The position numbers and the translations under genes were made by a program. A stretch of 64,000 nucleotides of DNA from Methanomassiliicoccus sp. (GTDB taxonomy: Archaea > Thermoplasmatota > Thermoplasmata > Methanomassiliicoccales > Methanomassiliicoccaceae): assembly GCA_033485155.1 (NCBI GenBank), contig JAWQJJ010000001.1, positions 434,001 through 498,000 of the forward strand, in the 5' to 3' direction. The notes under the pieces were generated by a model, which was not told where the DNA came from, did no database searches, and was given only the letters and a program-made list of their open reading frames with translations. Positions 1 through 64,000 of the stretch are shown here, piece by piece. The number at the start of each line of letters is the position of its first letter. Positions within the stretch are counted from its first letter, which is position 1.

Positions 1-82
1 TCTTTCCTCTATTCGACCGCATAGTCTCCATCCCCGAGGCCCCGTCCTCGAACTAAGTACGGGACGAAGGTTCGTCGGTAGG

Positions 83-91
83 CTATTATTA
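83..91 (+). promoter_or_regulatory. TATA-like element for the methyltransferase at 115
   Basis: An AT-rich CTATTATTA lies 24-32 bases before the ATG at 115, the distance expected for an archaeal TATA box driving a leaderless or nearly leaderless transcript. There is no clear Shine-Dalgarno sequence before this ATG, which fits that reading. Confidence 0.45.
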
Positions 92-114
92 GCCCGTCAT
101 GGAATGATGTCACG

Positions 115-888
115 ATGAAAGCGGTCCACCCATCGGCCCGACCGGAGGAGGTGTTCGCGCGGCGGGCATCGAAGTATGCAACCAGCAAGGTGCACGACGA
201 CAGGGTCACCCTATCCTGGTTGGTCGACGCGGCCTCCCCGGCCCATGACGAGGTGGCGCTGGACATCGGCACCGGGGCCGGTCACACCGCCCTGGCGCTG
301 GCCCCCCGGGTACGCAAGGTGGAGGCGATCGATGTCACCGAGGAGATGCTGAGGGAAGCGAGAAAGCTGGCCCGCAAGCGGGGCATCGAGAACGTCGATT
401 TTCACACCGGGGACGCGATGGCTTTGCCGTATGGGGACAGGAGCTTCGACATCGTGACCTGCCGCCGGGCTGCGCACCACTTCACCGACCTAGAGCAGGC
501 GCTGGGCGAGATGGCAAGGGTCCTAAAGCTCGGCGGCCGCCTGGTCATAGACGACCGCAGCGTCCCCGAGGACGAGGAGGTGGACGAGCTCATAAACCGC
601 ATGGACGCGCTGCACGACCCCTCCCATGTCCGCGACCGCAGTCCCTGCGAATGGTCCTCCCTGATCCGGACCACCGGACTGGAGCCCATGATCTTCCGCC
701 CCTACCGCCGGCGGATACCGCTGTCCCACTTCACTGACATGGTGGACCCCCGGACGGAGTCGGCGATGTGCGATCTGGTAGCGGGCGCGTCCGAGCACGC
801 CAAGGGAGTCCTGGCGCTGGAGATAACCGACGGCTGCGTACTCTTAGACAACTTCTTCGTTCTCATCTCCGCGTTCAAGGCGCGGTGA
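115..888 (+). CDS. Class I SAM-dependent methyltransferase (UbiE/type-11-like)
   Basis: The 257-residue product carries the SAM-binding motif I LDIGTGAG at residues 49-56, an acidic motif II near residues 70-74 (EAIDV) and a motif around GDAMALPYGD that binds the adenine/ribose side. This order is typical of the UbiE/methyltransferase-11 group acting on small molecules. The substrate is not readable. It stands alone in front of the core-MetE gene with a 51-base gap that contains a separate TATA-like element, so it is probably transcribed on its own. Two further methyltransferases of the same class occur at 38892-40485. Confidence 0.85.
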   Translation: MKAVHPSARPEEVFARRASKYATSKVHDDRVTLSWLVDAASPAHDEVALDIGTGAGHTALALAPRVRKVEAIDVTEEMLREARKLARKRGIENVDFHTGDAMALPYGDRSFDIVTCRRAAHHFTDLEQALGEMARVLKLGGRLVIDDRSVPEDEEVDELINRMDALHDPSHVRDRSPCEWSSLIRTTGLEPMIFRPYRRRIPLSHFTDMVDPRTESAMCDLVAGASEHAKGVLALEITDGCVLLDNFFVLISAFKAR

Positions 889-905
889 AGGCCTGCCGCC
901 TCCCT

Positions 906-916
906 AATATTTATTA
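906..916 (+). promoter_or_regulatory. TATA-like element for the core-MetE/cooC pair
   Basis: AATATTTATTA sits 24-34 bases before the ATG at 940. Its position predicts transcription starting at or just before the start codon. Confidence 0.5.
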
Positions 917-939
917 GACGCGCGGAAGGTACGGCAACC

Positions 940-1962
940 ATGGCCTGGAACTGCGCACCCAGTGTTATTGGGTCGCTCCCCCACACCGACCCGGCGAGGG
1001 CGGTCGACCTGATCATGGACAGCCTGCGCTCGATCCCGACCTGGCCGCAGCTGCCCAACATGGGCTTCCGAGAGAACATGTATGCGCAGTACGCCCGCTA
1101 CCTGCCGGGGGCGCAGATCGACGAAGTCCGGAAGAAGATCCGTGTGAACCTCTCGGACTACGATCCCGAGGACGTGTACATGCGGATCCTGTCCGAGGAC
1201 GTCGATTCATTCTCTTTGCCCGAGGACAGCTTCGCCGGCTTCCACGAGTTCATGTCCCGCGACCTCCCGCCCACCGCGCTCGCGGTGAAAGGCCAGGTCA
1301 CCGGGCCGGTGTCCATGGGCTTGCAGCTGACCGATCAGAACGACCGCCCGGTGCTGTACGACGAGACGTACGCGGAGATAATCCGCAAGTGCTTGAACCT
1401 CATGGCCCGGTGGCAGGAGAGGGAGCTGCGCAAGAAGAGCCAGCAGGTGATCACCTTCTGGGACGAACCATACCTGTCGATGATGGGCACGCCCTTCGCC
1501 AGCGTGTCCCAGGACGACGTCCGGGCGTGGATGGCCGATGTGAGCACCGGCCTGGAGGGCTTGACCGGCGTGCACTGCTGTGCCAACACCGACTGGCCGT
1601 TCGTCATGTCCCTGGGGATCGACTTCCTATCCTTCGACGCCTACGACTATGGGTACACCATCGTGCTGTACCCTGAGGAGATCCAGCGGTTCCTCGAGAG
1701 GGGCGGGTCCCTGGCCTGGGGGGTGGTCCCCAACAGCGAGGAGAAGCTGGCCAACGAGAGCGTCAGCTCGCTCGTTGGGTCCATGGAGAGCATGTTCGCC
1801 AATCTGGGCTCTAAAGGAGTGGATACGGACTTGCTGGCCCGGCAGAGCATGATCACCCCGCAGTGCGGCCTGAGCGGGCTGGACGAGAGAGGTGCAGGAA
1901 AGGTAATGGAGCTGCTGCGGGGTGTATCCAGCGCCCTCGCCTCCAAATATTCGCTCGGATGA
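940..1962 (+). CDS. Core-MetE type folate-independent methionine synthase (UroD/CIMS-like fold)
   Basis: The 340-residue protein matches only the C-terminal catalytic barrel of MetE (full MetE is about 750 residues). It opens with a VIGSLPHTDP segment as in cobalamin-independent methionine synthases, and has the zinc ligand pattern HCC at 212-214 and a late Cys309 in PQCGLSG, corresponding to the His-x-Cys and last Cys of MetE. Core-MetE proteins found in organisms with the Wood-Ljungdahl pathway have been reported to take methyl groups from the corrinoid iron-sulfur protein instead of methyl-folate. The 4-base ATGA overlap with cooC and the acsBDC operon 4 kb away support that role here. Methionine synthesis from methyl-corrinoid protein is therefore inferred; a methylcobamide:CoM-type methyltransferase is the main alternative. 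Confidence 0.75.
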   Translation: MAWNCAPSVIGSLPHTDPARAVDLIMDSLRSIPTWPQLPNMGFRENMYAQYARYLPGAQIDEVRKKIRVNLSDYDPEDVYMRILSEDVDSFSLPEDSFAGFHEFMSRDLPPTALAVKGQVTGPVSMGLQLTDQNDRPVLYDETYAEIIRKCLNLMARWQERELRKKSQQVITFWDEPYLSMMGTPFASVSQDDVRAWMADVSTGLEGLTGVHCCANTDWPFVMSLGIDFLSFDAYDYGYTIVLYPEEIQRFLERGGSLAWGVVPNSEEKLANESVSSLVGSMESMFANLGSKGVDTDLLARQSMITPQCGLSGLDERGAGKVMELLRGVSSALASKYSLG

Positions 1963-2714
1963 CCATGACCTTCATCGTGGCGGTGGCTGGCAAGGGCGGA
2001 GTCGGCAAGTCCACAATCTCCGCGCTCCTGGTGAAGGAGCTGGCCCGCCGGTCGGGGAAGGTCGTGCTGGCGGTGGATGCCGATCCGAACTCCAATCTCG
2101 GGGAGAAGCTGGGGGCGGAGGTCGAGAGGACCATCGGCGACCTCCGGGAGGATCTTCTTCGACGATCGGAAGAGCTCACCGCCGGAGGCTCCAAGCAGGA
2201 AGCGATGATGTACCAGCTGCGCCTGGCCATGGTCGAAGGCCGTGAATTCGACCTGGTGACCATGGGCCGCTCCGAGGGCCGGGGGTGCTACTGCTACATC
2301 AACACCCTGCTTCGCACCTACCTGGACGAGATCATGGGCGACTACCCCTACGTGGTCATAGACAACGAGGCTGGAATGGAACACCTCTCGCGGCGGACAT
2401 GCCAGCGCATGGATGTACTGCTCGTCGTCTCCGACCCCACCAAGGTCGGGCTGACCACCGCCGGCCGGATCCTCGAGCTGGCCAGGGAGATGGAGCTCTC
2501 CATAGGCACGGCCGTGCTGGTCATCAACCGCGTCCGCGGCGATCTGCCGTCAACGCTTAAGGACGCGATCCCCTCTGGCTTCGCCCGCGTGATGCTGGTA
2601 CCCCATGACCGGGAGGTCGAGGACCTCTCCTCCACTGGTGGGCCGATGTCCTCGCTGCCGGCTAAGAGCGTCGCCGTCTCGGCTGTCTATGACCTCGCCG
2701 AGGATCTGAGGTAG
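1959..2714 (+). CDS. cooC: CooC-type nickel-insertion ATPase for CODH/ACS
   Basis: A deviant Walker A GKGGVGKST lies at residues 11-19 and the CooC hallmark C-x-C (Cys110, Cys112 in GRGCYCYIN) follows, with the NEAGMEHLSRR segment after it. CooC/AcsF dimers use ATP to mature the nickel site of carbon monoxide dehydrogenase or acetyl-CoA synthase. I chose the ATG at 1959 because it overlaps the preceding stop as ATGA and puts the P-loop at the usual distance from the N-terminus; the frame is open further upstream, inside the previous gene. The product is 251 residues, normal for the family. It pairs with acsBDC nearby and the CooT-like gene at 40616. Confidence 0.9.
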   Translation: MTMTFIVAVAGKGGVGKSTISALLVKELARRSGKVVLAVDADPNSNLGEKLGAEVERTIGDLREDLLRRSEELTAGGSKQEAMMYQLRLAMVEGREFDLVTMGRSEGRGCYCYINTLLRTYLDEIMGDYPYVVIDNEAGMEHLSRRTCQRMDVLLVVSDPTKVGLTTAGRILELAREMELSIGTAVLVINRVRGDLPSTLKDAIPSGFARVMLVPHDREVEDLSSTGGPMSSLPAKSVAVSAVYDLAEDLR

Positions 2715-2780
2715 AGATCACATCTTCCTTGGACGGGTGACTCAGCTAGGCAGTTTTAAGAATGGTAATTTTAATCCCTG

Positions 2781-2805
2781 AATTATTATCCAGGGGGAAG
2801 TAGGA
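2781..2805 (+). promoter_or_regulatory. Promoter and G-rich ribosome-binding site before a possible AUA start
   Basis: An AT-rich AATTATTAT at 2781-2789 could be a TATA box. GGGGG at 2793-2797 lies 7 bases before an in-frame ATA at 2805, where a signal-peptide-like N-terminus (RLKRRY then a hydrophobic stretch) begins. No ATG, GTG or TTG occurs in that frame before the GTG at 2838. Confidence 0.4.
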
Positions 2806-3692
2806 TAAGGCTCAAGAGAAGGTATCTGGTACTGATAGTGGCCGCTATGGTGATCCTCGCCGCACTGCTGGCGTCATGGGTCGTGGGCACGGTCCAAGGT
2901 TCCAAGGTGGCATATGTGGCGGTGCGGGCGGACAAGACCGAGTACAACATAGGAGAGAACGTCACCTTCTCGCTGGTGCCTCTCTCCCAGGACGTCCAGT
3001 TCACCGTGACCGGGGATTACGGACAATCTGGAGTCTATATTGTGAGGCTGCCGGATAACATCGATCCGGATACCTACTTGGACGATCCTAATGTGGTCAG
3101 TAATCTATCCCATTCCAGCCATGGAAATGGGGTCACCGCGGTCCCCATTCCGCAATATAATTCCACAGGTGAGCCTCTGAGGCTGAGCTGGAATGGCACC
3201 ATTGAGTCTTACAACGACGGATCAATGAAGTGGGACCGGGCCACCGCCGGCTATTATTTGCTGTATCCAGTGTATAGTTGGCAGTACGGTCACTCGGCCA
3301 AGTTCATGCTCGAGCGGGCCTCGATCTTTCACCTCGACGGTCTTAGCGTCAGATTCAACATATCTCTCGATAGCTCTGTCTTCACCATCCGGACCGACCT
3401 CTACCTGCCTCAAGGGTCCGAGTCGATGACCGGGCTCTTCACCACCATCGTGCCGAATTATTCTTACAGCTTCAACACCACGACGAACTACCATAATGAA
3501 ACATTAGAACTGAGACCTGGAGAGACCACGACGGTTACCATTACCTATCCGGGGCAGGACTCGTCGTATGAGCCGGTGACCACTAGCATGTTCGCCCGGT
3601 TTATTGTTGGGGACACAGCTTACACCTTCGGGTTTAGTCCGTACATTGTTTACAACAACGACAAAATGGAGGTTCATTATGGCCAGTTTTGA
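2805..3692 (+). CDS. Exported/membrane-anchored protein of unknown function preceding an ABC-2 exporter
   Basis: The reading frame encodes a positively charged start, one hydrophobic segment, then about 250 residues rich in Thr, Ser, Asn and Tyr that look like extracellular beta-sandwich domains (for example KTEYNIGENVTFSLVP). I do not recognise the family. The first canonical start is GTG at 2838, but that would remove the charged RLKRRY stretch that normally precedes a signal anchor; an AUA start at 2805 is the alternative chosen here. The end overlaps the ABC ATPase by 14 bases, so the two are translationally coupled. The protein probably works outside the cell with the adjacent transporter. 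Confidence 0.65.
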   Translation: MRLKRRYLVLIVAAMVILAALLASWVVGTVQGSKVAYVAVRADKTEYNIGENVTFSLVPLSQDVQFTVTGDYGQSGVYIVRLPDNIDPDTYLDDPNVVSNLSHSSHGNGVTAVPIPQYNSTGEPLRLSWNGTIESYNDGSMKWDRATAGYYLLYPVYSWQYGHSAKFMLERASIFHLDGLSVRFNISLDSSVFTIRTDLYLPQGSESMTGLFTTIVPNYSYSFNTTTNYHNETLELRPGETTTVTITYPGQDSSYEPVTTSMFARFIVGDTAYTFGFSPYIVYNNDKMEVHYGQF

Positions 3693-4596
3693 GGCGGCCC
3701 TAACATGCACTGGGCTTTCCAAGACCTACGGGAACAGGTTCACCCGTGGCAACATCCATGCCCTGAACAAGGCGTCGTTCTCCATTCGTGAAGGGGAGAT
3801 CTGCGGCCTCGTCGGTCCGAACGGGGCGGGTAAGAGCACGATGATCAAGCTGATCATGGGCATCGAACCCAAGGACGAAGGGATGATTGATATGAATGGG
3901 TTGGACCCCCGCCTGACTCTCGGGTACGTGCCAGAGCGCCCAACCTTCTTCGAGGACGTGTCCGCCTACTACAACCTGCTGTACTTCGCTCGATTGACCG
4001 GGGAAGCCGATCCAGAAGGTACGAGCAGGAGGCTGATAGACGAGTTTGGCCTGAAAGGCCGGGGAGAGGATCGCGTTTCCTCTTACTCCAAAGGCATGAA
4101 ACAGCGCCTGGCCATCGCCAGGGCGGTGATCCACAATCCCAAAGTGCTGCTGATGGACGAGCCCTTCTCTGGCCTCGACCCAGGAATGATGATCGAGCTT
4201 CGTGGCCTTTTAAAGGGCCTGAAGTCCAAGGGTATGGCTATGCTTCTGTCCTCGCACGAGCTCAACGAGATTGACCAGCTATGCGATTCCATCCTGTTCA
4301 TCAAGGGCGGGGCAATCATCAGACGCGAGGACCTCGATACTCCCAAGCCCCGGACCATCGTCCAGATCACGCTCGCCGTACCCAGCGATGCGGTGATCCA
4401 AGCACTATCCAAATGGGGCAGGCGCTCGGTGTCCGGCGACGGGACTCTGATCGCGGTCGAGGCATCAAGGGAGGAAATTCCCGACGTCGTGGCCGAAGCG
4501 GTGAAGGCTGGGGGTCGGGTCATGGAGTTCCGTCCCGCCCAGATCAAGGCTGAGGACCTGTACACCGAGGTCTTCCTGCCGGGGGTGACCACGTGA
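3679..4596 (+). CDS. ABC-2 transporter ATP-binding subunit
   Basis: Walker A GPNGAGKS lies at residues 46-53, the ABC signature is the degenerate YSKGMKQRLAIAR, and Walker B is VLLMDEPFSGLDP. The length of 305 residues and the C-terminal extension fit CcmA/NatA-like ATPases that power ABC-2 permeases. The ATG at 3679 is preceded by GGAGG at 3668-3672. The stop overlaps the permease start as GTGA. The substrate is unknown; the secreted protein encoded just upstream may be a partner. Confidence 0.92.
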   Translation: MASFEAALTCTGLSKTYGNRFTRGNIHALNKASFSIREGEICGLVGPNGAGKSTMIKLIMGIEPKDEGMIDMNGLDPRLTLGYVPERPTFFEDVSAYYNLLYFARLTGEADPEGTSRRLIDEFGLKGRGEDRVSSYSKGMKQRLAIARAVIHNPKVLLMDEPFSGLDPGMMIELRGLLKGLKSKGMAMLLSSHELNEIDQLCDSILFIKGGAIIRREDLDTPKPRTIVQITLAVPSDAVIQALSKWGRRSVSGDGTLIAVEASREEIPDVVAEAVKAGGRVMEFRPAQIKAEDLYTEVFLPGVTT

Positions 4597-5504
4597 ACGA
4601 GCTAGGCATCCACTTGAGGAAGGATGTCAAGCTGCTGACTTCGGACTCACTGTTTGTCATTTTCATGGCGGTGCTGGCGGTGGCCTCCTTCTTCATCGCC
4701 CTAACCACCTGCGCGGGATATGTTCAGCAGCAGACCTACAGCAGCTCGGTGGTCACCAAGGCCTCCCTGCAGGCGGACCAGGCTACGACTCTGGTCAGTT
4801 ACTGGAGCTCGATCGGTAGCATATTCATCGTCATCTTCACCGGAGTGGCGGCGATGGCTATGAGCGTGGAAAAGGACAGCGGGATGAGTCGGTACACCCT
4901 TAGCCACAAGGTGCGCGGGCCAGTGTTCTTCATGAGCAAGATGATTGTGGTCGCCCTTCTTGCCGCCATCGCCATGCTGATGGCCCTGATAGCATACCTC
5001 ATCACTTTCTCGGTCATGGACGTGCCCATGCTTGGCGCCGACAAACTGGCGGCCTCTATGCTGTTCCCCTTCCTATCTATCCTGGTGTTCGCCTCGCTCG
5101 GTCTTGCCCTCTCCACGCTAGGCTCGAAGAAGGGGGCGATGGTGGCGGTGGCGATAGTGGTCCTCATCATTCTATCGGCCCTTTACCCAATCTCCATCGC
5201 AATAGGGCAGAACGCGGCGATGCGCGTGGACCCCACGTTGACCTACTCCAACTACACCAAAGCCCTTCCTCTGGAAAATCAGTTGCTCATCTATGGTAAT
5301 CCCATGGTCCTCAGTGAGGGATCCAGCTATCTCCTGGGTACATTGGACTACAACACTGCTCAATTATACGACCCAGCTGGCGGTGTCATCCTCGCCGCCG
5401 TATTCTACCTGGCATTCACTGCCCTCGGCCTGGTGCTGTTCTCCCGGGAGCGCATGGACAAGACGTGGTCGGAGAAGGCGAGGAGGTCGTTGAAGCTGGG
5501 GTGA
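4593..5504 (+). CDS. ABC-2 type permease
   Basis: The 303-residue integral membrane protein has a first transmembrane segment near residues 18-40, a long extracytoplasmic loop, and about five more hydrophobic segments, as in ABC-2 (NatB-like) permeases. A soluble loop of about 80 residues (ALPLENQLLIYGNPM region) precedes the last helix. It starts at GTG, overlapping the ATPase stop as GTGA, so the two subunits are made together. Confidence 0.88.
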   Translation: MNELGIHLRKDVKLLTSDSLFVIFMAVLAVASFFIALTTCAGYVQQQTYSSSVVTKASLQADQATTLVSYWSSIGSIFIVIFTGVAAMAMSVEKDSGMSRYTLSHKVRGPVFFMSKMIVVALLAAIAMLMALIAYLITFSVMDVPMLGADKLAASMLFPFLSILVFASLGLALSTLGSKKGAMVAVAIVVLIILSALYPISIAIGQNAAMRVDPTLTYSNYTKALPLENQLLIYGNPMVLSEGSSYLLGTLDYNTAQLYDPAGGVILAAVFYLAFTALGLVLFSRERMDKTWSEKARRSLKLG

Positions 5505-5532
5505 GCGCTCTCCGAGTCTAAAACTTCAGCAC

Positions 5533-5582
5533 GATCGGCGACCGGCGGAAGGAAGAGAGGATGCGGTCCGCTTCCGCCGATC
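5533..5582 (+). terminator. Inverted repeats downstream of the ABC-2 cassette
   Basis: CGGCGGAAG (5543-5551) pairs perfectly with CTTCCGCCG (5571-5579), and GATCGGCG (5533-5540) pairs with CGCCGATC (5575-5582), giving two mutually exclusive hairpins 30-80 bases after the permease stop. There is no T-run directly after them, so termination is only suggested. Confidence 0.35.
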
Positions 5583-5651
5583 TAGTATATCATATTCCGA
5601 TATATTCCCTTAATAAGCGGCCCACCGTTCCTCCGTAGGAGTGAGGGTATC

Positions 5652-6206
5652 ATGTCGTCAAAGGGTTCCCGCAGTCCTAAGAAGATCCTATTAACGTCGG
5701 TGGCGATCGACGCGCTGGGGTGCGTCATCCTGGTCATCGGAGCGCTGGCATCGATACCCCTGGCGTTCGGAGCAGGCATCGCGATAATCATTCTCGGGAT
5801 GGCCATCACGATCGTCCAGCTGGTGGCCTTCTCCCGCCATCCGGCCACCTCCGGAGAGAGTACAGCAACGCCCGGGAACAACGAGCCCGGCGTCCTATAC
5901 TCCGACTCCCTGGTGCGCCTATCGGATAGGGGCATCTCCTTTCTCACCAGCTCGCCATCCCGCACCGTGCCGTACTCGGAGATCGAGGGCATCGCATCGC
6001 TGGAGCCGACCCTCAGGAACGGGAAATGGCGCATCTGGGGTACCGGTAACCTTTCAACATGGTTCGTGTGGGACGGTCGCCGTCCGTCGAGGGACCGCAT
6101 CTTCGTCGCTACCCTCAGAGGGGAGGGCACTAAGCTGGGGTTCACCGTCGAGGACTCCTTCCGCGTGGAGAGCATCCTCCGCGGAAAGGGCCTCATCCGG
6201 CCGTGA
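5652..6206 (+). CDS. Small membrane protein with two N-terminal helices and a PH-like cytoplasmic tail
   Basis: Two hydrophobic segments lie near residues 12-35 and 38-60, followed by about 110 soluble residues (for example VLYSDSLVRLSDRGISF and FVATLRGEGTKLGFTVED) that resemble bacterial PH-domain or DUF-type membrane proteins in pattern. I cannot assign a function. The gene abuts acsC tail to tail with no gap. Confidence 0.7.
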   Translation: MSSKGSRSPKKILLTSVAIDALGCVILVIGALASIPLAFGAGIAIIILGMAITIVQLVAFSRHPATSGESTATPGNNEPGVLYSDSLVRLSDRGISFLTSSPSRTVPYSEIEGIASLEPTLRNGKWRIWGTGNLSTWFVWDGRRPSRDRIFVATLRGEGTKLGFTVEDSFRVESILRGKGLIRP

Positions 6207-7529
6207 TCACAGCGACTTGAGCAGCTTGGCGATGCCCGAGGACTCCCGTGGTCCCACGACGATCTTCGTGCCAGTCATCTCCTGCAGCTTGCCGGACATC
6301 CGGGACAGCATGCCTGGGATGATGACCATGTTCTTCTTGCTCTTCTCCAGCACCCCGCTCGAGCGCAGCGCCTCGTCGACGCCCTCGGCCGTCAGCTTCC
6401 CGGCGGAGAAGGCGGTCATGACCGACAGCCCCTCGGTATCGACCACGAGGAGCCAGGCGGGCACCCGGCTCTTCTCGATGTCCGCGGCCACGGTGAAGTA
6501 GGTGAGGGAGAAGTTGGTGGTGAAGAGCACCGGCGAGTCCTCGCCAGGATTGTTGATCGGATATAAACCGGCCTTTACCTGGATGGGGACCTGCGGATCG
6601 GTATAGATGTTCTGCCGGAGCACGAACAGCGGGATGGCGTGCGCCGGGTTCAGGTCGTCCAGGAGCACGATGCCGCCGTACTTCATCGTCGATACCAAAG
6701 CCATCAACACTCCCTGCCCATTGCCGCAGGCGTTGGTGACGATGGGATATCCCAGACCGCGGAAGGACTTCTTGACCGCGTTCTTGCGCACGATAGTGTT
6801 CCTCTCCACCAGCTGCCGCAGGTCCTTTGGGCCGAGGTCGAGCACTAGGTCCTCGACCCCTGCGGCGCGGACCTTCTCCACGAGATCGGCCAGGCCATTG
6901 AGGTCATCGTGCCTGACGGCCAGCGGGAACTTGAGCTCCTTGGCCACCGCGGCCATGGCCTGGTAGTTGCCGCCTGAAGCGGCGTAGATGAGGGGCCGGG
7001 ACAAGGTGACCGCTGACGCCGCGGCCTTGATGGCCGTGGGATCGTCGCTCATCAGGATCAGGGGCAGAGCGCTCTCCTTGGAAACGCGGGAGACCAGCGA
7101 GGCGAACCGGGCCGGGTCGCCGGAATCGTTGCGCACCCCCACCAAATCCATCGCCAGAGTCTGGCCCACTCGGTCGAACCGGAGGTCTGAGGCACGCTTG
7201 AGCTTGGCCGTGGCCTCCTTCTCGCTCGCCTGGTCCGAGATGACGATCGCGTATCGCGTCTGATGGAAGAACTTTTTGTCGTGGCGGTACAGCTCGGTCT
7301 CGTCCCCAATCTCGATCTTGCTCTCGCCCGCTCCGATGCTCACCAGGCGGATGGGCGGGGCGGAGGACGCCTCCAGCTTGGCCTTCCCTTCCTCGGTGAC
7401 GTACGGGCAGTCGGACAGCTTCGCCTTCGAGTTGGCGAGCTGCATGGCGAAAGCGAGGCAGGTGGGGAAGTTGCACTTGCCGCAGTTCTTTTTGGGCAGG
7501 AACTTGAAGATCTCGATAGCCGTCGGCAT
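6207..7529 (-). CDS. acsC: CODH/ACS corrinoid iron-sulfur protein, large (gamma) subunit
   Basis: The N-terminus carries the [4Fe-4S] motif C-x2-C-x4-C-x16-C (Cys16, Cys19, Cys24, Cys41), followed by a TIM barrel and a C-terminal corrinoid-binding domain. The 440-residue length is usual for AcsC/CdhE. The protein carries the methyl group on its cobamide between the methyl donor and AcsB. The ATG at 7529 overlaps the AcsD stop by one base (TAATG). A longer frame extends upstream into acsD, but the start used here gives the family N-terminus (MPTAIEIFKFLPKKNCGKC). Confidence 0.95.
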   Translation of the reverse strand: MPTAIEIFKFLPKKNCGKCNFPTCLAFAMQLANSKAKLSDCPYVTEEGKAKLEASSAPPIRLVSIGAGESKIEIGDETELYRHDKKFFHQTRYAIVISDQASEKEATAKLKRASDLRFDRVGQTLAMDLVGVRNDSGDPARFASLVSRVSKESALPLILMSDDPTAIKAAASAVTLSRPLIYAASGGNYQAMAAVAKELKFPLAVRHDDLNGLADLVEKVRAAGVEDLVLDLGPKDLRQLVERNTIVRKNAVKKSFRGLGYPIVTNACGNGQGVLMALVSTMKYGGIVLLDDLNPAHAIPLFVLRQNIYTDPQVPIQVKAGLYPINNPGEDSPVLFTTNFSLTYFTVAADIEKSRVPAWLLVVDTEGLSVMTAFSAGKLTAEGVDEALRSSGVLEKSKKNMVIIPGMLSRMSGKLQEMTGTKIVVGPRESSGIAKLLKSL

Positions 7530-8479
7530 TACTGACCACCTCGCAGACCGTCGATAGCCTCTCGGAGCACGGCCATGGATCGAGGGGAACGGACGATGAG
7601 CAGGTCCGCCCCGGACATGAGCGCGGCGAGACCGGTGGTCGCCTCCCACCACGTTCCCCGCTCCTCCGCGTCCCCCCATTGGTCGTTCTCCTCCGTTGCT
7701 TCCCTCGCTTCCCACGAGGTCGTAATATCACATAACATCGGCGCCTGGAGCATGCGATCACCCATTAGCGCCGCGATGCGTATGCGTTCATTGACCGAGT
7801 AGGAGTACTCGAGGCCCATGCCCAGCCCGGCCATCAAGGGGTCCATGATCACGTTGTCGAGCTTCACTCCGAAATCAGCCAATAGGATGTTCATCTGCTT
7901 GGCGAGGTTGATGTCAAGGTTGGAGAATGCTATCAAGGCATGGCGGTTGGCCATGGCCGCGGCGGAGATGGTCTTGTATGCCGCCTCCTCCGCCTGACCG
8001 AGGAGCAATCGTTCCCTGGCGCAAGCGTTGCTGACCGCCTCCATGGTCTTCGAGTCCTTTTCCTCCTGCCCGCAGCCGTAGACGATGATCGGTACGCTGA
8101 CCGCCTTGAGGACCTCGACCACGGTCCTGGCGGCATCCTCCGAGGACGCGTTCAAGCTCTCGGGATTGGTGCTCCTCAGCTTCAGGCAGACAAGGTCGGC
8201 GTGGAACTCATCCACCCATCTTTTGGCCCAGGTGACGGGATCCCTCACCGAATCGCCGAACGCCCGCACCGCCAGGTCCGTTAGGAGGGAAGGATCGTCG
8301 ATAACCTCCCCGACCAGCAGCTGGCGCTTGCCCAGCCCCTCGTACGAGAGGAAGGGCATGCCCGCGGCACCTCCAACTTCCACCGCCTGGCGGCTTCCGC
8401 CCTCGGCCGATGAAGTGCCGAGCTTGACAGCTCCGATCTTTCCTGACCACTTCTCTCTGGGGACCGGTACCTCGACCAT
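7529..8479 (-). CDS. acsD: CODH/ACS corrinoid iron-sulfur protein, small (delta) subunit
   Basis: The 316-residue TIM-barrel protein contains the family segments VYGCGQEEKDSKTMEAV and IMDPLMAGLGMGLEYSYS. It forms the heterodimer with AcsC that presents the cobamide to the methyltransferase and AcsB. At about 316 residues it matches bacterial AcsD (about 310-325) rather than the longer archaeal CdhD (over 400 residues). It lies between acsB and acsC in one minus-strand operon with gaps of 15 and -1 bases. Confidence 0.94.
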   Translation of the reverse strand: MVEVPVPREKWSGKIGAVKLGTSSAEGGSRQAVEVGGAAGMPFLSYEGLGKRQLLVGEVIDDPSLLTDLAVRAFGDSVRDPVTWAKRWVDEFHADLVCLKLRSTNPESLNASSEDAARTVVEVLKAVSVPIIVYGCGQEEKDSKTMEAVSNACARERLLLGQAEEAAYKTISAAAMANRHALIAFSNLDINLAKQMNILLADFGVKLDNVIMDPLMAGLGMGLEYSYSVNERIRIAALMGDRMLQAPMLCDITTSWEAREATEENDQWGDAEERGTWWEATTGLAALMSGADLLIVRSPRSMAVLREAIDGLRGGQ

Positions 8480-8494
8480 GATGATTCCTCTTGA

Positions 8495-10639
8495 CTATGA
8501 CAGCAGCGGGGGCATTTTAAGGGCAGGATGATCGACCTTGACCATCCATTCCATGAGCCCATCGGTATCGGTGGTGATCGTCTCGTCGGCGATCTTATCC
8601 ACGAAGGTGGGTTCGCCCAGCTCCTCGGCCCTCTTCTGGAGGGCGTCGCGCATCGCTTCCTTCAGCTCCCTGGGCATCCAGGCGATGCGCAGGAAGCCTC
8701 CGTCGGCGGGGATGAACTTCCGGCTGGTAATATATTTTCTTCCTATTCCGATGAAGCCCGGGGTCTGCCTCCCGCCTCCCACCGAGCCGGCGAGGGAGGA
8801 GAACTTCATGCCGATAGGGGTCATGCCCGGATATTCGCGGTTCACCGCGATCACTGCCTGGGCGTCAGCGGTCATGGCGACAATGACCTCGAAGCAGCCG
8901 CAGGAGGTCATGGGGTCTTCCATCATCGTATAGGCATTGAACCGCTCGATCTTGTGATGGGTGCCCTCGAACACCGCCTCGTTGACCCCGGTCCACTGCC
9001 CCCTGGCCTCATCTAAGCAATCGCCTTTTACGATGCCTTTGTTGGGCCCGTGAGGATCGATCTCCTCCGCCGCCCTGGCATCCAGCCAGTTCACCGCACC
9101 GCACAGTCCCAGACGCTCAGGGGTGACGATGCAGATGTGATCGGGGGCAAAGCTGGAACACAGGGAACAGCTGAAGAACCGGTCCACGCTCTCATCAGTT
9201 AGCCCAGCGACCCTGGCGTCGCGCTGCGCGTACACGTCCAGCGCCTCCGGCAGACGGTTCCGCACCTCGGTCTCGTCGGTGACGACGGTGACCTGAACGC
9301 GGGATACGATGTTGCCGAACTCCTCCTTGAGCTTGGTGATGAGGATATCTCCGAAGTGCTTGAACTTGAGGCCGGACGCTACCGCTGGCTTGCTCAACCT
9401 GATCCACAAGATGTTCCTCTGGCCGGTGTGCCAGGCGCCCTCGGCGTAGTTGATGAACAGGTGGATACGCCTCTCCAGGACGCCCTCGAAGTCCTCGTTC
9501 ATCCTCTTCCCGTAGACGTCGACCAGGATGGCGATCGGTGTTTTGCCGCCTTCTGGCAACGAGTCGACGTCGGGGCCTATCACCCGGACCTTCCCGTCCT
9601 CTACCTCGCCCTCCGGGCGAACGCGGAGCAGTTCGAAGGCCAGAGTCTTAGAAGCTCCCCCCGCCTCGATGTAGGTGTCAGGGCGGCGCACGACCTCGCC
9701 CTCGAAAGCCGGTCCGTACGCGACCGGGATGTTCACCGGCGCCAGCTTGACCTTGATGCCCCGCAGCTCCAGCGCCGCCTGCACCATCCGCTCCGGTTCC
9801 TCGATCTGGACGAGCTTCTCCGGGATGCCCTCCACCGGCTGGTCGGTCACGATACATGCGCCGTTGAGCACCGCGGCGAAGGCCGCCCCGGCGGTCACCG
9901 CGTCCAGCGGTCCGAACTCCAGGACGAAGACCTTCGGGCGCTTAGCCAGATACGCCGAGATGCCCTCACGGTCCCCCCGCTGCACCCCACCGAAGGACAG
10001 CGCGGCGCGGATGGCGAAGTTCAGCGCATGTACGATCTGCGTACCGTGGCCTACCGGGTACAGGCGGGAACGCTCGCCCATCTGCACGTTCCTGGAGGCC
10101 AGCTGCTCGATGACATCGCCGGAGGCGATGATCAGGATGCCCTTGGACTGCAGGTCGCGGACGATCCTGACCAGCGCATCCTCGTCCGGGCTGCGGCCCA
10201 CCAGCACCGCCGCCCCGGGGATGGTATCGTCGACGAACGCGAACCCCAGCTCGCGAATGATCTTGTCCGGCACGAAGCCCATGTACGGGGTGCCCTCGTA
10301 CGGCCGCTGGTCCTCGATGTACTTCAAGGCCTCGATGACCTCGGCGGCGATCATGGTCGCCTCGCCGGCGGCGAGCGCGGCCTCCACCGACGGTGCTTCG
10401 ACGAGCCTGGAGCGGTAGGGGTCGAGAACGGATGCTAGCTGACCGAGCGTCTTCGCCTCCCGACCATCCCAGGCGTACACCGCCGGGAGCTCGTAGCACG
10501 TCTCTGGGTACTCTACCGGACGGTCCGGTCCGTACTTCGCGAGCGCCTCCTTGAGCGCACCGTCCGCAAGGTCGAGGGCTGCGTGCCCCCCCTGCACGGC
10601 AAGGGCGAACAGGTCATGATTGGAGATGGTTTCCGTCAC
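8495..10639 (-). CDS. acsB: Acetyl-CoA synthase, full-length bacterial-type AcsB
   Basis: The 714-residue protein contains all A-cluster ligands: Cys491, Cys494, Cys503 and Cys513 for the [4Fe-4S] cluster and bridge, and Cys580-Gly-Cys582 for the distal nickel. These positions are each exactly 15 below the Moorella thermoacetica AcsB numbering (506, 509, 518, 528, 595, 597). The roughly 300-residue N-terminal domain that docks to CODH and guides CO is present, whereas typical archaeal CdhC is about 470 residues and lacks it. It joins CO, a methyl group and CoA into acetyl-CoA. No CODH catalytic subunit gene is found in this window. Confidence 0.96.
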   Translation of the reverse strand: MTETISNHDLFALAVQGGHAALDLADGALKEALAKYGPDRPVEYPETCYELPAVYAWDGREAKTLGQLASVLDPYRSRLVEAPSVEAALAAGEATMIAAEVIEALKYIEDQRPYEGTPYMGFVPDKIIRELGFAFVDDTIPGAAVLVGRSPDEDALVRIVRDLQSKGILIIASGDVIEQLASRNVQMGERSRLYPVGHGTQIVHALNFAIRAALSFGGVQRGDREGISAYLAKRPKVFVLEFGPLDAVTAGAAFAAVLNGACIVTDQPVEGIPEKLVQIEEPERMVQAALELRGIKVKLAPVNIPVAYGPAFEGEVVRRPDTYIEAGGASKTLAFELLRVRPEGEVEDGKVRVIGPDVDSLPEGGKTPIAILVDVYGKRMNEDFEGVLERRIHLFINYAEGAWHTGQRNILWIRLSKPAVASGLKFKHFGDILITKLKEEFGNIVSRVQVTVVTDETEVRNRLPEALDVYAQRDARVAGLTDESVDRFFSCSLCSSFAPDHICIVTPERLGLCGAVNWLDARAAEEIDPHGPNKGIVKGDCLDEARGQWTGVNEAVFEGTHHKIERFNAYTMMEDPMTSCGCFEVIVAMTADAQAVIAVNREYPGMTPIGMKFSSLAGSVGGGRQTPGFIGIGRKYITSRKFIPADGGFLRIAWMPRELKEAMRDALQKRAEELGEPTFVDKIADETITTDTDGLMEWMVKVDHPALKMPPLLS

Positions 10640-10776
10640 GTTAGGTCCTCCCGACAGCGCGGGCCCTTATCCCGAAAGCGGTCGGCGCTATATGCTTGGC
10701 GCGTCGCACCAAAGCCCACTTACGATTGACCTGCCATACTTCAAGCCTTCGCCGTTGTTCGCCTGTCGGACCGATA

Positions 10777-11709
10777 TCAGAGGTCGATGCTCTCCAGCTG
10801 ATCGACGAAATACCGCCCCTTCTCCATGGTCAGGGTCTCTTCGAGCGCGGAGTGCAGCTTCTCAGGGCTGATCCCGGCGGCGCTCACATCGGCGATGATG
10901 TCCAGAGTCATGGACTCGTAGAACACCAGCACCTCGCTCTCCAGGGAGACCATGTTGACGCCGTTTTTCTGCATAACCTCGGCCACCCGAGCGATGGCTC
11001 CGGGCTTGTCGGGGATGACCAGCGAGGCGCGGACCAGCTTGGCCTGAGGGTCGAGAAGCGTCACCGAGAGCACGTACGATTCCATGTCCCCGACCAGCAT
11101 CAGAGGATGTCCGTCCTTCAACCCCTCGACCTCGTCCAGGAACTCTTTGGGCACCTCGAACTCATTGTTGGCGATGAGGCTGGAGGCCTTATGCTTGCTC
11201 TTGATCGGCTTCGTGTGCACGGTCTTGGACCCCACGGCCGCACCCTTGGTATAGCGGTCGGCGATGTGCGAGACCTGGATATCTAGGGTGTCCACCAGGT
11301 CTAGCGCGGAGGCCCGCGCCTTCTTCATGCCGTCGAACTCCGCCTTGAGTTCGGCCGGTTCGCCGTAGTAGGATAGGTCGGCCAGCATCTTCCAGGTCAT
11401 CGATACCCCGGAGATGTTGCTCAGCGACACTGAGTTGAGGATGTCGACGTTGCGGTCCGAGAGGAACTTCGCTGCCTGGGCGCAAGCGCCGGGCTTGTCG
11501 AGCATCTGGATCGTCAGCTGACATAGCTGCCTGTAGTTCTCCGGTCCGAAGGTCGATAGGACGATCTCGTAGGACGTGGATTCGCCATTTTCGTAGCGGA
11601 ACATCGCGCTGAAGACCTGGCTTCCGTTGACCAGTCCCAGGGCTTGCCCCAGTTCCTCGTCGATCCTGATCTTGTTCCCGTGCAACCTTCCGAACTGCCA
11701 GAGTCTCAT
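10777..11709 (-). CDS. Tandem ACT-domain protein, probable regulator
   Basis: The product has two ACT-like repeats, near residues 60-140 (segment QLTIQMLDKPGACAQAAKFL) and 220-300 (ASLVIPDKPGAIARVAEVMQ), each with the DKPGA turn common to ligand-binding ACT domains. The ATG at 11709 (MRLWQFG) is preferred because an ATATTT element lies about 20 bases upstream and the frame before it reads as non-coding. No catalytic domain is visible. Its position just upstream of acsB on the same strand suggests a metabolite sensor linked to acetyl-CoA or one-carbon metabolism, but this is inference. Confidence 0.75.
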   Translation of the reverse strand: MRLWQFGRLHGNKIRIDEELGQALGLVNGSQVFSAMFRYENGESTSYEIVLSTFGPENYRQLCQLTIQMLDKPGACAQAAKFLSDRNVDILNSVSLSNISGVSMTWKMLADLSYYGEPAELKAEFDGMKKARASALDLVDTLDIQVSHIADRYTKGAAVGSKTVHTKPIKSKHKASSLIANNEFEVPKEFLDEVEGLKDGHPLMLVGDMESYVLSVTLLDPQAKLVRASLVIPDKPGAIARVAEVMQKNGVNMVSLESEVLVFYESMTLDIIADVSAAGISPEKLHSALEETLTMEKGRYFVDQLESIDL

Positions 11710-11925
11710 ATGTTGACCGGGAACGCCAAATATCCTCGACCTTGATAAAGATTGGCAATCCGTGCACAGCAAACGATCCGACGAGGTCTCGGGATCGAAA
11801 GGGGGTGCGATACGGGCCATACCGCCAGCTCAGCGGTACAGGCAACGATGTTGGAATGCCACACTGCCTGCTGCCCTTGTACGGCCCCTTGAAGCCGGGG
11901 GCATTTTCGGTGGCGAGCTAAATAT

Positions 11926-11970
11926 AGTAGATTGCTACTTAAGTAGAGCAATACTTAGTAGAGCACTACT
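11926..11970 (+). promoter_or_regulatory. Three tandem dyad operators before the PadR gene
   Basis: AGTAG-N4-CTACT occurs at 11926-11939 and 11957-11970, with a one-mismatch copy AGTAG-AGCA-ATACT at 11942-11955. The copies start 16 and 15 bases apart and overlap the region from the TATA-like TAAATATA (about 11918-11925) to the predicted transcription start. The palindrome CTACTTAAGTAG spans 11935-11946. Placement fits autorepression by the PadR protein encoded at 11985. Confidence 0.65.
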
Positions 11971-11984
11971 ATGTAGGAGACAAG

Positions 11985-12515
11985 ATGTTCGGACGACGTT
12001 GTGACTTCAAAGGGTGCAAGATCAGCCCATTGCAGATGGTCATCCTCATGTTCCTGACCGAGCGGCCCATGTACGGGTATGAGGTCCTCAAGGAGGCGAG
12101 GGATCATTTCGAAGGAATATGGACTCCTCAGACCGGTTCGATCTACCCTGCGCTTAAACGCTTGGCCGAGTCCGGCCTGGTCGTTTCGGAGCAGAGGGAC
12201 GGTACTGATTACTACTCCCTCACCGACGAGGGCGTGGAATGGGTCAAGGAAAGATTGAGACATGCGCCGAAGGACATCAGGTTGCTGTCGAAGTACCTGG
12301 AGCTTCTGGGTCTCGTAGCCGCTAAGTATAACATCGAGGGCGGCGGGCCGGCCCAGCGGTTCTCCGAGCTGTTCGAGAAGGAGGAGAATCCGGATCGGAC
12401 GGAGCGGCAGAGGAAGCTGAAGCAGGCGCGAGAGCACATCGCCCAGCACCTCGCCGACATCGATAGGGAACTCAGCGAGATCGACTCTGAGGATATGAGG
12501 AAAGGAGGTAGGTGA
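11985..12515 (+). CDS. PadR-family transcriptional regulator
   Basis: The winged helix is clear: MFLTERPMYGYEVL, then TGSIYPALKRLAESGLV and YYSLTDEGVEW, followed by a C-terminal helical dimerisation region of about 80 residues. PadR proteins usually repress neighbouring drug-efflux or stress genes. AGGAGA at 11975-11980 is a good ribosome-binding site. The stop is followed after one base by the ATPase GTG, so regulator, ATPase and permease form one operon. Three operator-like dyads overlap its promoter. Confidence 0.93.
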   Translation: MFGRRCDFKGCKISPLQMVILMFLTERPMYGYEVLKEARDHFEGIWTPQTGSIYPALKRLAESGLVVSEQRDGTDYYSLTDEGVEWVKERLRHAPKDIRLLSKYLELLGLVAAKYNIEGGGPAQRFSELFEKEENPDRTERQRKLKQAREHIAQHLADIDRELSEIDSEDMRKGGR

Positions 12516-12516
12516 A

Positions 12517-13515
12517 GTGACGGTTATAGTAGAGGTGGAGAACCTGTCGAAGCGGTTCAGCGAGGAAGTACTGGCCGTTGATAATATTTCGTTCTCCGTG
12601 AACGAGGGGGAGATATTTGGCTTCCTCGGACCGAATGGCGCCGGTAAGTCGACCACCATCAACATGCTGACCACGCTGCTGAAGCCGACCGGGGGGAAAG
12701 CCACCATAGCCGGTCTGGATGTTGCACACCAGCAGGACGAGGTGCGGAAGGTCATCGGACTGGTGCCGCAGGACCTGACGGTCGATGACGAACTGAGCGG
12801 TCGGGAGAACATGTATCTTCAGTCCGACCTGTACAACGTGCCTCGGGGCGAGGCCAAGAAGCGCATCGAAGAGCTGCTGAAGCTGGTGAACCTCGAGGAG
12901 GCCGCCGACCGGAGAGTGAAGACCTACTCCGGCGGCATGCGCAAGCGCCTGGAACTGGCAGAAGGTCTCATTCACCGCCCCCGCATTCTGTTCCTCGACG
13001 AGCCGACCCTAGGTCTGGATATCCAGACCCGTACGGCCATCTGGGAGTACATCCGGAATCTCAAGAAGAACAACGTCATCACCGTGTTCCTCACGACGCA
13101 CTACCTGGAGGAGGCGGACGGGCTTTGTGATCGCATCGCCATCATCGATCACGGCAAGATCATCGCCCTGGATACCCCGGAGGAGCTGAAGCATGCCGTG
13201 GGCGGAGACGTCCTCAGCCTGGGGATAACCTCGGACAAGGACCTGACCGAGGCCATCAAGGCCATCCCCGGAGTGGTCAATGTCAAGAAGGAGGATGGGA
13301 GCTACCGCATCAAGGCACCCAAGGGTGAGGAACTGACGCCGATGGTGCTCAAGACGGTGTGGGATCAGGGAGCGACCATAACCTCTGTCAACCTTGCCCA
13401 TCCGACACTGGATCAGGCCTTTCTGGAGTATACTGGACGGTCGATGAGGGATGCCGAGCAGAGCGGAGGGTTCGACAAGGCAGCTGCGGCCCGCGCTTCG
13501 AGGAGGAGGCGGTAA
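12517..13515 (+). CDS. DrrA-like ABC transporter ATP-binding subunit
   Basis: Walker A GPNGAGKS is at residues 38-45, the signature is YSGGMRKRLELAEGL, and Walker B is ILFLDEPTLGLD, followed by the C-terminal extension of daunorubicin-resistance-type ATPases. GGAGGT lies just before the GTG start. It is coupled to the upstream PadR gene and to the permease, a usual arrangement for inducible efflux pumps. Substrate unknown. Confidence 0.93.
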   Translation: MTVIVEVENLSKRFSEEVLAVDNISFSVNEGEIFGFLGPNGAGKSTTINMLTTLLKPTGGKATIAGLDVAHQQDEVRKVIGLVPQDLTVDDELSGRENMYLQSDLYNVPRGEAKKRIEELLKLVNLEEAADRRVKTYSGGMRKRLELAEGLIHRPRILFLDEPTLGLDIQTRTAIWEYIRNLKKNNVITVFLTTHYLEEADGLCDRIAIIDHGKIIALDTPEELKHAVGGDVLSLGITSDKDLTEAIKAIPGVVNVKKEDGSYRIKAPKGEELTPMVLKTVWDQGATITSVNLAHPTLDQAFLEYTGRSMRDAEQSGGFDKAAAARASRRRR

Positions 13516-13516
13516 C

Positions 13517-14335
13517 ATGCTGCGCGAAAGTTGGTCTTTGACCGTCAGGGAGCTCAAGCACTGGTATCGCGTCAAGATCCAGATCTTCATGACCCTGATC
13601 CAGCCGATCGTGTGGCTTGGTCTCTTTGGGCAGGCTTTCAACATCGGGAGCTTCATTCCCGCCCCCATGATCCCCCAGTACTTCTCCGGCGCGCCGGACT
13701 ACTTCTCGTTCATGGCTCTCGGCATGCTAGCGGTGAACGCGCTGTTCACCTGCATGTTCTCCGGGATGAGCATCGTGTGGGACCGGAGGTTCGGGTTCCT
13801 GAACAAGCTGAAGGTGGCGCCCATTCCCCGGGGAGCGATACCCCTGTCGAGGATCATGGCCACGGTCATACGGTCGCTCATCCAGGTGAGCATCGTTCTG
13901 ATCATCGCGCTGGCGTTCCAGTATGTGCCAGGGCTGACCGGACTGACCTTGAAGGCTGGGTTCAACGTGATGGATTTAATGGGCATGTTCTTTGTGCTCT
14001 TCCTGCTGTCGGTGGCGTTCGCCTCGCTGTTCACCACCATAGCACTGGCCGTCGAGAACCAGGAGACGCTGTTCGGGGTCATCAATCTCCTGAACCTTCC
14101 TCTCATGTTCGCCTCGGCGGCCCTGTTCCCCACCGCCATGATGCCGGAATGGCTCAAGAACGTTGCCAACTACAACCCGCTGACCTGGGCCGCCGATGCG
14201 CTGCGCCAGTTCGCCTTCGTCGACACCGCCCCGATACATGATCTTGCGTTCGACATCCTGGGCCTGGTGTTCATCGCCGTGGTCCTGGCCGGTATGAGTG
14301 TGGTGGTCTCCAGGAAGCTGCTAAGCAACAAGTGA
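13517..14335 (+). CDS. DrrB-like ABC-2 permease
   Basis: The 272-residue protein has about six hydrophobic segments and the ABC-2 family pattern of a short cytoplasmic N-terminus (ELKHWYR), an extracytoplasmic loop before helix 2, and the conserved FASAALFPTAMMPEWLK and NYNPLTWAADALRQ region. The ATG at 13517 follows the ATPase stop by one base; the frame is open upstream inside the ATPase gene, but the internal ATG gives a normal N-terminus. Confidence 0.92.
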   Translation: MLRESWSLTVRELKHWYRVKIQIFMTLIQPIVWLGLFGQAFNIGSFIPAPMIPQYFSGAPDYFSFMALGMLAVNALFTCMFSGMSIVWDRRFGFLNKLKVAPIPRGAIPLSRIMATVIRSLIQVSIVLIIALAFQYVPGLTGLTLKAGFNVMDLMGMFFVLFLLSVAFASLFTTIALAVENQETLFGVINLLNLPLMFASAALFPTAMMPEWLKNVANYNPLTWAADALRQFAFVDTAPIHDLAFDILGLVFIAVVLAGMSVVVSRKLLSNK

Positions 14336-14583
14336 TGGACGGCGGCAAACCCCTTTCATATTCATTTTATAAATTCCTTTTACAAAAAGACCAACTGCAT
14401 CTGTCTCGTAATGAGTAGCTATATCCTTACAAGTGATAGATCATGACTATGAGACACAGTCAGGCTTTGTTCTTCTTCTTTTTTTAATAATTTCAAACCA
14501 AATTGAGATTGTTTAATTGAAAAATATCCTTGATTTTCTTCAAAGGAAAAGTATTATTAGTAATAAGTATCATTACATTTTAA

Positions 14584-14602
14584 GTTGGATGTATTATCCA
14601 AC
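14584..14602 (+). promoter_or_regulatory. 19-bp operator copy A1 of the tetrapyrrole regulon
   Basis: GTTGGATGTATTATCCAAC is a 7-5-7 inverted repeat with perfect arms. The same 19-bp design recurs at 32643-32661 upstream of the exporter/CobN divergon. A TATA-like ACTATAGTGTA lies between this copy and the second one at 14614. Confidence 0.7.
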
Positions 14603-14613
14603 TATAGTGTATG

Positions 14614-14632
14614 GTTGGACATATTGTCCATA
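14614..14632 (+). promoter_or_regulatory. 19-bp operator copy A2 of the tetrapyrrole regulon
   Basis: GTTGGACATATTGTCCATA starts exactly 30 bp after copy A1. Its core TGGACA-TAT-TGTCCA (14616-14630) is a perfect inverted repeat. The 30-bp spacing, about three helical turns, would place two bound dimers on the same face of the DNA. Confidence 0.65.
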
Positions 14633-14677
14633 ATCTGGAATGCATCGCTGTTCTTGGATTATGGCAAAAGGAGGAAA

Positions 14678-16696
14678 ATGAAAATGGAGAAAAATAAAAG
14701 AAACGCAATTATTGCCATAATCCTCGTAGTGGCGATCGTAGCAAGCACCATTGTCATCGTCAGCAGTCCCGCTGCGAGCGGCAAATACTCCGCTACGGTG
14801 ACCGATGCCCTCGGTCGAAATGTAACGATCTCGAACACCCCATCAAAAATTGTATCCTGTTCCCCGGACATCACCGAGACAGTATACGCTGTCGGCTTGG
14901 GCGAAAAGTTAGTCGGAGTAACTGACTATTGCGATTATCCATCTGATGTCGGTTCGCGGAAGGCGAACGGCTCATTGGCAACGATCGGAGGATACTCCAC
15001 TCCGAACGTTGAAGCGATCGCTAAGCTTAGTCCGGATGTCGTCCTCATTTCCGGAGGCGTTTCTGCGCAAAAGACAATGGTCACTCAGCTGGAGCAGCTG
15101 AACCTCACAGTGGTGGCCCTTTACAAAGGTACCTCGTTCTCTGAAGTATATAAGAACATCCAGTTGGTCGGAACGATTGGAAACGCTCAGGCCAAGTCAG
15201 ATGCCCTTGTCTCAAACATGCAATCTCATCTTCAATGGGTTGCGAATAAGCTCTCATCGGTAACGACCTCGCGATCGATCGCCGATGTCGTGTACATCGA
15301 CCCGATTTATGTGGCGGGGAGCGACACCTACGTACAGGACATGATCAACGCATCAAAAGGGACGAATGTCTTCGTTTCCCAGAGCGGCTGGCCGGTCATA
15401 TCCAGCGAGGGGATGATCGCCGCCGAGCCAGATGTCATGGTCATGAGTAGCAGCATGTTGATGAGTACCGGGCAGGATCTGCTCTCCTACCTCAGGAACG
15501 ATAGCATATGGTCAACCATCTCGTCAGTCAAGACCGACAACACTTACGTCCTTACCGGGCAAGCCTCGAACCTGCTCAACCGCCCTGGGCCCAGACTTGT
15601 CGATGGTGTCGAGATAATGGCGGATATGCTGTACCCAAGCGCAATGGGCGTTACCCTGCCCAAGGTCCTGGATAGCAACTACACGAACTACATCAATTCC
15701 ACGGCATCGTTCAGCGATGACAATATCCCGAAGACAGTCACTGATGGATTGGGTCGTTCGGTCACTCTGAGCGGTCAACCAACCAGAATAATCTCCACCA
15801 GCGATGTTCCTACCCAAATACTGTACGCTCTGGGTATGGGAAGCAAGATCATCGGTGTCAGCAGCGATGGAAGATACAACAACTCTGACAACATCAACGG
15901 TATCGGCAATCTGGGCAACTATCCCTCTGATGTCAAAGCTCGCCTGAACAGCGGCGAATTGGCCTCTGTAGGCGGTACATGGCATCAGAATGCCGAGACA
16001 ATCGCCGCTTTACATCCCGATCTGGTAGTGCTGGATTCCGCATCATACTCATATTCCGGAATTGGCGACCAGCTCTCTGCATTGGGCATAACCTTCTTCG
16101 TCCTGCCGGACGAGGTGAGCCTGGGTCAGATTTATAATAACGTCCAGATGATGGGCGATCTGTTGGGCAAGAGCGCAACCGCCAGCAATATCGTATCCAG
16201 CATGGGCTCTTCCATCGATTCCACCCTTGATAAAATCGGCGGAACGTCATCCGACGAATCGTGCGCGTTCATTTTCCTCAGCAGCATAACCGGAGGGTGG
16301 GCAGTGGCCAACGGGACCTTCATGGACTCGCTCATCACCACGGCGGGAATGAAGGACGCGTTCGGTAATCAGAGCGGATGGATCGCGATTACTCTGGAAG
16401 CACTGGTTCAGGCCAATCCGGATGTCTTGATCATCGACCAGAGCATGGGCGGACTGGTGCAGGACTTCAACAGCACATGGGACCAGATGAGGACGGACCC
16501 GCTTTGGAGCCAAATACAGGCGGTCAAGGATGGCAAGGTCTATTTCGTGACCGGACTGGGAGCGGGTGTAATCGAAGACGCATCTATCCGAGCGGTCGAG
16601 GCAGTGACCATGTTTGCAATGATGGGCCACCCCGATGCTTTCCTCACTAAGATGCCTATGATCGTTGGAGACGATTATCAAACCTACTTGACCTGA
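14678..16696 (+). CDS. Double-domain periplasmic-type binding protein (BtuF/FecB family)
   Basis: The product has an N-terminal signal anchor (KNKRNAIIAIILVVAIVAST) and two copies of the iron-siderophore/cobalamin binding-protein domain. Repeat 1 begins near VTDALGRNVTI and repeat 2 near residue 348 with VTDGLGRSVTLSG. Both show the family pattern VxDxxGRxVTL followed by an ITET- or PTQI-type helix and a GVTDY- or GVSSD-type strand. ATG at 14678 follows AAGGAGG closely; the ATG two codons later has better spacing and is equally possible. Fusion of two binding domains is uncommon and may give two docking lobes for one permease dimer. It starts a run of co-oriented genes through 26259. Confidence 0.88.
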   Translation: MKMEKNKRNAIIAIILVVAIVASTIVIVSSPAASGKYSATVTDALGRNVTISNTPSKIVSCSPDITETVYAVGLGEKLVGVTDYCDYPSDVGSRKANGSLATIGGYSTPNVEAIAKLSPDVVLISGGVSAQKTMVTQLEQLNLTVVALYKGTSFSEVYKNIQLVGTIGNAQAKSDALVSNMQSHLQWVANKLSSVTTSRSIADVVYIDPIYVAGSDTYVQDMINASKGTNVFVSQSGWPVISSEGMIAAEPDVMVMSSSMLMSTGQDLLSYLRNDSIWSTISSVKTDNTYVLTGQASNLLNRPGPRLVDGVEIMADMLYPSAMGVTLPKVLDSNYTNYINSTASFSDDNIPKTVTDGLGRSVTLSGQPTRIISTSDVPTQILYALGMGSKIIGVSSDGRYNNSDNINGIGNLGNYPSDVKARLNSGELASVGGTWHQNAETIAALHPDLVVLDSASYSYSGIGDQLSALGITFFVLPDEVSLGQIYNNVQMMGDLLGKSATASNIVSSMGSSIDSTLDKIGGTSSDESCAFIFLSSITGGWAVANGTFMDSLITTAGMKDAFGNQSGWIAITLEALVQANPDVLIIDQSMGGLVQDFNSTWDQMRTDPLWSQIQAVKDGKVYFVTGLGAGVIEDASIRAVEAVTMFAMMGHPDAFLTKMPMIVGDDYQTYLT

Positions 16697-16706
16697 GGTG
16701 AAATAC

Positions 16707-17810
16707 ATGGGCATCGAGGAAGCACCAACGAGCTGGATTCGTCGCAAAATAGGGAATTACGACGAATCCACTCATGGTGTGAAAAACGCCAAACTGAGGC
16801 TGATGACCATAATCGTCCTGGGGACGATTTCCCTGGTCACCCTCTTCATTCTTTCTCTTACTTTTGGGACGATTCCAATTTCTTTTTCCGACGCGATCAG
16901 TTCGACTCTCTATCTGGTCGAGCACTGGGGGAACCCAGCTACACTGAACGAACAGATCATCTATCTTCTCAGGATGCCAAGGGCTATCGCCGTTATCGCC
17001 GTGGGGGCCGGGCTTGCCACGGCCGGTACGGTCATGCAGGCCCTCATCAAGAACCCCCTGGTCGACCCATACATCACTGGAGTGTCCTCGGGAGCCAGCT
17101 TTGGCGTCGCCCTCACGGTCCTTGGCGGCGTCCTTTTAACGGGCGTATACTCATTCATCAGCATACCGATCGCAGCCATCGTGGGGGCCATCGGGGCGTT
17201 CTTCCTGACCATGGCACTGGCAGAAGGTTCCGGCGGAAGGGCGATGAGCTATGTGCTTGCTGGTGTGATAATTTCCATCGGGCTTAGTGCTGGAACAACC
17301 CTGCTAATGACCTTCAACAGCGAAAAGCTGCATGGGATATTGTTCTGGATGTTCGGGTCGTTCGCCTACATGACCTGGAACAACGCCATCATGATAACGA
17401 TCCCCGTAGCTGTGATCCTGGGGATCATACTTTTTTACGCCAGGGACCTGAACACTCTTCTGCTGGGCGATGAGCAGGCTCAGCAACTGGGACTCAACAT
17501 TAGGGCTTTGAAAAAGATCATGGTCGTGCTGGTTTCGATCCTCACCGCGCTGTGTGTCGCGTTCTGCGGGGTCATCGGCTTCGTCGGTCTTATCGTTCCG
17601 CATACGACCAGGATACTTGTCGGCGGGGACCATAGGTTGCTTCTGCCAGGATCAATGCTGGTCGGAGCCAACGTGTTGCTGGTAGCGGATATCGCATGCA
17701 AGACGTTGATGGTACCAACAGAGCTGCCAATCGGCGCCGTGATCGCGGCGATCGGCGTTCCGTTCTTCGCCTACTTGATGATGCGGGAGGGAAAGCGGTA
17801 TGCAATGTGA
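16707..17810 (+). CDS. btuC: FecCD/BtuC-family ABC permease
   Basis: The hydrophobic 367-residue protein has about ten transmembrane segments and the family motifs RMPRAIAVIAVGAGLATAG, QALIKNPLVDPYITGVSSGAS and the GFVGLIVPHTTRIL loop that couples to the ATPase. It forms the importer for the preceding double binding protein with the ATPase at 17800. The ATG at 16707 is spaced six bases from GAGGTG. Substrates of this family are cobamides, iron-siderophores or haem; the CbiZ-like gene next door favours a corrinoid. Confidence 0.93.
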   Translation: MGIEEAPTSWIRRKIGNYDESTHGVKNAKLRLMTIIVLGTISLVTLFILSLTFGTIPISFSDAISSTLYLVEHWGNPATLNEQIIYLLRMPRAIAVIAVGAGLATAGTVMQALIKNPLVDPYITGVSSGASFGVALTVLGGVLLTGVYSFISIPIAAIVGAIGAFFLTMALAEGSGGRAMSYVLAGVIISIGLSAGTTLLMTFNSEKLHGILFWMFGSFAYMTWNNAIMITIPVAVILGIILFYARDLNTLLLGDEQAQQLGLNIRALKKIMVVLVSILTALCVAFCGVIGFVGLIVPHTTRILVGGDHRLLLPGSMLVGANVLLVADIACKTLMVPTELPIGAVIAAIGVPFFAYLMMREGKRYAM

Positions 17811-18681
17811 AGAAGTGATACAGAGAAATGTTTCAGGTGGACTGGTAGCTGATGGGGGGCAATCGACCGATATAACCGTGCGGGCGGACAAGATCTCTTT
17901 CGGATATACCAGCAAGGGAACGCTCAAGGGGATTGACATCAAGGCGGGTAGGGGCGAGTTCATCGGCCTAATGGGGCCTAATGGCTCAGGCAAGACCACT
18001 CTGATGAGGTGTTTGAACAGGCTGCTCTCGATCCAAGAAGGGGCGATCTACCTCGTCAACAAGGACGTCAAGAGAATGACCATGATGGACATAGCCAAGG
18101 TCTGCACGACCATTCCGGCTAATGTTCCGGACGACTTCTCCCTTTACGTCCGCGACTTCGTGGCCCTCGGTCGGACGCCCTACATAACTAAACTGTGGTG
18201 GGAAGGGGACGAGGATGAGAAGTTGGTCGATGAGGCGCTCAAGGAGTTCGGTATCGCCGACTATTCTCAGCGCCGATTGACCGAGCTGAGCAGCGGTGAA
18301 AAGGCAAGGGTCCTACTGGCAAAAGGCGTTGTACAGCAGCCCAAGGTCATGCTGGTCGATGAGCCTAGCGCTCACCTGGACCTGAAATACAAGCTCCAGG
18401 TGATGGAATCCCTCCAGGCGCTCGCTCGTACGGGGATCACGGTCATCACCGCGTCGCATGACATCAATCTTCTAACCAAGTACTGCGACAAGATCATCTT
18501 GCTCAGCAAGGGAGAGATCGTAGACTACGGGACCCCTCGAGAGGTCGTCACCGAGGACGTGATCAGGGATGTCTATGGCGTGGAGGTCTCCATCATAACG
18601 AAGAACGATGCGATCTTCATCCTGCCCCTTAAGCCAGCAGTTGATGGGGCCAAGGCTGCCCCCTTGGACATCGGGAAATGA
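17800..18681 (+). CDS. btuD: BtuD/FecE-family ABC ATPase
   Basis: Walker A GPNGSGKT is near residues 59-66, the signature is the variant LSSGEKARVLLAKGV, and Walker B is VMLVDEPSAHLDL with the H-loop ASHD. The start overlaps the permease gene by 11 bases. With the binding protein and permease it completes a cobamide/siderophore-type importer. The C-terminal 30 residues extend beyond the usual fold. Confidence 0.92.
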   Translation: MQCEEVIQRNVSGGLVADGGQSTDITVRADKISFGYTSKGTLKGIDIKAGRGEFIGLMGPNGSGKTTLMRCLNRLLSIQEGAIYLVNKDVKRMTMMDIAKVCTTIPANVPDDFSLYVRDFVALGRTPYITKLWWEGDEDEKLVDEALKEFGIADYSQRRLTELSSGEKARVLLAKGVVQQPKVMLVDEPSAHLDLKYKLQVMESLQALARTGITVITASHDINLLTKYCDKIILLSKGEIVDYGTPREVVTEDVIRDVYGVEVSIITKNDAIFILPLKPAVDGAKAAPLDIGK

Positions 18682-18737
18682 ACGGCACAGCGAATGCTAG
18701 GCAATATGTTCGCGTAAATTACAGGCGGTAATCGTAC

Positions 18738-19883
18738 ATGACAGTAGGAGTATGGCAGAAGGCTCTTGCCCAGGAGGTTCTGGAGCCAGAGAAGAGATTG
18801 GTATGCAGGTTCCTCAGCGGAGAGAGCGTTTTCCGGCACGGTCGTGCTCTGATAGTACAGTTGCCAGAAGGCAGGAACACTCTCATCACCTCATGGTTAA
18901 ATGGTGGCTATAGGGAGGACCTTAGGGCGGTTTTCAACAGTCAGACCATTGATGACGTTCATGGACATCTGAAGATCGAAGAGTACTCGCTCTATCTGAA
19001 GGTCATGGCCGAACGCCTTGGCTTGGATCCGGAGCGGACATCAGGCCTCTCCACCGCAGTCCATATGGATAATGCCTCCATAGTGACCAAGTCTTATCAA
19101 AGCACATCGGTGACGGCTATCGTGACCGGCGGGGTGGAGGGCAATGGCGGACGGGCCGGCGATCCCGCATCATACAACGAAGTAAGAGGCGTGGAACCGA
19201 TCGGGGGGACCATCGTGACCATGCTGCTTGTAAATGGCGATATGCCCAAGCACACCATGGCCAGGGCAATAATGACCGCGACCGAGGCCAAGAGCTGTGC
19301 GCTGCAGCAATTGATGGCTCCCAGTCGTTATTCCACGGGGATTGCCACTGGTTCGGGGACCGATCAGATCGCGATAATTTCCGATCGCGACAGCAGCAAT
19401 CGTCTTACTGATGCAGGAAAGCACTCCAAACTGGGTGAACTCATTGGAAAGTGCGTGATTGAGGCGACCACCGAGGCACTGAACAAGCATGGCGGGTTGA
19501 ACCCGGCGTCCCAGAGGGACGCCATGGTCCGGTTAAAGCGATACCGCATCAACGAGAACGATTGTTGGACGGCATCAGCTCAGTTCCCTGGTAACATCGG
19601 GGAAGCGGAGTTCCGGTCGTCACTTCGAAATCTATCAAGGGAGCCAGAGATGGTGGCGGCGATCGGTTCGATACTCCACATAGTCGACGAGGTCTCCTGG
19701 GGGCTCATCCCCGAGGAAGAGGGTAACCGCTTCGGCAACAACATGATCGCCAGACTGCCTCAGATCCTGCGAGCGGGTCCCGAGGGCGATAGCAAGCTTA
19801 TGATAAATGAGGCAAGCCCGATCCTCGCCAATCTCGTTTCAGGGCTAGCTCAGATGGTGAAGGAAGGGGGCGCGCGGGAATGA
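18738..19883 (+). CDS. cbiZ: CbiZ-like adenosylcobinamide amidohydrolase with a C-terminal extension
   Basis: Residues about 30-250 match the CbiZ fold: [54 protein letters not shown], and a Gly-rich [15 protein letters not shown]. CbiZ cleaves the aminopropanol amide of adenosylcobinamide or certain cobamides to give cobyric acid, so salvaged corrinoids can be remodelled. The extra 110 residues after about 270 (from [12 protein letters not shown]) are unassigned. It follows the importer in the same direction after 56 bases and overlaps the chelatase gene as ATGA. True substrate here may be a modified corrinoid. Confidence 0.75.
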
Positions 19884-20926
19884 GCGAGGAAAGGAGGCCG
19901 GTGTACCCGTTCACGGCCATCGTTGGACAGGACGAGATGAAGGAGGCCCTACTGCTGAATGTGATAAATCCATCGATAGGTGGGGTCCTAATAAAGGGGG
20001 AGAAGGGAACCGCGAAATCGACAGCGGTTCGAGCATTGGCCGATCTTCTCCCGGCTAGGAACGTGGTAGCCAATTGTCCGTGTGGCTGCAGATGGGGAGA
20101 TTGGGATCATGCCTGCCCCATATGCATAGGGCGTCAGGAAAGTGGCGAGGAGCTGAAGGAGGCAACGGTCCCCATGAGGGTCATCGAACTTCCGCTCAGC
20201 TCGACTGAGGACAGGGTCGCCGGAACACTGGACATCGAGCATGCCCTGAGGACAGGGAAGAAGAAGTTCGAACCGGGCGTATTGGCCAAAGCGAACGGCA
20301 ACATCCTCTACGTAGACGAGGTCAACCTGCTGGATGATCATCTGGTCGACCTGTTGCTGGACGCAGCGGCGATGGGGGTCAACTTTGTGGAAAGGGAGGG
20401 CGTCTCGTTCTCCCACCCAGCCCGCTTCACCCTGGTGGGGACGATGAACCCCGAGGAAGGGGACCTGAGGCCTCAGCTGTTGGATCGATTCGGACTGCAG
20501 GTGGAGGTCAAGGCTGAACAAGACATTACTCAGAGAATGGAAGTAGTCCGAAGGAGGCTCTCGTTCGAAAGGGACCCCGAAGGCTTCTGCGATGACTGTA
20601 AGGATGAGCAAGAAAGGCTGAGGAGCGAACTGATCAGCGCCCAGGGCCGGTTGTTGAGGCTCAAGGTAGAGGATGAGATCCTGGAGACGGCGGTCAGCAT
20701 CTCCCTTCACCTTGGAGTCGACGGCCACCGTGCCGACCTCACCCTGGTGAAGGCAGCCATGGCCTCGGCCGCACTGTGGGGCAAGTGCGCCGTGGGCAAG
20801 GAGGACGTGATAAAGGTTTCCAACCTGGTCCTGCCGCATCGGATGCGGAGGGGCCCGTTCCAGGATTCCAAGTTCGACAAGGGGGAATTCAGTAGTTGGC
20901 TGCAGGAACATATCCAATCGGCATGA
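19880..20926 (+). CDS. ChlI/BchI-like AAA+ chelatase ATPase
   Basis: Walker [10 protein letters not shown] lies at residues 40-48 and Walker [11 protein letters not shown] around 141-150, with the magnesium-chelatase pattern [17 protein letters not shown] at the start. A five-cysteine insert, Cys66/68/70/79/82, probably binds zinc or iron-sulfur. In class I chelatases the I subunit hexamer hydrolyses ATP and remodels the D and H subunits during metal insertion into a tetrapyrrole. It overlaps its neighbours on both sides as ATGA, next to a D-type subunit and on the same locus as a CobN/BchH-type gene, so a full three-part chelatase is encoded. Confidence 0.9.
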
Positions 20927-22779
20927 GGAAGACCTTTCCCCTGTCTGCGGTCGTGGGTCAGGAGAACGTCAAGAAGGCTCTGCTCTGCGCTCTCGCATCG
21001 GACAGCATCAACGGAGTCCTAATCACGGGACCGGTCGGAACGGCTAAAAGCACCCTGGCCAGGGCCCTCGATGATTTGATACCTGGGCGGAAGATCATCA
21101 ATCTCCCCCTGAACGCTACCGAAGAGCAGATCATCGGGGGGCTGGATCTGGAGGTAGCGCTCACCACCGGAAAGAAGAGGTCCTTGTCCTCAGTTCTTGA
21201 TCGTGCCGATGGTAACATCCTATACATCGATAGTATCAACCTGCTTCCCGAGCGCCTAATCCACACGATAATGGACGCATCGATCGAGCACAGGTCTCTC
21301 GTGGAAAGGGAGGGGATATCATCCCTCAACGAATGCCGTTTTCTCCTCGTAGGAACGATGGATCCGGAGGAAGGCGAGCTATCACCACATCTTTTGGATC
21401 GGTTCGATGTCTGTGTCAGCATTGCGGCCGCGAATGATGTCGAGCAAAGGGTGGAAATCCTTCGCCGCGGGCTCAGATACGATTCAAATCCCGCCGGTTT
21501 TCAGCAAGATTATGAGCAAAGTGAGGAGGAGCTGAGGGATATGGTCCTGGTCGCCAGGGAGAAGGCTCCCTATGTGCTGATCCCTCCCGGCCATTATGAT
21601 GCGATCGCCAGGCTATGTCAGGACCTGGGTGTGGAAGGTCATCGCGGGGATATCGCTCTAGCCCGGACCGTATCGGCGCTCGCTGCCCTCCATGGACATG
21701 ACCAGATAACCCTCGAAGACCTCAAAGAGGCCGTACCGCTTTGCCTTGAACATAGAAGGAGAGATCAATGCCCAGAGGAACAACCCCCGTTTCCTGAGAG
21801 CTCACCCCCTCCTTCGGCCGAGGACCAAAGGCAGGATGAGGGTGAGCGGCCTCCAGAAAGGCCGGACGAACCTTCGAACGATAAGGTCCCAGAAAGCATG
21901 CAGCCTCCCCCCTCGGATGGCAAGATGGAGGACAAGGTGTTCTCCGTGGGGAGGCCTTTCGCCGTCGTGGATTATATCGGCGAGGATAGGCGGCGGAAGG
22001 CTCTGACCTCAGCCCACGGTCGGAGGGACCGCATCGTCACATCGGACCGTTCAGGGAGATATACCTCTTTCCAGGTACCTCAGGGAAAGCTTCATGATGT
22101 GGCTTTCGACGCCAGTATCAGGGCCGCTGCACCTTACCAGCGGTCCAGGCATCGGAACGGTGTGGCCGTGGCACTGGAGTTATCCGACATCCGGGAGAAG
22201 GTAAGGGAAAGAAAGCGTGGCACAAGAATTCTTTTCCTGGTGGATGCCAGTGGATCGATGGGTGCACAGCAGCGCATGATCGCCGTCAAGGGAGCGATAC
22301 TCGCCCTGCTCAAGGATGCATATCAGAAGAGGGATGAGGTCGGAATGGTCTCCTTCCGCAAGGATGCCGCGGAGGTGACCCTTCCTATGACCAGGAGCGT
22401 ACTGATTGCATCAAGGAAGTTGGAAGAGATGCCTACGGGCGGCAGGACTCCGCTGGCCCAAGGCCTTGCCAAGGGCTGCGAGATGCTTCTGAAGGATGCA
22501 TCACCTCGTTCAGGATGCGATCCGGTCATGGTCATCCTCACCGATGGTCGAGCGAATGTTCCAATGAACGGGGGAAAGCCAGTACAAGAGGCGATCGACT
22601 TCGCGCATAAGGTTTCCGCCACGGGTATCCGATTCGTAGTGGTGGATACGGGGGCAGCCTTCCCCCGGCTGGACCTGGCGCTCAGATTGTGCATGGCATT
22701 AGAAGGGACGTATTTCCGGCTGGAAGAGCTGGACGCCAGCTATTTGGCATCCTCGGTGAGGGCGATTGTTGGCAGATGA
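20923..22779 (+). CDS. ChlD/BchD-like chelatase subunit: AAA+, acidic Pro-rich linker, VWA domain
   Basis: An AAA+ domain fills residues 1-280 with an intact Walker [10 protein letters not shown] (36-44), but the Walker B glutamate is replaced by Ser (LYIDSINLL), so hydrolysis is probably lost, as in other D subunits. A linker rich in Pro, Glu and Asp spans about 285-340. The VWA domain carries a complete MIDAS start DASGSMG near 442-448. The D subunit bridges the I-subunit ring and the large CobN/BchH subunit. ATG 20923 overlaps the previous stop as ATGA; a TTG nine codons upstream is less likely. Confidence 0.9.
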
Positions 22780-22801
22780 ATGAGCAATCGGAAGGTGCAA
22801 C

Positions 22802-24994
22802 ATGTTCCAAATCGCAATTTATGGGAAGGGAGGAATTGGAAAATCCACCGTCTCGGCCAACCTCTCGGTAGCACTGGCCAAGACTGGTCAGAGGGTACTG
22901 CAGATAGGGTGTGATCCCAAACATGATTCGACGAGACTGTTGTTGAGAGGACAGACTCCCACCACCGTTCTTGAGTACCTGAGGACTGTCCCGGAGGAAA
23001 AGCGTAGGTTGGATGACATCCTGCGTACTGGGTCCTTCGATATAAAATGCGTTGAGGCCGGAGGTCCCGAGCCAGGTGTTGGATGTGCCGGAAGAGGAAT
23101 TCTGACCACCTTCGAAGCACTGAAGAAATTGGGGCTAGAGGAGCAGAGCTTCGACATCAAGCTGTACGATGTACTGGGGGATGTGGTCTGCGGAGGTTTC
23201 GCCGTTCCCCTGCGGAAGGATTACGCGGATGCCGTATACATCGTTACCTCGGGCGAGTTCATGTCCCTCTATGCGGCGAACAATATCCTTAGAGGGATCA
23301 ATAACTTCGACGGAAACGCGAAGAGGGTGGCGGGGCTGATACTCAATGGTCGGGGAATCGAACGGGAAGATCAGACGGTGAGCGCTTATGCTGATGCGGT
23401 AGGGATACCCATCGTCGCCAGGATACCTCGAAGCGAGCTATTCATCCGATCGGAAAGGAAAGCCGTCACCCTTGTCGAACTATATCACGACTCTGCCCCG
23501 GCCAGGATACTCATGGACCTGGCCAATCATGTCGCCAAGGTATCAAAAGACCCATCGATGCTTAGAAAGGGGACCCCCCTGGACGATGAAGATATGAACG
23601 GCCTCGCCATGGGCCATTTCGAGAAGTTGGGAAGCAGAAGGTTCCTTCATTTTCATTCAGATGCTGAGACCGGCAACAAGCCCGTCGAGGGTGAAGGCCG
23701 CAAGAAGAGATGCACGGCCGATAGGGCCGTGATCCACACATGCGCGACGAACGGAGCGGTCAACTGTGCGTCCCAGGTCCTCGACGCGGCCATTATCATC
23801 CACGGCCCGAGGAGCTGTGGCCACCTCATGTCTGCGAGCATGGACTACTATGCGCTTTCCTCGAGCAAGCGAAACGGTACGAACCCGGAACGGACCATCG
23901 GCCGTAGAGTCGTCACAACAGACATGGACGACAGCATGTCCATCTTCGGAGGGGTCAGGAAGCTCGAGTCGGTGATTCGTGATAAGGTGAACGAGGGATG
24001 GAGGACCATATTCGTGGTCACGACCTGCGCCTCAGGCATCATAGGTGACAACGTCGCGCCCGTGGCAAGGCGCATAGAAGAGAGATGTCCAGACACGACT
24101 GTCAAGGTGGTCTATGCTGACGGCAACATCACCGGAGAGTTCGACCAGGGGTACCTGGACGCACTTGCCGAGGTCATCGATCTGGCCGATATGAATGTGC
24201 AGCCAGAGGCCGACATGGTAAATGTCGTTGGAGAGCGGGATTTCTTTATCTACAATCGAGACAGCAGCTACAAGAAGGCCGAGGAACTGCTGGGGCGGCT
24301 TGGTCTGAGGGTCAATTGCCGTTTGGTCAGCAAGACCACCACGGCTGCGATCAAGGACTTAAGGAAGGGTGCGCTGAACATCAAGGCCCAGAATGATCAG
24401 CTGTCAAATCGGATGGCAGAAAAAATCAGGGAGAAGTCGGGGATCAAGACGTTCGACCTTCCGCTCCCGGTCGGTTTGAGCGAAACGGAGAGATGGATGA
24501 TCGAGCTGGCAAAATATACCAGCTGCACAGAAGGTGTGGGGAAGGCCATCGATGAGCTGCGATCAGAATATCATTCGAGGCTATCGAGGGTCCGTCCGAA
24601 CCTGGAGGGGAAGAAGGTGGCCGTCTATCTTCGCTTCACCCAAGACGTCGAGTGGCTACTAGACCTCATTCAGGATGTGGGCGCCCGCATACAGATGATT
24701 GGTTTGGATAGAAGGTTATCCTCTGTCGCAGGTGAGCTTTCTTTAGGGAAGATGGAATCGGCGAAGATCCTACAGAACCTTTCGGTGACCGAGACTATGG
24801 CCATCCTCGAATCCGAAAGACCGGACCTTCTCCTGACCGACTGCCGGATGTCACAGACTTGCCCCTGCCACCATGATATCGTTCATCGACCGGATGTGGG
24901 CATCTCTTCATCCATCGAAATGGCCGAACGCTGGAGCCGCATCATCCGTCTGCCGGCGGTCGAAGAATGGAAAGTGGAAGTGAGAGCATGCTGA
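22802..24994 (+). CDS. NifH-NifD-like fusion: reductase fused to catalytic alpha subunit of a nitrogenase-like enzyme
   Basis: Residues 1-270 are a complete NifH/BchL-like reductase: GKGGIGKST at 8-16, DPKHDST at 38-44, and the two [4Fe-4S] ligands Cys95 ([12 protein letters not shown]) and Cys130 (DVVCGGFA), matching NifH Cys97 and Cys132. Residues 300-730 resemble NifD/BchN, with Cys314, Cys339 (HGPRSC) and Cys409 ([11 protein letters not shown]) at spacings 25 and 70, close to BchN (25 and 61) and NifD (26 and 66). There is no recognisable FeMo-cofactor Cys/His pair, so nitrogen fixation is not expected; reduction of a tetrapyrrole, as by DPOR, COR or CfbCD, is more likely. Reductase and catalytic subunits are normally separate proteins. 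Confidence 0.9.
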
Positions 24995-26259
24995 GCATCG
25001 ACGCCGATGGCCTTACTGGCAGTCTAATGGCGATCGAGAGCTTTCCCGATGCCCGTGCGATATTGAACGGCCCTGGAGGCTGCCGCAACTACCATTCCTT
25101 CCTTTCCGAGCTGCATTATCCCAGACCTATGGTGAGGGACGAGCCAACCTTCCAGGAGCAATATTTCTTCGGCCAGTCTAGGATACCTTGCACTTACCTC
25201 GACGAGGAGGACTATATTCGTGGTGCGATAGATAAGGTGGAGGATCTTATCGGAGTAGTGAGGGACAAAGGAGATACTTTGTCCGTCATCATCAACTCCC
25301 CCGGTGCTGCCCTCATCGGGGATGATATCGGCGGAGCGATCGTGCGCAACGGGCTCTCGGGTAAGATGCTATCCCTGGAGGACGTGCTGGTGTCGACGCC
25401 AGTTTCCAGCAGTTATGATGCCACCGTACGCTCCATCATAGCCTCTTTGGATATTTCGCCGGCGGATAGAGTAAGCCAAACGGTCAATCTGCTGGGGATG
25501 TCCATCCTGAACAAAGGGTGGAGGGACGACGTCATGGAGCTGCGTCGGATCCTGACTCAGATGGGAGTAAAGATCCTTTCGACGCCCGGGGCAGGGAGCA
25601 CAGTGTCAAAGATCACCGACTCGGTGAAAGCGTCCTGCAACATCGTCGTAAGCCCTGAACTCGGATTGAGGACCGCTGAGCTCTACAAGGAGAGGTATGG
25701 CATCCCGTATATCATACCCTCTGATGGCGCTCCCGTGGGCTTCAAGGCGGTCAGGAACTGGATCGAGCAGGTTGCCAAGGCTACGGGGTCGGACCCGATC
25801 GGCGCGACTCTGTCATTATCTTCCCGCCGGGTGGAGGCATGCCGCCTTCTGACAAGGTTCCAATTCCATACTACTCTTCCAAAGGGCGCGACCTTCGCCA
25901 TCAAGGCGGACAGCTCGATGGCACTGCCATTGACCGAGTTCCTCATGAACTACCTCGGAATGATCCCCGTAGCGGTGCGAGTAAACCCAGGCGAGTATCT
26001 GCCTATGGCAGAACGTCTACGATCCCTACTCGAGGAGAGTGGGTTCGGGGGCGCGTGGGACAGAGACATTACCCATGATCGCGCGGACATCGTCCTGGCT
26101 GACGGGCATTCGGTCAGGCTCTTAAAAAGAATGGGAGCTTGCCAGGGAGGAGTAGACCTAGGGCTTCCGTCATTGGATAGATTCGACTTCATCCCCCGGC
26201 CGCTGATGGGGCCCCAGGGAACGATGCATATTCTGGACGAGATAATCAACAGCTTGTGA
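24988..26259 (+). CDS. NifK/BchB-like beta subunit of a nitrogenase-like reductase
   Basis: The start [13 protein letters not shown] places Cys32 where NifK has Cys95 and BchB has its Asp36 cluster ligand. The downstream motif that normally reads T-C-x4-IGDD is here [10 protein letters not shown], lacking the Cys equivalent to NifK Cys153. The predicted cluster would thus be held by three Cys of the fused alpha domain and Cys32 of this subunit, a DPOR/CfbD-like single [4Fe-4S] arrangement. I chose ATG 24988 (7-base overlap with the fusion gene) over ATG 24967. At 423 residues it is short for the family. It ends the plus-strand run. Confidence 0.87.
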
Positions 26260-26307
26260 TAAAATGGGGAGGAGATCCGGGACCAATCGAAGGACCGGCC
26301 GATCAGC

Positions 26308-26808
26308 TCAATCATCGAGAATCTGGGCAATAGCCCTGAGGCTCAAGGTATCGCAGATCCGCTCGGCGATAGAAACAGAATCCTCGTCCGGACCGGCTAC
26401 CCCGTTCCTTACGAGATATGGCAATATATCCCGGTCGTAAGCCCCCATGTATGTGGAGAGCACGCAGTGCAGTGCACTCAGTCCGACAATCATCAAAGTA
26501 TCGCAGCCCCTGTCTCGAAGAATCGCTTCCAGTTCGGTTTTATTAAAAGCGTTCATGTAGCGCTTGACAATCACGATATCGTTCTTCTCTGTCTTTATCT
26601 CAGACAGGTACTCGAATGCGGAGCTCCCAGTCACCATCCCTTTCTCTTCGTATGAATGGTAGGACAGGATGATGGGCGCCCCACACCTTCTGAAGATCGA
26701 TATCGCTTCATTCATTGCATCCATGTGAACATCAACCGATGCCCTCAATCCTCTGGATATCTCCATCCAACCATTCTGGACATCTATGACTAGCAACGCA
26801 GGCTTCAA
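26308..26808 (-). CDS. Isochorismatase-like cysteine hydrolase
   Basis: The fold is shown by KPALLVIDVQNGW at the start, IVIVKRYMNAF in the middle and ALHCVLST, which supply the Asp, Lys and Cys catalytic triad. Such enzymes hydrolyse amides or enol ethers (nicotinamide, isochorismate, ureidoacrylate); substrate unknown. A TTG at 26808 after GGAAGGTGAG gives the normal family N-terminus; the frame is open upstream to an ATG at 26961. It is the last gene of the minus-strand run that begins with the CobN-like gene, which suggests an amide-related step in the same pathway. Confidence 0.75.
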   Translation of the reverse strand: MKPALLVIDVQNGWMEISRGLRASVDVHMDAMNEAISIFRRCGAPIILSYHSYEEKGMVTGSSAFEYLSEIKTEKNDIVIVKRYMNAFNKTELEAILRDRGCDTLMIVGLSALHCVLSTYMGAYDRDILPYLVRNGVAGPDEDSVSIAERICDTLSLRAIAQILDD

Positions 26809-26986
26809 ATACTCACCTTCCGCCGATCTCACTGATACTGACAGAGGAAATGGAAGATGCCACCCTCTCTTTGGGCGGTAGAGAAGTGGCATCCCGATGC
26901 CCACCCACTGAAGAGCATCTGTCGTCCCCATCATCCTCCGTTTTTCATCCGCTTTATTCATCCCCCCTTCATGCGCCGATCTAGCC

Positions 26987-27739
26987 TCATGTACTGCTCT
27001 TCTTCAGCACTTTCAGGCTCCCGATGAAGAAGGCGATCCCGAAGCCGACTAGCACCACCAGGGAGACCCAGGGGAACGACTGGTCTAAAGCAGCCGCTCT
27101 AAGGCATTGGCTGGCATGCGTCAACGGCAGAACATTCAATATCACTCTTAATGCGTCGGGCACCTGGCTGAGCGAGAAGAATGTCCCGCAGAGAAAGCTC
27201 ATCGGCAATATCACTAGGTTGCTGAAGGTGGCCATGTCGGCATGCGATCTGATCATCAGCGCAGCGAGCACCCCCATCAGGGAGAAGGTAAAGCATGAGG
27301 CTAACAACGCGAGGAAGAATAGGGGCCCTATTGCCAGTTGTGGTGACAGCAGCAGACCCACAGCAAGTAGCGCGAAGCAGCTCAACAAGCCTCTGACCAC
27401 TCCGATGAGCGCTTTCCCTACGACGATCGACGCTAGGCTTATCGGGGACATGAGCATCTCATCGAAGCTCTTATAGTACAATCGATCGACGTTGAGCTTC
27501 ATAGCAGCTCCACCGAAGCATACGGACATCGAGGTAAGAGCGATGATGCCCGGGATCACGAACGCGATGTAGTCAACCCCGTCGAAAGTGATCCCCTGTC
27601 CTAGACCATACCCGAACGCCAGGAGGTACAATATTGGATTGACGAGGCTGGTGGCTACAGTGGACACGACATGGCGCCTCAGGAATCTCAGGTCCACCCA
27701 CAGTACGGTGAACGTGTCTTTGTACAAGTTCATCATCAA
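26987..27739 (-). CDS. ABC-2 type permease of the chelatase locus
   Basis: The 250-residue protein has about six hydrophobic segments and the DrrB-like motifs YIAFVIPGIIALTSM, FDEMLMSPISLASIVVGKAL and FLCGTFFSLSQVPDALR. Its ATG overlaps the ATPase stop as ATGA, so it pairs with the ATPase encoded just upstream. The pair lies between the CobN-like gene and a cysteine hydrolase, all on the minus strand, and may export a pathway product or a toxic intermediate. Confidence 0.9.
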   Translation of the reverse strand: MMMNLYKDTFTVLWVDLRFLRRHVVSTVATSLVNPILYLLAFGYGLGQGITFDGVDYIAFVIPGIIALTSMSVCFGGAAMKLNVDRLYYKSFDEMLMSPISLASIVVGKALIGVVRGLLSCFALLAVGLLLSPQLAIGPLFFLALLASCFTFSLMGVLAALMIRSHADMATFSNLVILPMSFLCGTFFSLSQVPDALRVILNVLPLTHASQCLRAAALDQSFPWVSLVVLVGFGIAFFIGSLKVLKKSST

Positions 27740-28599
27740 GCATCACCGACCTTTTGACCAGTAAGCTCAACGAACACATCCTCAAGATTGGAATCCCGGA
27801 TGATTACCGTCTTGTCCGCAGCACCGACGTCCTTGAGGTAGTTCACCGCCTCGACCCGGTCCGAAAAATACTGATAACGGGTCTCCTTGCTCTCATAGAG
27901 CATCTCCACGGCCGTCATTCCCAGTCGTTTTCTGAGATCGATGGGCGAGCCCTGTGCGATGATCCGCCCATGATCGACGATGCCGACGCGCTGACACAGT
28001 GCCTCGGCCTCCTCAATATAGTGGGTTGTCAGCAGAATGGTCGTGCCCTCCTTGTTCAAGGAGCGCACTAAATCCCATAACTTCCGCCGGTATTGAGCGT
28101 CCAGGCCGACTGTCGGTTCGTCCAGGAAGAGCACCCTCGGACGGTGGATCAAACAGCAAACGATGGTCAGCTTTTTCTTCATGCCTCCGGACAAGGTCTC
28201 GACCATCTTGTCGGACTGTTCGGTCAATCCCGCATAGTCCAGAAGCTCATCGATGCGCTTCTTTCGTTCGGCGGCGGGGATGCGATGGAGACGACCATGG
28301 AGCTCCATGTTCTCCCTTACCGTTAAATCCCGGTCCAGGCTAGTGTGCTGTTGCACCACGCCAATAAGCTCCTTTACATTGTCGGCCTCTTCCAAGACGT
28401 CGAACCCCCCGACCCTGACCCTACCAGAGGTCTGTTTTGTTAGGGTCGTCATGATCCGTATGGTAGTGGTCTTTCCCGCCCCGTTGGGGCCGAGGAGCCC
28501 ATAGATCTCACCGGACCGGACCGTGAGGTTAAGGCCATTGACCGCTGTGACCTTGCCATACTGCTTTGTAAGTCTCTCGATCTGAATGATGTCTTCCAT
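27736..28599 (-). CDS. DrrA-like ABC ATPase of the chelatase locus
   Basis: Walker A GPNGAGKT is at residues 37-44, the signature is LSGGMKKKLTIVCCL and Walker B is VLFLDEPTVGLD. The ATG at 28599 is preceded by GGAGG at a 7-base spacing, which is better than the longer open frame reaching 28668. It lies 179 bases downstream of the CobN-like gene on the same strand. The substrate is unknown. Confidence 0.92.
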   Translation of the reverse strand: MEDIIQIERLTKQYGKVTAVNGLNLTVRSGEIYGLLGPNGAGKTTTIRIMTTLTKQTSGRVRVGGFDVLEEADNVKELIGVVQQHTSLDRDLTVRENMELHGRLHRIPAAERKKRIDELLDYAGLTEQSDKMVETLSGGMKKKLTIVCCLIHRPRVLFLDEPTVGLDAQYRRKLWDLVRSLNKEGTTILLTTHYIEEAEALCQRVGIVDHGRIIAQGSPIDLRKRLGMTAVEMLYESKETRYQYFSDRVEAVNYLKDVGAADKTVIIRDSNLEDVFVELTGQKVGDA

Positions 28600-28778
28600 A
28601 CCCACGCCCTCCTTCGTTTTTCTTCTCGATATCCATATGTTTACATTTTCACTTAGGTGCAAGGTCAAGAGCTATCGGCCGTCCGGCCCAGGCGTGTCCC
28701 GGCTGGATGTGCAGCACAAAATAATCCATCGCGTGGACCAGGTGAAGACGACGATACGATGAACGATATGTGATCGGC

Positions 28779-31700
28779 TCACCTTCCTTCGTTCGCCTCT
28801 TCCAGTACCGATTCCGCGTCCAGGTAGATCTGCTTCAGCTTTTCCTTGATCTCCTCGCTGGCCTCCCAGAGCCCCCGCTCGATCGCTTCCAGCAATCGGC
28901 TGGCCATCTCCCTGAGCGCGTACGGATTGCTCTCTTCGATCCACTTCCGGTTCTCCTCGTCGAACAGGAAGTGCTCCGTCAACGACTCGTACATCCACGG
29001 TTCGATGATATCCGAGGTGGCGTCCCAGCCCAGGACGTACTCGGTCAGCTTCGACAGTTCTTGTGCGCCTCGGAACCCGTGCTGCTTGAGGCCCTCGAGC
29101 CATTTGGGGTTGAGCACCCGGCTGCGGAAGACGAACTTGCTCTCCTCCTCCAGCGTCCTGGTCTTGAGACGCTGTGGATCGGAACTGTCGCCCATCACGG
29201 ACAGCGGTTTCTTCCCTCCGAACACCCTGACCGTGGCGTTCATTCCACCCAGGATAGTATAATCGTCATCGATATCCAGTAGGTCGAACTCCCTGTCCTC
29301 GTGGTTCTTGACGGTGACGTCGAGGGCACCCATCCTCTGTTTGAACGAATCAGGCAACTTCTCCCCCTTCCACCCCCGCCCATAGGCGTGACATCCCCAG
29401 GTGACGTAGGTATCGGCCAGATCTTTGGTGGTGGACCACTTCGAGGACTCGATGAGGACATCTACTCCTGCCCCGTACTCGCCAGGAGGATCTCCAAAGA
29501 TACGCACCAGTGCCTTTGATTGCGCGTCCTTGGGAGATAACCCTTCGCGGATCGATTGCTGAATGTCCTCCCTTAGGTGCTTGACGATGAAGTTCTCATC
29601 CTCTGATTCGTCCAGCGAGGCAATGGTCTCCACCCCCTCGTCGATCATGTCGACCAGATTAGGGAAAGTATCGCGGAACAGGCCGCTGATCCTGAGGGTC
29701 ACGTCGATCCTCGGCCTGCCGAGATCCTTCAATTGGATAACTTCCAAGCCGATGACCCGGCTCCCCGTGGCGCTCCATTTCGGCCGCAGGCCCATTAGCC
29801 ATAAGATATAGGCGATGTCGTCCCCGCCCGTCTTCATCGTGTCGGTCGCCCACACCACCATGCCTACGTTCATGGGATAGCACCCCATCTCCTTGACGTG
29901 GCGCTCGACCATCTGGTCGGCCATCTTTTTACCGATCTCCCAGGACGCCGGGCTGGGTATGGAATCTGGATCGATGGAGTAGAAGTTACGGCCGGTAGGC
30001 AACAGGTGTGCGTTCCCACGGGTGGGGCATCCCGATGGACCAGGGGGTACGTATCCGCCATCCAGTCCGTGCAGGAGATATCGGACCTCGTTCGAGGTAG
30101 CCATCACATTCGGGTAGACCTCATCGCACAGGAACGTCACGACCTCCGCGAGATCGGCATTGTTGCCGGGTGTAATCTCGCGCACAATCTCCTGGCATTC
30201 TGCCTTTGTAAAACCGACCCCCATCATCCTGTCGATAATATCATGGCATTGGCCGTCCACCTCGTCGAGGAGACTTCCGTTCACCTTGCCTAGCGTGGGG
30301 TGCATTTGTGACGGGTTATCCTGCAATTCCCTTATCTCCAGCCCCCTCGTCTCGGCGACCGCCGCTCTCAGCGATGGCACCGAACCGTTCTGGAGACGGG
30401 TAAGGCAGTACAGCATCTCTTCGAGCCTCTTGTCCTCGGGCGGCCGTCCCATGATGTGGAGACCGTCCTTGATCAGGGCATCCTTCATCTCCAGAAGATA
30501 ATCGTAGAGCTTGTCGATCTTATTGTCAAAGTCCTCAGGGGCAGCGTCCATGGGAAGGCCGATCTCTTCGAACATGGACAGTCTCTTCACAATAGCATAG
30601 ATGTTCTGATTATGGACCGCCAGCTTTTCCATCTGGCCGGTATTTGACGCTCGCAGGTAAGCTTGGACATTGGACTCTAGGTCCATCAGGTCATCATAGC
30701 TCCCCGCCCGGGTCATTGCCGGGATCAGATGGTCCAGGATGACTGCCCCACTTCTTCTTTTAGCCTGGATGCCCTCCCCTGGGTTCTCCATGATATATGG
30801 ATTGAGATTGGGCATGCTTCCCAGCACAACATCGGGGTAGCATTTCGCGGACAGCCCGACGCTCTTGCCCGGGAGCCATTCCAGCGTCCCATGACAGCCC
30901 ATGTGGATGACAGCTTGAGCTCCGAACACGTCCTTCAACCATCGATAGTATGCCAGGTACTGATGGGGCATCACCACATCGGTGCTGTGGTAGAGGGTCT
31001 CCGCCTGGGCGTGATACCCTCGATTCGGTTGCAGTCCAATGAAGACATTGCCGTTTTTTACTCCCGGGATCATCAGCCGGCCATCGATGTTATACAGAAT
31101 TCCTGGAGGTTCTCCCCAGTTACGGCAGATGGCATCCTGAGCTTCAGTCGGGATGTTGTCGAACCAATCACGATACCGGTCTTTTCCCACCGAATCGGCA
31201 GCCCTTTCCTTGATCTCCTGGGGAGAAAGCCACTCGGTATCGTTCGTGACCCCTGCCATGATCTCATCCAGCAGCTCCTTACCATCTGATGGTACATGAT
31301 CGAGATAGTAGCCTGCCTTTTCCATCTCCTTCAGGATATCAGATATGCTCTGGAAGGTGTCTAGGCCTGCAGCGCCGCCCACTCGGTCGTTCTTAGGGGG
31401 GTACATATACAGAAGTATGGCGACCTTCCTCCGGTCCACAGCGGTGCGCCTTAGCTCCGCCCATGACTTGGCCAATGTAGCGACCCTTTCGATGCGATCG
31501 GCCATGGGTATGGCCACGAGGCGGCCGTCCCTTGTCCGCTCGTTGCATGAGATGGGCACGGTAATTATCTGGCCATCATATTCGGGCCAGACCACGTTCA
31601 CTGATATTTCCATGGCGCTTAGGCCGTTGATATCGCCCTCATATGCTTCTCGGTCCTTCCAGACCGACATGGTCTGAAGGATCGGTACATCAAGGTCCTG

Positions 31701-32489
31701 GAAGAAATTGTGCACCTCCATCCTGCTGCTTCCATCGCCGGGGTTGGATAGGGATATCTGCGAGAAGCCCATGTTCATTATGACGGAGTCGACGCGGGGG
31801 CGGTCACCATCCATGAAATATTTCTCAAATACGCTTCGGATTCCGATCGAGCCTGTTGTACTGCTCGGAGAGGTTACGAAGAACACCGGTATGACATTGG
31901 CGCCTTTCTTTTCCAGTGTCCATATGATCTCATTGATGGCTTCAAGGTTGCCGGAAAGCCAGGTGGTCTGATGGAACATCACGCCGATTGTCGGCCGGCC
32001 CGGTTTTAAGGTTGATAAATATTCGATCGGATCAATCATCGTGCCATGGTCAGGATGGTATATTCCTTCGGTACGGGGCCTTGATGGCTCCGGCACCTCG
32101 ATGGAGGTCATACCGTCGATCGTCTTGCAAGCCCATGCCAGAATGCCCATATCATTCTCCTTCCCTCCGAGCTCGACGAAGGCTCTAATGAGGTGATAGT
32201 CGGCATCTGAGTAGGGGAAGAGATCACGATATTGGGAGGCGACATCATTCTCGTTGCAAGCAACGAGGCAACATACCTTGTTAGCAAGGACGGTTTCTTT
32301 CAAACGATCGAATTTTTTGAAATAGGACGGGTCTCCATGAATGCGGACGATCAGCAGGTCCGCCTTTTTTACAATTTTTTGGAAAGAAAGAAACTCCTTT
32401 TCCTTGGAATCCAAATCCTCGGAGTCAACACAGACCAACTGGACCTGACCGGCTTTAGGTAAAAAATCCTCCAATGCCGATAGCATCAC
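28779..32489 (-). CDS. cobN: CobN/BchH-type large subunit of an ATP-dependent chelatase
   Basis: The 1236-residue product shows the CobN/magnesium-chelatase H family throughout: VIPVFFVTSPSS near residue 210, MYPPKNDRVGGAAGLD, the HMGCHGTLEWLPGKSVGLS block, CYPMNVGMVVWATDTMKTGGDD, and the C-terminal WLEGLKQHGFRGAQELSK and DYTILGGMNATVR blocks. This subunit binds the tetrapyrrole and holds the active site; the ChlI/ChlD pair at 19880-22779 would drive it. The annotated GTG start leaves out an in-frame stretch LVVNLSAGTKDSAV that looks like the true first strand, but a stop precedes it (see findings). It could handle cobalt, nickel, magnesium or another metal. Confidence 0.92.
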   Translation of the reverse strand: MMLSALEDFLPKAGQVQLVCVDSEDLDSKEKEFLSFQKIVKKADLLIVRIHGDPSYFKKFDRLKETVLANKVCCLVACNENDVASQYRDLFPYSDADYHLIRAFVELGGKENDMGILAWACKTIDGMTSIEVPEPSRPRTEGIYHPDHGTMIDPIEYLSTLKPGRPTIGVMFHQTTWLSGNLEAINEIIWTLEKKGANVIPVFFVTSPSSTTGSIGIRSVFEKYFMDGDRPRVDSVIMNMGFSQISLSNPGDGSSRMEVHNFFQDLDVPILQTMSVWKDREAYEGDINGLSAMEISVNVVWPEYDGQIITVPISCNERTRDGRLVAIPMADRIERVATLAKSWAELRRTAVDRRKVAILLYMYPPKNDRVGGAAGLDTFQSISDILKEMEKAGYYLDHVPSDGKELLDEIMAGVTNDTEWLSPQEIKERAADSVGKDRYRDWFDNIPTEAQDAICRNWGEPPGILYNIDGRLMIPGVKNGNVFIGLQPNRGYHAQAETLYHSTDVVMPHQYLAYYRWLKDVFGAQAVIHMGCHGTLEWLPGKSVGLSAKCYPDVVLGSMPNLNPYIMENPGEGIQAKRRSGAVILDHLIPAMTRAGSYDDLMDLESNVQAYLRASNTGQMEKLAVHNQNIYAIVKRLSMFEEIGLPMDAAPEDFDNKIDKLYDYLLEMKDALIKDGLHIMGRPPEDKRLEEMLYCLTRLQNGSVPSLRAAVAETRGLEIRELQDNPSQMHPTLGKVNGSLLDEVDGQCHDIIDRMMGVGFTKAECQEIVREITPGNNADLAEVVTFLCDEVYPNVMATSNEVRYLLHGLDGGYVPPGPSGCPTRGNAHLLPTGRNFYSIDPDSIPSPASWEIGKKMADQMVERHVKEMGCYPMNVGMVVWATDTMKTGGDDIAYILWLMGLRPKWSATGSRVIGLEVIQLKDLGRPRIDVTLRISGLFRDTFPNLVDMIDEGVETIASLDESEDENFIVKHLREDIQQSIREGLSPKDAQSKALVRIFGDPPGEYGAGVDVLIESSKWSTTKDLADTYVTWGCHAYGRGWKGEKLPDSFKQRMGALDVTVKNHEDREFDLLDIDDDYTILGGMNATVRVFGGKKPLSVMGDSSDPQRLKTRTLEEESKFVFRSRVLNPKWLEGLKQHGFRGAQELSKLTEYVLGWDATSDIIEPWMYESLTEHFLFDEENRKWIEESNPYALREMASRLLEAIERGLWEASEEIKEKLKQIYLDAESVLEEANEGR

Positions 32490-32609
32490 GGCACTATCTT
32501 TCGTTCCTGCAGACAGATTGACGACTAACGCGCCTCATCCCCCCATTTCGAAAACCAGAAATTGCTATCAAGGGTGCCAGACGAATTCGGTTGTGTACTG
32601 TTCGGTCTG

Positions 32610-32625
32610 ATCATCGAACGATGAT
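32610..32625. promoter_or_regulatory. Short palindrome in the CobN/exporter divergent promoter region
   Basis: ATCATCG-AA-CGATGAT is a perfect 7-bp inverted repeat with a 2-base centre. It lies in the would-be leader of the CobN gene and just outside operator copy B1. It may be a second regulator site or an RNA hairpin. Confidence 0.35.
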
Positions 32626-32642
32626 AGCAAGGTCGGTTCTTT

Positions 32643-32661
32643 GTTGGATATATACTCCAAC
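32643..32661 (+). promoter_or_regulatory. 19-bp operator copy B1 of the tetrapyrrole regulon
   Basis: GTTGGATATATACTCCAAC has perfect 6-base arms GTTGGA/TCCAAC and matches copy A1 at 14584 in 16 of 19 positions. It lies in the 270-base divergent region between the CobN-like gene (minus) and an ABC exporter (plus). Confidence 0.7.
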
Positions 32662-32672
32662 ATGATAAATAT

Positions 32673-32691
32673 ATTGGATGATATCTCCTTT
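32673..32691 (+). promoter_or_regulatory. Degenerate operator copy B2, 30 bp from B1
   Basis: ATTGGATGATATCTCCTTT keeps the TTGGA and TCC arm cores of copies A1, A2 and B1 and begins exactly 30 bp after B1, the same spacing as A1 to A2. A TATA-like GATAAATATATT lies between B1 and B2, repeating the layout at 14584-14632. Confidence 0.5.
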
Positions 32692-32759
32692 AAATGGTGT
32701 CGCATTATGACACTACCACGAACGCGCATGGTAAGGCCCAAGGGGCAGAGTGAGGGAAG

Positions 32760-33743
32760 ATGTCAAGCAACGGGCGATCAGAGGTGGTGGTGGAGGATCT
32801 CATTAAGGAGTATCAGCCGGCTCTAGGGAACGCGAGGAAGGCCGACCCAGTACGGGCTGTGAATGGCATCAGCTTTAGGATCGAGCGGGGCCAGATCTAC
32901 GGTTTGCTGGGACCGAACGGCGCCGGGAAAACTACCACCATTAAGGTCATCTCGACCCTCCTAACCCCGACATCCGGGAATGTATCTCTCTTCGGGATGG
33001 ACGTTGTCAACGACTACCGCGAGATCAGGGAAAGGATAAACCTGGTGTCCGGAGGCGAGAGAGGACTCTACTACAGGGTATCGGGGAGGCAGAACCTCCG
33101 GTTCTTCGCCGATCTTTACCGCCTGCCTCGGGCAACGAGGGACCTCAGGGTGGATGAGCTGCTGAATCGGGTGGGCCTAGAGAGATCAGCCGACAAGAAG
33201 GTCGAGGAATACTCGCGGGGGATGAAACAAAGGTTGCACATCGCCCGCGGATTGATCAACGATCCCGATGTGCTCCTGCTCGATGAGCCGACGATCGGAC
33301 TGGATCCGGAGATCGCTCATGAGGTCCGCCTGCTTGTCGATGAGCTTAGGCGAGAAGGCAAAACAATCCTTCTGACGACCCACTACATGCGGGAGGCGGA
33401 GGAGCTTTGCGACAGCATTGGTATAATCTCCAAGGGAAGGATGGTGGGCAAAGGCACGGTATCGGAGCTCAAGGACCTCATCAAGGATGCGACCGTCATA
33501 GAGATAGTCGCGCGTGACATTCCCTCCCGGTCGGTCGAGAGGGTCAGGCAGATGGATGGAATAATCGACGTCTCGGTTCGCGCCGATCAGTCCCAATGCA
33601 TCATGAGATTGCGGGCGGACCATGGGGATGTGAACATTCCGGCCATCATCTCCAGGCTGGACGGATGTCACATCAAAAGGATAAGCAACGAGGAGCCGAC
33701 CCTGGAAGATGCTTACTTGGGCCTGGTGAGACAAGTTGATTAA
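32760..33743 (+). CDS. ABC-2 transporter ATPase with two downstream permeases
   Basis: Walker A GPNGAGKT is at residues 51-58, the signature is YSRGMKQRLHIARGL and Walker B is VLLLDEPTIGLDPE. It starts at ATG 32760 after GAGGG. It is transcribed divergently from the CobN-like gene, sharing a promoter region with the regulon dyads. Its stop overlaps the first permease by 8 bases. Its neighbours suggest export of a tetrapyrrole-pathway compound, but antibiotic or peptide export is equally possible. Confidence 0.92.
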   Translation: MSSNGRSEVVVEDLIKEYQPALGNARKADPVRAVNGISFRIERGQIYGLLGPNGAGKTTTIKVISTLLTPTSGNVSLFGMDVVNDYREIRERINLVSGGERGLYYRVSGRQNLRFFADLYRLPRATRDLRVDELLNRVGLERSADKKVEEYSRGMKQRLHIARGLINDPDVLLLDEPTIGLDPEIAHEVRLLVDELRREGKTILLTTHYMREAEELCDSIGIISKGRMVGKGTVSELKDLIKDATVIEIVARDIPSRSVERVRQMDGIIDVSVRADQSQCIMRLRADHGDVNIPAIISRLDGCHIKRISNEEPTLEDAYLGLVRQVD

Positions 33744-34524
33744 CCCCCGGGCCATCAGCCAGGGCTTCGTCCAACAGGCCCTGACGTTCCTTGCCGATCC
33801 CCAGTGGATCATTCCCAGCATCGTCGCTCCCTTCACCTTTACCATGGTCACGTTGATGATCTACCCCGAGAAGAGCGGGCTGGTGGTGCTATATGCCATC
33901 CTGGGAGGGGGCATTCTCGGCATGTGGGGCAATATGATCCGGTCCTCGGGATTCAGCATTACGTACGACCGGGTGATAGGGACCCTGGAACCCCTCATGA
34001 TGACCCCCACCCCGATCATAAACATAGTGGCAGGGCGAGCGCTCTGGAACACGTTCATCGGCCTGTTGAATGCCGGCCTCATCTTCATCCTGGCCATATT
34101 GGCCTTCAATGTTGAGGTCAGCCTGTCGGACCCCGTGTTATTCTTTTTATCGCTGGTGATCACCTTGTTGTCGCTGGGAGCTATCGGGGTGCTCCTGTCT
34201 GCGCTCTTCGTTCTCACCCGAGCCTCTGGTACCCTCGTCCAGATAATTGAACTCCCGGTGTTCGTGATCAGTGGGGCCCTCATACCGATATCGGAACTCC
34301 CAGAATGGACATGGCCGCTATCGATGATCCTCCCCCCGACCTGGAGCGTTGACGCCCTACAGGTTTCCAGCGGTCTGATGAGCGGAAATCCGGTTGGCTT
34401 GGGAGTGGTTGGAGACCTCATCGTGGCATCGATCCTCGGGGCGTGCTACATGCTCGTGGCGATCGCTCTGTTCAGCCGCCTAGATAGCAAGGCCCGGGCA
34501 AGTGGGCAGTTGGGGATGTGGTGA
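33736..34524 (+). CDS. ABC-2 permease, first of a pair
   Basis: The 262-residue protein has about six hydrophobic segments and the motif VIGTLEPLMMTPTPIINIVAGRALW characteristic of ABC-2 permeases, then PVFVISGALIPISELPEWTW before the last helices. It starts at TTG 33736, overlapping the ATPase gene. It probably forms a heterodimer with the permease encoded three bases downstream. Confidence 0.88.
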   Translation: MINPRAISQGFVQQALTFLADPQWIIPSIVAPFTFTMVTLMIYPEKSGLVVLYAILGGGILGMWGNMIRSSGFSITYDRVIGTLEPLMMTPTPIINIVAGRALWNTFIGLLNAGLIFILAILAFNVEVSLSDPVLFFLSLVITLLSLGAIGVLLSALFVLTRASGTLVQIIELPVFVISGALIPISELPEWTWPLSMILPPTWSVDALQVSSGLMSGNPVGLGVVGDLIVASILGACYMLVAIALFSRLDSKARASGQLGMW

Positions 34525-34527
34525 ACT

Positions 34528-35328
34528 ATGGGCATCGGGCACTATCTGCCGGTAATGAGGGGCGCATCGATGGTATCGATGCGCTCATACTTTACCACCG
34601 TCCCGAAATGGCTATGGGCGGTCCAATTGCTGGTGATGAGCATAAGTCAGATGGCCTTCTTCGTCTACGTTACTCAGGTCTCGGGGACAGCGAAGATGAC
34701 AGTGGACCAGGTCGCCCTGGGCAATGCTCTTCAAACGGTATCATATTCCGCCGTGTTCAGCATCTGCAGCATACCCGGCGAGGAGAAGCATGCCGGGACC
34801 CTGCCGCTCATAATGATGACCCCGAGCAGGATATTCACCGTGGTCCTGGGAGAATCCCTCTTCCAAATAGTGACTGGAATAATAACCGTGGCCTTTTCAC
34901 TCCTCATCGCCGCGACGTTCTTTGGCGTGAGCTTCGCCCAGGTAAACCTCTTGGCCGTTTGTGCCGTGATTTTGGTCACATGCTTCGCGATGGCCGGTTT
35001 CGGCCTGATGCTGGGCAGCTTTGGGATCTATCTGCGGTCATCCACGCTGTTGGCCAGCCTCTTCATGTACGTGGGTCTGGTCTTCTGCGGAGTGAATTTT
35101 CCAATAGATCAATTGCCCAGCTTCCTCCAGCCGATATCATATGTCCTTCCGTTATCATACGGGGTCAGGTCTCTATCACTGGCGGTCAGCGGATCGAATG
35201 TACTGTCCATCCTCCCCAGCCTTATCGCAATGGTCGTCATAGGATTCATTATGATATTGATCGGAATGGCGATGTTCTACGTCTTCGAAAAGATGGCGAG
35301 AAGCAAAGGCACGACCGAGATATTCTGA
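34528..35328 (+). CDS. ABC-2 permease, second of a pair
   Basis: The 266-residue membrane protein shows EEKHAGTLPLIMMTPSRIFTVV, which parallels the motif of the previous permease, and about six hydrophobic segments. The two permeases likely share the single ATPase at 32760. It ends the plus-strand unit before a convergent importer operon. Confidence 0.88.
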   Translation: MGIGHYLPVMRGASMVSMRSYFTTVPKWLWAVQLLVMSISQMAFFVYVTQVSGTAKMTVDQVALGNALQTVSYSAVFSICSIPGEEKHAGTLPLIMMTPSRIFTVVLGESLFQIVTGIITVAFSLLIAATFFGVSFAQVNLLAVCAVILVTCFAMAGFGLMLGSFGIYLRSSTLLASLFMYVGLVFCGVNFPIDQLPSFLQPISYVLPLSYGVRSLSLAVSGSNVLSILPSLIAMVVIGFIMILIGMAMFYVFEKMARSKGTTEIF

Positions 35329-35402
35329 CCTGGGGCTCGACGAAAATTTCACCGTTCCGTCTGAACCTTGATATCTGCGACGGCAACGATCTCTCTACCA
35401 GA

Positions 35403-35440
35403 GTAAAAAAATGAGCGGTCCGCCCGGAGGCGGGCCGCTT
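35403..35440 (-). terminator. Hairpin plus T-run ending the dockerin-binding-protein operon
   Basis: AGCGGTCCGCC (35415-35425) and GGCGGGCCGCT (35430-35440) form an 11-bp stem with one G-U pair and a CGGA loop. Read on the minus strand it is followed by CATTTTTTTAC, so it resembles an intrinsic terminator for the minus-strand importer operon ending at 35483. Confidence 0.65.
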
Positions 35441-35482
35441 CCCCTAGGGGTAAAGACCTAGCATTGCACCAGCGGCGCTCGT

Positions 35483-36844
35483 TCAGGAGTACACCTGGAA
35501 GAACGCATTGACGTCCACCGAATCAGGGTTGGCCACCGAGGTGAAGTGCTTCAGGTAGTAGTGGAACAAGGTGCCGTAGTCATCCACACCGTTGTCCAGG
35601 TTCGGATACAAGGTATCCTGATAGAACACCACCTCGATCACGTACATCGGTCCGTTGCCTGCCTCCCTCGCCATCCCCAGGATGTGCGGGTTGTAGGCGG
35701 TCCCGTTGTACCGGTTGTCGTCGTTCACCATGTACGAACGCAGCTTGCTCACCGCGCTCTCGTTCCCACCGTACCGGAAGCCGGCGTGGTTGTTGTCCAC
35801 GTAGTAGGCCGCGTTGAGGCCGATGATGTGCTCTACCGACACGGTCTGGTACATGTCGGTCAGTCCTGGATCGCGCTGACCGATGCTGTCCGCCCCGGCG
35901 GTCTCGGCGTGGATGTTGTTGATGTTGTTCTTGCCGGTGATGCTGATGTCCGAGGTCTTGTCGTTGGGGGAGGTCCTCGACATGAGGAAGGTCTGCTTCT
36001 CGCTGGCGGCCAGGGTCGCCGATGCCGCGGTCACCTTGGAGATGATACCATCATGCCAGGCGAGGTACGAGTAAGCACGGTCCATATCTCCCTGGATAAG
36101 GTAGGAGATCATCAGCAGAGTACGGTCCATGTTCTCGTTGGGCTGGTTCACTCCCGCCTGGTCGGCACAGGTAAGGAACATGACGTCGATGCCCTGGGGG
36201 TTTAGCTTCGATTCCAGAACATCATCCACGCCGCTGTTGAAGTAGCCGATGATGTAGACATCGATGCCAGCCTTGATAATGGCCTCGTAGTCCGGGTCGT
36301 TGGGCTCTCCGAAGCTCGGTATGCTCGCATAGGCCGGGTTGAAAGCCACATAGTTCTTGGTGATGAAATTGTCGGCGATGGCGATCTTGCTCGTGGCGTT
36401 GGCCACCTCGACCGCCTGCGCTCCGCTGCAGTACGCGGTGGCGATCTTGTTCACTGGCCAGTGGACGACGGCGATCTTGTTGTAGTTGTTGATGTAGAAG
36501 ACCTCCATGTCGTCGCCGTTGATGATCTTCTTGAGATAACCGACATCGTTCTGGTCGACGATCCCATCGCAGTTGGCATCGGCCAGGGTCGTCGAGGAGT
36601 TCTTGCCGTCGATGATCCCCTGGAGATAGGTCACATCCGCGTCATTGATGTAATCATCCTCGTTCGCGTTCCCGTACACCCAAAGGCGCGATGACGCGCT
36701 GGGGTACTCGCTCTCGATCAAGTGCTTGCCCTGAACGGCCCCGCTGTTGGAGGAGCTCTTGGCATTCTTCATGAGGAACATTGCCCCCACTCCTGCCACG
36801 ATGATCACCGCCACCAGGGCTATTGCTATCACTTTCTTGCTCAT
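35483..36844 (-). CDS. btuF: BtuF-like binding protein with an N-terminal dockerin-like domain
   Basis: A signal anchor lies at residues 4-25. Residues 55-112 contain two dockerin/F-hand calcium loops: 59-70 (N-x-N-x-D-D-x-I-N-x-x-D) and 89-100 (D-x-N-x-D-G-x-V-D-x-N-D), each followed by a helix of the VTYLQGII or VGYLKKII type. The rest is a type III binding-protein fold of the cobalamin/siderophore group. The start overlaps the ATPase stop as ATGA. The dockerin pair could attach the protein to a surface cohesin or simply stabilise it with calcium. It binds the substrate of the permease and ATPase encoded upstream. Confidence 0.85.
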   Translation of the reverse strand: MSKKVIAIALVAVIIVAGVGAMFLMKNAKSSSNSGAVQGKHLIESEYPSASSRLWVYGNANEDDYINDADVTYLQGIIDGKNSSTTLADANCDGIVDQNDVGYLKKIINGDDMEVFYINNYNKIAVVHWPVNKIATAYCSGAQAVEVANATSKIAIADNFITKNYVAFNPAYASIPSFGEPNDPDYEAIIKAGIDVYIIGYFNSGVDDVLESKLNPQGIDVMFLTCADQAGVNQPNENMDRTLLMISYLIQGDMDRAYSYLAWHDGIISKVTAASATLAASEKQTFLMSRTSPNDKTSDISITGKNNINNIHAETAGADSIGQRDPGLTDMYQTVSVEHIIGLNAAYYVDNNHAGFRYGGNESAVSKLRSYMVNDDNRYNGTAYNPHILGMAREAGNGPMYVIEVVFYQDTLYPNLDNGVDDYGTLFHYYLKHFTSVANPDSVDVNAFFQVYS

Positions 36845-37656
36845 TCGTATCCCTCTAGTCTTTCCTTCGATTGATATTGATCTTCCAGCGTCGATAACAG
36901 AATGATGTGGGGGCGTCTCTCGACCTCTATCAGTTGAGACCTGACGCCGTACACGTCCATGATGCTCCTCTCAGTCATGACCTCCGCCGCGGTCCCATCG
37001 GAATGGATCTTCCCCTCGGACATCATGAGGATCCTGTCGGCATACCGCGCGGTGATGTTCAGGTCATGGCACACCATCAGGATGGTGATCCCTCTCTCCC
37101 GCGTTAGGCGCCGGAGAAGCTCCATCACCTCCATCTGATGCCTGACGTCCAGGTTTGAGGTCGGCTCGTCCAGTATCAGGAGGTCCGGCTCCTGGGCCAG
37201 GCCCCGGGCGATCATGACCCTCTGATGCTGCCCTGCGCTCAGCTCGTTGAAATCACGCATCATGTATTCCTCCAGACCCATGGTCCTGATGGTCTCCTCG
37301 ACCACCTCGAGGTCGTGATCGGAGGTCGTCCAACCCGCCCGGGGATGACGGCCCATTAGCACTGTGTCCATGACGCTCATGGGAAAGGTGTCCCCGGACG
37401 AGTTCGGAACATAGCCGATGCGGACCGCCAGTTCCCTGAGGGTCATGTCGTTGATGTCCGTGCCATCGAGGGTCACCCTGCCACTGAGGGGGCGGAGGAG
37501 GCGGTTAACGCACCGGGCCAGTGTCGTCTTGCCGACCCCGTTGGGGCCGATGATGCAGGTCAGATTGGGCTCGCTCAGCTCGAAACTGACGCCCTTGAGG
37601 ACCTCGGTCGCACCATAGCTGAATGATATGTTCTCGACCTTCAGGTCCACGCTCAC
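36841..37656 (-). CDS. btuD: BtuD/FecE-family ABC ATPase
   Basis: Walker A GPNGVGKT is at residues 37-44, the signature is LSAGQHQRVMIARGL and Walker B is LLILDEPTSNLD. A GTG at 37656 overlaps the permease stop as GTGA and gives the usual start a few residues before the first strand (VDLKVENISFSYG); the frame is open further into the permease gene. It is the middle gene of the minus-strand btuC-btuD-btuF operon. Confidence 0.92.
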   Translation of the reverse strand: MSVDLKVENISFSYGATEVLKGVSFELSEPNLTCIIGPNGVGKTTLARCVNRLLRPLSGRVTLDGTDINDMTLRELAVRIGYVPNSSGDTFPMSVMDTVLMGRHPRAGWTTSDHDLEVVEETIRTMGLEEYMMRDFNELSAGQHQRVMIARGLAQEPDLLILDEPTSNLDVRHQMEVMELLRRLTRERGITILMVCHDLNITARYADRILMMSEGKIHSDGTAAEVMTERSIMDVYGVRSQLIEVERRPHIILLSTLEDQYQSKERLEGYE

Positions 37657-38744
37657 CACGCCTCCTTCCGATTCTTCAGGATAAGGTACATGAAAAGCGG
37701 GCCGCCGATGCACGCGGTGATCACCCCGACCGGCAGCATCGTGGGCGAAACGACAGTGCGGGCGACGAGATCGGAGACTATCAGCATGGCGGACCCGAAG
37801 ATGGCCGATCCAGGAATGAGGAACTTGTTGTCCGAGCCCATTACTATGCGGACGATGTGCGGGCAAACCAGCCCGACGAAGCCGATGATGCCGGTGAAGC
37901 TCACGATCGACGCGGCCATGAGGGTGATGACCAGGAGACAGATCAGCCTCCTGCGCTCCACGTTCACCCCCAGGGACTTGGCGCTCTCGTCTCCGATGCT
38001 CATGATATTGAGCTGGTTCGCGAGATATTGCAGATAGACGGAACCGAGGATCACCACCACGGTCATGATCGGCAGGTTCTCCCAGCTCACCTTGCTCAGC
38101 GAGCCGATGGTCCAGGTATAGACGGCGGCCAGATCATCAGGGGTGGCCAGCAACATCAGGAGCGAGGTGATGGCGCTGAAGATGTACATCAGCGATATGC
38201 CGCAGAGGATCATCATTGTGGGTGATGCTCTTCTCACCTGGCTCAGGATGAGGACGACCATCGCCGGGATAATGGCGAAGATGAAGGCGTTGGTGACGAT
38301 GCCCGCTCCTGCGAACAGCTCGAATCCCAGGATGATGGCGATCGCCGCTCCCAATCCGGCGCCTGAGGATATGCCCATTGTGTAAGGGTCGGCCAGAGGG
38401 TTCTTCATCATGCTCTGCATGGCCGCTCCGCAGGCCGCTAGGCCAAAGCCGCATACGATAGCTCCGGCGATGCGGGGAAGACGCAGCTGGAGAACGATGT
38501 AGGCTGCCTGGGGATCGACCTGCCCCCACCCCGTGAATTGCTTCCAGATGATGGCGTAGACATCACCAACCGCAATCGGGTACGAGCCGATGGTGGCCGA
38601 GTACCCTCCCGTGAGGATGACCACGAACACGCAGAACAGCATGAAGGCCAGCTTCTTCACCACGCTCTTGCGGTACGCCACCTGGAGAGCGGACCTCTCC
38701 TTCGTTCGAGCGTTCTCCAAGGATTCCATGGTAAGCGACCTCAA
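37653..38744 (-). CDS. btuC: FecCD/BtuC-family ABC permease
   Basis: The 363-residue protein has about ten transmembrane segments and motifs RLPRIAGAIVCGFGLAACG, MQSMMKNPLADPYTMGISSGAG and GFVGLVCPHIVRIVMG. It belongs to the cobamide/siderophore importer family and is the first gene of the second such operon in the window, 3.4 kb from the CobN-associated exporter. A 7-5-7 dyad overlaps its predicted promoter. Confidence 0.93.
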   Translation of the reverse strand: MRSLTMESLENARTKERSALQVAYRKSVVKKLAFMLFCVFVVILTGGYSATIGSYPIAVGDVYAIIWKQFTGWGQVDPQAAYIVLQLRLPRIAGAIVCGFGLAACGAAMQSMMKNPLADPYTMGISSGAGLGAAIAIILGFELFAGAGIVTNAFIFAIIPAMVVLILSQVRRASPTMMILCGISLMYIFSAITSLLMLLATPDDLAAVYTWTIGSLSKVSWENLPIMTVVVILGSVYLQYLANQLNIMSIGDESAKSLGVNVERRRLICLLVITLMAASIVSFTGIIGFVGLVCPHIVRIVMGSDNKFLIPGSAIFGSAMLIVSDLVARTVVSPTMLPVGVITACIGGPLFMYLILKNRKEAW

Positions 38745-38764
38745 GATGCTGTTGGCCTTAGTAA

Positions 38765-38791
38765 TACGAATTTACAATTCGTATGCATACG
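38765..38791 (-). promoter_or_regulatory. Overlapping dyads in the btuC promoter
   Basis: TACGAAT-TTACA-ATTCGTA (38765-38783) is a perfect 7-5-7 inverted repeat, and CGTATGCATACG (38780-38791) is a perfect 12-bp palindrome sharing its end. Read on the minus strand, a TATA-like AATTTATA lies about 25 bases upstream, so the dyad covers the expected start of transcription. The sequence differs from the GTTGGA dyads, so a different repressor (for instance iron- or cobamide-responsive) is likely. Confidence 0.55.
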
Positions 38792-38891
38792 CTCTATAAA
38801 TTAATATTGTCGGAATAAGGAAACCACGACCTGGCGGCCGCATCCAGCATTCGCTACGGTCGCATTCAGAAGGCCTTCCGGAGCGGTGTGA

Positions 38892-39740
38892 TCACTTCTC
38901 GGCGACGACGATGAAGGAGCGAGGCAGCGAGATCGCCTCCCCGTCGATCGATTGCTGGAACGGGTCCATGCCCTGCATGTCGACGAGGACGAGCCTCGCC
39001 CCCAGCTCCACCAGGGCGCTCATGTCCCACTGGGGCCGTCTCTCCCTGCTCAGGGGGAGATCCCTGGCGATTTCCTTGATGATGTTGGTATCCACCCCGT
39101 CCAGGTAGCGGTGGTCGCCTCCCTTCCTCATGCCTTCCTCCAGGGCGTAAGCCTGGTCGTACAGGTGCAGGTAGTGGTTGCCGTCGAAGACTATCATGCG
39201 CCCGCCGGGACGAAGGACCCTCAGCCATTCGCGGTACGCTTGACGGGGCTTCTCCAGGTCCCACACCAGGTTCCGGGAGAGGATCAGGTCAAAGGTGTTG
39301 TCGGGGAAGGCCAAATCCTGAGCGTCCATGCGGCGAAAGGTCGCAGTGACCCCGAACTCCTGGCAATTCTTCCTCGCCATATCCAGCATGGCCTCGGTGT
39401 AGTCGACGGCGGTAATCCGGTGCCCCTCCCGCCCCATGAGGATGGGGAAGAACCCCGGCCCGGTGCCGATGTCGAGCACCTCGAGGGCCCCCTCGGAGGT
39501 CGCATGCCTCTTGATGACGCCCATCCACCGGCCCCAATCCTCCGACCCCAGGTCATCCAGGATCGAGCGGGAGTAGCCATCGGCCCTCATTGTCCAGTAG
39601 TCCCTGATGGCCTCGAGATGCCTCAGCTCGCCCTCTTCTTGGCAGGGGATCGAGCCCGGGAGGTAGGAACGATCAGGCTCCCGGGCTCCGGTTCGATCCA
39701 TCTGTTCGGAGCTGTTGCGAGGATCAAGCGGACCTGACAC
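38892..39740 (-). CDS. SAM-dependent methyltransferase, second of an adjacent pair
   Basis: Motif I VLDIGTGPGFF, the ITAVDYTEAMLDMARK segment, and RRMDAQDLAFPDNTFDLILSRN mark a class I methyltransferase. GTG 39740 overlaps the preceding gene by 17 bases; ATG 39701 is an alternative start that gives a shorter tail. The 282-residue length and relatedness to the neighbouring methyltransferase suggest an old tandem duplication. Substrate unknown; location beside the importer operon hints at tetrapyrrole or lipid methylation. Confidence 0.85.
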   Translation of the reverse strand: MSGPLDPRNSSEQMDRTGAREPDRSYLPGSIPCQEEGELRHLEAIRDYWTMRADGYSRSILDDLGSEDWGRWMGVIKRHATSEGALEVLDIGTGPGFFPILMGREGHRITAVDYTEAMLDMARKNCQEFGVTATFRRMDAQDLAFPDNTFDLILSRNLVWDLEKPRQAYREWLRVLRPGGRMIVFDGNHYLHLYDQAYALEEGMRKGGDHRYLDGVDTNIIKEIARDLPLSRERRPQWDMSALVELGARLVLVDMQGMDPFQQSIDGEAISLPRSFIVVAEK

Positions 39741-40485
39741 CGGGCTTCACCCCCATGACCATGAAGTGGTCGTTGGTGCTCCCGTACGCAAGGTGCCTCA
39801 CGCCATGGAGGACCCGGTCCTGGATATTATGGATGACCCGGACGTCCCCGAAGCCGGCCGCGCGCATCATGTCCACGTCCGTCGATGGCCTGGAGGCCCG
39901 CGTCGACCAAAGCTCGTCCATGGCCTTCTCTGCTTCCACCCCCCGCCCCCTCGTCCTCAGATACTTGGGCGGGGAGTCCAGGAACACCCCCATGTTCGAA
40001 AGCCGGACCCTCCACCAGGTGCTGCGGGGATCGGACCTCCAGTTGCCGTCAACGTAGACGACCGTGCTTCCTGGTCGCACCACGCGGTACCATTCCCTTA
40101 ACGCCCGCTCGGGATGGGGCAGGGTCCAGAGGACATAGTCGCTGATAAGCGCGTCGAAGGCGTTGTCATCGAAGGGGAGGGCCTCCGCATCCCCATGACG
40201 GATGTCGATGCTCAGCCCGTTGTCCGCGGCGTTCTTCCTGGCGGCCTCCAGCATTTTCTCGGAGAAGTCGAGGGAGGTGACACGGTGGCCCATGTCCGCC
40301 AGCTGCATGGACACGATCCCCGGGCCACAGCCGACGTCGAGGACGCTCAGCCCCCGGGGGCCGATGACTTCGGCGAAGAGACCCTGCCATGCTCTCCTCT
40401 CGCGATGTATGGAGAATCCCTTGGTGACGAACTCGTTGTAGCTCCGGCTATCGGCGTCCCAATGTTCCCTGATTCTCTCGTTCAT
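39724..40485 (-). CDS. SAM-dependent methyltransferase, first of an adjacent pair
   Basis: Motif I is VLDVGCGPGIVS, followed by VTSLDFSEKMLEAARKNA and RHGDAEALPFDDNAFDALISDYVLWTLPHP. The 253-residue product is similar in layout to the downstream gene, including the YVLWTLP and NLVWDLE post-motif segments. A TATA-like TTTTAAAT flanked by an 8-bp dyad lies just upstream. Confidence 0.87.
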   Translation of the reverse strand: MNERIREHWDADSRSYNEFVTKGFSIHRERRAWQGLFAEVIGPRGLSVLDVGCGPGIVSMQLADMGHRVTSLDFSEKMLEAARKNAADNGLSIDIRHGDAEALPFDDNAFDALISDYVLWTLPHPERALREWYRVVRPGSTVVYVDGNWRSDPRSTWWRVRLSNMGVFLDSPPKYLRTRGRGVEAEKAMDELWSTRASRPSTDVDMMRAAGFGDVRVIHNIQDRVLHGVRHLAYGSTNDHFMVMGVKPGVRSA

Positions 40486-40499
40486 CCTGCGGAGGGATG

Positions 40500-40528
40500 C
40501 GTAACACGATATTTAAAATGGTGTTACG
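40500..40528 (-). promoter_or_regulatory. 8-bp dyad flanking the methyltransferase TATA element
   Basis: CGTAACAC (40500-40507) and GTGTTACG (40521-40528) are perfect inverted repeats separated by 13 bases that contain ATTTAAAA, a TATA-like element on the minus strand. The predicted transcript would begin about 5 bases before the ATG at 40485, so the site is well placed for an operator enclosing the TATA box. Confidence 0.55.
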
Positions 40529-40615
40529 AAGACTTGGAAGGTATCCATCGTCCGATACCAGTACGTTCCGGGACGAAATGCCTGGGAGCGGGAATCGTCG
40601 ATCACGAGCGAGAGA

Positions 40616-40813
40616 TCACAAACTCTTCCGAACGAACACGATGCCGTGGCTGAGCAGGTTGGCCTCGGCCAGCGCGACATTCTCCATAGTGATCTGCTCA
40701 CCCACGATGTTGGTGAGCACCGCGCTGTTGCCATGCATCACGATCCTGGTGGCGCCGTTCATGATCTCGATGATCTTCCCGTCATCGTTGAGGAACACCG
40801 TCGACTCGCACAT
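40616..40813 (-). CDS. cooT: CooT-family nickel-binding protein
   Basis: The 65-residue protein begins MCESTVFLNDDGK and continues with a GNSAVLTNIVGEQITM segment and HGIVFV near the end, the pattern of the CooT family (about 61-66 residues). In CooT the Cys at position 2 is the nickel ligand, and the protein takes part in nickel delivery to CODH. It fits the CooC and AcsB genes in the window, although it is placed about 30 kb from them. Confidence 0.8.
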   Translation of the reverse strand: MCESTVFLNDDGKIIEIMNGATRIVMHGNSAVLTNIVGEQITMENVALAEANLLSHGIVFVRKSL

Positions 40814-40852
40814 GGACGATAAATCGCCGGATGCGATATTAAGGAGATCGCC

Positions 40853-41293
40853 TCACAGCGTCCTCTGCTTTCCCCGCGGTTGCTTACGGCAGCGCGGCTT
40901 GGGCAGCGCATCGTGGAAGATGTACTTGACCGGGATGCGCTGGGTGGTGCCCATCTTGTAGGGGCAGGAGGTGCACCGGTAGCCAAGAATGACGGAACCA
41001 CCGTAGATGGTCTCGTTGCGGATCTTGCGCATGCGGGAGTCGCACACCGGGCACCGGCCTCCTTTGACTCTCACGCCAGTGTCGCGGGTCTCCACCTCCA
41101 CCGTCACCAGACCGGACTGGATGGCAAGACGGCGGACCCGTTCCTCGGTGACCTTGTAGTCCTTGTCGATGCATCCGAGCTTCTCGCGCACGAATCGGGC
41201 GAGCAAGCGCTGGGAGCCGATCGCGCCGTGCTCACGAAGCACATCGGCAATGGCTACCGCTAGCATCTCGGCATTCGGGACGCGATAGCTCAT
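40853..41293 (-). CDS. Winged-helix plus zinc-ribbon protein of unknown function
   Basis: The N-terminal 70 residues (ADVLREHGAIGSQRLLARFV, YKVTEERVRRLAIQ) look like a helix-turn-helix, and the second half has a zinc ribbon CPVC ... CTSC around residues 81-110 with a basic tail (PKPRCRKQPRGKQ). It may be a DNA- or RNA-binding protein. I do not recognise a named family. Confidence 0.7.
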   Translation of the reverse strand: MSYRVPNAEMLAVAIADVLREHGAIGSQRLLARFVREKLGCIDKDYKVTEERVRRLAIQSGLVTVEVETRDTGVRVKGGRCPVCDSRMRKIRNETIYGGSVILGYRCTSCPYKMGTTQRIPVKYIFHDALPKPRCRKQPRGKQRTL

Positions 41294-41337
41294 GCCACAT
41301 CATCGCGTGGCACCTTAATGATGGTTGCTATTGTCGG

Positions 41338-41829
41338 CTACCTCATCAGCTCCGCCAGCACGCTTTTCGTATGCTCTCTCGCCAACGACAGCGCATCCGC
41401 GGCCAGAGGGCCCCACATGCCGGTGACAGCGAAGTGCAGGAGATCCGGACGCACGTGGAGACCGCGCGCGGTAGCTATGTCCCGCATCTTGGATGCGGCG
41501 TTCTTGTCCCCCTTCCCTACCATCTCCAGCTGGTGCTTTCTCTTGGCGTCCTCCTTGGACAGGGGGCCGACGGTGTCGAACATGATGATCGGCTTCGACC
41601 TCCAGTACTCCACATTCAGCGTCTCGAGGAACTTTGCCGTCCCCTTGGTCATCTTCATCCCCCGGGTCGGCGAGCCGATGAACATGACGTCGCCCATCGG
41701 GCTCTCCGCTCCGTCCTTCAGGAAAACCAGCTCGACCTCATGTCCCTCGGCCATCAGCTCGGCGGCGATAGCCTCGGCAACCTGCTTGGTGTTGCCGTTC
41801 ACGGTGTCGTATGCGACAATGCCCTTCAT
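41338..41829 (-). CDS. Flavodoxin-family protein
   Basis: The start KGIVAYDTVNGNTKQVAEAI is the FMN phosphate-binding loop of flavodoxins, and VMFIGSPTRGMKMTKGTAKF provides the 60s loop. At 163 residues it is within the range for flavodoxins. It could serve as a low-potential carrier for the anaerobic redox enzymes of this organism; the partner is unknown. Confidence 0.85.
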   Translation of the reverse strand: MKGIVAYDTVNGNTKQVAEAIAAELMAEGHEVELVFLKDGAESPMGDVMFIGSPTRGMKMTKGTAKFLETLNVEYWRSKPIIMFDTVGPLSKEDAKRKHQLEMVGKGDKNAASKMRDIATARGLHVRPDLLHFAVTGMWGPLAADALSLAREHTKSVLAELMR

Positions 41830-41940
41830 GCGCCCTCCTCTAATCCTAACTCACGAGATATACCGTCCCCGCCCGGTATAACCGTGAGCTCGGCACAGCG
41901 CATATCTACCGGCCGCTCCAAATCATCGGCGAGGGACAGC

Positions 41941-43269
41941 ATGGCGGTTAAGGTCATCATCATGGGCGCGGCAGGGCGGGATTTTCACAACTTCAACACA
42001 TACTTCAGGAACAACGCGGGATACGAGGTGGTGGCCTTCACCGCCGCGCAGATACCGGACATCGAGGGGCGCCGATACCCGAGGAAGCTGGCCGGAGAGC
42101 GGTACCCAGAAGGCATCCCTATCGTGGCCGAGGGCGAGCTGCCCTCGCTCATCCGCGAGCACGGGGTGGAGCAGGTGGTCCTCGCGTACTCCGACCTCTC
42201 GTACGACGAGGTTATGCACAAGGCCTCGCTGGTACTCGCCAACGAGGCTGATTTCCGCCTCATGGGCAACCCCCACATCATGCTCGGGTCCAGCGTTCCG
42301 GTGGTGAGCGTGTGTGCGGTCCGCACCGGCTCGGGGAAGTCGCCAACAACGCGGAAGGTGTGCCGCATCCTGAGGGGCAGAGGGCTTAAGGTCGTCGCGG
42401 TCCGCCATCCCATGCCATACGGAGATCTGTGCCAGCAGATCGCGCAGCGCTACGCGTCGTACGAGGACCTCGACCGCTACGAGACGACGATCGAGGAACG
42501 GGAGGAATACGAACCGCTGATCGATAATGGCATAATAGTGTACGCCGGGGTCGATTACGAAGCGATCCTGAGGGAAGCGGAGCGGGAGGCGGACGTCATC
42601 GTGTGGGACGGCGGGAATAATGACCTGCCGTTCTACAGAAGTGACCTCAAGATCGTGATCGCCGACCCCCATCGCCCGGGCCACGAATCGTCGTACTATC
42701 CGGGCGAGGTGAATGTGCGCACCGCGGACGTCATCGTCGTCAACAAGGTGCAGACCGCTGACAGGAGCGCCATACTCCGGGTCAAGGAGAACTGCAAACG
42801 CCTTAACCCTCGGGCAACGATAATCGAGGCCGCCTCGCCGATCTCGGTCGACCGGCCGGCGGAAGTGCGTGGGAGGAGGGCGCTGGTGGTGGAGGACGGC
42901 CCCACAGTGACCCATGGAGGGATGGCCTTCGGCGCCGGGCTCATCGCCGCCGAGGACAACGGGGCGATCATATGCGATCCGAGACCCAGCGCGGTCGGGT
43001 CCATCCGCAAGACCTTGGACAGGTTCCCGCACATCTCCCGAGTGCTGCCGGCGATGGGTTACTCTCCGGAACAGGTCAAGGAGCTGGAAGAGACGATAAA
43101 CAACGCCGATTGCGAGGTAGTGGTAACCGGTACGCCCATCGACCTGCGCCGGGTGCTCCGGGTGACCAAACCCATCGTCCGGGCCCGGTACGAGGTGGCA
43201 GAGATCGGGCGGCCAGGCCTCGAAGAGATATTGACGGAATGGTGGGGCCGCATGGTCGGGAGGGAATGA
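41941..43269 (+). CDS. Cyclic 2,3-diphosphoglycerate synthetase-like P-loop protein
   Basis: The 442-residue protein begins with a Rossmann-like KVIIMGAAGRDFHNF and contains a P-loop VRTGSGKSPTT near residue 125, then DVIVWDGGNNDLPFYRSD and VVNKVQTADRS, as in COG2403-type GTPases and cyclic diphosphoglycerate synthetase. That enzyme makes cyclic 2,3-DPG, a solute of some thermophilic methanogens; most mesophilic homologs have no proven function. The ATG at 41941 gives the family start; the same frame stays open 570 bases upstream across the antisense flavodoxin gene. Confidence 0.82.
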   Translation: MAVKVIIMGAAGRDFHNFNTYFRNNAGYEVVAFTAAQIPDIEGRRYPRKLAGERYPEGIPIVAEGELPSLIREHGVEQVVLAYSDLSYDEVMHKASLVLANEADFRLMGNPHIMLGSSVPVVSVCAVRTGSGKSPTTRKVCRILRGRGLKVVAVRHPMPYGDLCQQIAQRYASYEDLDRYETTIEEREEYEPLIDNGIIVYAGVDYEAILREAEREADVIVWDGGNNDLPFYRSDLKIVIADPHRPGHESSYYPGEVNVRTADVIVVNKVQTADRSAILRVKENCKRLNPRATIIEAASPISVDRPAEVRGRRALVVEDGPTVTHGGMAFGAGLIAAEDNGAIICDPRPSAVGSIRKTLDRFPHISRVLPAMGYSPEQVKELEETINNADCEVVVTGTPIDLRRVLRVTKPIVRARYEVAEIGRPGLEEILTEWWGRMVGRE

Positions 43270-43279
43270 TCATCGCGGA

Positions 43280-45049
43280 CTAATGCTCGGTGCTGGCCTT
43301 CTCCGAGTGAGCGGACGGGTGAGAGACCGTACCATTGTGATCGAGCCTGTAGCTCCCTCGGGGAACGAGCATCTCGAACCTCGCCCCCCTTCCCTCCACC
43401 CCATTCTCGATAATCTCGATCTCGGTGATGGCAAGGATCTCCCGGACGAGGAAAAGGCCCAGCCCGGTCTTGGCCCCGAAGCCGCGTAGAAAGATGAGCG
43501 GTTTCTCCTTGCCGGTCACGCCGACGCCGTCATCGCGGTACACAAGCACCAGACGGTCGCTGTGCTCCTCATAGCGGAGCGAGATCGTGGTGATCTCGCC
43601 TCCGTGGCTCAACGAGTTGTCGATGAGGTTGTAGAACACCTTCTCCAGCATGGCATCGGCGTAGACGTACAGCCCCTCGACCTCACAGGCCACTTCGAGG
43701 TTCTCCAGGGCCAATTGGGAAACGGCCCGCCGGAAGGCCTCGTCCACCCGTATCCATGCCGGAGCCTTGATGCCGATGCATTGGTAGTCGCCGGTGAACT
43801 CGATGAGCGATCGCGCTGCCTCCGACGACCGCTCGGTCTTCTCCAGATAGATCCTGATCTTCTCCAGGTCATCGCTCTTGAGCCCCAGGGAGACATATCC
43901 ATCGATCACCGCCAGGCGGTTCAGCAGGTCATGTCGGGTGAGTGAGGAGAGAATGTCCAGACGGGCGTTGGCGGCACGCAGGGCCTCCTCCGCGTTCTGC
44001 CGATCGGTTATGTCGCGCAACAGGATCATCCTCGCGCGCATCTCGCTCCGGACCCTGATGGACATGATGGAGACGTCGAACACCCGGCGCTCGGAGCCGT
44101 TACCGACAGTGAGCTCGCCACGCGGCGCCCCCCTGTCCAGCAAGGTCTTCAGGTCGGCACCGGCACAGAAGGTCAGCTCCACCGGCAGGCCGAAGGCCTT
44201 GTTCGACGGAAAGATCAGCAGGGGCTCGGCCGAGGGGTTCACGTCCACCAGCCGGCCGTTTAGGTCGATGATCAGCATGGCGTCGGGCATGCTCTCCACG
44301 ACCTCTCCGCGGGCGATGGGGCGGACATCCAGCAGCTGATAATGATACAGCCCCCAAGCCATGATGGCCCCGCTGAACACGAAGGTGGCGGGGGCGAAGT
44401 CGACCGATCCGAAGATGCCGAAGTAATTCTGGGCGGCGTCCGAGAGCAGGGGCGGGATAAACGACAGGCCGATGATCGCGGCCTGCTTCTTGAACAGCGC
44501 GTTGGCCCCGATGGTCGAGTCGACCAGATCGATGATGGCCACGATCATGATGCCGTACGAGTACACAAGGTAGAACGGGTACCACACGCCCTCGGATGTC
44601 TGGAGGATCGCCGGGGTGCCGGCGCTCAACGAGTAATCGTACAGGAACAAGGTATGCCACTGCGAGGTCAGCGCCAGGGCGGCGGTGATGAGAGGCACGA
44701 TGGAGATGGCCATCAGGCTCCTGTTGGTGAACCATCGTCCCCGGCCATCCAGGCCGATGAGCAGGCCGAACACCGCCACGCTGATGAACGGGGCAAAGAG
44801 GAACTTGAGATCGTTAAGAAATATTTTACCATCCAGCGTGTCGACGATAGTGCAGAGTGCCTGCAGCACCGACCACCCGGTGGCGAGAATGATGAGCATC
44901 TGAAAGAACTTCGTCTCCGGCATGGGTTCGAACCGGCGGCTGTACAAGTACAGCATCACACCGATGAGCGATGTTCCGATTAGCAGCCAGAGTAGAGGTG
45001 AGTAGGCGAGCGTGAGGTCGCACCTAAAGGGCGTTAAGAAATTATACAT
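43280..45049 (-). CDS. Membrane sensor histidine kinase (7TM-type N-terminus, PAS, HATPase)
   Basis: About seven hydrophobic segments fill residues 15-235 in the pattern of histidine-kinase N-terminal 7TM regions. A PAS domain follows (near 250-350, from GEVVESMPDAMLIIDLNGRL). The phosphoacceptor is His373 in LTRHDLLN, and the ATPase domain has the N box FYNLIDNSLSHGG and DDGVGV, GLGLFLVREI. The H-box is the archaeal/methanogen-type HDLLN. No response regulator is adjacent; one with a PAS domain is cut by the window end at 63355. Confidence 0.9.
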   Translation of the reverse strand: MYNFLTPFRCDLTLAYSPLLWLLIGTSLIGVMLYLYSRRFEPMPETKFFQMLIILATGWSVLQALCTIVDTLDGKIFLNDLKFLFAPFISVAVFGLLIGLDGRGRWFTNRSLMAISIVPLITAALALTSQWHTLFLYDYSLSAGTPAILQTSEGVWYPFYLVYSYGIMIVAIIDLVDSTIGANALFKKQAAIIGLSFIPPLLSDAAQNYFGIFGSVDFAPATFVFSGAIMAWGLYHYQLLDVRPIARGEVVESMPDAMLIIDLNGRLVDVNPSAEPLLIFPSNKAFGLPVELTFCAGADLKTLLDRGAPRGELTVGNGSERRVFDVSIMSIRVRSEMRARMILLRDITDRQNAEEALRAANARLDILSSLTRHDLLNRLAVIDGYVSLGLKSDDLEKIRIYLEKTERSSEAARSLIEFTGDYQCIGIKAPAWIRVDEAFRRAVSQLALENLEVACEVEGLYVYADAMLEKVFYNLIDNSLSHGGEITTISLRYEEHSDRLVLVYRDDGVGVTGKEKPLIFLRGFGAKTGLGLFLVREILAITEIEIIENGVEGRGARFEMLVPRGSYRLDHNGTVSHPSAHSEKASTEH

Positions 45050-45158
45050 TAATATAAATTTCCACTTATGTTATCAAACTAGATAGGCTGACCTGGAGGG
45101 GTCAGAGGATCTCCCGCTTGCCGCCGGAGGTCGATGATGTATGCCCTGGCCTTCCTGT

Positions 45159-45551
45159 TCACGACCTCACGAACTTGATGTACTCCAGGGACTCGTCCTT
45201 CTGGAACGCGGCCAGCATGTTCTTAAGGTCCCCCGCCGGACCCCCTACCAGGAAGATGTCCAGGCACTTTCCGTTCTTAAGGTGGGAGTGGACCTGCGTC
45301 CGGATATTATCTTGGAAGATGTGACGCATCTCGTCAAGACCATGCCCTTCATCGGTCTTGTGGACCGAGATCATGATGCCCTCGACCTCCCCCTCCAGCT
45401 TCTCCCGTTCCCTTATCTCCGCCTCGGCCGAGCGGAGGCACATCCGGATGGCTTCGCTCCTACCTGCCAGACCCAGCATCTCCTGCAGGCGATCCAGGTC
45501 CTCGATGTTTTTGTCGGTAAGAGAGACGCTGATGACGGACATGTTGCGCAT
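45159..45551 (-). CDS. nikR: NikR nickel-responsive repressor
   Basis: The N-terminal ribbon-helix-helix (VISVSLTDKNIEDLDRLQ, GLAGRSEAIRMCL) is followed by the ACT-like metal domain with His77, His88, His90 and Cys96. These match E. coli NikR His76, His87, His89 and Cys95 with a shift of one, so the high-affinity nickel site is intact. It is transcribed away from the metal importer at 45652. The ATG at 45551 lies about 20-30 bases after a TATA element that sits inside a nickel-operator-like dyad; ATG 45542 is another possible start. Confidence 0.92.
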   Translation of the reverse strand: MRNMSVISVSLTDKNIEDLDRLQEMLGLAGRSEAIRMCLRSAEAEIREREKLEGEVEGIMISVHKTDEGHGLDEMRHIFQDNIRTQVHSHLKNGKCLDIFLVGGPAGDLKNMLAAFQKDESLEYIKFVRS

Positions 45552-45557
45552 GAGAAG

Positions 45558-45593
45558 GCATCGTTAATAGCATATATAAAAAACGATGCTATT
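45558..45593 (+). promoter_or_regulatory. NikR-type dyad with 16-base spacing in the nikR/importer divergent region
   Basis: GCATCGTT (45558-45565) and AACGATGC (45582-45589) are perfect inverted repeats separated by 16 bases, the spacer of the E. coli NikR operator. A second, interleaved pair is AATAGCAT (45566-45573) and ATGCTATT (45586-45593). The TATA-like CATATATAAA lies inside, so binding would block the nikR promoter and possibly the divergent importer. Confidence 0.65.
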
Positions 45594-45651
45594 TTGTTAA
45601 TAGTGAACTCTATATTCGTTATTATCTTATCATAGCGGCAGTGATATTAAT

Positions 45652-46998
45652 ATGAACTTAACCAAGAGATCAAGGACCATAGTGGCCGTGGCCTTGGTGG
45701 CGGCCATAGTGCTGGCCGGCTCAGCCATGGTCCTGTCGACGGCGAGATCACCCTCCTCAGATAAGCTGCAGGTGGTTACCAGTTTCTATCCATTGTACTA
45801 CTTCTCATCGCAGATCGGCGGAGACCTGGTCGAGGCGTCGATGCTCATCCCCGACAACGCGGACCCCCACTCCTGGGAGCCCACTGCATCGGACATGGTA
45901 TCGGTGGACAAAGCTGATGTCCTGGTGTATAACGGGGCTGGCTTCGAGCCTTGGATCGGAACGGTGCTCGACGCCGTGAACACCTCGGGCATGGTGGTCG
46001 TCGATACCAGTAAGAACGTCAGCCTCATGATGTCCGATGAGGTCCGCGAGATGTACGACGCGGCGGTCGAGGCCTACAATGCTGGCATCAACGCCACGGT
46101 CACCGCCACCGCGGATGCAACGGCTGCACCGGTGGTCAGTGCCTCCGGCTATCTCAAGGTCGATCTTGCCCACCTGTCAGACGGCTACGGTGGGTATGTC
46201 AAGGTCATATCTGCCGAGGGCGGCGACCTGCGCTTCTTCATCACCGATTCAGCGAATCTCACTATCACCGATGTCAACGGAACGGAAGTGGAGTATGAAA
46301 TGAACAATGGTGCCGTGAGCTCGTACCCGATGTTTAACAGCTCCAAGTTCGTGGAGCTGGAGGCCGGGGAACAATACACCTTCCACTTCACCTCCAACAC
46401 CTCGGCCAGCACGGGCCTGATATCCGTAGCCGGGGTCGAGGAGAGCGAGGGAGGAGAGGAACACCATCACGGCCTCAATGACCCGCACTTCTGGCTCGAC
46501 CCAATGAGCGCCAAGGTTCAGGTGCAGAACATCCTGGCCGGGTTCATCAAGGCCGATCCAGACCATGCGTCCGTCTATCAGGGGAACGCCGCCAACCTGA
46601 CCGAGCGGCTGGACAAGCTCAACCAGGACTATGTCGACGGATTGGCCAACCGCACCAAGGGCGCCATCGTCACCACCCACGAGGGATTCAACTACCTCGC
46701 CGCCCGCTACGGCTTCAAGGCCTACGGTGCCACCGGCATCTCGGCCGACTCGCAGCCCAGCGCCCAGGACCTTGCGAACCTGGTCGATCTGGTCAGGACC
46801 CTCAATCTGAAGTATGTATATTCCGAGCCGATCTACAGCGATTCGGTCATCAACACCATAGCCTCGGAGACCGGGACGACGGTGCTGGTGCTGGACGGGG
46901 TGCACGGTCGAACGGGCGTCCATGCGAACATGGACTACTTCCAGATCATGTACGCCAATCTGCAGGCATTGCAGACTGGGCTGGAGGTTTCGTCATGA
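45652..46998 (+). CDS. znuA: ZnuA-like metal-binding lipoprotein/SBP with an inserted beta domain
   Basis: The ZnuA/PsaA fold is split. The first part ends near residue 126 and contains His73 (NADPHSWEPT); the second resumes near 270 with His279 (LNDPHFWLDP) and His343 (TTHEGFNYLA). Between them lie about 140 residues of Thr/Val-rich beta sequence plus a His/Glu-rich stretch (EGGEEHHHG). In family members this position holds only a short His-rich loop. A signal anchor covers residues 9-28. The neighbouring NikR gene suggests nickel or cobalt rather than zinc. Confidence 0.88.
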   Translation: MNLTKRSRTIVAVALVAAIVLAGSAMVLSTARSPSSDKLQVVTSFYPLYYFSSQIGGDLVEASMLIPDNADPHSWEPTASDMVSVDKADVLVYNGAGFEPWIGTVLDAVNTSGMVVVDTSKNVSLMMSDEVREMYDAAVEAYNAGINATVTATADATAAPVVSASGYLKVDLAHLSDGYGGYVKVISAEGGDLRFFITDSANLTITDVNGTEVEYEMNNGAVSSYPMFNSSKFVELEAGEQYTFHFTSNTSASTGLISVAGVEESEGGEEHHHGLNDPHFWLDPMSAKVQVQNILAGFIKADPDHASVYQGNAANLTERLDKLNQDYVDGLANRTKGAIVTTHEGFNYLAARYGFKAYGATGISADSQPSAQDLANLVDLVRTLNLKYVYSEPIYSDSVINTIASETGTTVLVLDGVHGRTGVHANMDYFQIMYANLQALQTGLEVSS

Positions 46999-47032
46999 AA
47001 CGGTCACGCGCCCAGGCCTGATCGGTGATCTC

Positions 47033-47812
47033 ATGGCACAGAAAGTCATCGAAGTAAGGGATATAGTGGTACGGTACAACGGAGTATCAGTGCTGGACCA
47101 CGTGTCTCTGGACGTGATGAAGGGGGACTTCCTGGGCATCGTGGGGCCGAACGGAGGGGGCAAGACCACTCTGCTGAACGCGATCCTCGGCAACGTCAAG
47201 CTTGCCGGGGGGGAGGTCCGGCTGTTCGGCACCGAACTCTCGAAGTTCAAGGACTTCCAGAAGGTCGGTTACGTGGCGCAGCACGCCATCCAGTTCGATC
47301 CCCTCTTCCCGGCCACGGTAGAGGAGATCGTGCGTCTGGGCTGCGTGTCGCGCGGGCGGCTCGGTCGAAGGATCGACGTCGCCGGACGGAAAGCGGCGGA
47401 GGAAGCCATGGAGCTCGTCGGGATCACCTCGATCCGGAAGAGAAAAATAAGCGAGCTCTCCGGGGGACAGAAGCAGCGCATCTTCATCGCCAAGGCCCTG
47501 GTCAAGCGGCCGGAGCTACTGGTGCTGGACGAGGCGACCAGTGGCCTCGATGTCACGGTCCAGGACCGTTTCGTCGGCCTCCTGAAGAGGCTGAGCGAGG
47601 AGACCGGGGTCACCGTGGTGACAGTGTCCCACGACCTCTCCGGGGTGATGTGCCAGGCCAACAAGCTGGCGGTGGTGAACCGTCGGCTGGAGGTCACCGA
47701 GATCGTTGAGGGCATGGACCCGACCAAGGCGCTGCGCGACGCGTACGGGGAGCACTTCACCTTTGTGTTCCACCACGAGCGGGACGGATGCCTGATCCAC
47801 AACCACGGGTGA
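47033..47812 (+). CDS. znuC: ZnuC-like ABC ATPase
   Basis: Walker A GPNGGGKT is at residues 38-45, the signature LSGGQKQRIFIAKALV and Walker B LLVLDEATSGLD (Ala instead of Pro). The ATG at 47033 lies 34 bases after the binding-protein stop. It pairs with the permease encoded one gene downstream to form a manganese/zinc/nickel-type importer. Confidence 0.9.
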   Translation: MAQKVIEVRDIVVRYNGVSVLDHVSLDVMKGDFLGIVGPNGGGKTTLLNAILGNVKLAGGEVRLFGTELSKFKDFQKVGYVAQHAIQFDPLFPATVEEIVRLGCVSRGRLGRRIDVAGRKAAEEAMELVGITSIRKRKISELSGGQKQRIFIAKALVKRPELLVLDEATSGLDVTVQDRFVGLLKRLSEETGVTVVTVSHDLSGVMCQANKLAVVNRRLEVTEIVEGMDPTKALRDAYGEHFTFVFHHERDGCLIHNHG

Positions 47813-47816
47813 TGTG

Positions 47817-48689
47817 ATGATTGACATCGTTTCCATGTTCGGTTACGCATTCTTCCAGCGCGCCTTCCTGGGCGGGCTGTGCGCGGCGGTGCTATGCTCG
47901 ATCCTCGGCGTGTTCATCGTGCTCCGGCGCTCGGCGCTCATCGGGGAGGGTGTAGCCCACCTATCGTTCGGGGGCATCGCCCTTGGCCTGTTCCTCTCCG
48001 TATACCCGCTGGATACCGCACTCCTGCTCTCGCTAATTGGGACCCTGGGGATATCGTACCTTCAGCGGAAGAGGATCGTATACTCGGAGATGGCCATTGG
48101 GATCATGATCTCCTTCGGGCTCGGCCTGGGGGCCGTGCTGGCAAGCATGGCCGGGGGGTTCAGCGTTGATCTGTTCTCCTATCTCTTCGGTTCGATCCTG
48201 ACGATCTCGTCGAGTGACCTCGAACTAATCCTCGTGCTGTCGGCGGCCGTCCTCGTCTTCGTCCTGGTGTTCTACAAGGAGCTGATGTACATGACCTTCG
48301 ACGAGCAGGGGGCGAGGCTGTCCGGGGTGCCCGTGGGGATCATCGACCTGGTGTTCAACATCGTCCTGGCGTTCACCGTGGTGGTGTCGATCAAGATCAT
48401 CGGCTCGCTGCTGATCTCGGCGCTGCTGATAATCCCTGCGTCCTCGGCCATGCAGCTGTCGAAGTCGTTCCGCGGCACAGTGGCCATCAGCGTGGCCTTC
48501 GGCATCATGGCCGTGCTCCTGGGGTTGGTGTTCTCCTTCATCTACGACGTCGCGACGGGAGGAGTGATAGTGCTGATCAGCATCGCCCTGTTCCTCCTGA
48601 GCGTCGTCCTGAAGAAGGTCCTGGGCACGGAGGCGGCGATGGCGGAAGGCAGGCCGACGAAGGAGGACGGCCAGGACCCGGCCCGATGA
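47817..48689 (+). CDS. znuB: ZnuB-like ABC-3 family permease
   Basis: The 290-residue membrane protein has about eight hydrophobic segments and the ABC-3 motifs LRRSALIGEGVAHLSFGGIALG and SLLISALLIIPASSAMQL. It completes the importer of the NikR-linked locus. A GTG one codon upstream is an equally possible start. Confidence 0.9.
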   Translation: MIDIVSMFGYAFFQRAFLGGLCAAVLCSILGVFIVLRRSALIGEGVAHLSFGGIALGLFLSVYPLDTALLLSLIGTLGISYLQRKRIVYSEMAIGIMISFGLGLGAVLASMAGGFSVDLFSYLFGSILTISSSDLELILVLSAAVLVFVLVFYKELMYMTFDEQGARLSGVPVGIIDLVFNIVLAFTVVVSIKIIGSLLISALLIIPASSAMQLSKSFRGTVAISVAFGIMAVLLGLVFSFIYDVATGGVIVLISIALFLLSVVLKKVLGTEAAMAEGRPTKEDGQDPAR

Positions 48690-48757
48690 CGGGCTTCCCG
48701 CCGCCATCTCCGCAGGATATGGCTGTGAGCGGGTGACGCCCATCCGCCCGGCCGTCC

Positions 48758-48780
48758 TGGCCGGTGATCGTCACCGGCCA
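48758..48780. terminator. Perfect hairpin between convergent genes
   Basis: TGGCCGGTGA and TCACCGGCCA form a perfect 10-bp stem with a TCG loop, overlapping the stop codon of the minus-strand gene at 48771 and 68 bases after the znuB stop. There is no T-run, so it may act as a transcript end stabiliser for either strand. Confidence 0.4.
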
Positions 48781-49097
48781 ACGGGGATGGATATCCTCTG
48801 AATCTTCTGCACCTCGTTGCTCCGCATCGAGACCGGCTCGGCCAAAAGGCCCTCGAGGGCCTGCGTGGCCTTGGGGTTGATCTTCATCCATGACCCTGTC
48901 ATCGCGTCCTCGGAATCCCACAACGTGACGTAGGTGGCCTTATCTTCGTCGTCCGTGGACAGGAGGACGAGCATCCCCTCGAAACCGTCGCGCACTTCTC
49001 TGCTCACATTGGCGATGATGTCCAATCCCTCCTCTCTCTTGCCGGGATTGAACCTTACGTCCACAACTCTAGCGTAGACCATTTTCTTCACCGTCAC
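48771..49097 (-). CDS. ABM-like dimeric alpha/beta-barrel protein
   Basis: The 108-residue sequence (MVYARVVDVRFNPGKREEGL, GFEGMLVLLSTDDEDKATYVTLWDSEDAM) has the layout of antibiotic-biosynthesis-monooxygenase-like or YdhR-like dimeric barrels. Function unknown; some relatives act on quinones or haem. Confidence 0.7.
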   Translation of the reverse strand: MTVKKMVYARVVDVRFNPGKREEGLDIIANVSREVRDGFEGMLVLLSTDDEDKATYVTLWDSEDAMTGSWMKINPKATQALEGLLAEPVSMRSNEVQKIQRISIPVGR

Positions 49098-49202
49098 GCA
49101 CTTGGTCGGAACGCGTAGATATATCTCTCGATGGTCGGTGCCAGGAACTTGAAAAACCTCGCCGGTGAAGGCGGACGGGGAGTCGGGAGCGATTATTCCC
49201 AG

Positions 49203-49424
49203 CTACTTGACCGCGGTCCTCGGCGGGGATGGCATCAGGAACGCCCCCACGATCATCATCGCCCCTATGCCGTAGAGGGTGCCGATGATCGCCAGCATGA
49301 ACCATCCGCTGATCAGAGTATAGGTGTAGCCAACGTTAGCGATCAATATGGCCGAGGCGATGATCACCAGGATCGCTCCGATCACGAGCCACGAGGTCTT
49401 CATATTTCCTCCTCCGTTTTTCAT
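49203..49424 (-). CDS. Small two-helix membrane protein
   Basis: The 73-residue product has hydrophobic segments near residues 12-30 and 40-62 and a short polar tail. ATG 49400 (MKTSWLV) is an alternative start eight codons in. No family recognised. Confidence 0.55.
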   Translation of the reverse strand: MKNGGGNMKTSWLVIGAILVIIASAILIANVGYTYTLISGWFMLAIIGTLYGIGAMMIVGAFLMPSPPRTAVK

Positions 49425-49524
49425 TGGATGACATAGTTAATAAAGCAGACTGGGAAGCAGGCTATGAGCCGTTCTAGCCACGGAATCAAGTTATGTGAGG
49501 ACCGCGTTCACCGGTCCCGATAGA

Positions 49525-50121
49525 ATGAGGGTCCTGGTGATCAACGGCAGTCCGCGGAAGAACGGAAACACCGCGTCGCTGCTGATGGCGATGACAGGGA
49601 GGCTGCAGGGCAGGGGGGACACCGTGGTCTACCGAGATCTGGTGGACATGAACATCCGCGATTGCATCGGCTGCAACAGGTGCAAGCGGATCGATGCCTG
49701 CGCTCTGCACGACGACATGGTCCCAATCTACAGGGAGCTGAGGGAGGCCGACGCCCTCATTATCGGCTCGCCCATATACGTTGGCGCAGAGACCGGGATA
49801 ACTAAGTGCTTCCTCGACCGCATATATGCTCTCCTGGCGCCGGGGGACGGCCCGCAGGGTGTTATCACCAGATTGCCTAAGGGCAAGAGGGCGTTCGCCA
49901 TCTTTCCCTGCCGCCGGCGGAACGGTGCTACGCTGTACGCGGACATGGTCAGGCGATACGAGGAAGTTTTCGGGATGCTGGGCATTGACGGCAAGGCGAT
50001 GGTGCTGCCGGAAATCCACGGGGACATGGATGTCCTGGGGAGCGAGGTCGGCCGGGGGGCGCTCGAAGCGTGTAAAAACTTCCTTCTTCAGCCACGGAGC
50101 CCGGAGGCTGGGGGGCCGTAG
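49525..50121 (+). CDS. Iron-sulfur flavoprotein (Isf-type NADPH-dependent FMN reductase fold)
   Basis: The N-terminus MRVLVINGSPRKNGNTA is the FMN-binding loop of the flavodoxin-like reductases, and Cys47, Cys50, Cys53 and Cys59 form the compact C-x2-C-x2-C-x5-C cluster motif of iron-sulfur flavoproteins. Isf proteins of methanogens are linked to electron transfer and oxidant removal. ATG 49525 was chosen over GTG 49495 because it begins the first beta strand. It is followed after three bases by a DJ-1-like gene. Confidence 0.88.
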   Translation: MRVLVINGSPRKNGNTASLLMAMTGRLQGRGDTVVYRDLVDMNIRDCIGCNRCKRIDACALHDDMVPIYRELREADALIIGSPIYVGAETGITKCFLDRIYALLAPGDGPQGVITRLPKGKRAFAIFPCRRRNGATLYADMVRRYEEVFGMLGIDGKAMVLPEIHGDMDVLGSEVGRGALEACKNFLLQPRSPEAGGP

Positions 50122-50124
50122 GCG

Positions 50125-50835
50125 ATGGAGGTTCGGGTCTCGGAAAGGACGATTGCCTTCGTGCTCTATCCTGGAGTAACACTGCTGGACCTCGTTGGGC
50201 CGCTGGAGGTGTTGAGCAAGCTCCCCCCGCCTTACCGCGCAGTGGTGGTCAGCTCAAGCAAGGTGCCGATGGACACCAGCCTTCCCCTGGAAGTCGTTGC
50301 CCACAAGACGTACGAGGAGGTGCCCCACCCCTATGCGATCATTGTCCCGGGCGGCAGCGGCGGGGCCATACGGGCCATGGGCGACCAGAGGCTCCGCGAT
50401 TATCTGCTCGAGGTTGACAGAACGGCGAGCGCGGTCGGCTCGGTGTGCACCGGCTCGCTGATCCTCGCCGCGGCCGGTCTTCTCGATGGCAGGAACGCGA
50501 CCACGCACTGGAGCTACGCTTCATTCCTGGAACGGCTGGGCGCTAGGTATGTAAGGAAGAGATGGGTGCGAGATGGCCGGTACATCACCTCCGCCGGGGT
50601 CTCCGCAGGTATCGATATGGCGCTGCAGTTCGCTTCCGAGCTGGTCGGAAGCGAGGCCGCAGGGAAGATCCAGATCGGGCTGGAGTACGAACCTGAGCCG
50701 CCACTGGGACCGATCGACTGGGAGAAGGTGGATATCGCGGAGAGGGAGGGCCGGATCCTGGACAAGATGCGGAGTGAGCTAGCGCACCGGCCGGACCTGC
50801 TGGCAAGGCTGGGGATCGAGAGCGACCGATCCTGA
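50125..50835 (+). CDS. DJ-1/PfpI family protein (isonitrile-hydratase-like)
   Basis: The glutamine-amidotransferase-like fold is marked by IAFVLYPGVTLLDLVGPLEVL, AIIVPGGSGGA and the nucleophile-elbow SVCTGSLILAAAGLLDGRNATTHW (Cys near residue 108). The order resembles isonitrile hydratase and the N-terminal half of AraC-type GATase regulators, but there is no DNA-binding domain. The C-terminal 45 residues are an acidic helical extension. It is cotranscribed with the iron-sulfur flavoprotein. Confidence 0.83.
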   Translation: MEVRVSERTIAFVLYPGVTLLDLVGPLEVLSKLPPPYRAVVVSSSKVPMDTSLPLEVVAHKTYEEVPHPYAIIVPGGSGGAIRAMGDQRLRDYLLEVDRTASAVGSVCTGSLILAAAGLLDGRNATTHWSYASFLERLGARYVRKRWVRDGRYITSAGVSAGIDMALQFASELVGSEAAGKIQIGLEYEPEPPLGPIDWEKVDIAEREGRILDKMRSELAHRPDLLARLGIESDRS

Positions 50836-51204
50836 GCGCGAGGACATTTCAAAACCAATGAAACGTTACCGGTTTTGTCAGCCTACACGCGCTCGGCCTC
50901 TACAGAAATGTCGATACTACAAACGCTCGACACCACGATGAACAGCATCGCCATCATCAAGAACTGACCGATGCTCGTTAACCTACTGACCTTCGTCATG
51001 ACCACCCACTGAACTGTTCATATAATATTTTTTATTTTATACACTGCCATCAGAGCTGGCGACGCCGCGAGGATGCTGCGATCTTTTTTCACCAAGCCCA
51101 CTTTGCTGCGTTCTGCAGGGTCCGCCGAGCATTCGTACAGAGGGGTCCGGCCAAGGTATAAGGTCATCATCCGACATTGGGCCGCGGTCCGAGGCGGTGC
51201 AAGC
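50836..51204. other. 369-base intergenic stretch
   Basis: No gene is convincing here. A strong AT-rich stretch (about 51018-51045) could be a promoter, and a second TATA-like GGTATAAGG lies at about 51155-51163, before the likely start at 51205. If translation begins at the in-frame ATG at 51073 the last 132 bases would be coding. Confidence 0.5.
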
Positions 51205-51894
51205 GTGGGGTTCGACAGCGAGCAGTGGATAGGTGAGCTGGTGGGGCGACTGGAGGAAGAGTTCGGAGACAGGGTGCTTTTCATCGGCCACACCGGGAGC
51301 TACGCCCGGGGGGAGGCGACGGAGGAGAGCGACGTCGATGTCAACATTGTCCTTGACCGGCTGACCATGGACGACCTGGACGCGTACCGGCATATCATTA
51401 GGAGCATGCCGCACAGGGACAAGGCCTGTGGGTTCATCTGCGGGAGGGAGGAGATGAAGGCGTGGCCAGCGCATGAGCTCTTCCAGTTCACGCAGGGGTG
51501 CAAGTTGCTCCGCGGCTCGCTGGACGGTCTGATCGCTACGCCGGGCGAGGAGGACATCGCCGACAGCATCAGGAACCTGGCCTCCTCCGTGTACCATCTG
51601 TGCTGCCATAACTACCTCTTCAGTGAAGAGACCGACGATGCGGCGGAGGGGATGAAGGACGCGTACAAGGTGGCCTTCTTCGCCATGCAGGAACTGGTCT
51701 TCCTTCAAGAGCGCAAGTACGTGCCGACCAAGAGGGAGCTGCTCCTGCATCTCGATGCAGAAGATCGGCGGGTGCTGGAGACCTGCATGCACTGGGCCGA
51801 GCTGGAAGATGATCGAAGGGACCGCCCTGAGCACTATTTCTCGCTGCTCAAGGACTGGAGCAGCAGGATGCTTGGAAGCGTAAGGAAGGCATAA
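51205..51894 (+). CDS. Nucleotidyltransferase-domain protein
   Basis: GHTGSYARGEATEESDVDVNIV is the active-site motif (G-S, then D-x-D) of minimal nucleotidyltransferases, followed by a helical HEPN-like C-terminal part (SVYHLCCHNYLFSEE, AFFAMQELVFLQ). GTG 51205 starts the family region; the open frame reaches ATG 51073, adding 44 residues that look unrelated. It resembles a stand-alone MNT/HEPN fusion; a role in toxin neutralisation or RNA modification is possible. Confidence 0.75.
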   Translation: MGFDSEQWIGELVGRLEEEFGDRVLFIGHTGSYARGEATEESDVDVNIVLDRLTMDDLDAYRHIIRSMPHRDKACGFICGREEMKAWPAHELFQFTQGCKLLRGSLDGLIATPGEEDIADSIRNLASSVYHLCCHNYLFSEETDDAAEGMKDAYKVAFFAMQELVFLQERKYVPTKRELLLHLDAEDRRVLETCMHWAELEDDRRDRPEHYFSLLKDWSSRMLGSVRKA

Positions 51895-51981
51895 CGCTGG
51901 CGGCGAGAAGGGCTGCTGGTCGAATGTCGCTTTTTGCACGCCGCCGGGCGGTAAGGTGTAAAGGCGGACGGAACGGTTATC

Positions 51982-52593
51982 TTGACCCTCCTCGCTAGGT
52001 TCAGCGTGAACCTCATGCACGACCGGTACCTCGCCTCGTCCTTGATCATCGATTGTGACCATCCCACTGTCCTCGCCAAGGCGAAGGATCTCTCCGCTGG
52101 CTTGGACAACGATGTTGAGATCGCACGCCGGTGCTTTGGGTTCGTGCGCGACGAGGTATATCACAGCGGCGATCATCACATGGACCCGGTGACGCTCCGT
52201 GCCTCGGAGGTGCTGGAGCATCGGACCGGTTTCTGTTACGCCAAGGCTCACCTGCTGGCGGCACTGCTCCGGGCGAACGGGATACCGGCCGGGCTATGCT
52301 ATCAGCGCATCGCCTGCGGCCGGGGATTCTGCCTCCACGGACTGAACGCGGTGTTCCTGAAAGATCACGGATGGTACCGCGTGGATGCTAGGGGCAACAA
52401 CGAACAGGTGCGCTGCGAGTTCATCCCGCCGACGGAATCGCTTGCCATCTCTCTAACCCAACAAGGGGAGATGGACCTGCCAGACATCTTGGACGAGCCT
52501 CTGCCGTCGGTGGTCAAGGTGCTAACCAAATACTCGAGCTACCTGGAGGTCTTGAGGAACCTGCCGGACATCGAGGTCGTATCGACACGCTGA
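51982..52593 (+). CDS. Transglutaminase-like cysteine protease-fold protein
   Basis: Cys85 (TGFCYAKAHLLAALLRANGIPAG), His119 (LHGLNAV) and Asp135 (YRVDARGNN) form the transglutaminase-like triad in the correct order. It starts at TTG 51982. The 203-residue protein has no signal peptide, so it acts inside the cell. Substrate unknown. Confidence 0.82.
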   Translation: MTLLARFSVNLMHDRYLASSLIIDCDHPTVLAKAKDLSAGLDNDVEIARRCFGFVRDEVYHSGDHHMDPVTLRASEVLEHRTGFCYAKAHLLAALLRANGIPAGLCYQRIACGRGFCLHGLNAVFLKDHGWYRVDARGNNEQVRCEFIPPTESLAISLTQQGEMDLPDILDEPLPSVVKVLTKYSSYLEVLRNLPDIEVVSTR

Positions 52594-52646
52594 GAAAAAG
52601 ATGGTTTAGAGGCGAGGTAGCCGATCGGACGCTCGCTCCATCGCCT

Positions 52647-53471
52647 TCATCGTATTAACACCTGGACCTCGGTCAGGAGGTCCTTCTCCGATGTCTCCTT
52701 GGGATCGCTGAGGTAGAGCTCCCGGCCCGGCAGGTGTGCTCGCAAATCGTTCGCGTCCAGGTATTCGTGGACGCGGCCCCAGGCACTTCCGATGTCCTGG
52801 ATTCGGCCGCGGTGCAGCATGGTGACCGCTCTGCCGCCTTCCAGCGTCTGCATCGTGTACCTATCGTTAACGGAGACGCGGCCGTTGATCGGGATCGCTA
52901 CCTCGACATCGGCGTCGTTCTCCTTGTACTCGTGGTCGTGATAGATGGCCATCGGCGGGCCGCAAATTCGCGCCTCTGGCTGCTTGACGAGCATGTCGCA
53001 GATCTCATTGATGAGGCGTGGTATCGCTTCTTCGTACTTTCCCTTCTCCCGTCGGGAGACAACTCGAATCGGGGGGAGCTCCTTGATCTTCGCTTCTTCG
53101 TTGTTCATGTCGATCATCTCTTCGAAGGTCTTGTTGTCGAGCTCCACCATGATCGATCTTAGTTCGTCCATCTGTTTTTGGACCTCTGCGGTGCGCCGCT
53201 TGACGGCATCGTCCAAAGCTGCGCGGTCCGATCGTTCGTCCATCACATCAAGGACGATCTTCATGTCCTGGACCGCGAACCCCAGGTCCGCCAGCTTTTT
53301 CAGCAGGAGGCCTCGCCGGATCTGCTCGTAGGCGTACATTCGATAACCGGTGATCTCCTTCTTCGCCGGGACGAGCAAGCCCTTCTCGTCGTAGAAGCGC
53401 AGCGCCTTGACGCTGAGCCGGGTGATCAGGGAGAAGCTCCCTATGGTGAGAAGTCCGTTGCCGTCGGTCAT
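52647..53471 (-). CDS. MerR-family regulator with GyrI/BmrR-like ligand domain
   Basis: The MerR helix-turn-helix spans about residues 7-75 (FSLITRLSVKALRFYDEKGLL, GYRMYAYEQIRR), then a long coiled coil, then an effector domain (VVSRREKGKYEEAIPRLI, YHDHEYKENDADVEVAIPI) of the GyrI-like type that binds drugs or hydrophobic cations. It is single-standing, so target genes may be elsewhere. Confidence 0.9.
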   Translation of the reverse strand: MTDGNGLLTIGSFSLITRLSVKALRFYDEKGLLVPAKKEITGYRMYAYEQIRRGLLLKKLADLGFAVQDMKIVLDVMDERSDRAALDDAVKRRTAEVQKQMDELRSIMVELDNKTFEEMIDMNNEEAKIKELPPIRVVSRREKGKYEEAIPRLINEICDMLVKQPEARICGPPMAIYHDHEYKENDADVEVAIPINGRVSVNDRYTMQTLEGGRAVTMLHRGRIQDIGSAWGRVHEYLDANDLRAHLPGRELYLSDPKETSEKDLLTEVQVLIR

Positions 53472-53628
53472 GGTGGTCTGGATGACGATGTGCGGGATAA
53501 TACATTAACGACCGGAATCCGCCCCGGGGGAGAGTTGAGGCCGCCATTGCCTAAGGCTCCGACGGAGGCCGACACTTCGACCCATTCGAAAAAGATGAAA
53601 TATCTTGCCAGACATGGCACGACCACAC

Positions 53629-53711
53629 GCGGGGGTAGCCAAGCCGGCCAACGGCGCGGGACTTAAGATTCCGTCCTTAGTGGTTCATGGGTTCGAATCC
53701 CATCCCCCGCA
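53629..53711 (+). tRNA. tRNA-Leu (UAA)
   Basis: The acceptor arms GCGGGGG (53629-53635) and CCCCCGC (53704-53710) pair perfectly, the discriminator is A at 53711 and no CCA is encoded. The anticodon loop CTTAAGA lies between CGGGA and TTCCG arms, giving anticodon TAA. A long variable arm and the T loop GGTTCGAATCC are present, and there is no intron. Confidence 0.95.
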
Positions 53712-53793
53712 CTCCTAGACTTATTACTCTATGACTGGACATTAATCGCAAACGATTTATTTCAAAGACAAGATATCCTTCTGGGGGAAGTTA

Positions 53794-55209
53794 ACGTCCA
53801 AAGCAAGCTTAGTCCTGCCGATCATTGCCTTCGCACTTATTTCGGTGATTCTGCTTGGCAGTACGGCCAACGTCATAGCCCAGCCATCGGCCATTGAAAA
53901 ATGCTCTTCGGCCATCGACAATGATCCTCAGAGCTCGGGCCAGAGCAATTACTCCACGTCATCGAACTATGGCCACCTTCTCTGGAAGTATGAGTCCGGT
54001 AACTCAAATAATTGGGTAACCCTAGATTGGTTCCTCAGGCCGCCCATAGCAATGGGGGCAGATAACACGGTCATCCTCGAGGTTGGGGGAAGCCTGTATG
54101 CCGTGAGGAACGGCTCATTGGTTTGGCAATATCATGTTACTGACGAACAAGGCCCAGTCTGGAGGACGATATCCCCGCCTTGCGTTGATCCTAATGGCCA
54201 TATTTACGTGGGCAGCTACGACAAATTTCTCGTCGCCCTGGACAAGGATGGCAGCCTTCTGTGGAAGTATGATGCAGGATATCTAATCGATTCTACCCCC
54301 GCGGTCGGTCCTGATGGGACCGTGTACGTAGGGACGACGGTCAACGGATGGGATGGGAACGAAAGTCTTCACTACTATCTTCACGCGGTCAATCCCAACG
54401 GAACCCTGAGGTGGAAGGTGGAGACTGGCCCATGCTCGGAAAGTGCTGTCGTGGTGTCAAAGGATGGCACGATCTACATGATCTCAGGGGCTAGCAGTTC
54501 GAGATGGGATCAGAATGCTCGATCGCTATACTCGATAGATCAGAATGGGAGCGTCAACTGGGTGCTGCCTTTGGGCAATAGAAGTTTCCTTCCCCCTGCG
54601 GTCGGTGATGACGGAGTGATCTACCTGAACACCTGCGATATTTTCGATGATACCGCCGACCCCTTTCTTTACCTGGAGGCAGTCCTTCCGAACGGAAGCG
54701 TGTCGTGGCAACTGAATGTGAATAATATCTGCCATTACTCGTCGGGCATGTACGGCACGCCCCCGGTCATTGCCGCTGACGGCACGATCTACATAGGGAT
54801 CTGTGATGGCATTGCTGCGATCAATCACAACGGGACGTTCAGGTGGAACTATTCCATCGACCGCGGCCATGCCTCCACGCCCTCCATTTCTAAGGAGGGG
54901 ACTATCTTCTTTGGATCGATAGGACACGACGATCCCGATAAAGGCAACCAGGGTTACGTATTTGCACTAAATCCAGATGGCTCCTTAAAATGGAAGACCA
55001 AGGTAGTTGATTATGCACACTCCAACACTATCATCGGAGAAGATGGCACAGTCTACGTTGCTGCCAACGGCAACATTTTCGCCATCAATGGGGGTACCTC
55101 TCCAGAAGCAATGATGCTTGTGACGATAATGGCGATAGGGATGGTATTCGCGGTATTGGCGGCGATCATCGTATCATTGAGGAGGGGTAGGAAGAAACCA
55201 TCGTCCTGA
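53794..55209 (+). CDS. Membrane-anchored PQQ-like beta-propeller protein
   Basis: Repeats of the type GTIYIGIC, LYAVNPNGTLRWK and SDGSLLWKYD show a PQQ/WD40-like propeller of about seven blades, with the aromatic W-K after each G-x-L. A C-terminal helix (residues about 420-443, MMLVTIMAIGMVFAVLAAII) with a basic tail anchors it. The N-terminus has the pattern of a signal peptide (SKASLVLPIIAFALIS), but no ATG, GTG or TTG precedes it; ACG 53794 after GGGGG is taken as the start and GTG 53845 is the canonical alternative. Function unknown. Confidence 0.72.
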   Translation, partial: TSKASLVLPIIAFALISVILLGSTANVIAQPSAIEKCSSAIDNDPQSSGQSNYSTSSNYGHLLWKYESGNSNNWVTLDWFLRPPIAMGADNTVILEVGGSLYAVRNGSLVWQYHVTDEQGPVWRTISPPCVDPNGHIYVGSYDKFLVALDKDGSLLWKYDAGYLIDSTPAVGPDGTVYVGTTVNGWDGNESLHYYLHAVNPNGTLRWKVETGPCSESAVVVSKDGTIYMISGASSSRWDQNARSLYSIDQNGSVNWVLPLGNRSFLPPAVGDDGVIYLNTCDIFDDTADPFLYLEAVLPNGSVSWQLNVNNICHYSSGMYGTPPVIAADGTIYIGICDGIAAINHNGTFRWNYSIDRGHASTPSISKEGTIFFGSIGHDDPDKGNQGYVFALNPDGSLKWKTKVVDYAHSNTIIGEDGTVYVAANGNIFAINGGTSPEAMMLVTIMAIGMVFAVLAAIIVSLRRGRKKPSS

Positions 55210-55328
55210 TGTTGGTAGCCAAGCATCTGATTCGGCCAGTAGAATTCAATGAGCGATGCGAGGAGTCATGCCATCTTCTTAAGGTACCATAATCTCTACG
55301 TCAGATGCTCCGGAAGGGGCCCAGCTCC

Positions 55329-56183
55329 CTAAAGCTTGCTCATGAGATATGTTTCAAAATCTGTAGGGAGCCGGATGGGCTCGGCCGTCTCCACCTTCGT
55401 CTCACCATCGATGACCGCCTTGGTCATCAGCACAAGGTTCCTGGCAGCGTCTGGTGAGAATCCCGCCTGCACCAAAACACTCTCCCAATCCCTAGGCAAG
55501 GTCTGTCGAGGCAGGACATCCCTTTGCATGGCCTCGGCGAAAGCTTGTGCGATATCATTGGAGCTATAATCACGAGGGCCCATTATTTCAAGGACGCTCT
55601 GTCTTGGAGCATGTCCGATCATGGCATCGGAGAGGAAACCGGCCACATCTGGTGGGGCCACCATTGGCACTTTGAGATCGACCGGAAAGAAGGTCGGTAA
55701 GATTCCATCATCTCTTACCGTCCCGATATATCCAAGCCAGTTGCTGTAATAGTAAGCAGGGCGGACGATGGTATGCTCGATATCGAGATCGGAGAACGTT
55801 CTCTCCAAAACATAAGACGCTTCCAGATTGCCTTTTCCTCGACCGTTCTGCGCCCCAAGTGAAGAGAGACCAACGACTCTCGTCACTCCTGCCCACATGA
55901 GTGCCTCCCGGCAATTATCCATCATGGTGCGGATGTCCTCAATGCAGTTTTCGCAGCGTGGGTTCTCGGGAGTAAACACGAACGCGGCATCCCCGCCCCT
56001 GAACGCCTCCTTAAGGGACTTCAGGTCGAGCATGTTCGCAGCGAGTACCTCGGCTCCCTGCTCTCGGATCTCACCCAGCTTTTGCAGGTCCCTCCCCACT
56101 GCCCTGACCGGTTTGCCCTTCTTTAACAACATCCCGGCCAGCATCGAGCCTATCTGCCCGGAGGCCCCCAGCACGACGAACAT
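55329..56183 (-). CDS. NmrA-like NAD(P)-binding reductase
   Basis: The Rossmann start FVVLGASGQIGSMLAGMLL and the NmrA-type segments VRAVGRDLQKLGEIREQGAEV and GVTRVVGLSSLGAQNG mark an atypical short-chain reductase of the NmrA/azoreductase group. The usual YxxxK active site is not preserved. It may be a redox sensor or reductase of quinone-like compounds. Confidence 0.82.
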   Translation of the reverse strand: MFVVLGASGQIGSMLAGMLLKKGKPVRAVGRDLQKLGEIREQGAEVLAANMLDLKSLKEAFRGGDAAFVFTPENPRCENCIEDIRTMMDNCREALMWAGVTRVVGLSSLGAQNGRGKGNLEASYVLERTFSDLDIEHTIVRPAYYYSNWLGYIGTVRDDGILPTFFPVDLKVPMVAPPDVAGFLSDAMIGHAPRQSVLEIMGPRDYSSNDIAQAFAEAMQRDVLPRQTLPRDWESVLVQAGFSPDAARNLVLMTKAVIDGETKVETAEPIRLPTDFETYLMSKL

Positions 56184-56384
56184 GATCTACACCTTCGGGC
56201 CATTTTTCCACATCGCCTCTCTCAATGGGCTGTGATTGAATGCCCATTGGCTAAAAGGACTTCGACTGATCATGGCGGGCTAACAAGCAGCACAACGCGC
56301 TCAAGGATTCTAATCTTATATCCAGCTACAATTATTCTTAAAAGTCAACACGAGCGATATCGCCATGGAAGGGATGGTGGGCAC

Positions 56385-57866
56385 ATGGCTTCGGCGTGCA
56401 GCTCGGCGATGGACTCGTTCTTGATCGAAGTGCAGAAGGTCGGCCTCTTAGGCCGCCTGTTCTCTTGGGGCAGGATAAGAAAGCTCAGCTACGAGGCGAG
56501 CAATGAGTACGCGCTTCTAAAAAGCCAAAGGGACGGTGCGAGCCAGCAGGTCGCGAGCTTGAACCTGCTGCTCGAATCGGCGAAGAAGGAATCAGAGACC
56601 AGCAACCGCGAGGTCATTAGAATTTCGAACGAGCTCGCCAAGTCCCAAGCGTCGCTGGAAGAGATAAGGAGCATCTTGAACGACCGCGTGATGCGGATCA
56701 AGGAACTAGAGGCCGGCGTCAGCGGGAACCTGAACCAGATCGCTGAACAAAGAGCCCAGATCGTCAAGCTGCTCCGTCAGATCGAGGACAAGAACGCCGA
56801 GATCACTGTCTACGAGGGCAAGCTGGCCGAGGCCGCTACCGCCAGAGACAGCATATCCGTCCGTGTCAAGGAGCTCGAAACCGAGCTGTCGAGCAGTAAG
56901 AACAAGCTCGATGAACTCACCTCGGCACTGGCCGAGAGAGACAAGAGGATAACACAGTTCGAGAGCGTACAAGAGGCCAGGAAGGAGGAGCACATCCAGA
57001 AGCTCGCCGAGGTACAGGGCTTCATGGGTACGCTCAAGGAGGACAAGGCCCGGCTGGAAAAGGAGAGAGAGGACGAGATCGCCTACAGGTTCGAGGAAAT
57101 GAAGCAGACCTGGCTGAACCACGAGCGCCGAGTGGAGGAGACGCTCAAGGCACTGTGCCAGAGGCATACCATCGAGTACCTGGGCAAGGACAAGGTGCCG
57201 TTCAAGGGCAAGCCGGACAATACGCTGAAGATCTGCGAGGAGTTCGTGGTCTTCGATGCCAAGAGCCCGCAGGGCGATGACCTCTCGAACTTTCCCGACT
57301 ACGTAAAGAAGCAGTCGGGCGAGGTGCAGAAGTACGTCAAGGAGAAGGACGTCAAGAAGGACGTGTACCTCGTGGTTCCGACCAACACCATCGACCTGTT
57401 CGAGGAGCACACCTTCAACCACGGCGACTTCAAAGTCTTCGTGGTCACCATCGACTCCCTGGAACCGATCATCCTGAGCCTCAAGAAGATCGAGGAGTAT
57501 GAGTTCCTCGAACAGCTGAGCCCGGAGGAGCGCGACGACATCTGCCGCGTCCTCGGCAGGTTCAGCCATCTAACGAAGCGCCGCATCCAGGTGGACTCCT
57601 TCTTCTGCAACGAGGCGTTCAAGGCGCTCAAGGAGTGCGATTGCCTGCCGGAGGACATGGCTCTGAAGGTAGAAGAGTACGAGAAGGCGACATTGCTCAA
57701 CCCCAACAGGGAGGATAGGAAGAAGCTGATCTCCGAGAAGGTGCTGCAGAAGGCGGTGGAAGAGGTGAAGAAGGACTCCGACTTCCTGGACCTTGATACG
57801 TCGGAGGAAGTGTGCGGAGGCATTGCCGAGATGCCGCTGATGAAGGAGAAGAGGGTCGAACGGTAG
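56385..57866 (+). CDS. Coiled-coil protein with RmuC-like C-terminal domain
   Basis: A long coiled coil spans about residues 40-260. The C-terminal half contains VVFDAKSPQGDDLSNFPDYV, with the D-x-K of PD-(D/E)xK nucleases as in RmuC, and VYLVVPTNTIDLFEE. RmuC-family proteins act in DNA recombination or protection. The ATG at 56385 follows GGGATGGTGGG; the open frame reaches 56232 but lacks a family N-terminus. Nuclease activity is unproven. Confidence 0.7.
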   Translation: MASACSSAMDSFLIEVQKVGLLGRLFSWGRIRKLSYEASNEYALLKSQRDGASQQVASLNLLLESAKKESETSNREVIRISNELAKSQASLEEIRSILNDRVMRIKELEAGVSGNLNQIAEQRAQIVKLLRQIEDKNAEITVYEGKLAEAATARDSISVRVKELETELSSSKNKLDELTSALAERDKRITQFESVQEARKEEHIQKLAEVQGFMGTLKEDKARLEKEREDEIAYRFEEMKQTWLNHERRVEETLKALCQRHTIEYLGKDKVPFKGKPDNTLKICEEFVVFDAKSPQGDDLSNFPDYVKKQSGEVQKYVKEKDVKKDVYLVVPTNTIDLFEEHTFNHGDFKVFVVTIDSLEPIILSLKKIEEYEFLEQLSPEERDDICRVLGRFSHLTKRRIQVDSFFCNEAFKALKECDCLPEDMALKVEEYEKATLLNPNREDRKKLISEKVLQKAVEEVKKDSDFLDLDTSEEVCGGIAEMPLMKEKRVER

Positions 57867-57970
57867 TTCCGGCGGGCGCTACTTCTTCCTAGCCATCACT
57901 TAAGTTCGAAGACTGGAAAAATCGAGTGGGAGAACGATCCCATTTGATGATTCAGCAATTATAAGTAAGA

Positions 57971-58004
57971 AAATAAAAAACTGGGGCCGGTTTAGAACCG
58001 GTCC
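57971..58004 (-). terminator. Hairpin and T-run ending the zinc-ribbon gene
   Basis: GGCCGGTT (57985-57992) and AACCGGTC (57996-58003) form an 8-bp stem with one wobble pair. Read on the minus strand it overlaps the stop codon and is followed by TTTTTTATTT, a good intrinsic-type terminator. Confidence 0.55.
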
Positions 58005-58159
58005 TTCGGCTTGTGCTTCTGGAAGCAGTCCCTGCAGTAGACCGGCCTGCCCTCGGTGGGCTTGAACGGTACCTGGGTCTGGCATCCACAGTCGGAGCAC
58101 TTAACATCATGCATTTCGCGGGGTTCGCGGCTGTAGCCGCCTCTGTTGTTTCCGTACAT
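57992..58159 (-). CDS. Small CxxC-x-C / CxxC zinc-ribbon protein
   Basis: The 55-residue protein runs from ATG 58159 to TAA 57992. It has Cys21, Cys24 and Cys26 (KCSDCGC) and Cys42, Cys45 (VYCRDC), spaced as in the archaeal CxxC-CxxC zinc-binding family, preceded by a Gly/Arg/Tyr-rich start. A TATA-like TTTATATA on the minus strand lies at 58228-58235, about 70 bases upstream. It is likely an RNA- or DNA-associated zinc protein; function unknown. Confidence 0.8.
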   Translation of the reverse strand: MYGNNRGGYSREPREMHDVKCSDCGCQTQVPFKPTEGRPVYCRDCFQKHKPKDRF

Positions 58160-58454
58160 TACTATACCTACTTTGTCTCAAAAAATCCCTAGAGATCTCT
58201 GATACGGAACAACCTAAGGGCTACTAGTATATAAACCGGCCTATTGGCCGGGCTGGCCAGGAGCTGCAGCCGGGCCGCGACCGCCCTCATGTGGGGCGAG
58301 GACCCGACTGCGAAACCATTCGGTACCGGACCACGATCCGCTCACCTGTAGTCCAGCGCGGTGTCGAGGGACCTAGGGATCAGAGGGCCGAAGTGTACAT
58401 TGCGCTCTTCAGTTCAGCATATCGGGGCCGCATGTATCCATAGTTCAAGGGCGA

Positions 58455-59132
58455 TCAGATCAAAGCTCGCTCTCTGCCATAGGACAGAACAGCCTTTCCT
58501 TCTTCTAAGGTTACGGTGAATCCGTCGAGGAAGCCCAGCAGGCCCTTTGAGGCGATATCGTAGTCCAGGTAGTTCACCAGCACCGGTGTCAGGAAGAGAT
58601 CGTGTCCCACGTAGATGTCCAGGCAATCGGACCTCTCCTGAAGGTTCTTACGGACCCAGCTGATCAGCGCCTCAGTGCCTTGAGGCACCGGAGCCATGGC
58701 CTTGGCCGGGATGCGTCCGTTGACCCATTCAACGGCGAACCTGTTCAGCCCCATGACTGCCAGGTGCTTGTCCACCTCCTCCTCGTTGAGGACATAGGTC
58801 CCCGGCCTGCCCAACATCGTAGTGACGGTGACCGCAGCATCAAAGCCAGCACCCTCGGCGATCAGGGAGGCGGTGTCCACGCAGCGCTGCACCGGGGATG
58901 AGAACAGACGAATGTGCTTGCGATGGCCCAATCTCTTGCCCAGCGCTCTGGCCATCTCTCTTCCCGCGGAGGTGAGACCATCCGAGTGCAAAGCCACATC
59001 TGCACCGTACCGCGCGGCGTGCCTTATCAGGAGGGCCCCTCGGGGTGTGCAGTTCAAAGAAGCTAGTTCCGGAACCTCACATCTGGCATTCCGTTCCTGG
59101 GAGCTTTGATCGTCCGGTCGCATCGATCCCAT
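58455..59132 (-). CDS. Histidine phosphatase superfamily protein
   Basis: Arg37-His38 in LLIRHAAR is the phospho-acceptor RH motif; SSPVQRCVDTASLI and VGHD near residue 176 provide the remaining active-site Arg and His. The family includes phosphoglycerate mutases, acid phosphatases and CobC-type alpha-ribazole phosphatases; the sequence does not decide between them. ATG 59123 is an alternative start four codons in. Confidence 0.85.
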   Translation of the reverse strand: MGSMRPDDQSSQERNARCEVPELASLNCTPRGALLIRHAARYGADVALHSDGLTSAGREMARALGKRLGHRKHIRLFSSPVQRCVDTASLIAEGAGFDAAVTVTTMLGRPGTYVLNEEEVDKHLAVMGLNRFAVEWVNGRIPAKAMAPVPQGTEALISWVRKNLQERSDCLDIYVGHDLFLTPVLVNYLDYDIASKGLLGFLDGFTVTLEEGKAVLSYGRERALI

Positions 59133-59255
59133 GCGAAGTTCTTCAGGTTGATAAAGGATATTATCGCTGGACTGTTGATCGTTTCAAGGAAATCGCCATC
59201 GTCCCTCACTTATCGGGGAGAGGAGATTATTATCTGGTAATGCTGTCCGGTCCGC

Positions 59256-59810
59256 GTGGAGAAGAAGAACATCGAGGAATTGTCGAATATCATATTCGGT
59301 CTGGCACTGACCGTCGGAACGCTAACGCTGGTCAAGCCGGCCGAGGACAGCTTTGGCGAGCTTCTCCATATCCTGAGCAGCTTTGCTCTATCCTTCATTG
59401 TCCTGCTTTGGTTCTGGTGGCTGTACATCCGGACCATGAGGGGCATGGTCATGAACAGCCAGGTGAAGTACGGATTGAACTTCGTTCTGCTGTTCCTCGT
59501 CGTCATCGAGCCCTATCTGCTGACCATTGTCGATACTGTTTCCGGCGCGACCGCCTACGCCATCGATCTGGGGACGGTCATGGTGGTCTTCGTCTTCTTC
59601 TGGCATTTCATGCGCAAGGAGACCCCTCTTACCGACGAGGCTAGGTTAGACAAGCTGAGGAGGGGCCGCAATTCCATGCTCTTGAGCGCAGCGATATTCT
59701 ACGCCTCCACCCTGGTGCAGCTCTTCCCCCCTATCGCCTCAAGTGGGGCCCAGGGGCTGATCTGGTTGTTCGTGCTGGTGGTGGCGATGGTCTATCGGCT
59801 GAGGGAATGA
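59256..59810 (+). CDS. TMEM175-like (DUF1211) membrane protein
   Basis: Five to six hydrophobic segments and the N-terminal IEELSNIIFGLALTVGTLTL resemble the pore helix of TMEM175-type potassium channels, although the F-S-D signature of that helix is altered to L-S-N. The 184-residue length is usual for prokaryotic members. It starts at GTG 59256. Channel function is inferred. Confidence 0.65.
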   Translation: MEKKNIEELSNIIFGLALTVGTLTLVKPAEDSFGELLHILSSFALSFIVLLWFWWLYIRTMRGMVMNSQVKYGLNFVLLFLVVIEPYLLTIVDTVSGATAYAIDLGTVMVVFVFFWHFMRKETPLTDEARLDKLRRGRNSMLLSAAIFYASTLVQLFPPIASSGAQGLIWLFVLVVAMVYRLRE

Positions 59811-59882
59811 CACCGAGATAAAATGGAAGAAGTTTACCGTCCCGATGCCACACCGGGACGCGGCTGCTCTGCTCCGGTGACC

Positions 59883-60530
59883 TCAGTTTCCGAGCTTGCG
59901 GCTGAAGATGATCGCGGCGATTCCGAGGATCACGGCCGAGGCGATGAGGCTGATGGCCACCGTTATCTCCAGGGGGGCCATCTCCTGCAATGCCGGCAGG
60001 ACCGCCAAAGCGGAGAGCTGGTTACCGCCGTAGATGGTCAGGATGACCCCGACCAGCACCGTCCTCACCAGGCTGCCGAAGAGGACCGCCGCGGCGCAGG
60101 TAATGCTTGCCATGGCCAGTGTGACCATGAACGGCTCGTAGAGCGCCCCCAGGTCCACCGCACCGCTGCTGACCCAGTCGTAGCCGTTCGCCAGCACCAG
60201 GGCCAACGCCGCGGCCACCAGGACGCAGGCGAGCACCGCAACGTACTTCGCAAGGAGGAGGTGCGAGCGCCTCACCGGCCGCACCAGGAAGAGGTCGAAC
60301 GCGCCCTGGGAGCGCTCGTTGATGATGCTGACCGAGAGCGTGGTCGAGGCCAGCAGACCGGCGGCGGACGACACCACCATGGCGGTGAACGCCCCCAGGG
60401 GCATGCCGACGTCTGGAGAAAGGAAGTACAGCAGCACTGCCAGGAGGGGAAGGCCGACGAACAGGACCGCCATAACCTTGGAACGGTAGAAGCCGTTCAA
60501 TTCGTCCTTGACCAGAAGAGCGAGGCTCAG
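59883..60530 (-). CDS. ABC-2 permease with a probable CUG start
   Basis: The membrane protein has about six hydrophobic segments and INERSQGAFDLFLVRPVRRSHLLLAKYV, typical of ABC-2 permeases. The first canonical codon (TTG 60500) would remove the conserved SLALLVKDELNGFYRSK stretch. A CTG at 60530 overlaps the ATPase stop as CTGA and lies six bases after GGGGGG, so it is taken as the start. It pairs with the ATPase at 60527. Confidence 0.78.
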   Translation of the reverse strand: MSLALLVKDELNGFYRSKVMAVLFVGLPLLAVLLYFLSPDVGMPLGAFTAMVVSSAAGLLASTTLSVSIINERSQGAFDLFLVRPVRRSHLLLAKYVAVLACVLVAAALALVLANGYDWVSSGAVDLGALYEPFMVTLAMASITCAAAVLFGSLVRTVLVGVILTIYGGNQLSALAVLPALQEMAPLEITVAISLIASAVILGIAAIIFSRKLGN

Positions 60531-61468
60531 TTCGATCCCCCCACGTAGGCCAGGTAGACGTCCTCCAGCTTGGGGTCGTGGCGGTTGAACGACCTAATGT
60601 TGCATCCGGCCTTCATGAGCGCCTCGATGATCCGCGGCACGGTGGTGTCCCAACCGTCCTCGTCCTTCAGGTGAGCGACCAGGCAGCCGGCGGACGGCTG
60701 CCTCAGGTCCACTCCCGGGAGGGCAACCGATCTCCACTCCCCCTTGTCGTTGACAAGCTCCACCACTAGCTCCGAGCGGAGGGACACGATCTTCTCCAGG
60801 CCCTTGATCGGCCCGGTGTAGCGGACCTTCCCGCTCTGCAGCAGGCCGACCGAGTCGGCTAGGTCCTCCACGTCGGAAAGTATGTGCGACGAGAACAGGA
60901 TGGTCGTCCCCGAAACCCGCAGCTCCCTGATGATGTTCTTGAACAGGAAGCGGCTCGCCGGATCGAGCGCGGCCATGGGCTCGTCGAGCACCAGGACGGA
61001 CGGCTCATGCACTATGGCCTGAGCGAAGCCCAGCTTCTGCTGCGTCCCCCCGGACAGCTTGCCGACCTTCCGGTCCCGGTACTCCTCGAGGCCCAGCTGC
61101 TTAATGACCTCGTCCACCCGCTGCTGTAGGCGCTTCCCCTCCAGCCCGGAAAGCCGCCCCAAAGTGAGCAACGCCTGCTCCGCGGTCCTCCACTCCTGGA
61201 ACGCCGCCTTCTGGGGCAGGTAGCCGACCTTGACCTTCTGGTGGGCATCCCTCAAGCTCATGTCCACTCCGGAGATCATTACCCGACCGCTGTCGTAGGG
61301 GGCGATCCCGAGCAGGGAGCGGATGATGGTCGACTTCCCCGCTCCGTTCGGACCGATCAGCCCAAACACCGTTCCCGCCTCCACCTTGAGCGTGGCGTGG
61401 TCCACCGCCCTCGTCGGTCCGTAGCTCTTCACCAATTCTTCGATGCATATCGATTCCAAGTCGAACAC
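60527..61468 (-). CDS. ABC-2 transporter ATPase
   Basis: Walker A GPNGAGKS is at residues 39-46, the signature is LSGGTQQKLGFAQAI and Walker B VLVLDEPMAALDP. GTG 61468 gives the natural start; the frame is open to 61570. With the permease it forms a small exporter, transcribed from a region next to a tandem-HTH regulator. Confidence 0.9.
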   Translation of the reverse strand: MFDLESICIEELVKSYGPTRAVDHATLKVEAGTVFGLIGPNGAGKSTIIRSLLGIAPYDSGRVMISGVDMSLRDAHQKVKVGYLPQKAAFQEWRTAEQALLTLGRLSGLEGKRLQQRVDEVIKQLGLEEYRDRKVGKLSGGTQQKLGFAQAIVHEPSVLVLDEPMAALDPASRFLFKNIIRELRVSGTTILFSSHILSDVEDLADSVGLLQSGKVRYTGPIKGLEKIVSLRSELVVELVNDKGEWRSVALPGVDLRQPSAGCLVAHLKDEDGWDTTVPRIIEALMKAGCNIRSFNRHDPKLEDVYLAYVGGSN

Positions 61469-61608
61469 CTGCTTGCAGGTCAGCGTACTGTGCCGGAGAT
61501 CTTCAGCCGATGTTCGCCGCGGTGATGAGGAAGCGGTCATCTTCCGCCAAGATCTGACCTGAACGTCCACCGATCGGTTGATTTTCAGGTCGCGGCGAAG
61601 CTAGCCAG

Positions 61609-62505
61609 TCATCTCGCCCGGTCGGCGACGAGCTTGTCCACCCATGTCGGATAAATGCGCATATCGTAGAACAGGTTGGAGTACAGGGATTCGAAGTCGC
61701 TGTTTGAATTAATGGAACTCTCCGCCTCCTGCAGCTCCCGTAGGTCCCGGGCCCACATCGAGAACACCATCAAGCCCGGCTCGACGTTGGAAGCGGAAAT
61801 GCCGAGGATATGCGGATCCTTCCGATTCATCATCGCCACCCCCACCTTCTGCGGCGACCGGTCCGGGCGCAGCTTGGCATGGACAATGGAGATCGGATCC
61901 CCGGAAGAGGTGGGGACCCAGTCGAGGACATAGAATACCGACTGCTGCTCCTCGAGGTTCTCCAACCTCCGCCTCACCGTCTTGGGGGTGGAGCCGACCT
62001 CCTCGGCGACTTCATCGAGAGGCCGTCGGCAGTCCTGCCACAGCGCGTGGACGATCTTGTGATCGAGCTTCGAGAGAGGATCCTTGACCGGGGGCGGGCC
62101 GACCATCGCCATGAACACGACCTTCAGATCCTCGATCCTGCCAGCCTCCCGAACGAAAGCCTGGTAGCTCTGCATCTCCTCGTTGGAGCGCACCTGGGCA
62201 TCCACGTAGAGGAACTGCCCCCCGGCGGCGGTAAGCCTGGAGGTGCAGATATGGTTCCCAATATGCTCCATCGTCGCCGCCATGCTCGTGGTCAGGGACC
62301 GGCCGTAGAGGGAAACGAACCCCCCGCCGGTCACCTGGGGACCAAGGCGGGTCCGGAACCCCACGATCACGCCCTTGGATATGAGCTGCTGGATGCGCTT
62401 GTGCGCTCCGTTTACGGAAAGCGATAGGCGGTCGGCCAGGTCCCGGTACGGCAGCCGCGGGTCAGCGGCCAGCTCCTTGGTGATCAGGATGTCCGTTTCG
62501 TCCAT
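61609..62505 (-). CDS. Lrp/AsnC-like regulator with two helix-turn-helix domains
   Basis: The first HTH (residues about 1-50, ETDILITKELAADPRLPYRDLADRL) and a second HTH (about 145-200, SKLDHKIVHALWQDCRRPLDEVAEEV) each resemble AsnC-type domains, separated by a ligand-like domain and followed by another. Such tandem archaeal Lrp-like proteins are transcription regulators with unknown ligands. Gene is upstream of the ABC-2 exporter on the same strand. Confidence 0.82.
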   Translation of the reverse strand: MDETDILITKELAADPRLPYRDLADRLSLSVNGAHKRIQQLISKGVIVGFRTRLGPQVTGGGFVSLYGRSLTTSMAATMEHIGNHICTSRLTAAGGQFLYVDAQVRSNEEMQSYQAFVREAGRIEDLKVVFMAMVGPPPVKDPLSKLDHKIVHALWQDCRRPLDEVAEEVGSTPKTVRRRLENLEEQQSVFYVLDWVPTSSGDPISIVHAKLRPDRSPQKVGVAMMNRKDPHILGISASNVEPGLMVFSMWARDLRELQEAESSINSNSDFESLYSNLFYDMRIYPTWVDKLVADRAR

Positions 62506-62599
62506 GTCCGGCCCCCGAACATCGTTCTAGGGGTAATAACCTGCCATGGTGCGAGCTGGTCGGTCCGGGTCAGTTCGCCGTCACGCCCTGATCTGGCCC

Positions 62600-63256
62600 C
62601 TACCATAGCCCATATATCGGCCCGATGAAGAAGAACGCGATCAATCCGATTGAATTGTTGAACCCGTGGGCGAGCACCGGCGCCCACAGATTGTCGCTGA
62701 ACTTCAACCTGGTCAAGCTGAAGAAGACCGCGTCCAGGGTCGTCACCACCACGCCGATGGTTCCCTGTTCAGTATGAGCGACCCCGAACAGCAGCGAGGT
62801 CAGGACGACCGCGATGATCACTCCGAGCAGGCCCCTGCCGACGATGTCCCGTGTCCTCACCTGGAGGTAGCCACGATAGACGATCTCCTCTCCCAGCGCG
62901 GCCAGCGTCCAGCTCGCCAGCAGGAGGAAGGCTAGGCTGCCGACGTTGCCCTTCAGCCCCTCGAACCCGCTCAGGTCCTGGGTCGTTCCGGTGAGGTGGT
63001 TCAGCACCGGCATGGTGAGGCCCAGCTGCAGTATCGTCCATCCGACGGTCAGGGCGAAAACGATCAGTGCCATCCTCAGCGGCCGCTCCGTCCGCCTGAA
63101 CCCTAGTGACCTGACCCCCTGGCCCCGGGCCAGCGTCGTGACGGCACAGACCGCGAGCAACACCAGGGTAGGGACGAACAGGTCAAGAGCGATGACGACG
63201 ATGGCGATTATCAGTTCGGCTACCGATACGATCCTCCACGCTGCATCCTTTTTCAT
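62600..63256 (-). CDS. CPBP-family intramembrane endopeptidase
   Basis: Glu123-Glu124 and Arg128 (GEEIVYRGY), His161 (GVAHTEQG) and His197/Asn201 (HGFNN) form the CPBP/Abi protease motifs. About seven transmembrane segments are visible. ATG 63256 follows the end of a longer open frame and gives the normal length of 218 residues. In other species relatives process membrane peptides or bacteriocins. Confidence 0.88.
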   Translation of the reverse strand: MKKDAAWRIVSVAELIIAIVVIALDLFVPTLVLLAVCAVTTLARGQGVRSLGFRRTERPLRMALIVFALTVGWTILQLGLTMPVLNHLTGTTQDLSGFEGLKGNVGSLAFLLLASWTLAALGEEIVYRGYLQVRTRDIVGRGLLGVIIAVVLTSLLFGVAHTEQGTIGVVVTTLDAVFFSLTRLKFSDNLWAPVLAHGFNNSIGLIAFFFIGPIYGLW

Positions 63257-63354
63257 TCCGCACCCGGATATTATTCGGGGATAAAAAAACGTCCACCATG
63301 GTCCGGGGGCGGCGAACCGCACTTTGAGTGCCTCACCCCAGGGCGGCTCGACCG

Positions 63355-64000
63355 CTACCGCCCGGTGACGTCCTGGTTGATCCCGACCACTTTGAGGACG
63401 TTGCCGCACGCGTCCTTGAGAAGGCCCACGCGCACGATGACGTCCCGGACCTCGCCGTCCCGGCGCATCATGCGATGCTCGATCTGCAGGTAATCGCACT
63501 GCCACCGCGTGCCGGTCATCATGAACTCCAGCACTCGTTCGACATCCTCCGGGTGCACGAACTCCCGCAGGTAGGTCTCGGCGTCCATGGTGTATCCGCC
63601 CTCGCACTCCGCGGTGGTGCCCAGCAATTCGTAGAAGATATCATCGAACACATAGAGGTTCGTCCGCACGTCGAACTCCCAGCTCGCGATCTTGGCGAGG
63701 TCGATGGCCATCCGGGCCTGCAGCTGTCTCACCCTCAAGTGCTCCTCTGCCACGTGCCGGGCCACCGCTTGCCGGACCTTGTGCGCGAGCTCGGCGAACT
63801 GCACCTCCAGGTCGTAGCCCTTTTGCACGTAGCAGGACGCGCCCCCGTTGTACGCCTCGATGACAACCTCCTCCCGGCTCCGGCCAGAGAACAGTATGAA
63901 CGGGATGCCCCCGTCCCTCTCCCGGACCATGTGCAGGAACTCAAGGCCATCGATCTCTGGCATGCTGTAGTCGGAGACCAGCGCATCGTAGCTCTTCGAG
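63355..64000 (-). CDS. Response regulator receiver-PAS protein, cut by the window end
   Basis: The partial product begins inside a receiver domain (ALVSDYSMPEIDGLEF, with the phospho-acceptor Asp before YSMPEIDG, and the FSGRSREEV and QKGYD segments). A PAS domain follows (DLAKIASWEFDVRTNLYVF to VVGINQDVTGR). No kinase or DNA-binding domain follows before the stop. The true start lies beyond position 64000. Confidence 0.85.
   Translation of the reverse strand, partial: SKSYDALVSDYSMPEIDGLEFLHMVRERDGGIPFILFSGRSREEVVIEAYNGGASCYVQKGYDLEVQFAELAHKVRQAVARHVAEEHLRVRQLQARMAIDLAKIASWEFDVRTNLYVFDDIFYELLGTTAECEGGYTMDAETYLREFVHPEDVERVLEFMMTGTRWQCDYLQIEHRMMRRDGEVRDVIVRVGLLKDACGNVLKVVGINQDVTGR

Follow-up and report, generated by a model that had tools for sequence, protein, structure and literature searches.

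In archaea, annotated dockerins are commonly taken to indicate cellulosome-like complexes, and classical dockerins contact cohesin through positions 10 and 11 of their loops. The closest described systems are found in ANME archaea, for which a comparative genomics study of 2022 reported ABC importers, TroA-type systems among them, whose binding proteins carry a dockerin (PMC9012536). The protein encoded at 35483-36844 (-) of the window, i.e. the complete 64-kb stretch analysed from the 2.8 Mb assembly of a Methanomassiliicoccus sp., resembles these in bearing its dockerin on the substrate-binding component of an importer, and the ANME TroA-type cases may belong to the same family. However, the ANME genomes additionally encode scaffoldin-like proteins with cohesins, and their dockerins were interpreted as docking parts, whereas no cohesin is recognisable in the Methanomassiliicoccus genome; furthermore, the present domain resembles an integral N-terminal part of the protein, and tandem arrays occur in its family. 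Since such ANME proteins have been reported, the dockerin-binding-protein fusion as such is already known. The integral character, an asparagine signature, the cohesin-free spread and the tandem arrays with CobN appear not to be described in the literature searched, where, for dockerin together with Methanomassiliicoccales, none of the papers retrieved named one or the other in its title or abstract.

Cellulosomal type I dockerins (CelS dockerin, PDB 1DAQ/2MTE) share with the present domain the duplicated F-hand calcium loops and are similar in size, and 1DAQ is matched by a 34-sequence profile of the family at 2.8e-7. In contrast to them, the domain possesses Asn at position 1 of loop 1, lacks a conserved 10/11 contact pair, and is located N-terminally, almost without linker to the functional domain and without a cohesin. 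The class III binding proteins YiuA (6B2X, 9IF3), TM0189 (2ETV), HI1472 (3PSA) and BtuF (5YSC) have the same fold (Foldseek E 4e-14 to 5e-10) and the same importer genes (FecCD permease, BtuD-type ATPase), but their profile matches begin only after the dockerin, and sequence identity is only 11-17%. CobN-like proteins, a further point of comparison, are linked to metal-porphyrin salvage, and the CobN-like BtuS of Bacteroides fragilis and Methanosarcina (PMC10846266) is likewise a CobN relative outside aerobic cobalamin synthesis; here the link consists of gene neighbourhood only.

The binding protein is 453 aa long with an ATG start, as delimited by its ORF, family alignments and an AlphaFold model. 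It begins with a hydrophobic helix (residues 3-25 in both sequence and model, 36770-36838 (-)), a probable membrane anchor or signal sequence, and the classic binding proteins of the same genome have an N-terminus of like kind. The dockerin-like domain follows at residues 54-111 (36512-36685 (-)), recognised by matches to solved dockerins and with AlphaFold helices at 68-78 and 98-109. It contains calcium (F-hand) loop 1 (residues 59-70, 36635-36670 (-), NANEDDYINDAD) and loop 2 (residues 89-100, 36545-36580 (-), DANCDGIVDQND), both supported by family conservation and both with the ligand positions 1, 3, 5, 9 and 12 of the duplicated F-hand loops of type I dockerins. The loops lie ahead of the binding-protein fold, exactly where the initial annotation had put them. 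Residues 112-453 (35486-36511 (-)) form the class III (TroA-like) binding domain, according to PF01497, Foldseek and the profile match.

Taken singly, the protein stays below the Pfam cut-offs of both Dockerin_1 (E=0.49, 11.1 bits; cut-off 22.9) and Peripla_BP_2 (PF01497, E=1.7e-4, 21.5 bits; cut-off 27.5). The isolated dockerin segment matches the solved dockerins 5LXV and 1DAQ at E ~2e-4 (177,635 sequences), the family profile retrieves YiuA at 1.3e-18 in addition to 1DAQ, and another fusion, laid out in the same way and located elsewhere in the genome beside another BtuD-like gene, reaches 29.5 bits and thus exceeds the Pfam dockerin cut-off. Together with the invariant loop residues described below, the matches of the segment and of the profile rule out a chance resemblance to dockerins. 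The AlphaFold model (pLDDT 90.5, pTM 0.88; pLDDT 95-99 in the dockerin) displays the two-lobe class III (Peripla_BP_2/TroA-like) fold with a long helix at 254-275; its Foldseek matches reach E 4e-14, the best being YiuA, TM0189, FepB and HI1472, with BtuF lower in the list. The dockerin and YiuA-class matches bear out what the initial annotation had described, a dockerin-like calcium domain fused to a binding protein of the cobalamin/siderophore class.

Of 120 genomes sampled from the order, 73 contain homologs of this protein, with as many as ~15 matches in a single genome. The scan beyond the order reached Methanothrix (Methanosaeta), Methanotrichaceae, one Methanocellaceae genome and one Methanosarcinales genome, where the members likewise possess the module, immediately behind the signal sequence. 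The survey for the same fusion in other archaeal binding proteins that the initial annotation had suggested is therefore answered positively, both within the order and for Methanothrix and Methanocella relatives. Head-to-tail arrays comprise ~15 genes in a row on contig C78 of genome G126 and eight or more on contig C88 of G122 (L147), and contig C23 of G126 holds approximately ten members around two CobN genes (the G126 loci are L143-L146). The family profile counts 71 members in G126 and 74 in G122, some of them without dockerin, with 12 and 17 FecCD permease matches, respectively; among the matches listed, the dockerin is present in at least 40 (G126) and at least 31 (G122). In several orders, methanogens thus encode up to dozens of members of a single binding-protein family with a calcium module, and CobN chelatases often lie next to them; this suggests that these methane producers, which matter for the environment, possess a so far unstudied system for scavenging metals or tetrapyrroles. 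In the source genome, the five remaining PF01497 matches, distributed over four proteins, have no dockerin, and the possibility that every binding protein of the lineage carries one was rejected. TAG is the pyrrolysine codon in Methanomassiliicoccales; in a genome of the same genus (G010), a dockerin-binding-protein copy (L089:17384-18640) is split by an in-frame TAG, and may be read through or be a pseudogene.

In an alignment of 39 homologs, only M1, L54 and seven residues in the loops (G58, N59, D70, D89, N91, D93 and D100) never vary, and D63 of loop 1 is kept in 38, so that calcium-loop residues are nearly the only invariant ones across the whole protein. Position 1 of loop 1 is invariably Asn in the family, in place of the Asp of textbook dockerins. 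Conservation is higher in the dockerin than in the binding domain (mean pairwise differences of 0.55 and 0.72, respectively), and the evolutionary distances of the two are correlated (Mantel r 0.71, 0 of 2000 permutations); dockerin and binding domain have a common history. The loop positions usually contacting cohesin (D68/A69 and Q98/N99) are occupied by their commonest residue in only 23-49% of the family, and the conserved Ser/Thr-type contact pair at 10/11 in both halves of type I dockerins is missing. The flexible linker to a separate module, another feature of type I dockerins, seems to be missing as well: the junction between loop 2 and the binding domain measures 19 residues in 28 of the 39 homologs, 22 in nine and 20 in two, and in the AlphaFold model the last dockerin helix ends at 109 and the first strand of the binding domain starts at 113. 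The distance from M1 to N59 varies from 33 to 69 residues. A second AlphaFold model, of a member ~21-25% identical, also has a pTM of 0.88, and for a free dockerin the pTM is estimated at ~0.77 by arithmetic on domain lengths (~75 dockerin residues), which is not a measured error matrix. Fused tandem proteins of 921 to 1419 aa (L103:6249-10505, L105:5127-9044 and L108:5102-7864) contain two or three binding domains with two or three dockerins, each dockerin preceding its own binding domain.

The dockerin is probably an integral, calcium-stabilised N-terminal subdomain of a methanogen family of metal-chelate or tetrapyrrole binding proteins, without docking to cohesin here. The protein would be the surface binding component of a BtuCD/FecCD-type importer, with the dockerin-like domain as its permanent N-terminal part. 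Because the ligand residues are invariant, both loops are predicted to bind calcium, and two calcium ions would fold and stiffen the subdomain. The pTM of the two models and the near-fixed spacing suggest that the dockerin is rigidly seated on the binding domain. The stretch between membrane anchor and dockerin may act as a flexible tether, placed on the membrane side of the dockerin because the length from M1 to loop 1 varies and the junction is near-fixed. The complete unit would capture a metal chelate or tetrapyrrole (corrinoid, heme-like or siderophore-like), a ligand class suggested by fold and gene neighbours, and pass it to the BtuCD-like pair. In the source organism, which has no recognisable cohesin, docking to a cohesin would play no part.

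The initial annotation had instead suggested that the binding protein could be held in a surface complex; in this model a true dockerin would tie it to a scaffold-borne cohesin. By sequence the domain is indeed a dockerin, and cohesins occur in 13 to 18 of the 120 genomes of the order. Yet neither the Pfam model PF00963 nor a profile built on 13 cohesins of the order has a match in the source genome, and both find none in the genus, so that a cohesin overlooked by the Pfam model is rejected as an explanation; neither a cohesin partner nor a scaffoldin with several cohesins was found in the genome. Eight more distant genomes holding the fusion, whose completeness is not stated, yielded no cohesin either. 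Dockerins found with cohesins in the order belong to a different sequence class: all 11 distinct cases begin loop 1 with GD, and the loop is often followed by DSL, whereas GN stands at the start of loop 1 in 49 of 49 dockerin-binding-protein fusions (Fisher P 1e-13, from 13 rows that include two duplicates and from related sequences). In the family with most members, the copy number of the fusion is higher in cohesin-bearing than in other genomes (median 14 versus 3), an effect that persists after correction for genome size (t 5.7) in genomes that are interrelated and not independent. This association counts only weakly in favour of docking, and for that subgroup only, because the genomes are related and twelve genomes of the same family possess at least six copies of the fusion but no cohesin. 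Attachment to a cohesin scaffold is therefore very improbable for this protein, although a docking role may exist in the cohesin-bearing rumen relatives. For the source genome, the lack of cohesins in genome and genus, the variable contact positions and a conservation concentrated in the calcium fold do not support the proposed cohesin-based surface complex, and the initial annotation itself had named a missing cohesin with conservation of the loops as a calcium fold as speaking against it. As the dockerin fold is strictly kept without detectable cohesins, archaeal dockerin annotations can mislead when taken as signs of a cellulosome-like complex.

A partner other than cohesin is harder to dismiss, but still rather unlikely: the dockerin could be the docking interface to an envelope or sheath protein, to a shared permease or to neighbouring binding proteins, so that many binding proteins with differing pockets would use a single socket. 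Archaeal dockerins are cited as strong cohesin binders (PMC9012536), and Methanothrix-type genomes contain 24-74 members of the family but 2-17 FecCD permease matches, so that most members cannot own a private permease. The dockerin is, moreover, conserved above its binding domain, as would also be expected of a shared docking interface. On the other hand, the conserved residues are calcium ligands and form no exposed patch, loop positions 10/11 are variable, the junction is near-fixed, and the fused proteins carry one dockerin per binding domain, which would be needless for a single dock. An extended version, for which we see a small chance, is that in several methanogen orders large, tandem-encoded sets of binding proteins are displayed that share the calcium module as a common plug for a non-cohesin socket in envelope or sheath. 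They would form a layer on the cell surface that gathers metal chelates or tetrapyrroles and supplies them to a small number of permeases and CobN-type chelatases. The invariant ligands of both loops and the dockerin's tight connection to the first binding-domain strand would also fit a sensor or gate, in which calcium occupancy alters cleft opening or delivery to the permease. This function is highly improbable; calcium is generally plentiful outside the cell, so that a structural role is favoured.

Several proteins of rumen-type Methanomethylophilaceae relatives (L041, L043, L047, L049 and L063) combine cohesin and classical-type dockerin domains, and possibly represent a genuine cohesin-dockerin system in methanogens.

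The binding-protein gene belongs to an importer operon. The BtuD-like ATPase gene (36841-37659 (-); ABC_tran E=3.8e-30, NCBIfam models of heme/corrinoid/siderophore ATPases) overlaps with its stop the start of the binding-protein gene as ATGA; its mechanical ORF extends to 37866, with homology beginning near 37650. Upstream of it lies the BtuC-like (FecCD) permease gene of the same importer (37653-38744 (-); FecCD E=6.7e-93), and further upstream lie two SAM-dependent methyltransferase genes (38892-40485 (-); Methyltransf_11). The association with FecCD permease and ATPase is as expected for a class III binding protein, and in orthologs the gene order BtuC-BtuD-binding protein is conserved, often with the same two methyltransferase genes nearby. 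Neither a cobalamin riboswitch nor any other RNA was found near the operon, a single tRNA being the only RNA detected in the window.

A CobN-like metal chelatase subunit is encoded ~3 kb from the binding-protein gene (28779-32489 (-); CobN-Mg_chel 1274 bits, TIGR02257 over cut-off), and CobN lies no more than 10 kb away from a member with dockerin in 15 of 29 cases, versus 1.8 expected under a rough coverage model. The best structural neighbours bind iron-catecholate (YiuA) or molybdate (HI1472), not cobalamin. For corrinoid uptake, the window offers a better candidate: a tandem binding protein that lacks a dockerin and is accompanied by BtuCD and CbiZ. Because of these structural neighbours, the proximity of CobN and the better corrinoid candidate, the favoured ligand of the 35483-36844 (-) protein would be a metal chelate or tetrapyrrole other than plain cobalamin.

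Between the CobN and binding-protein genes, on the opposite strand, lies an ABC-2 exporter (32760-35328 (+)) of one ATPase and two permeases; an ATPase gene similar to that of this exporter is found near some relatives. The corrinoid/chelatase region of the window (14585-26259 (+)) comprises genes for the double Peripla_BP_2 protein without dockerin, BtuC, BtuD and CbiZ, as well as ChlI-like and ChlD-like genes. After the chelatase genes it contains a 730-aa ORF that by eye resembles a fusion of NifH and a NifD-type protein, and a second ORF, of 430 aa, that looks NifD-like.
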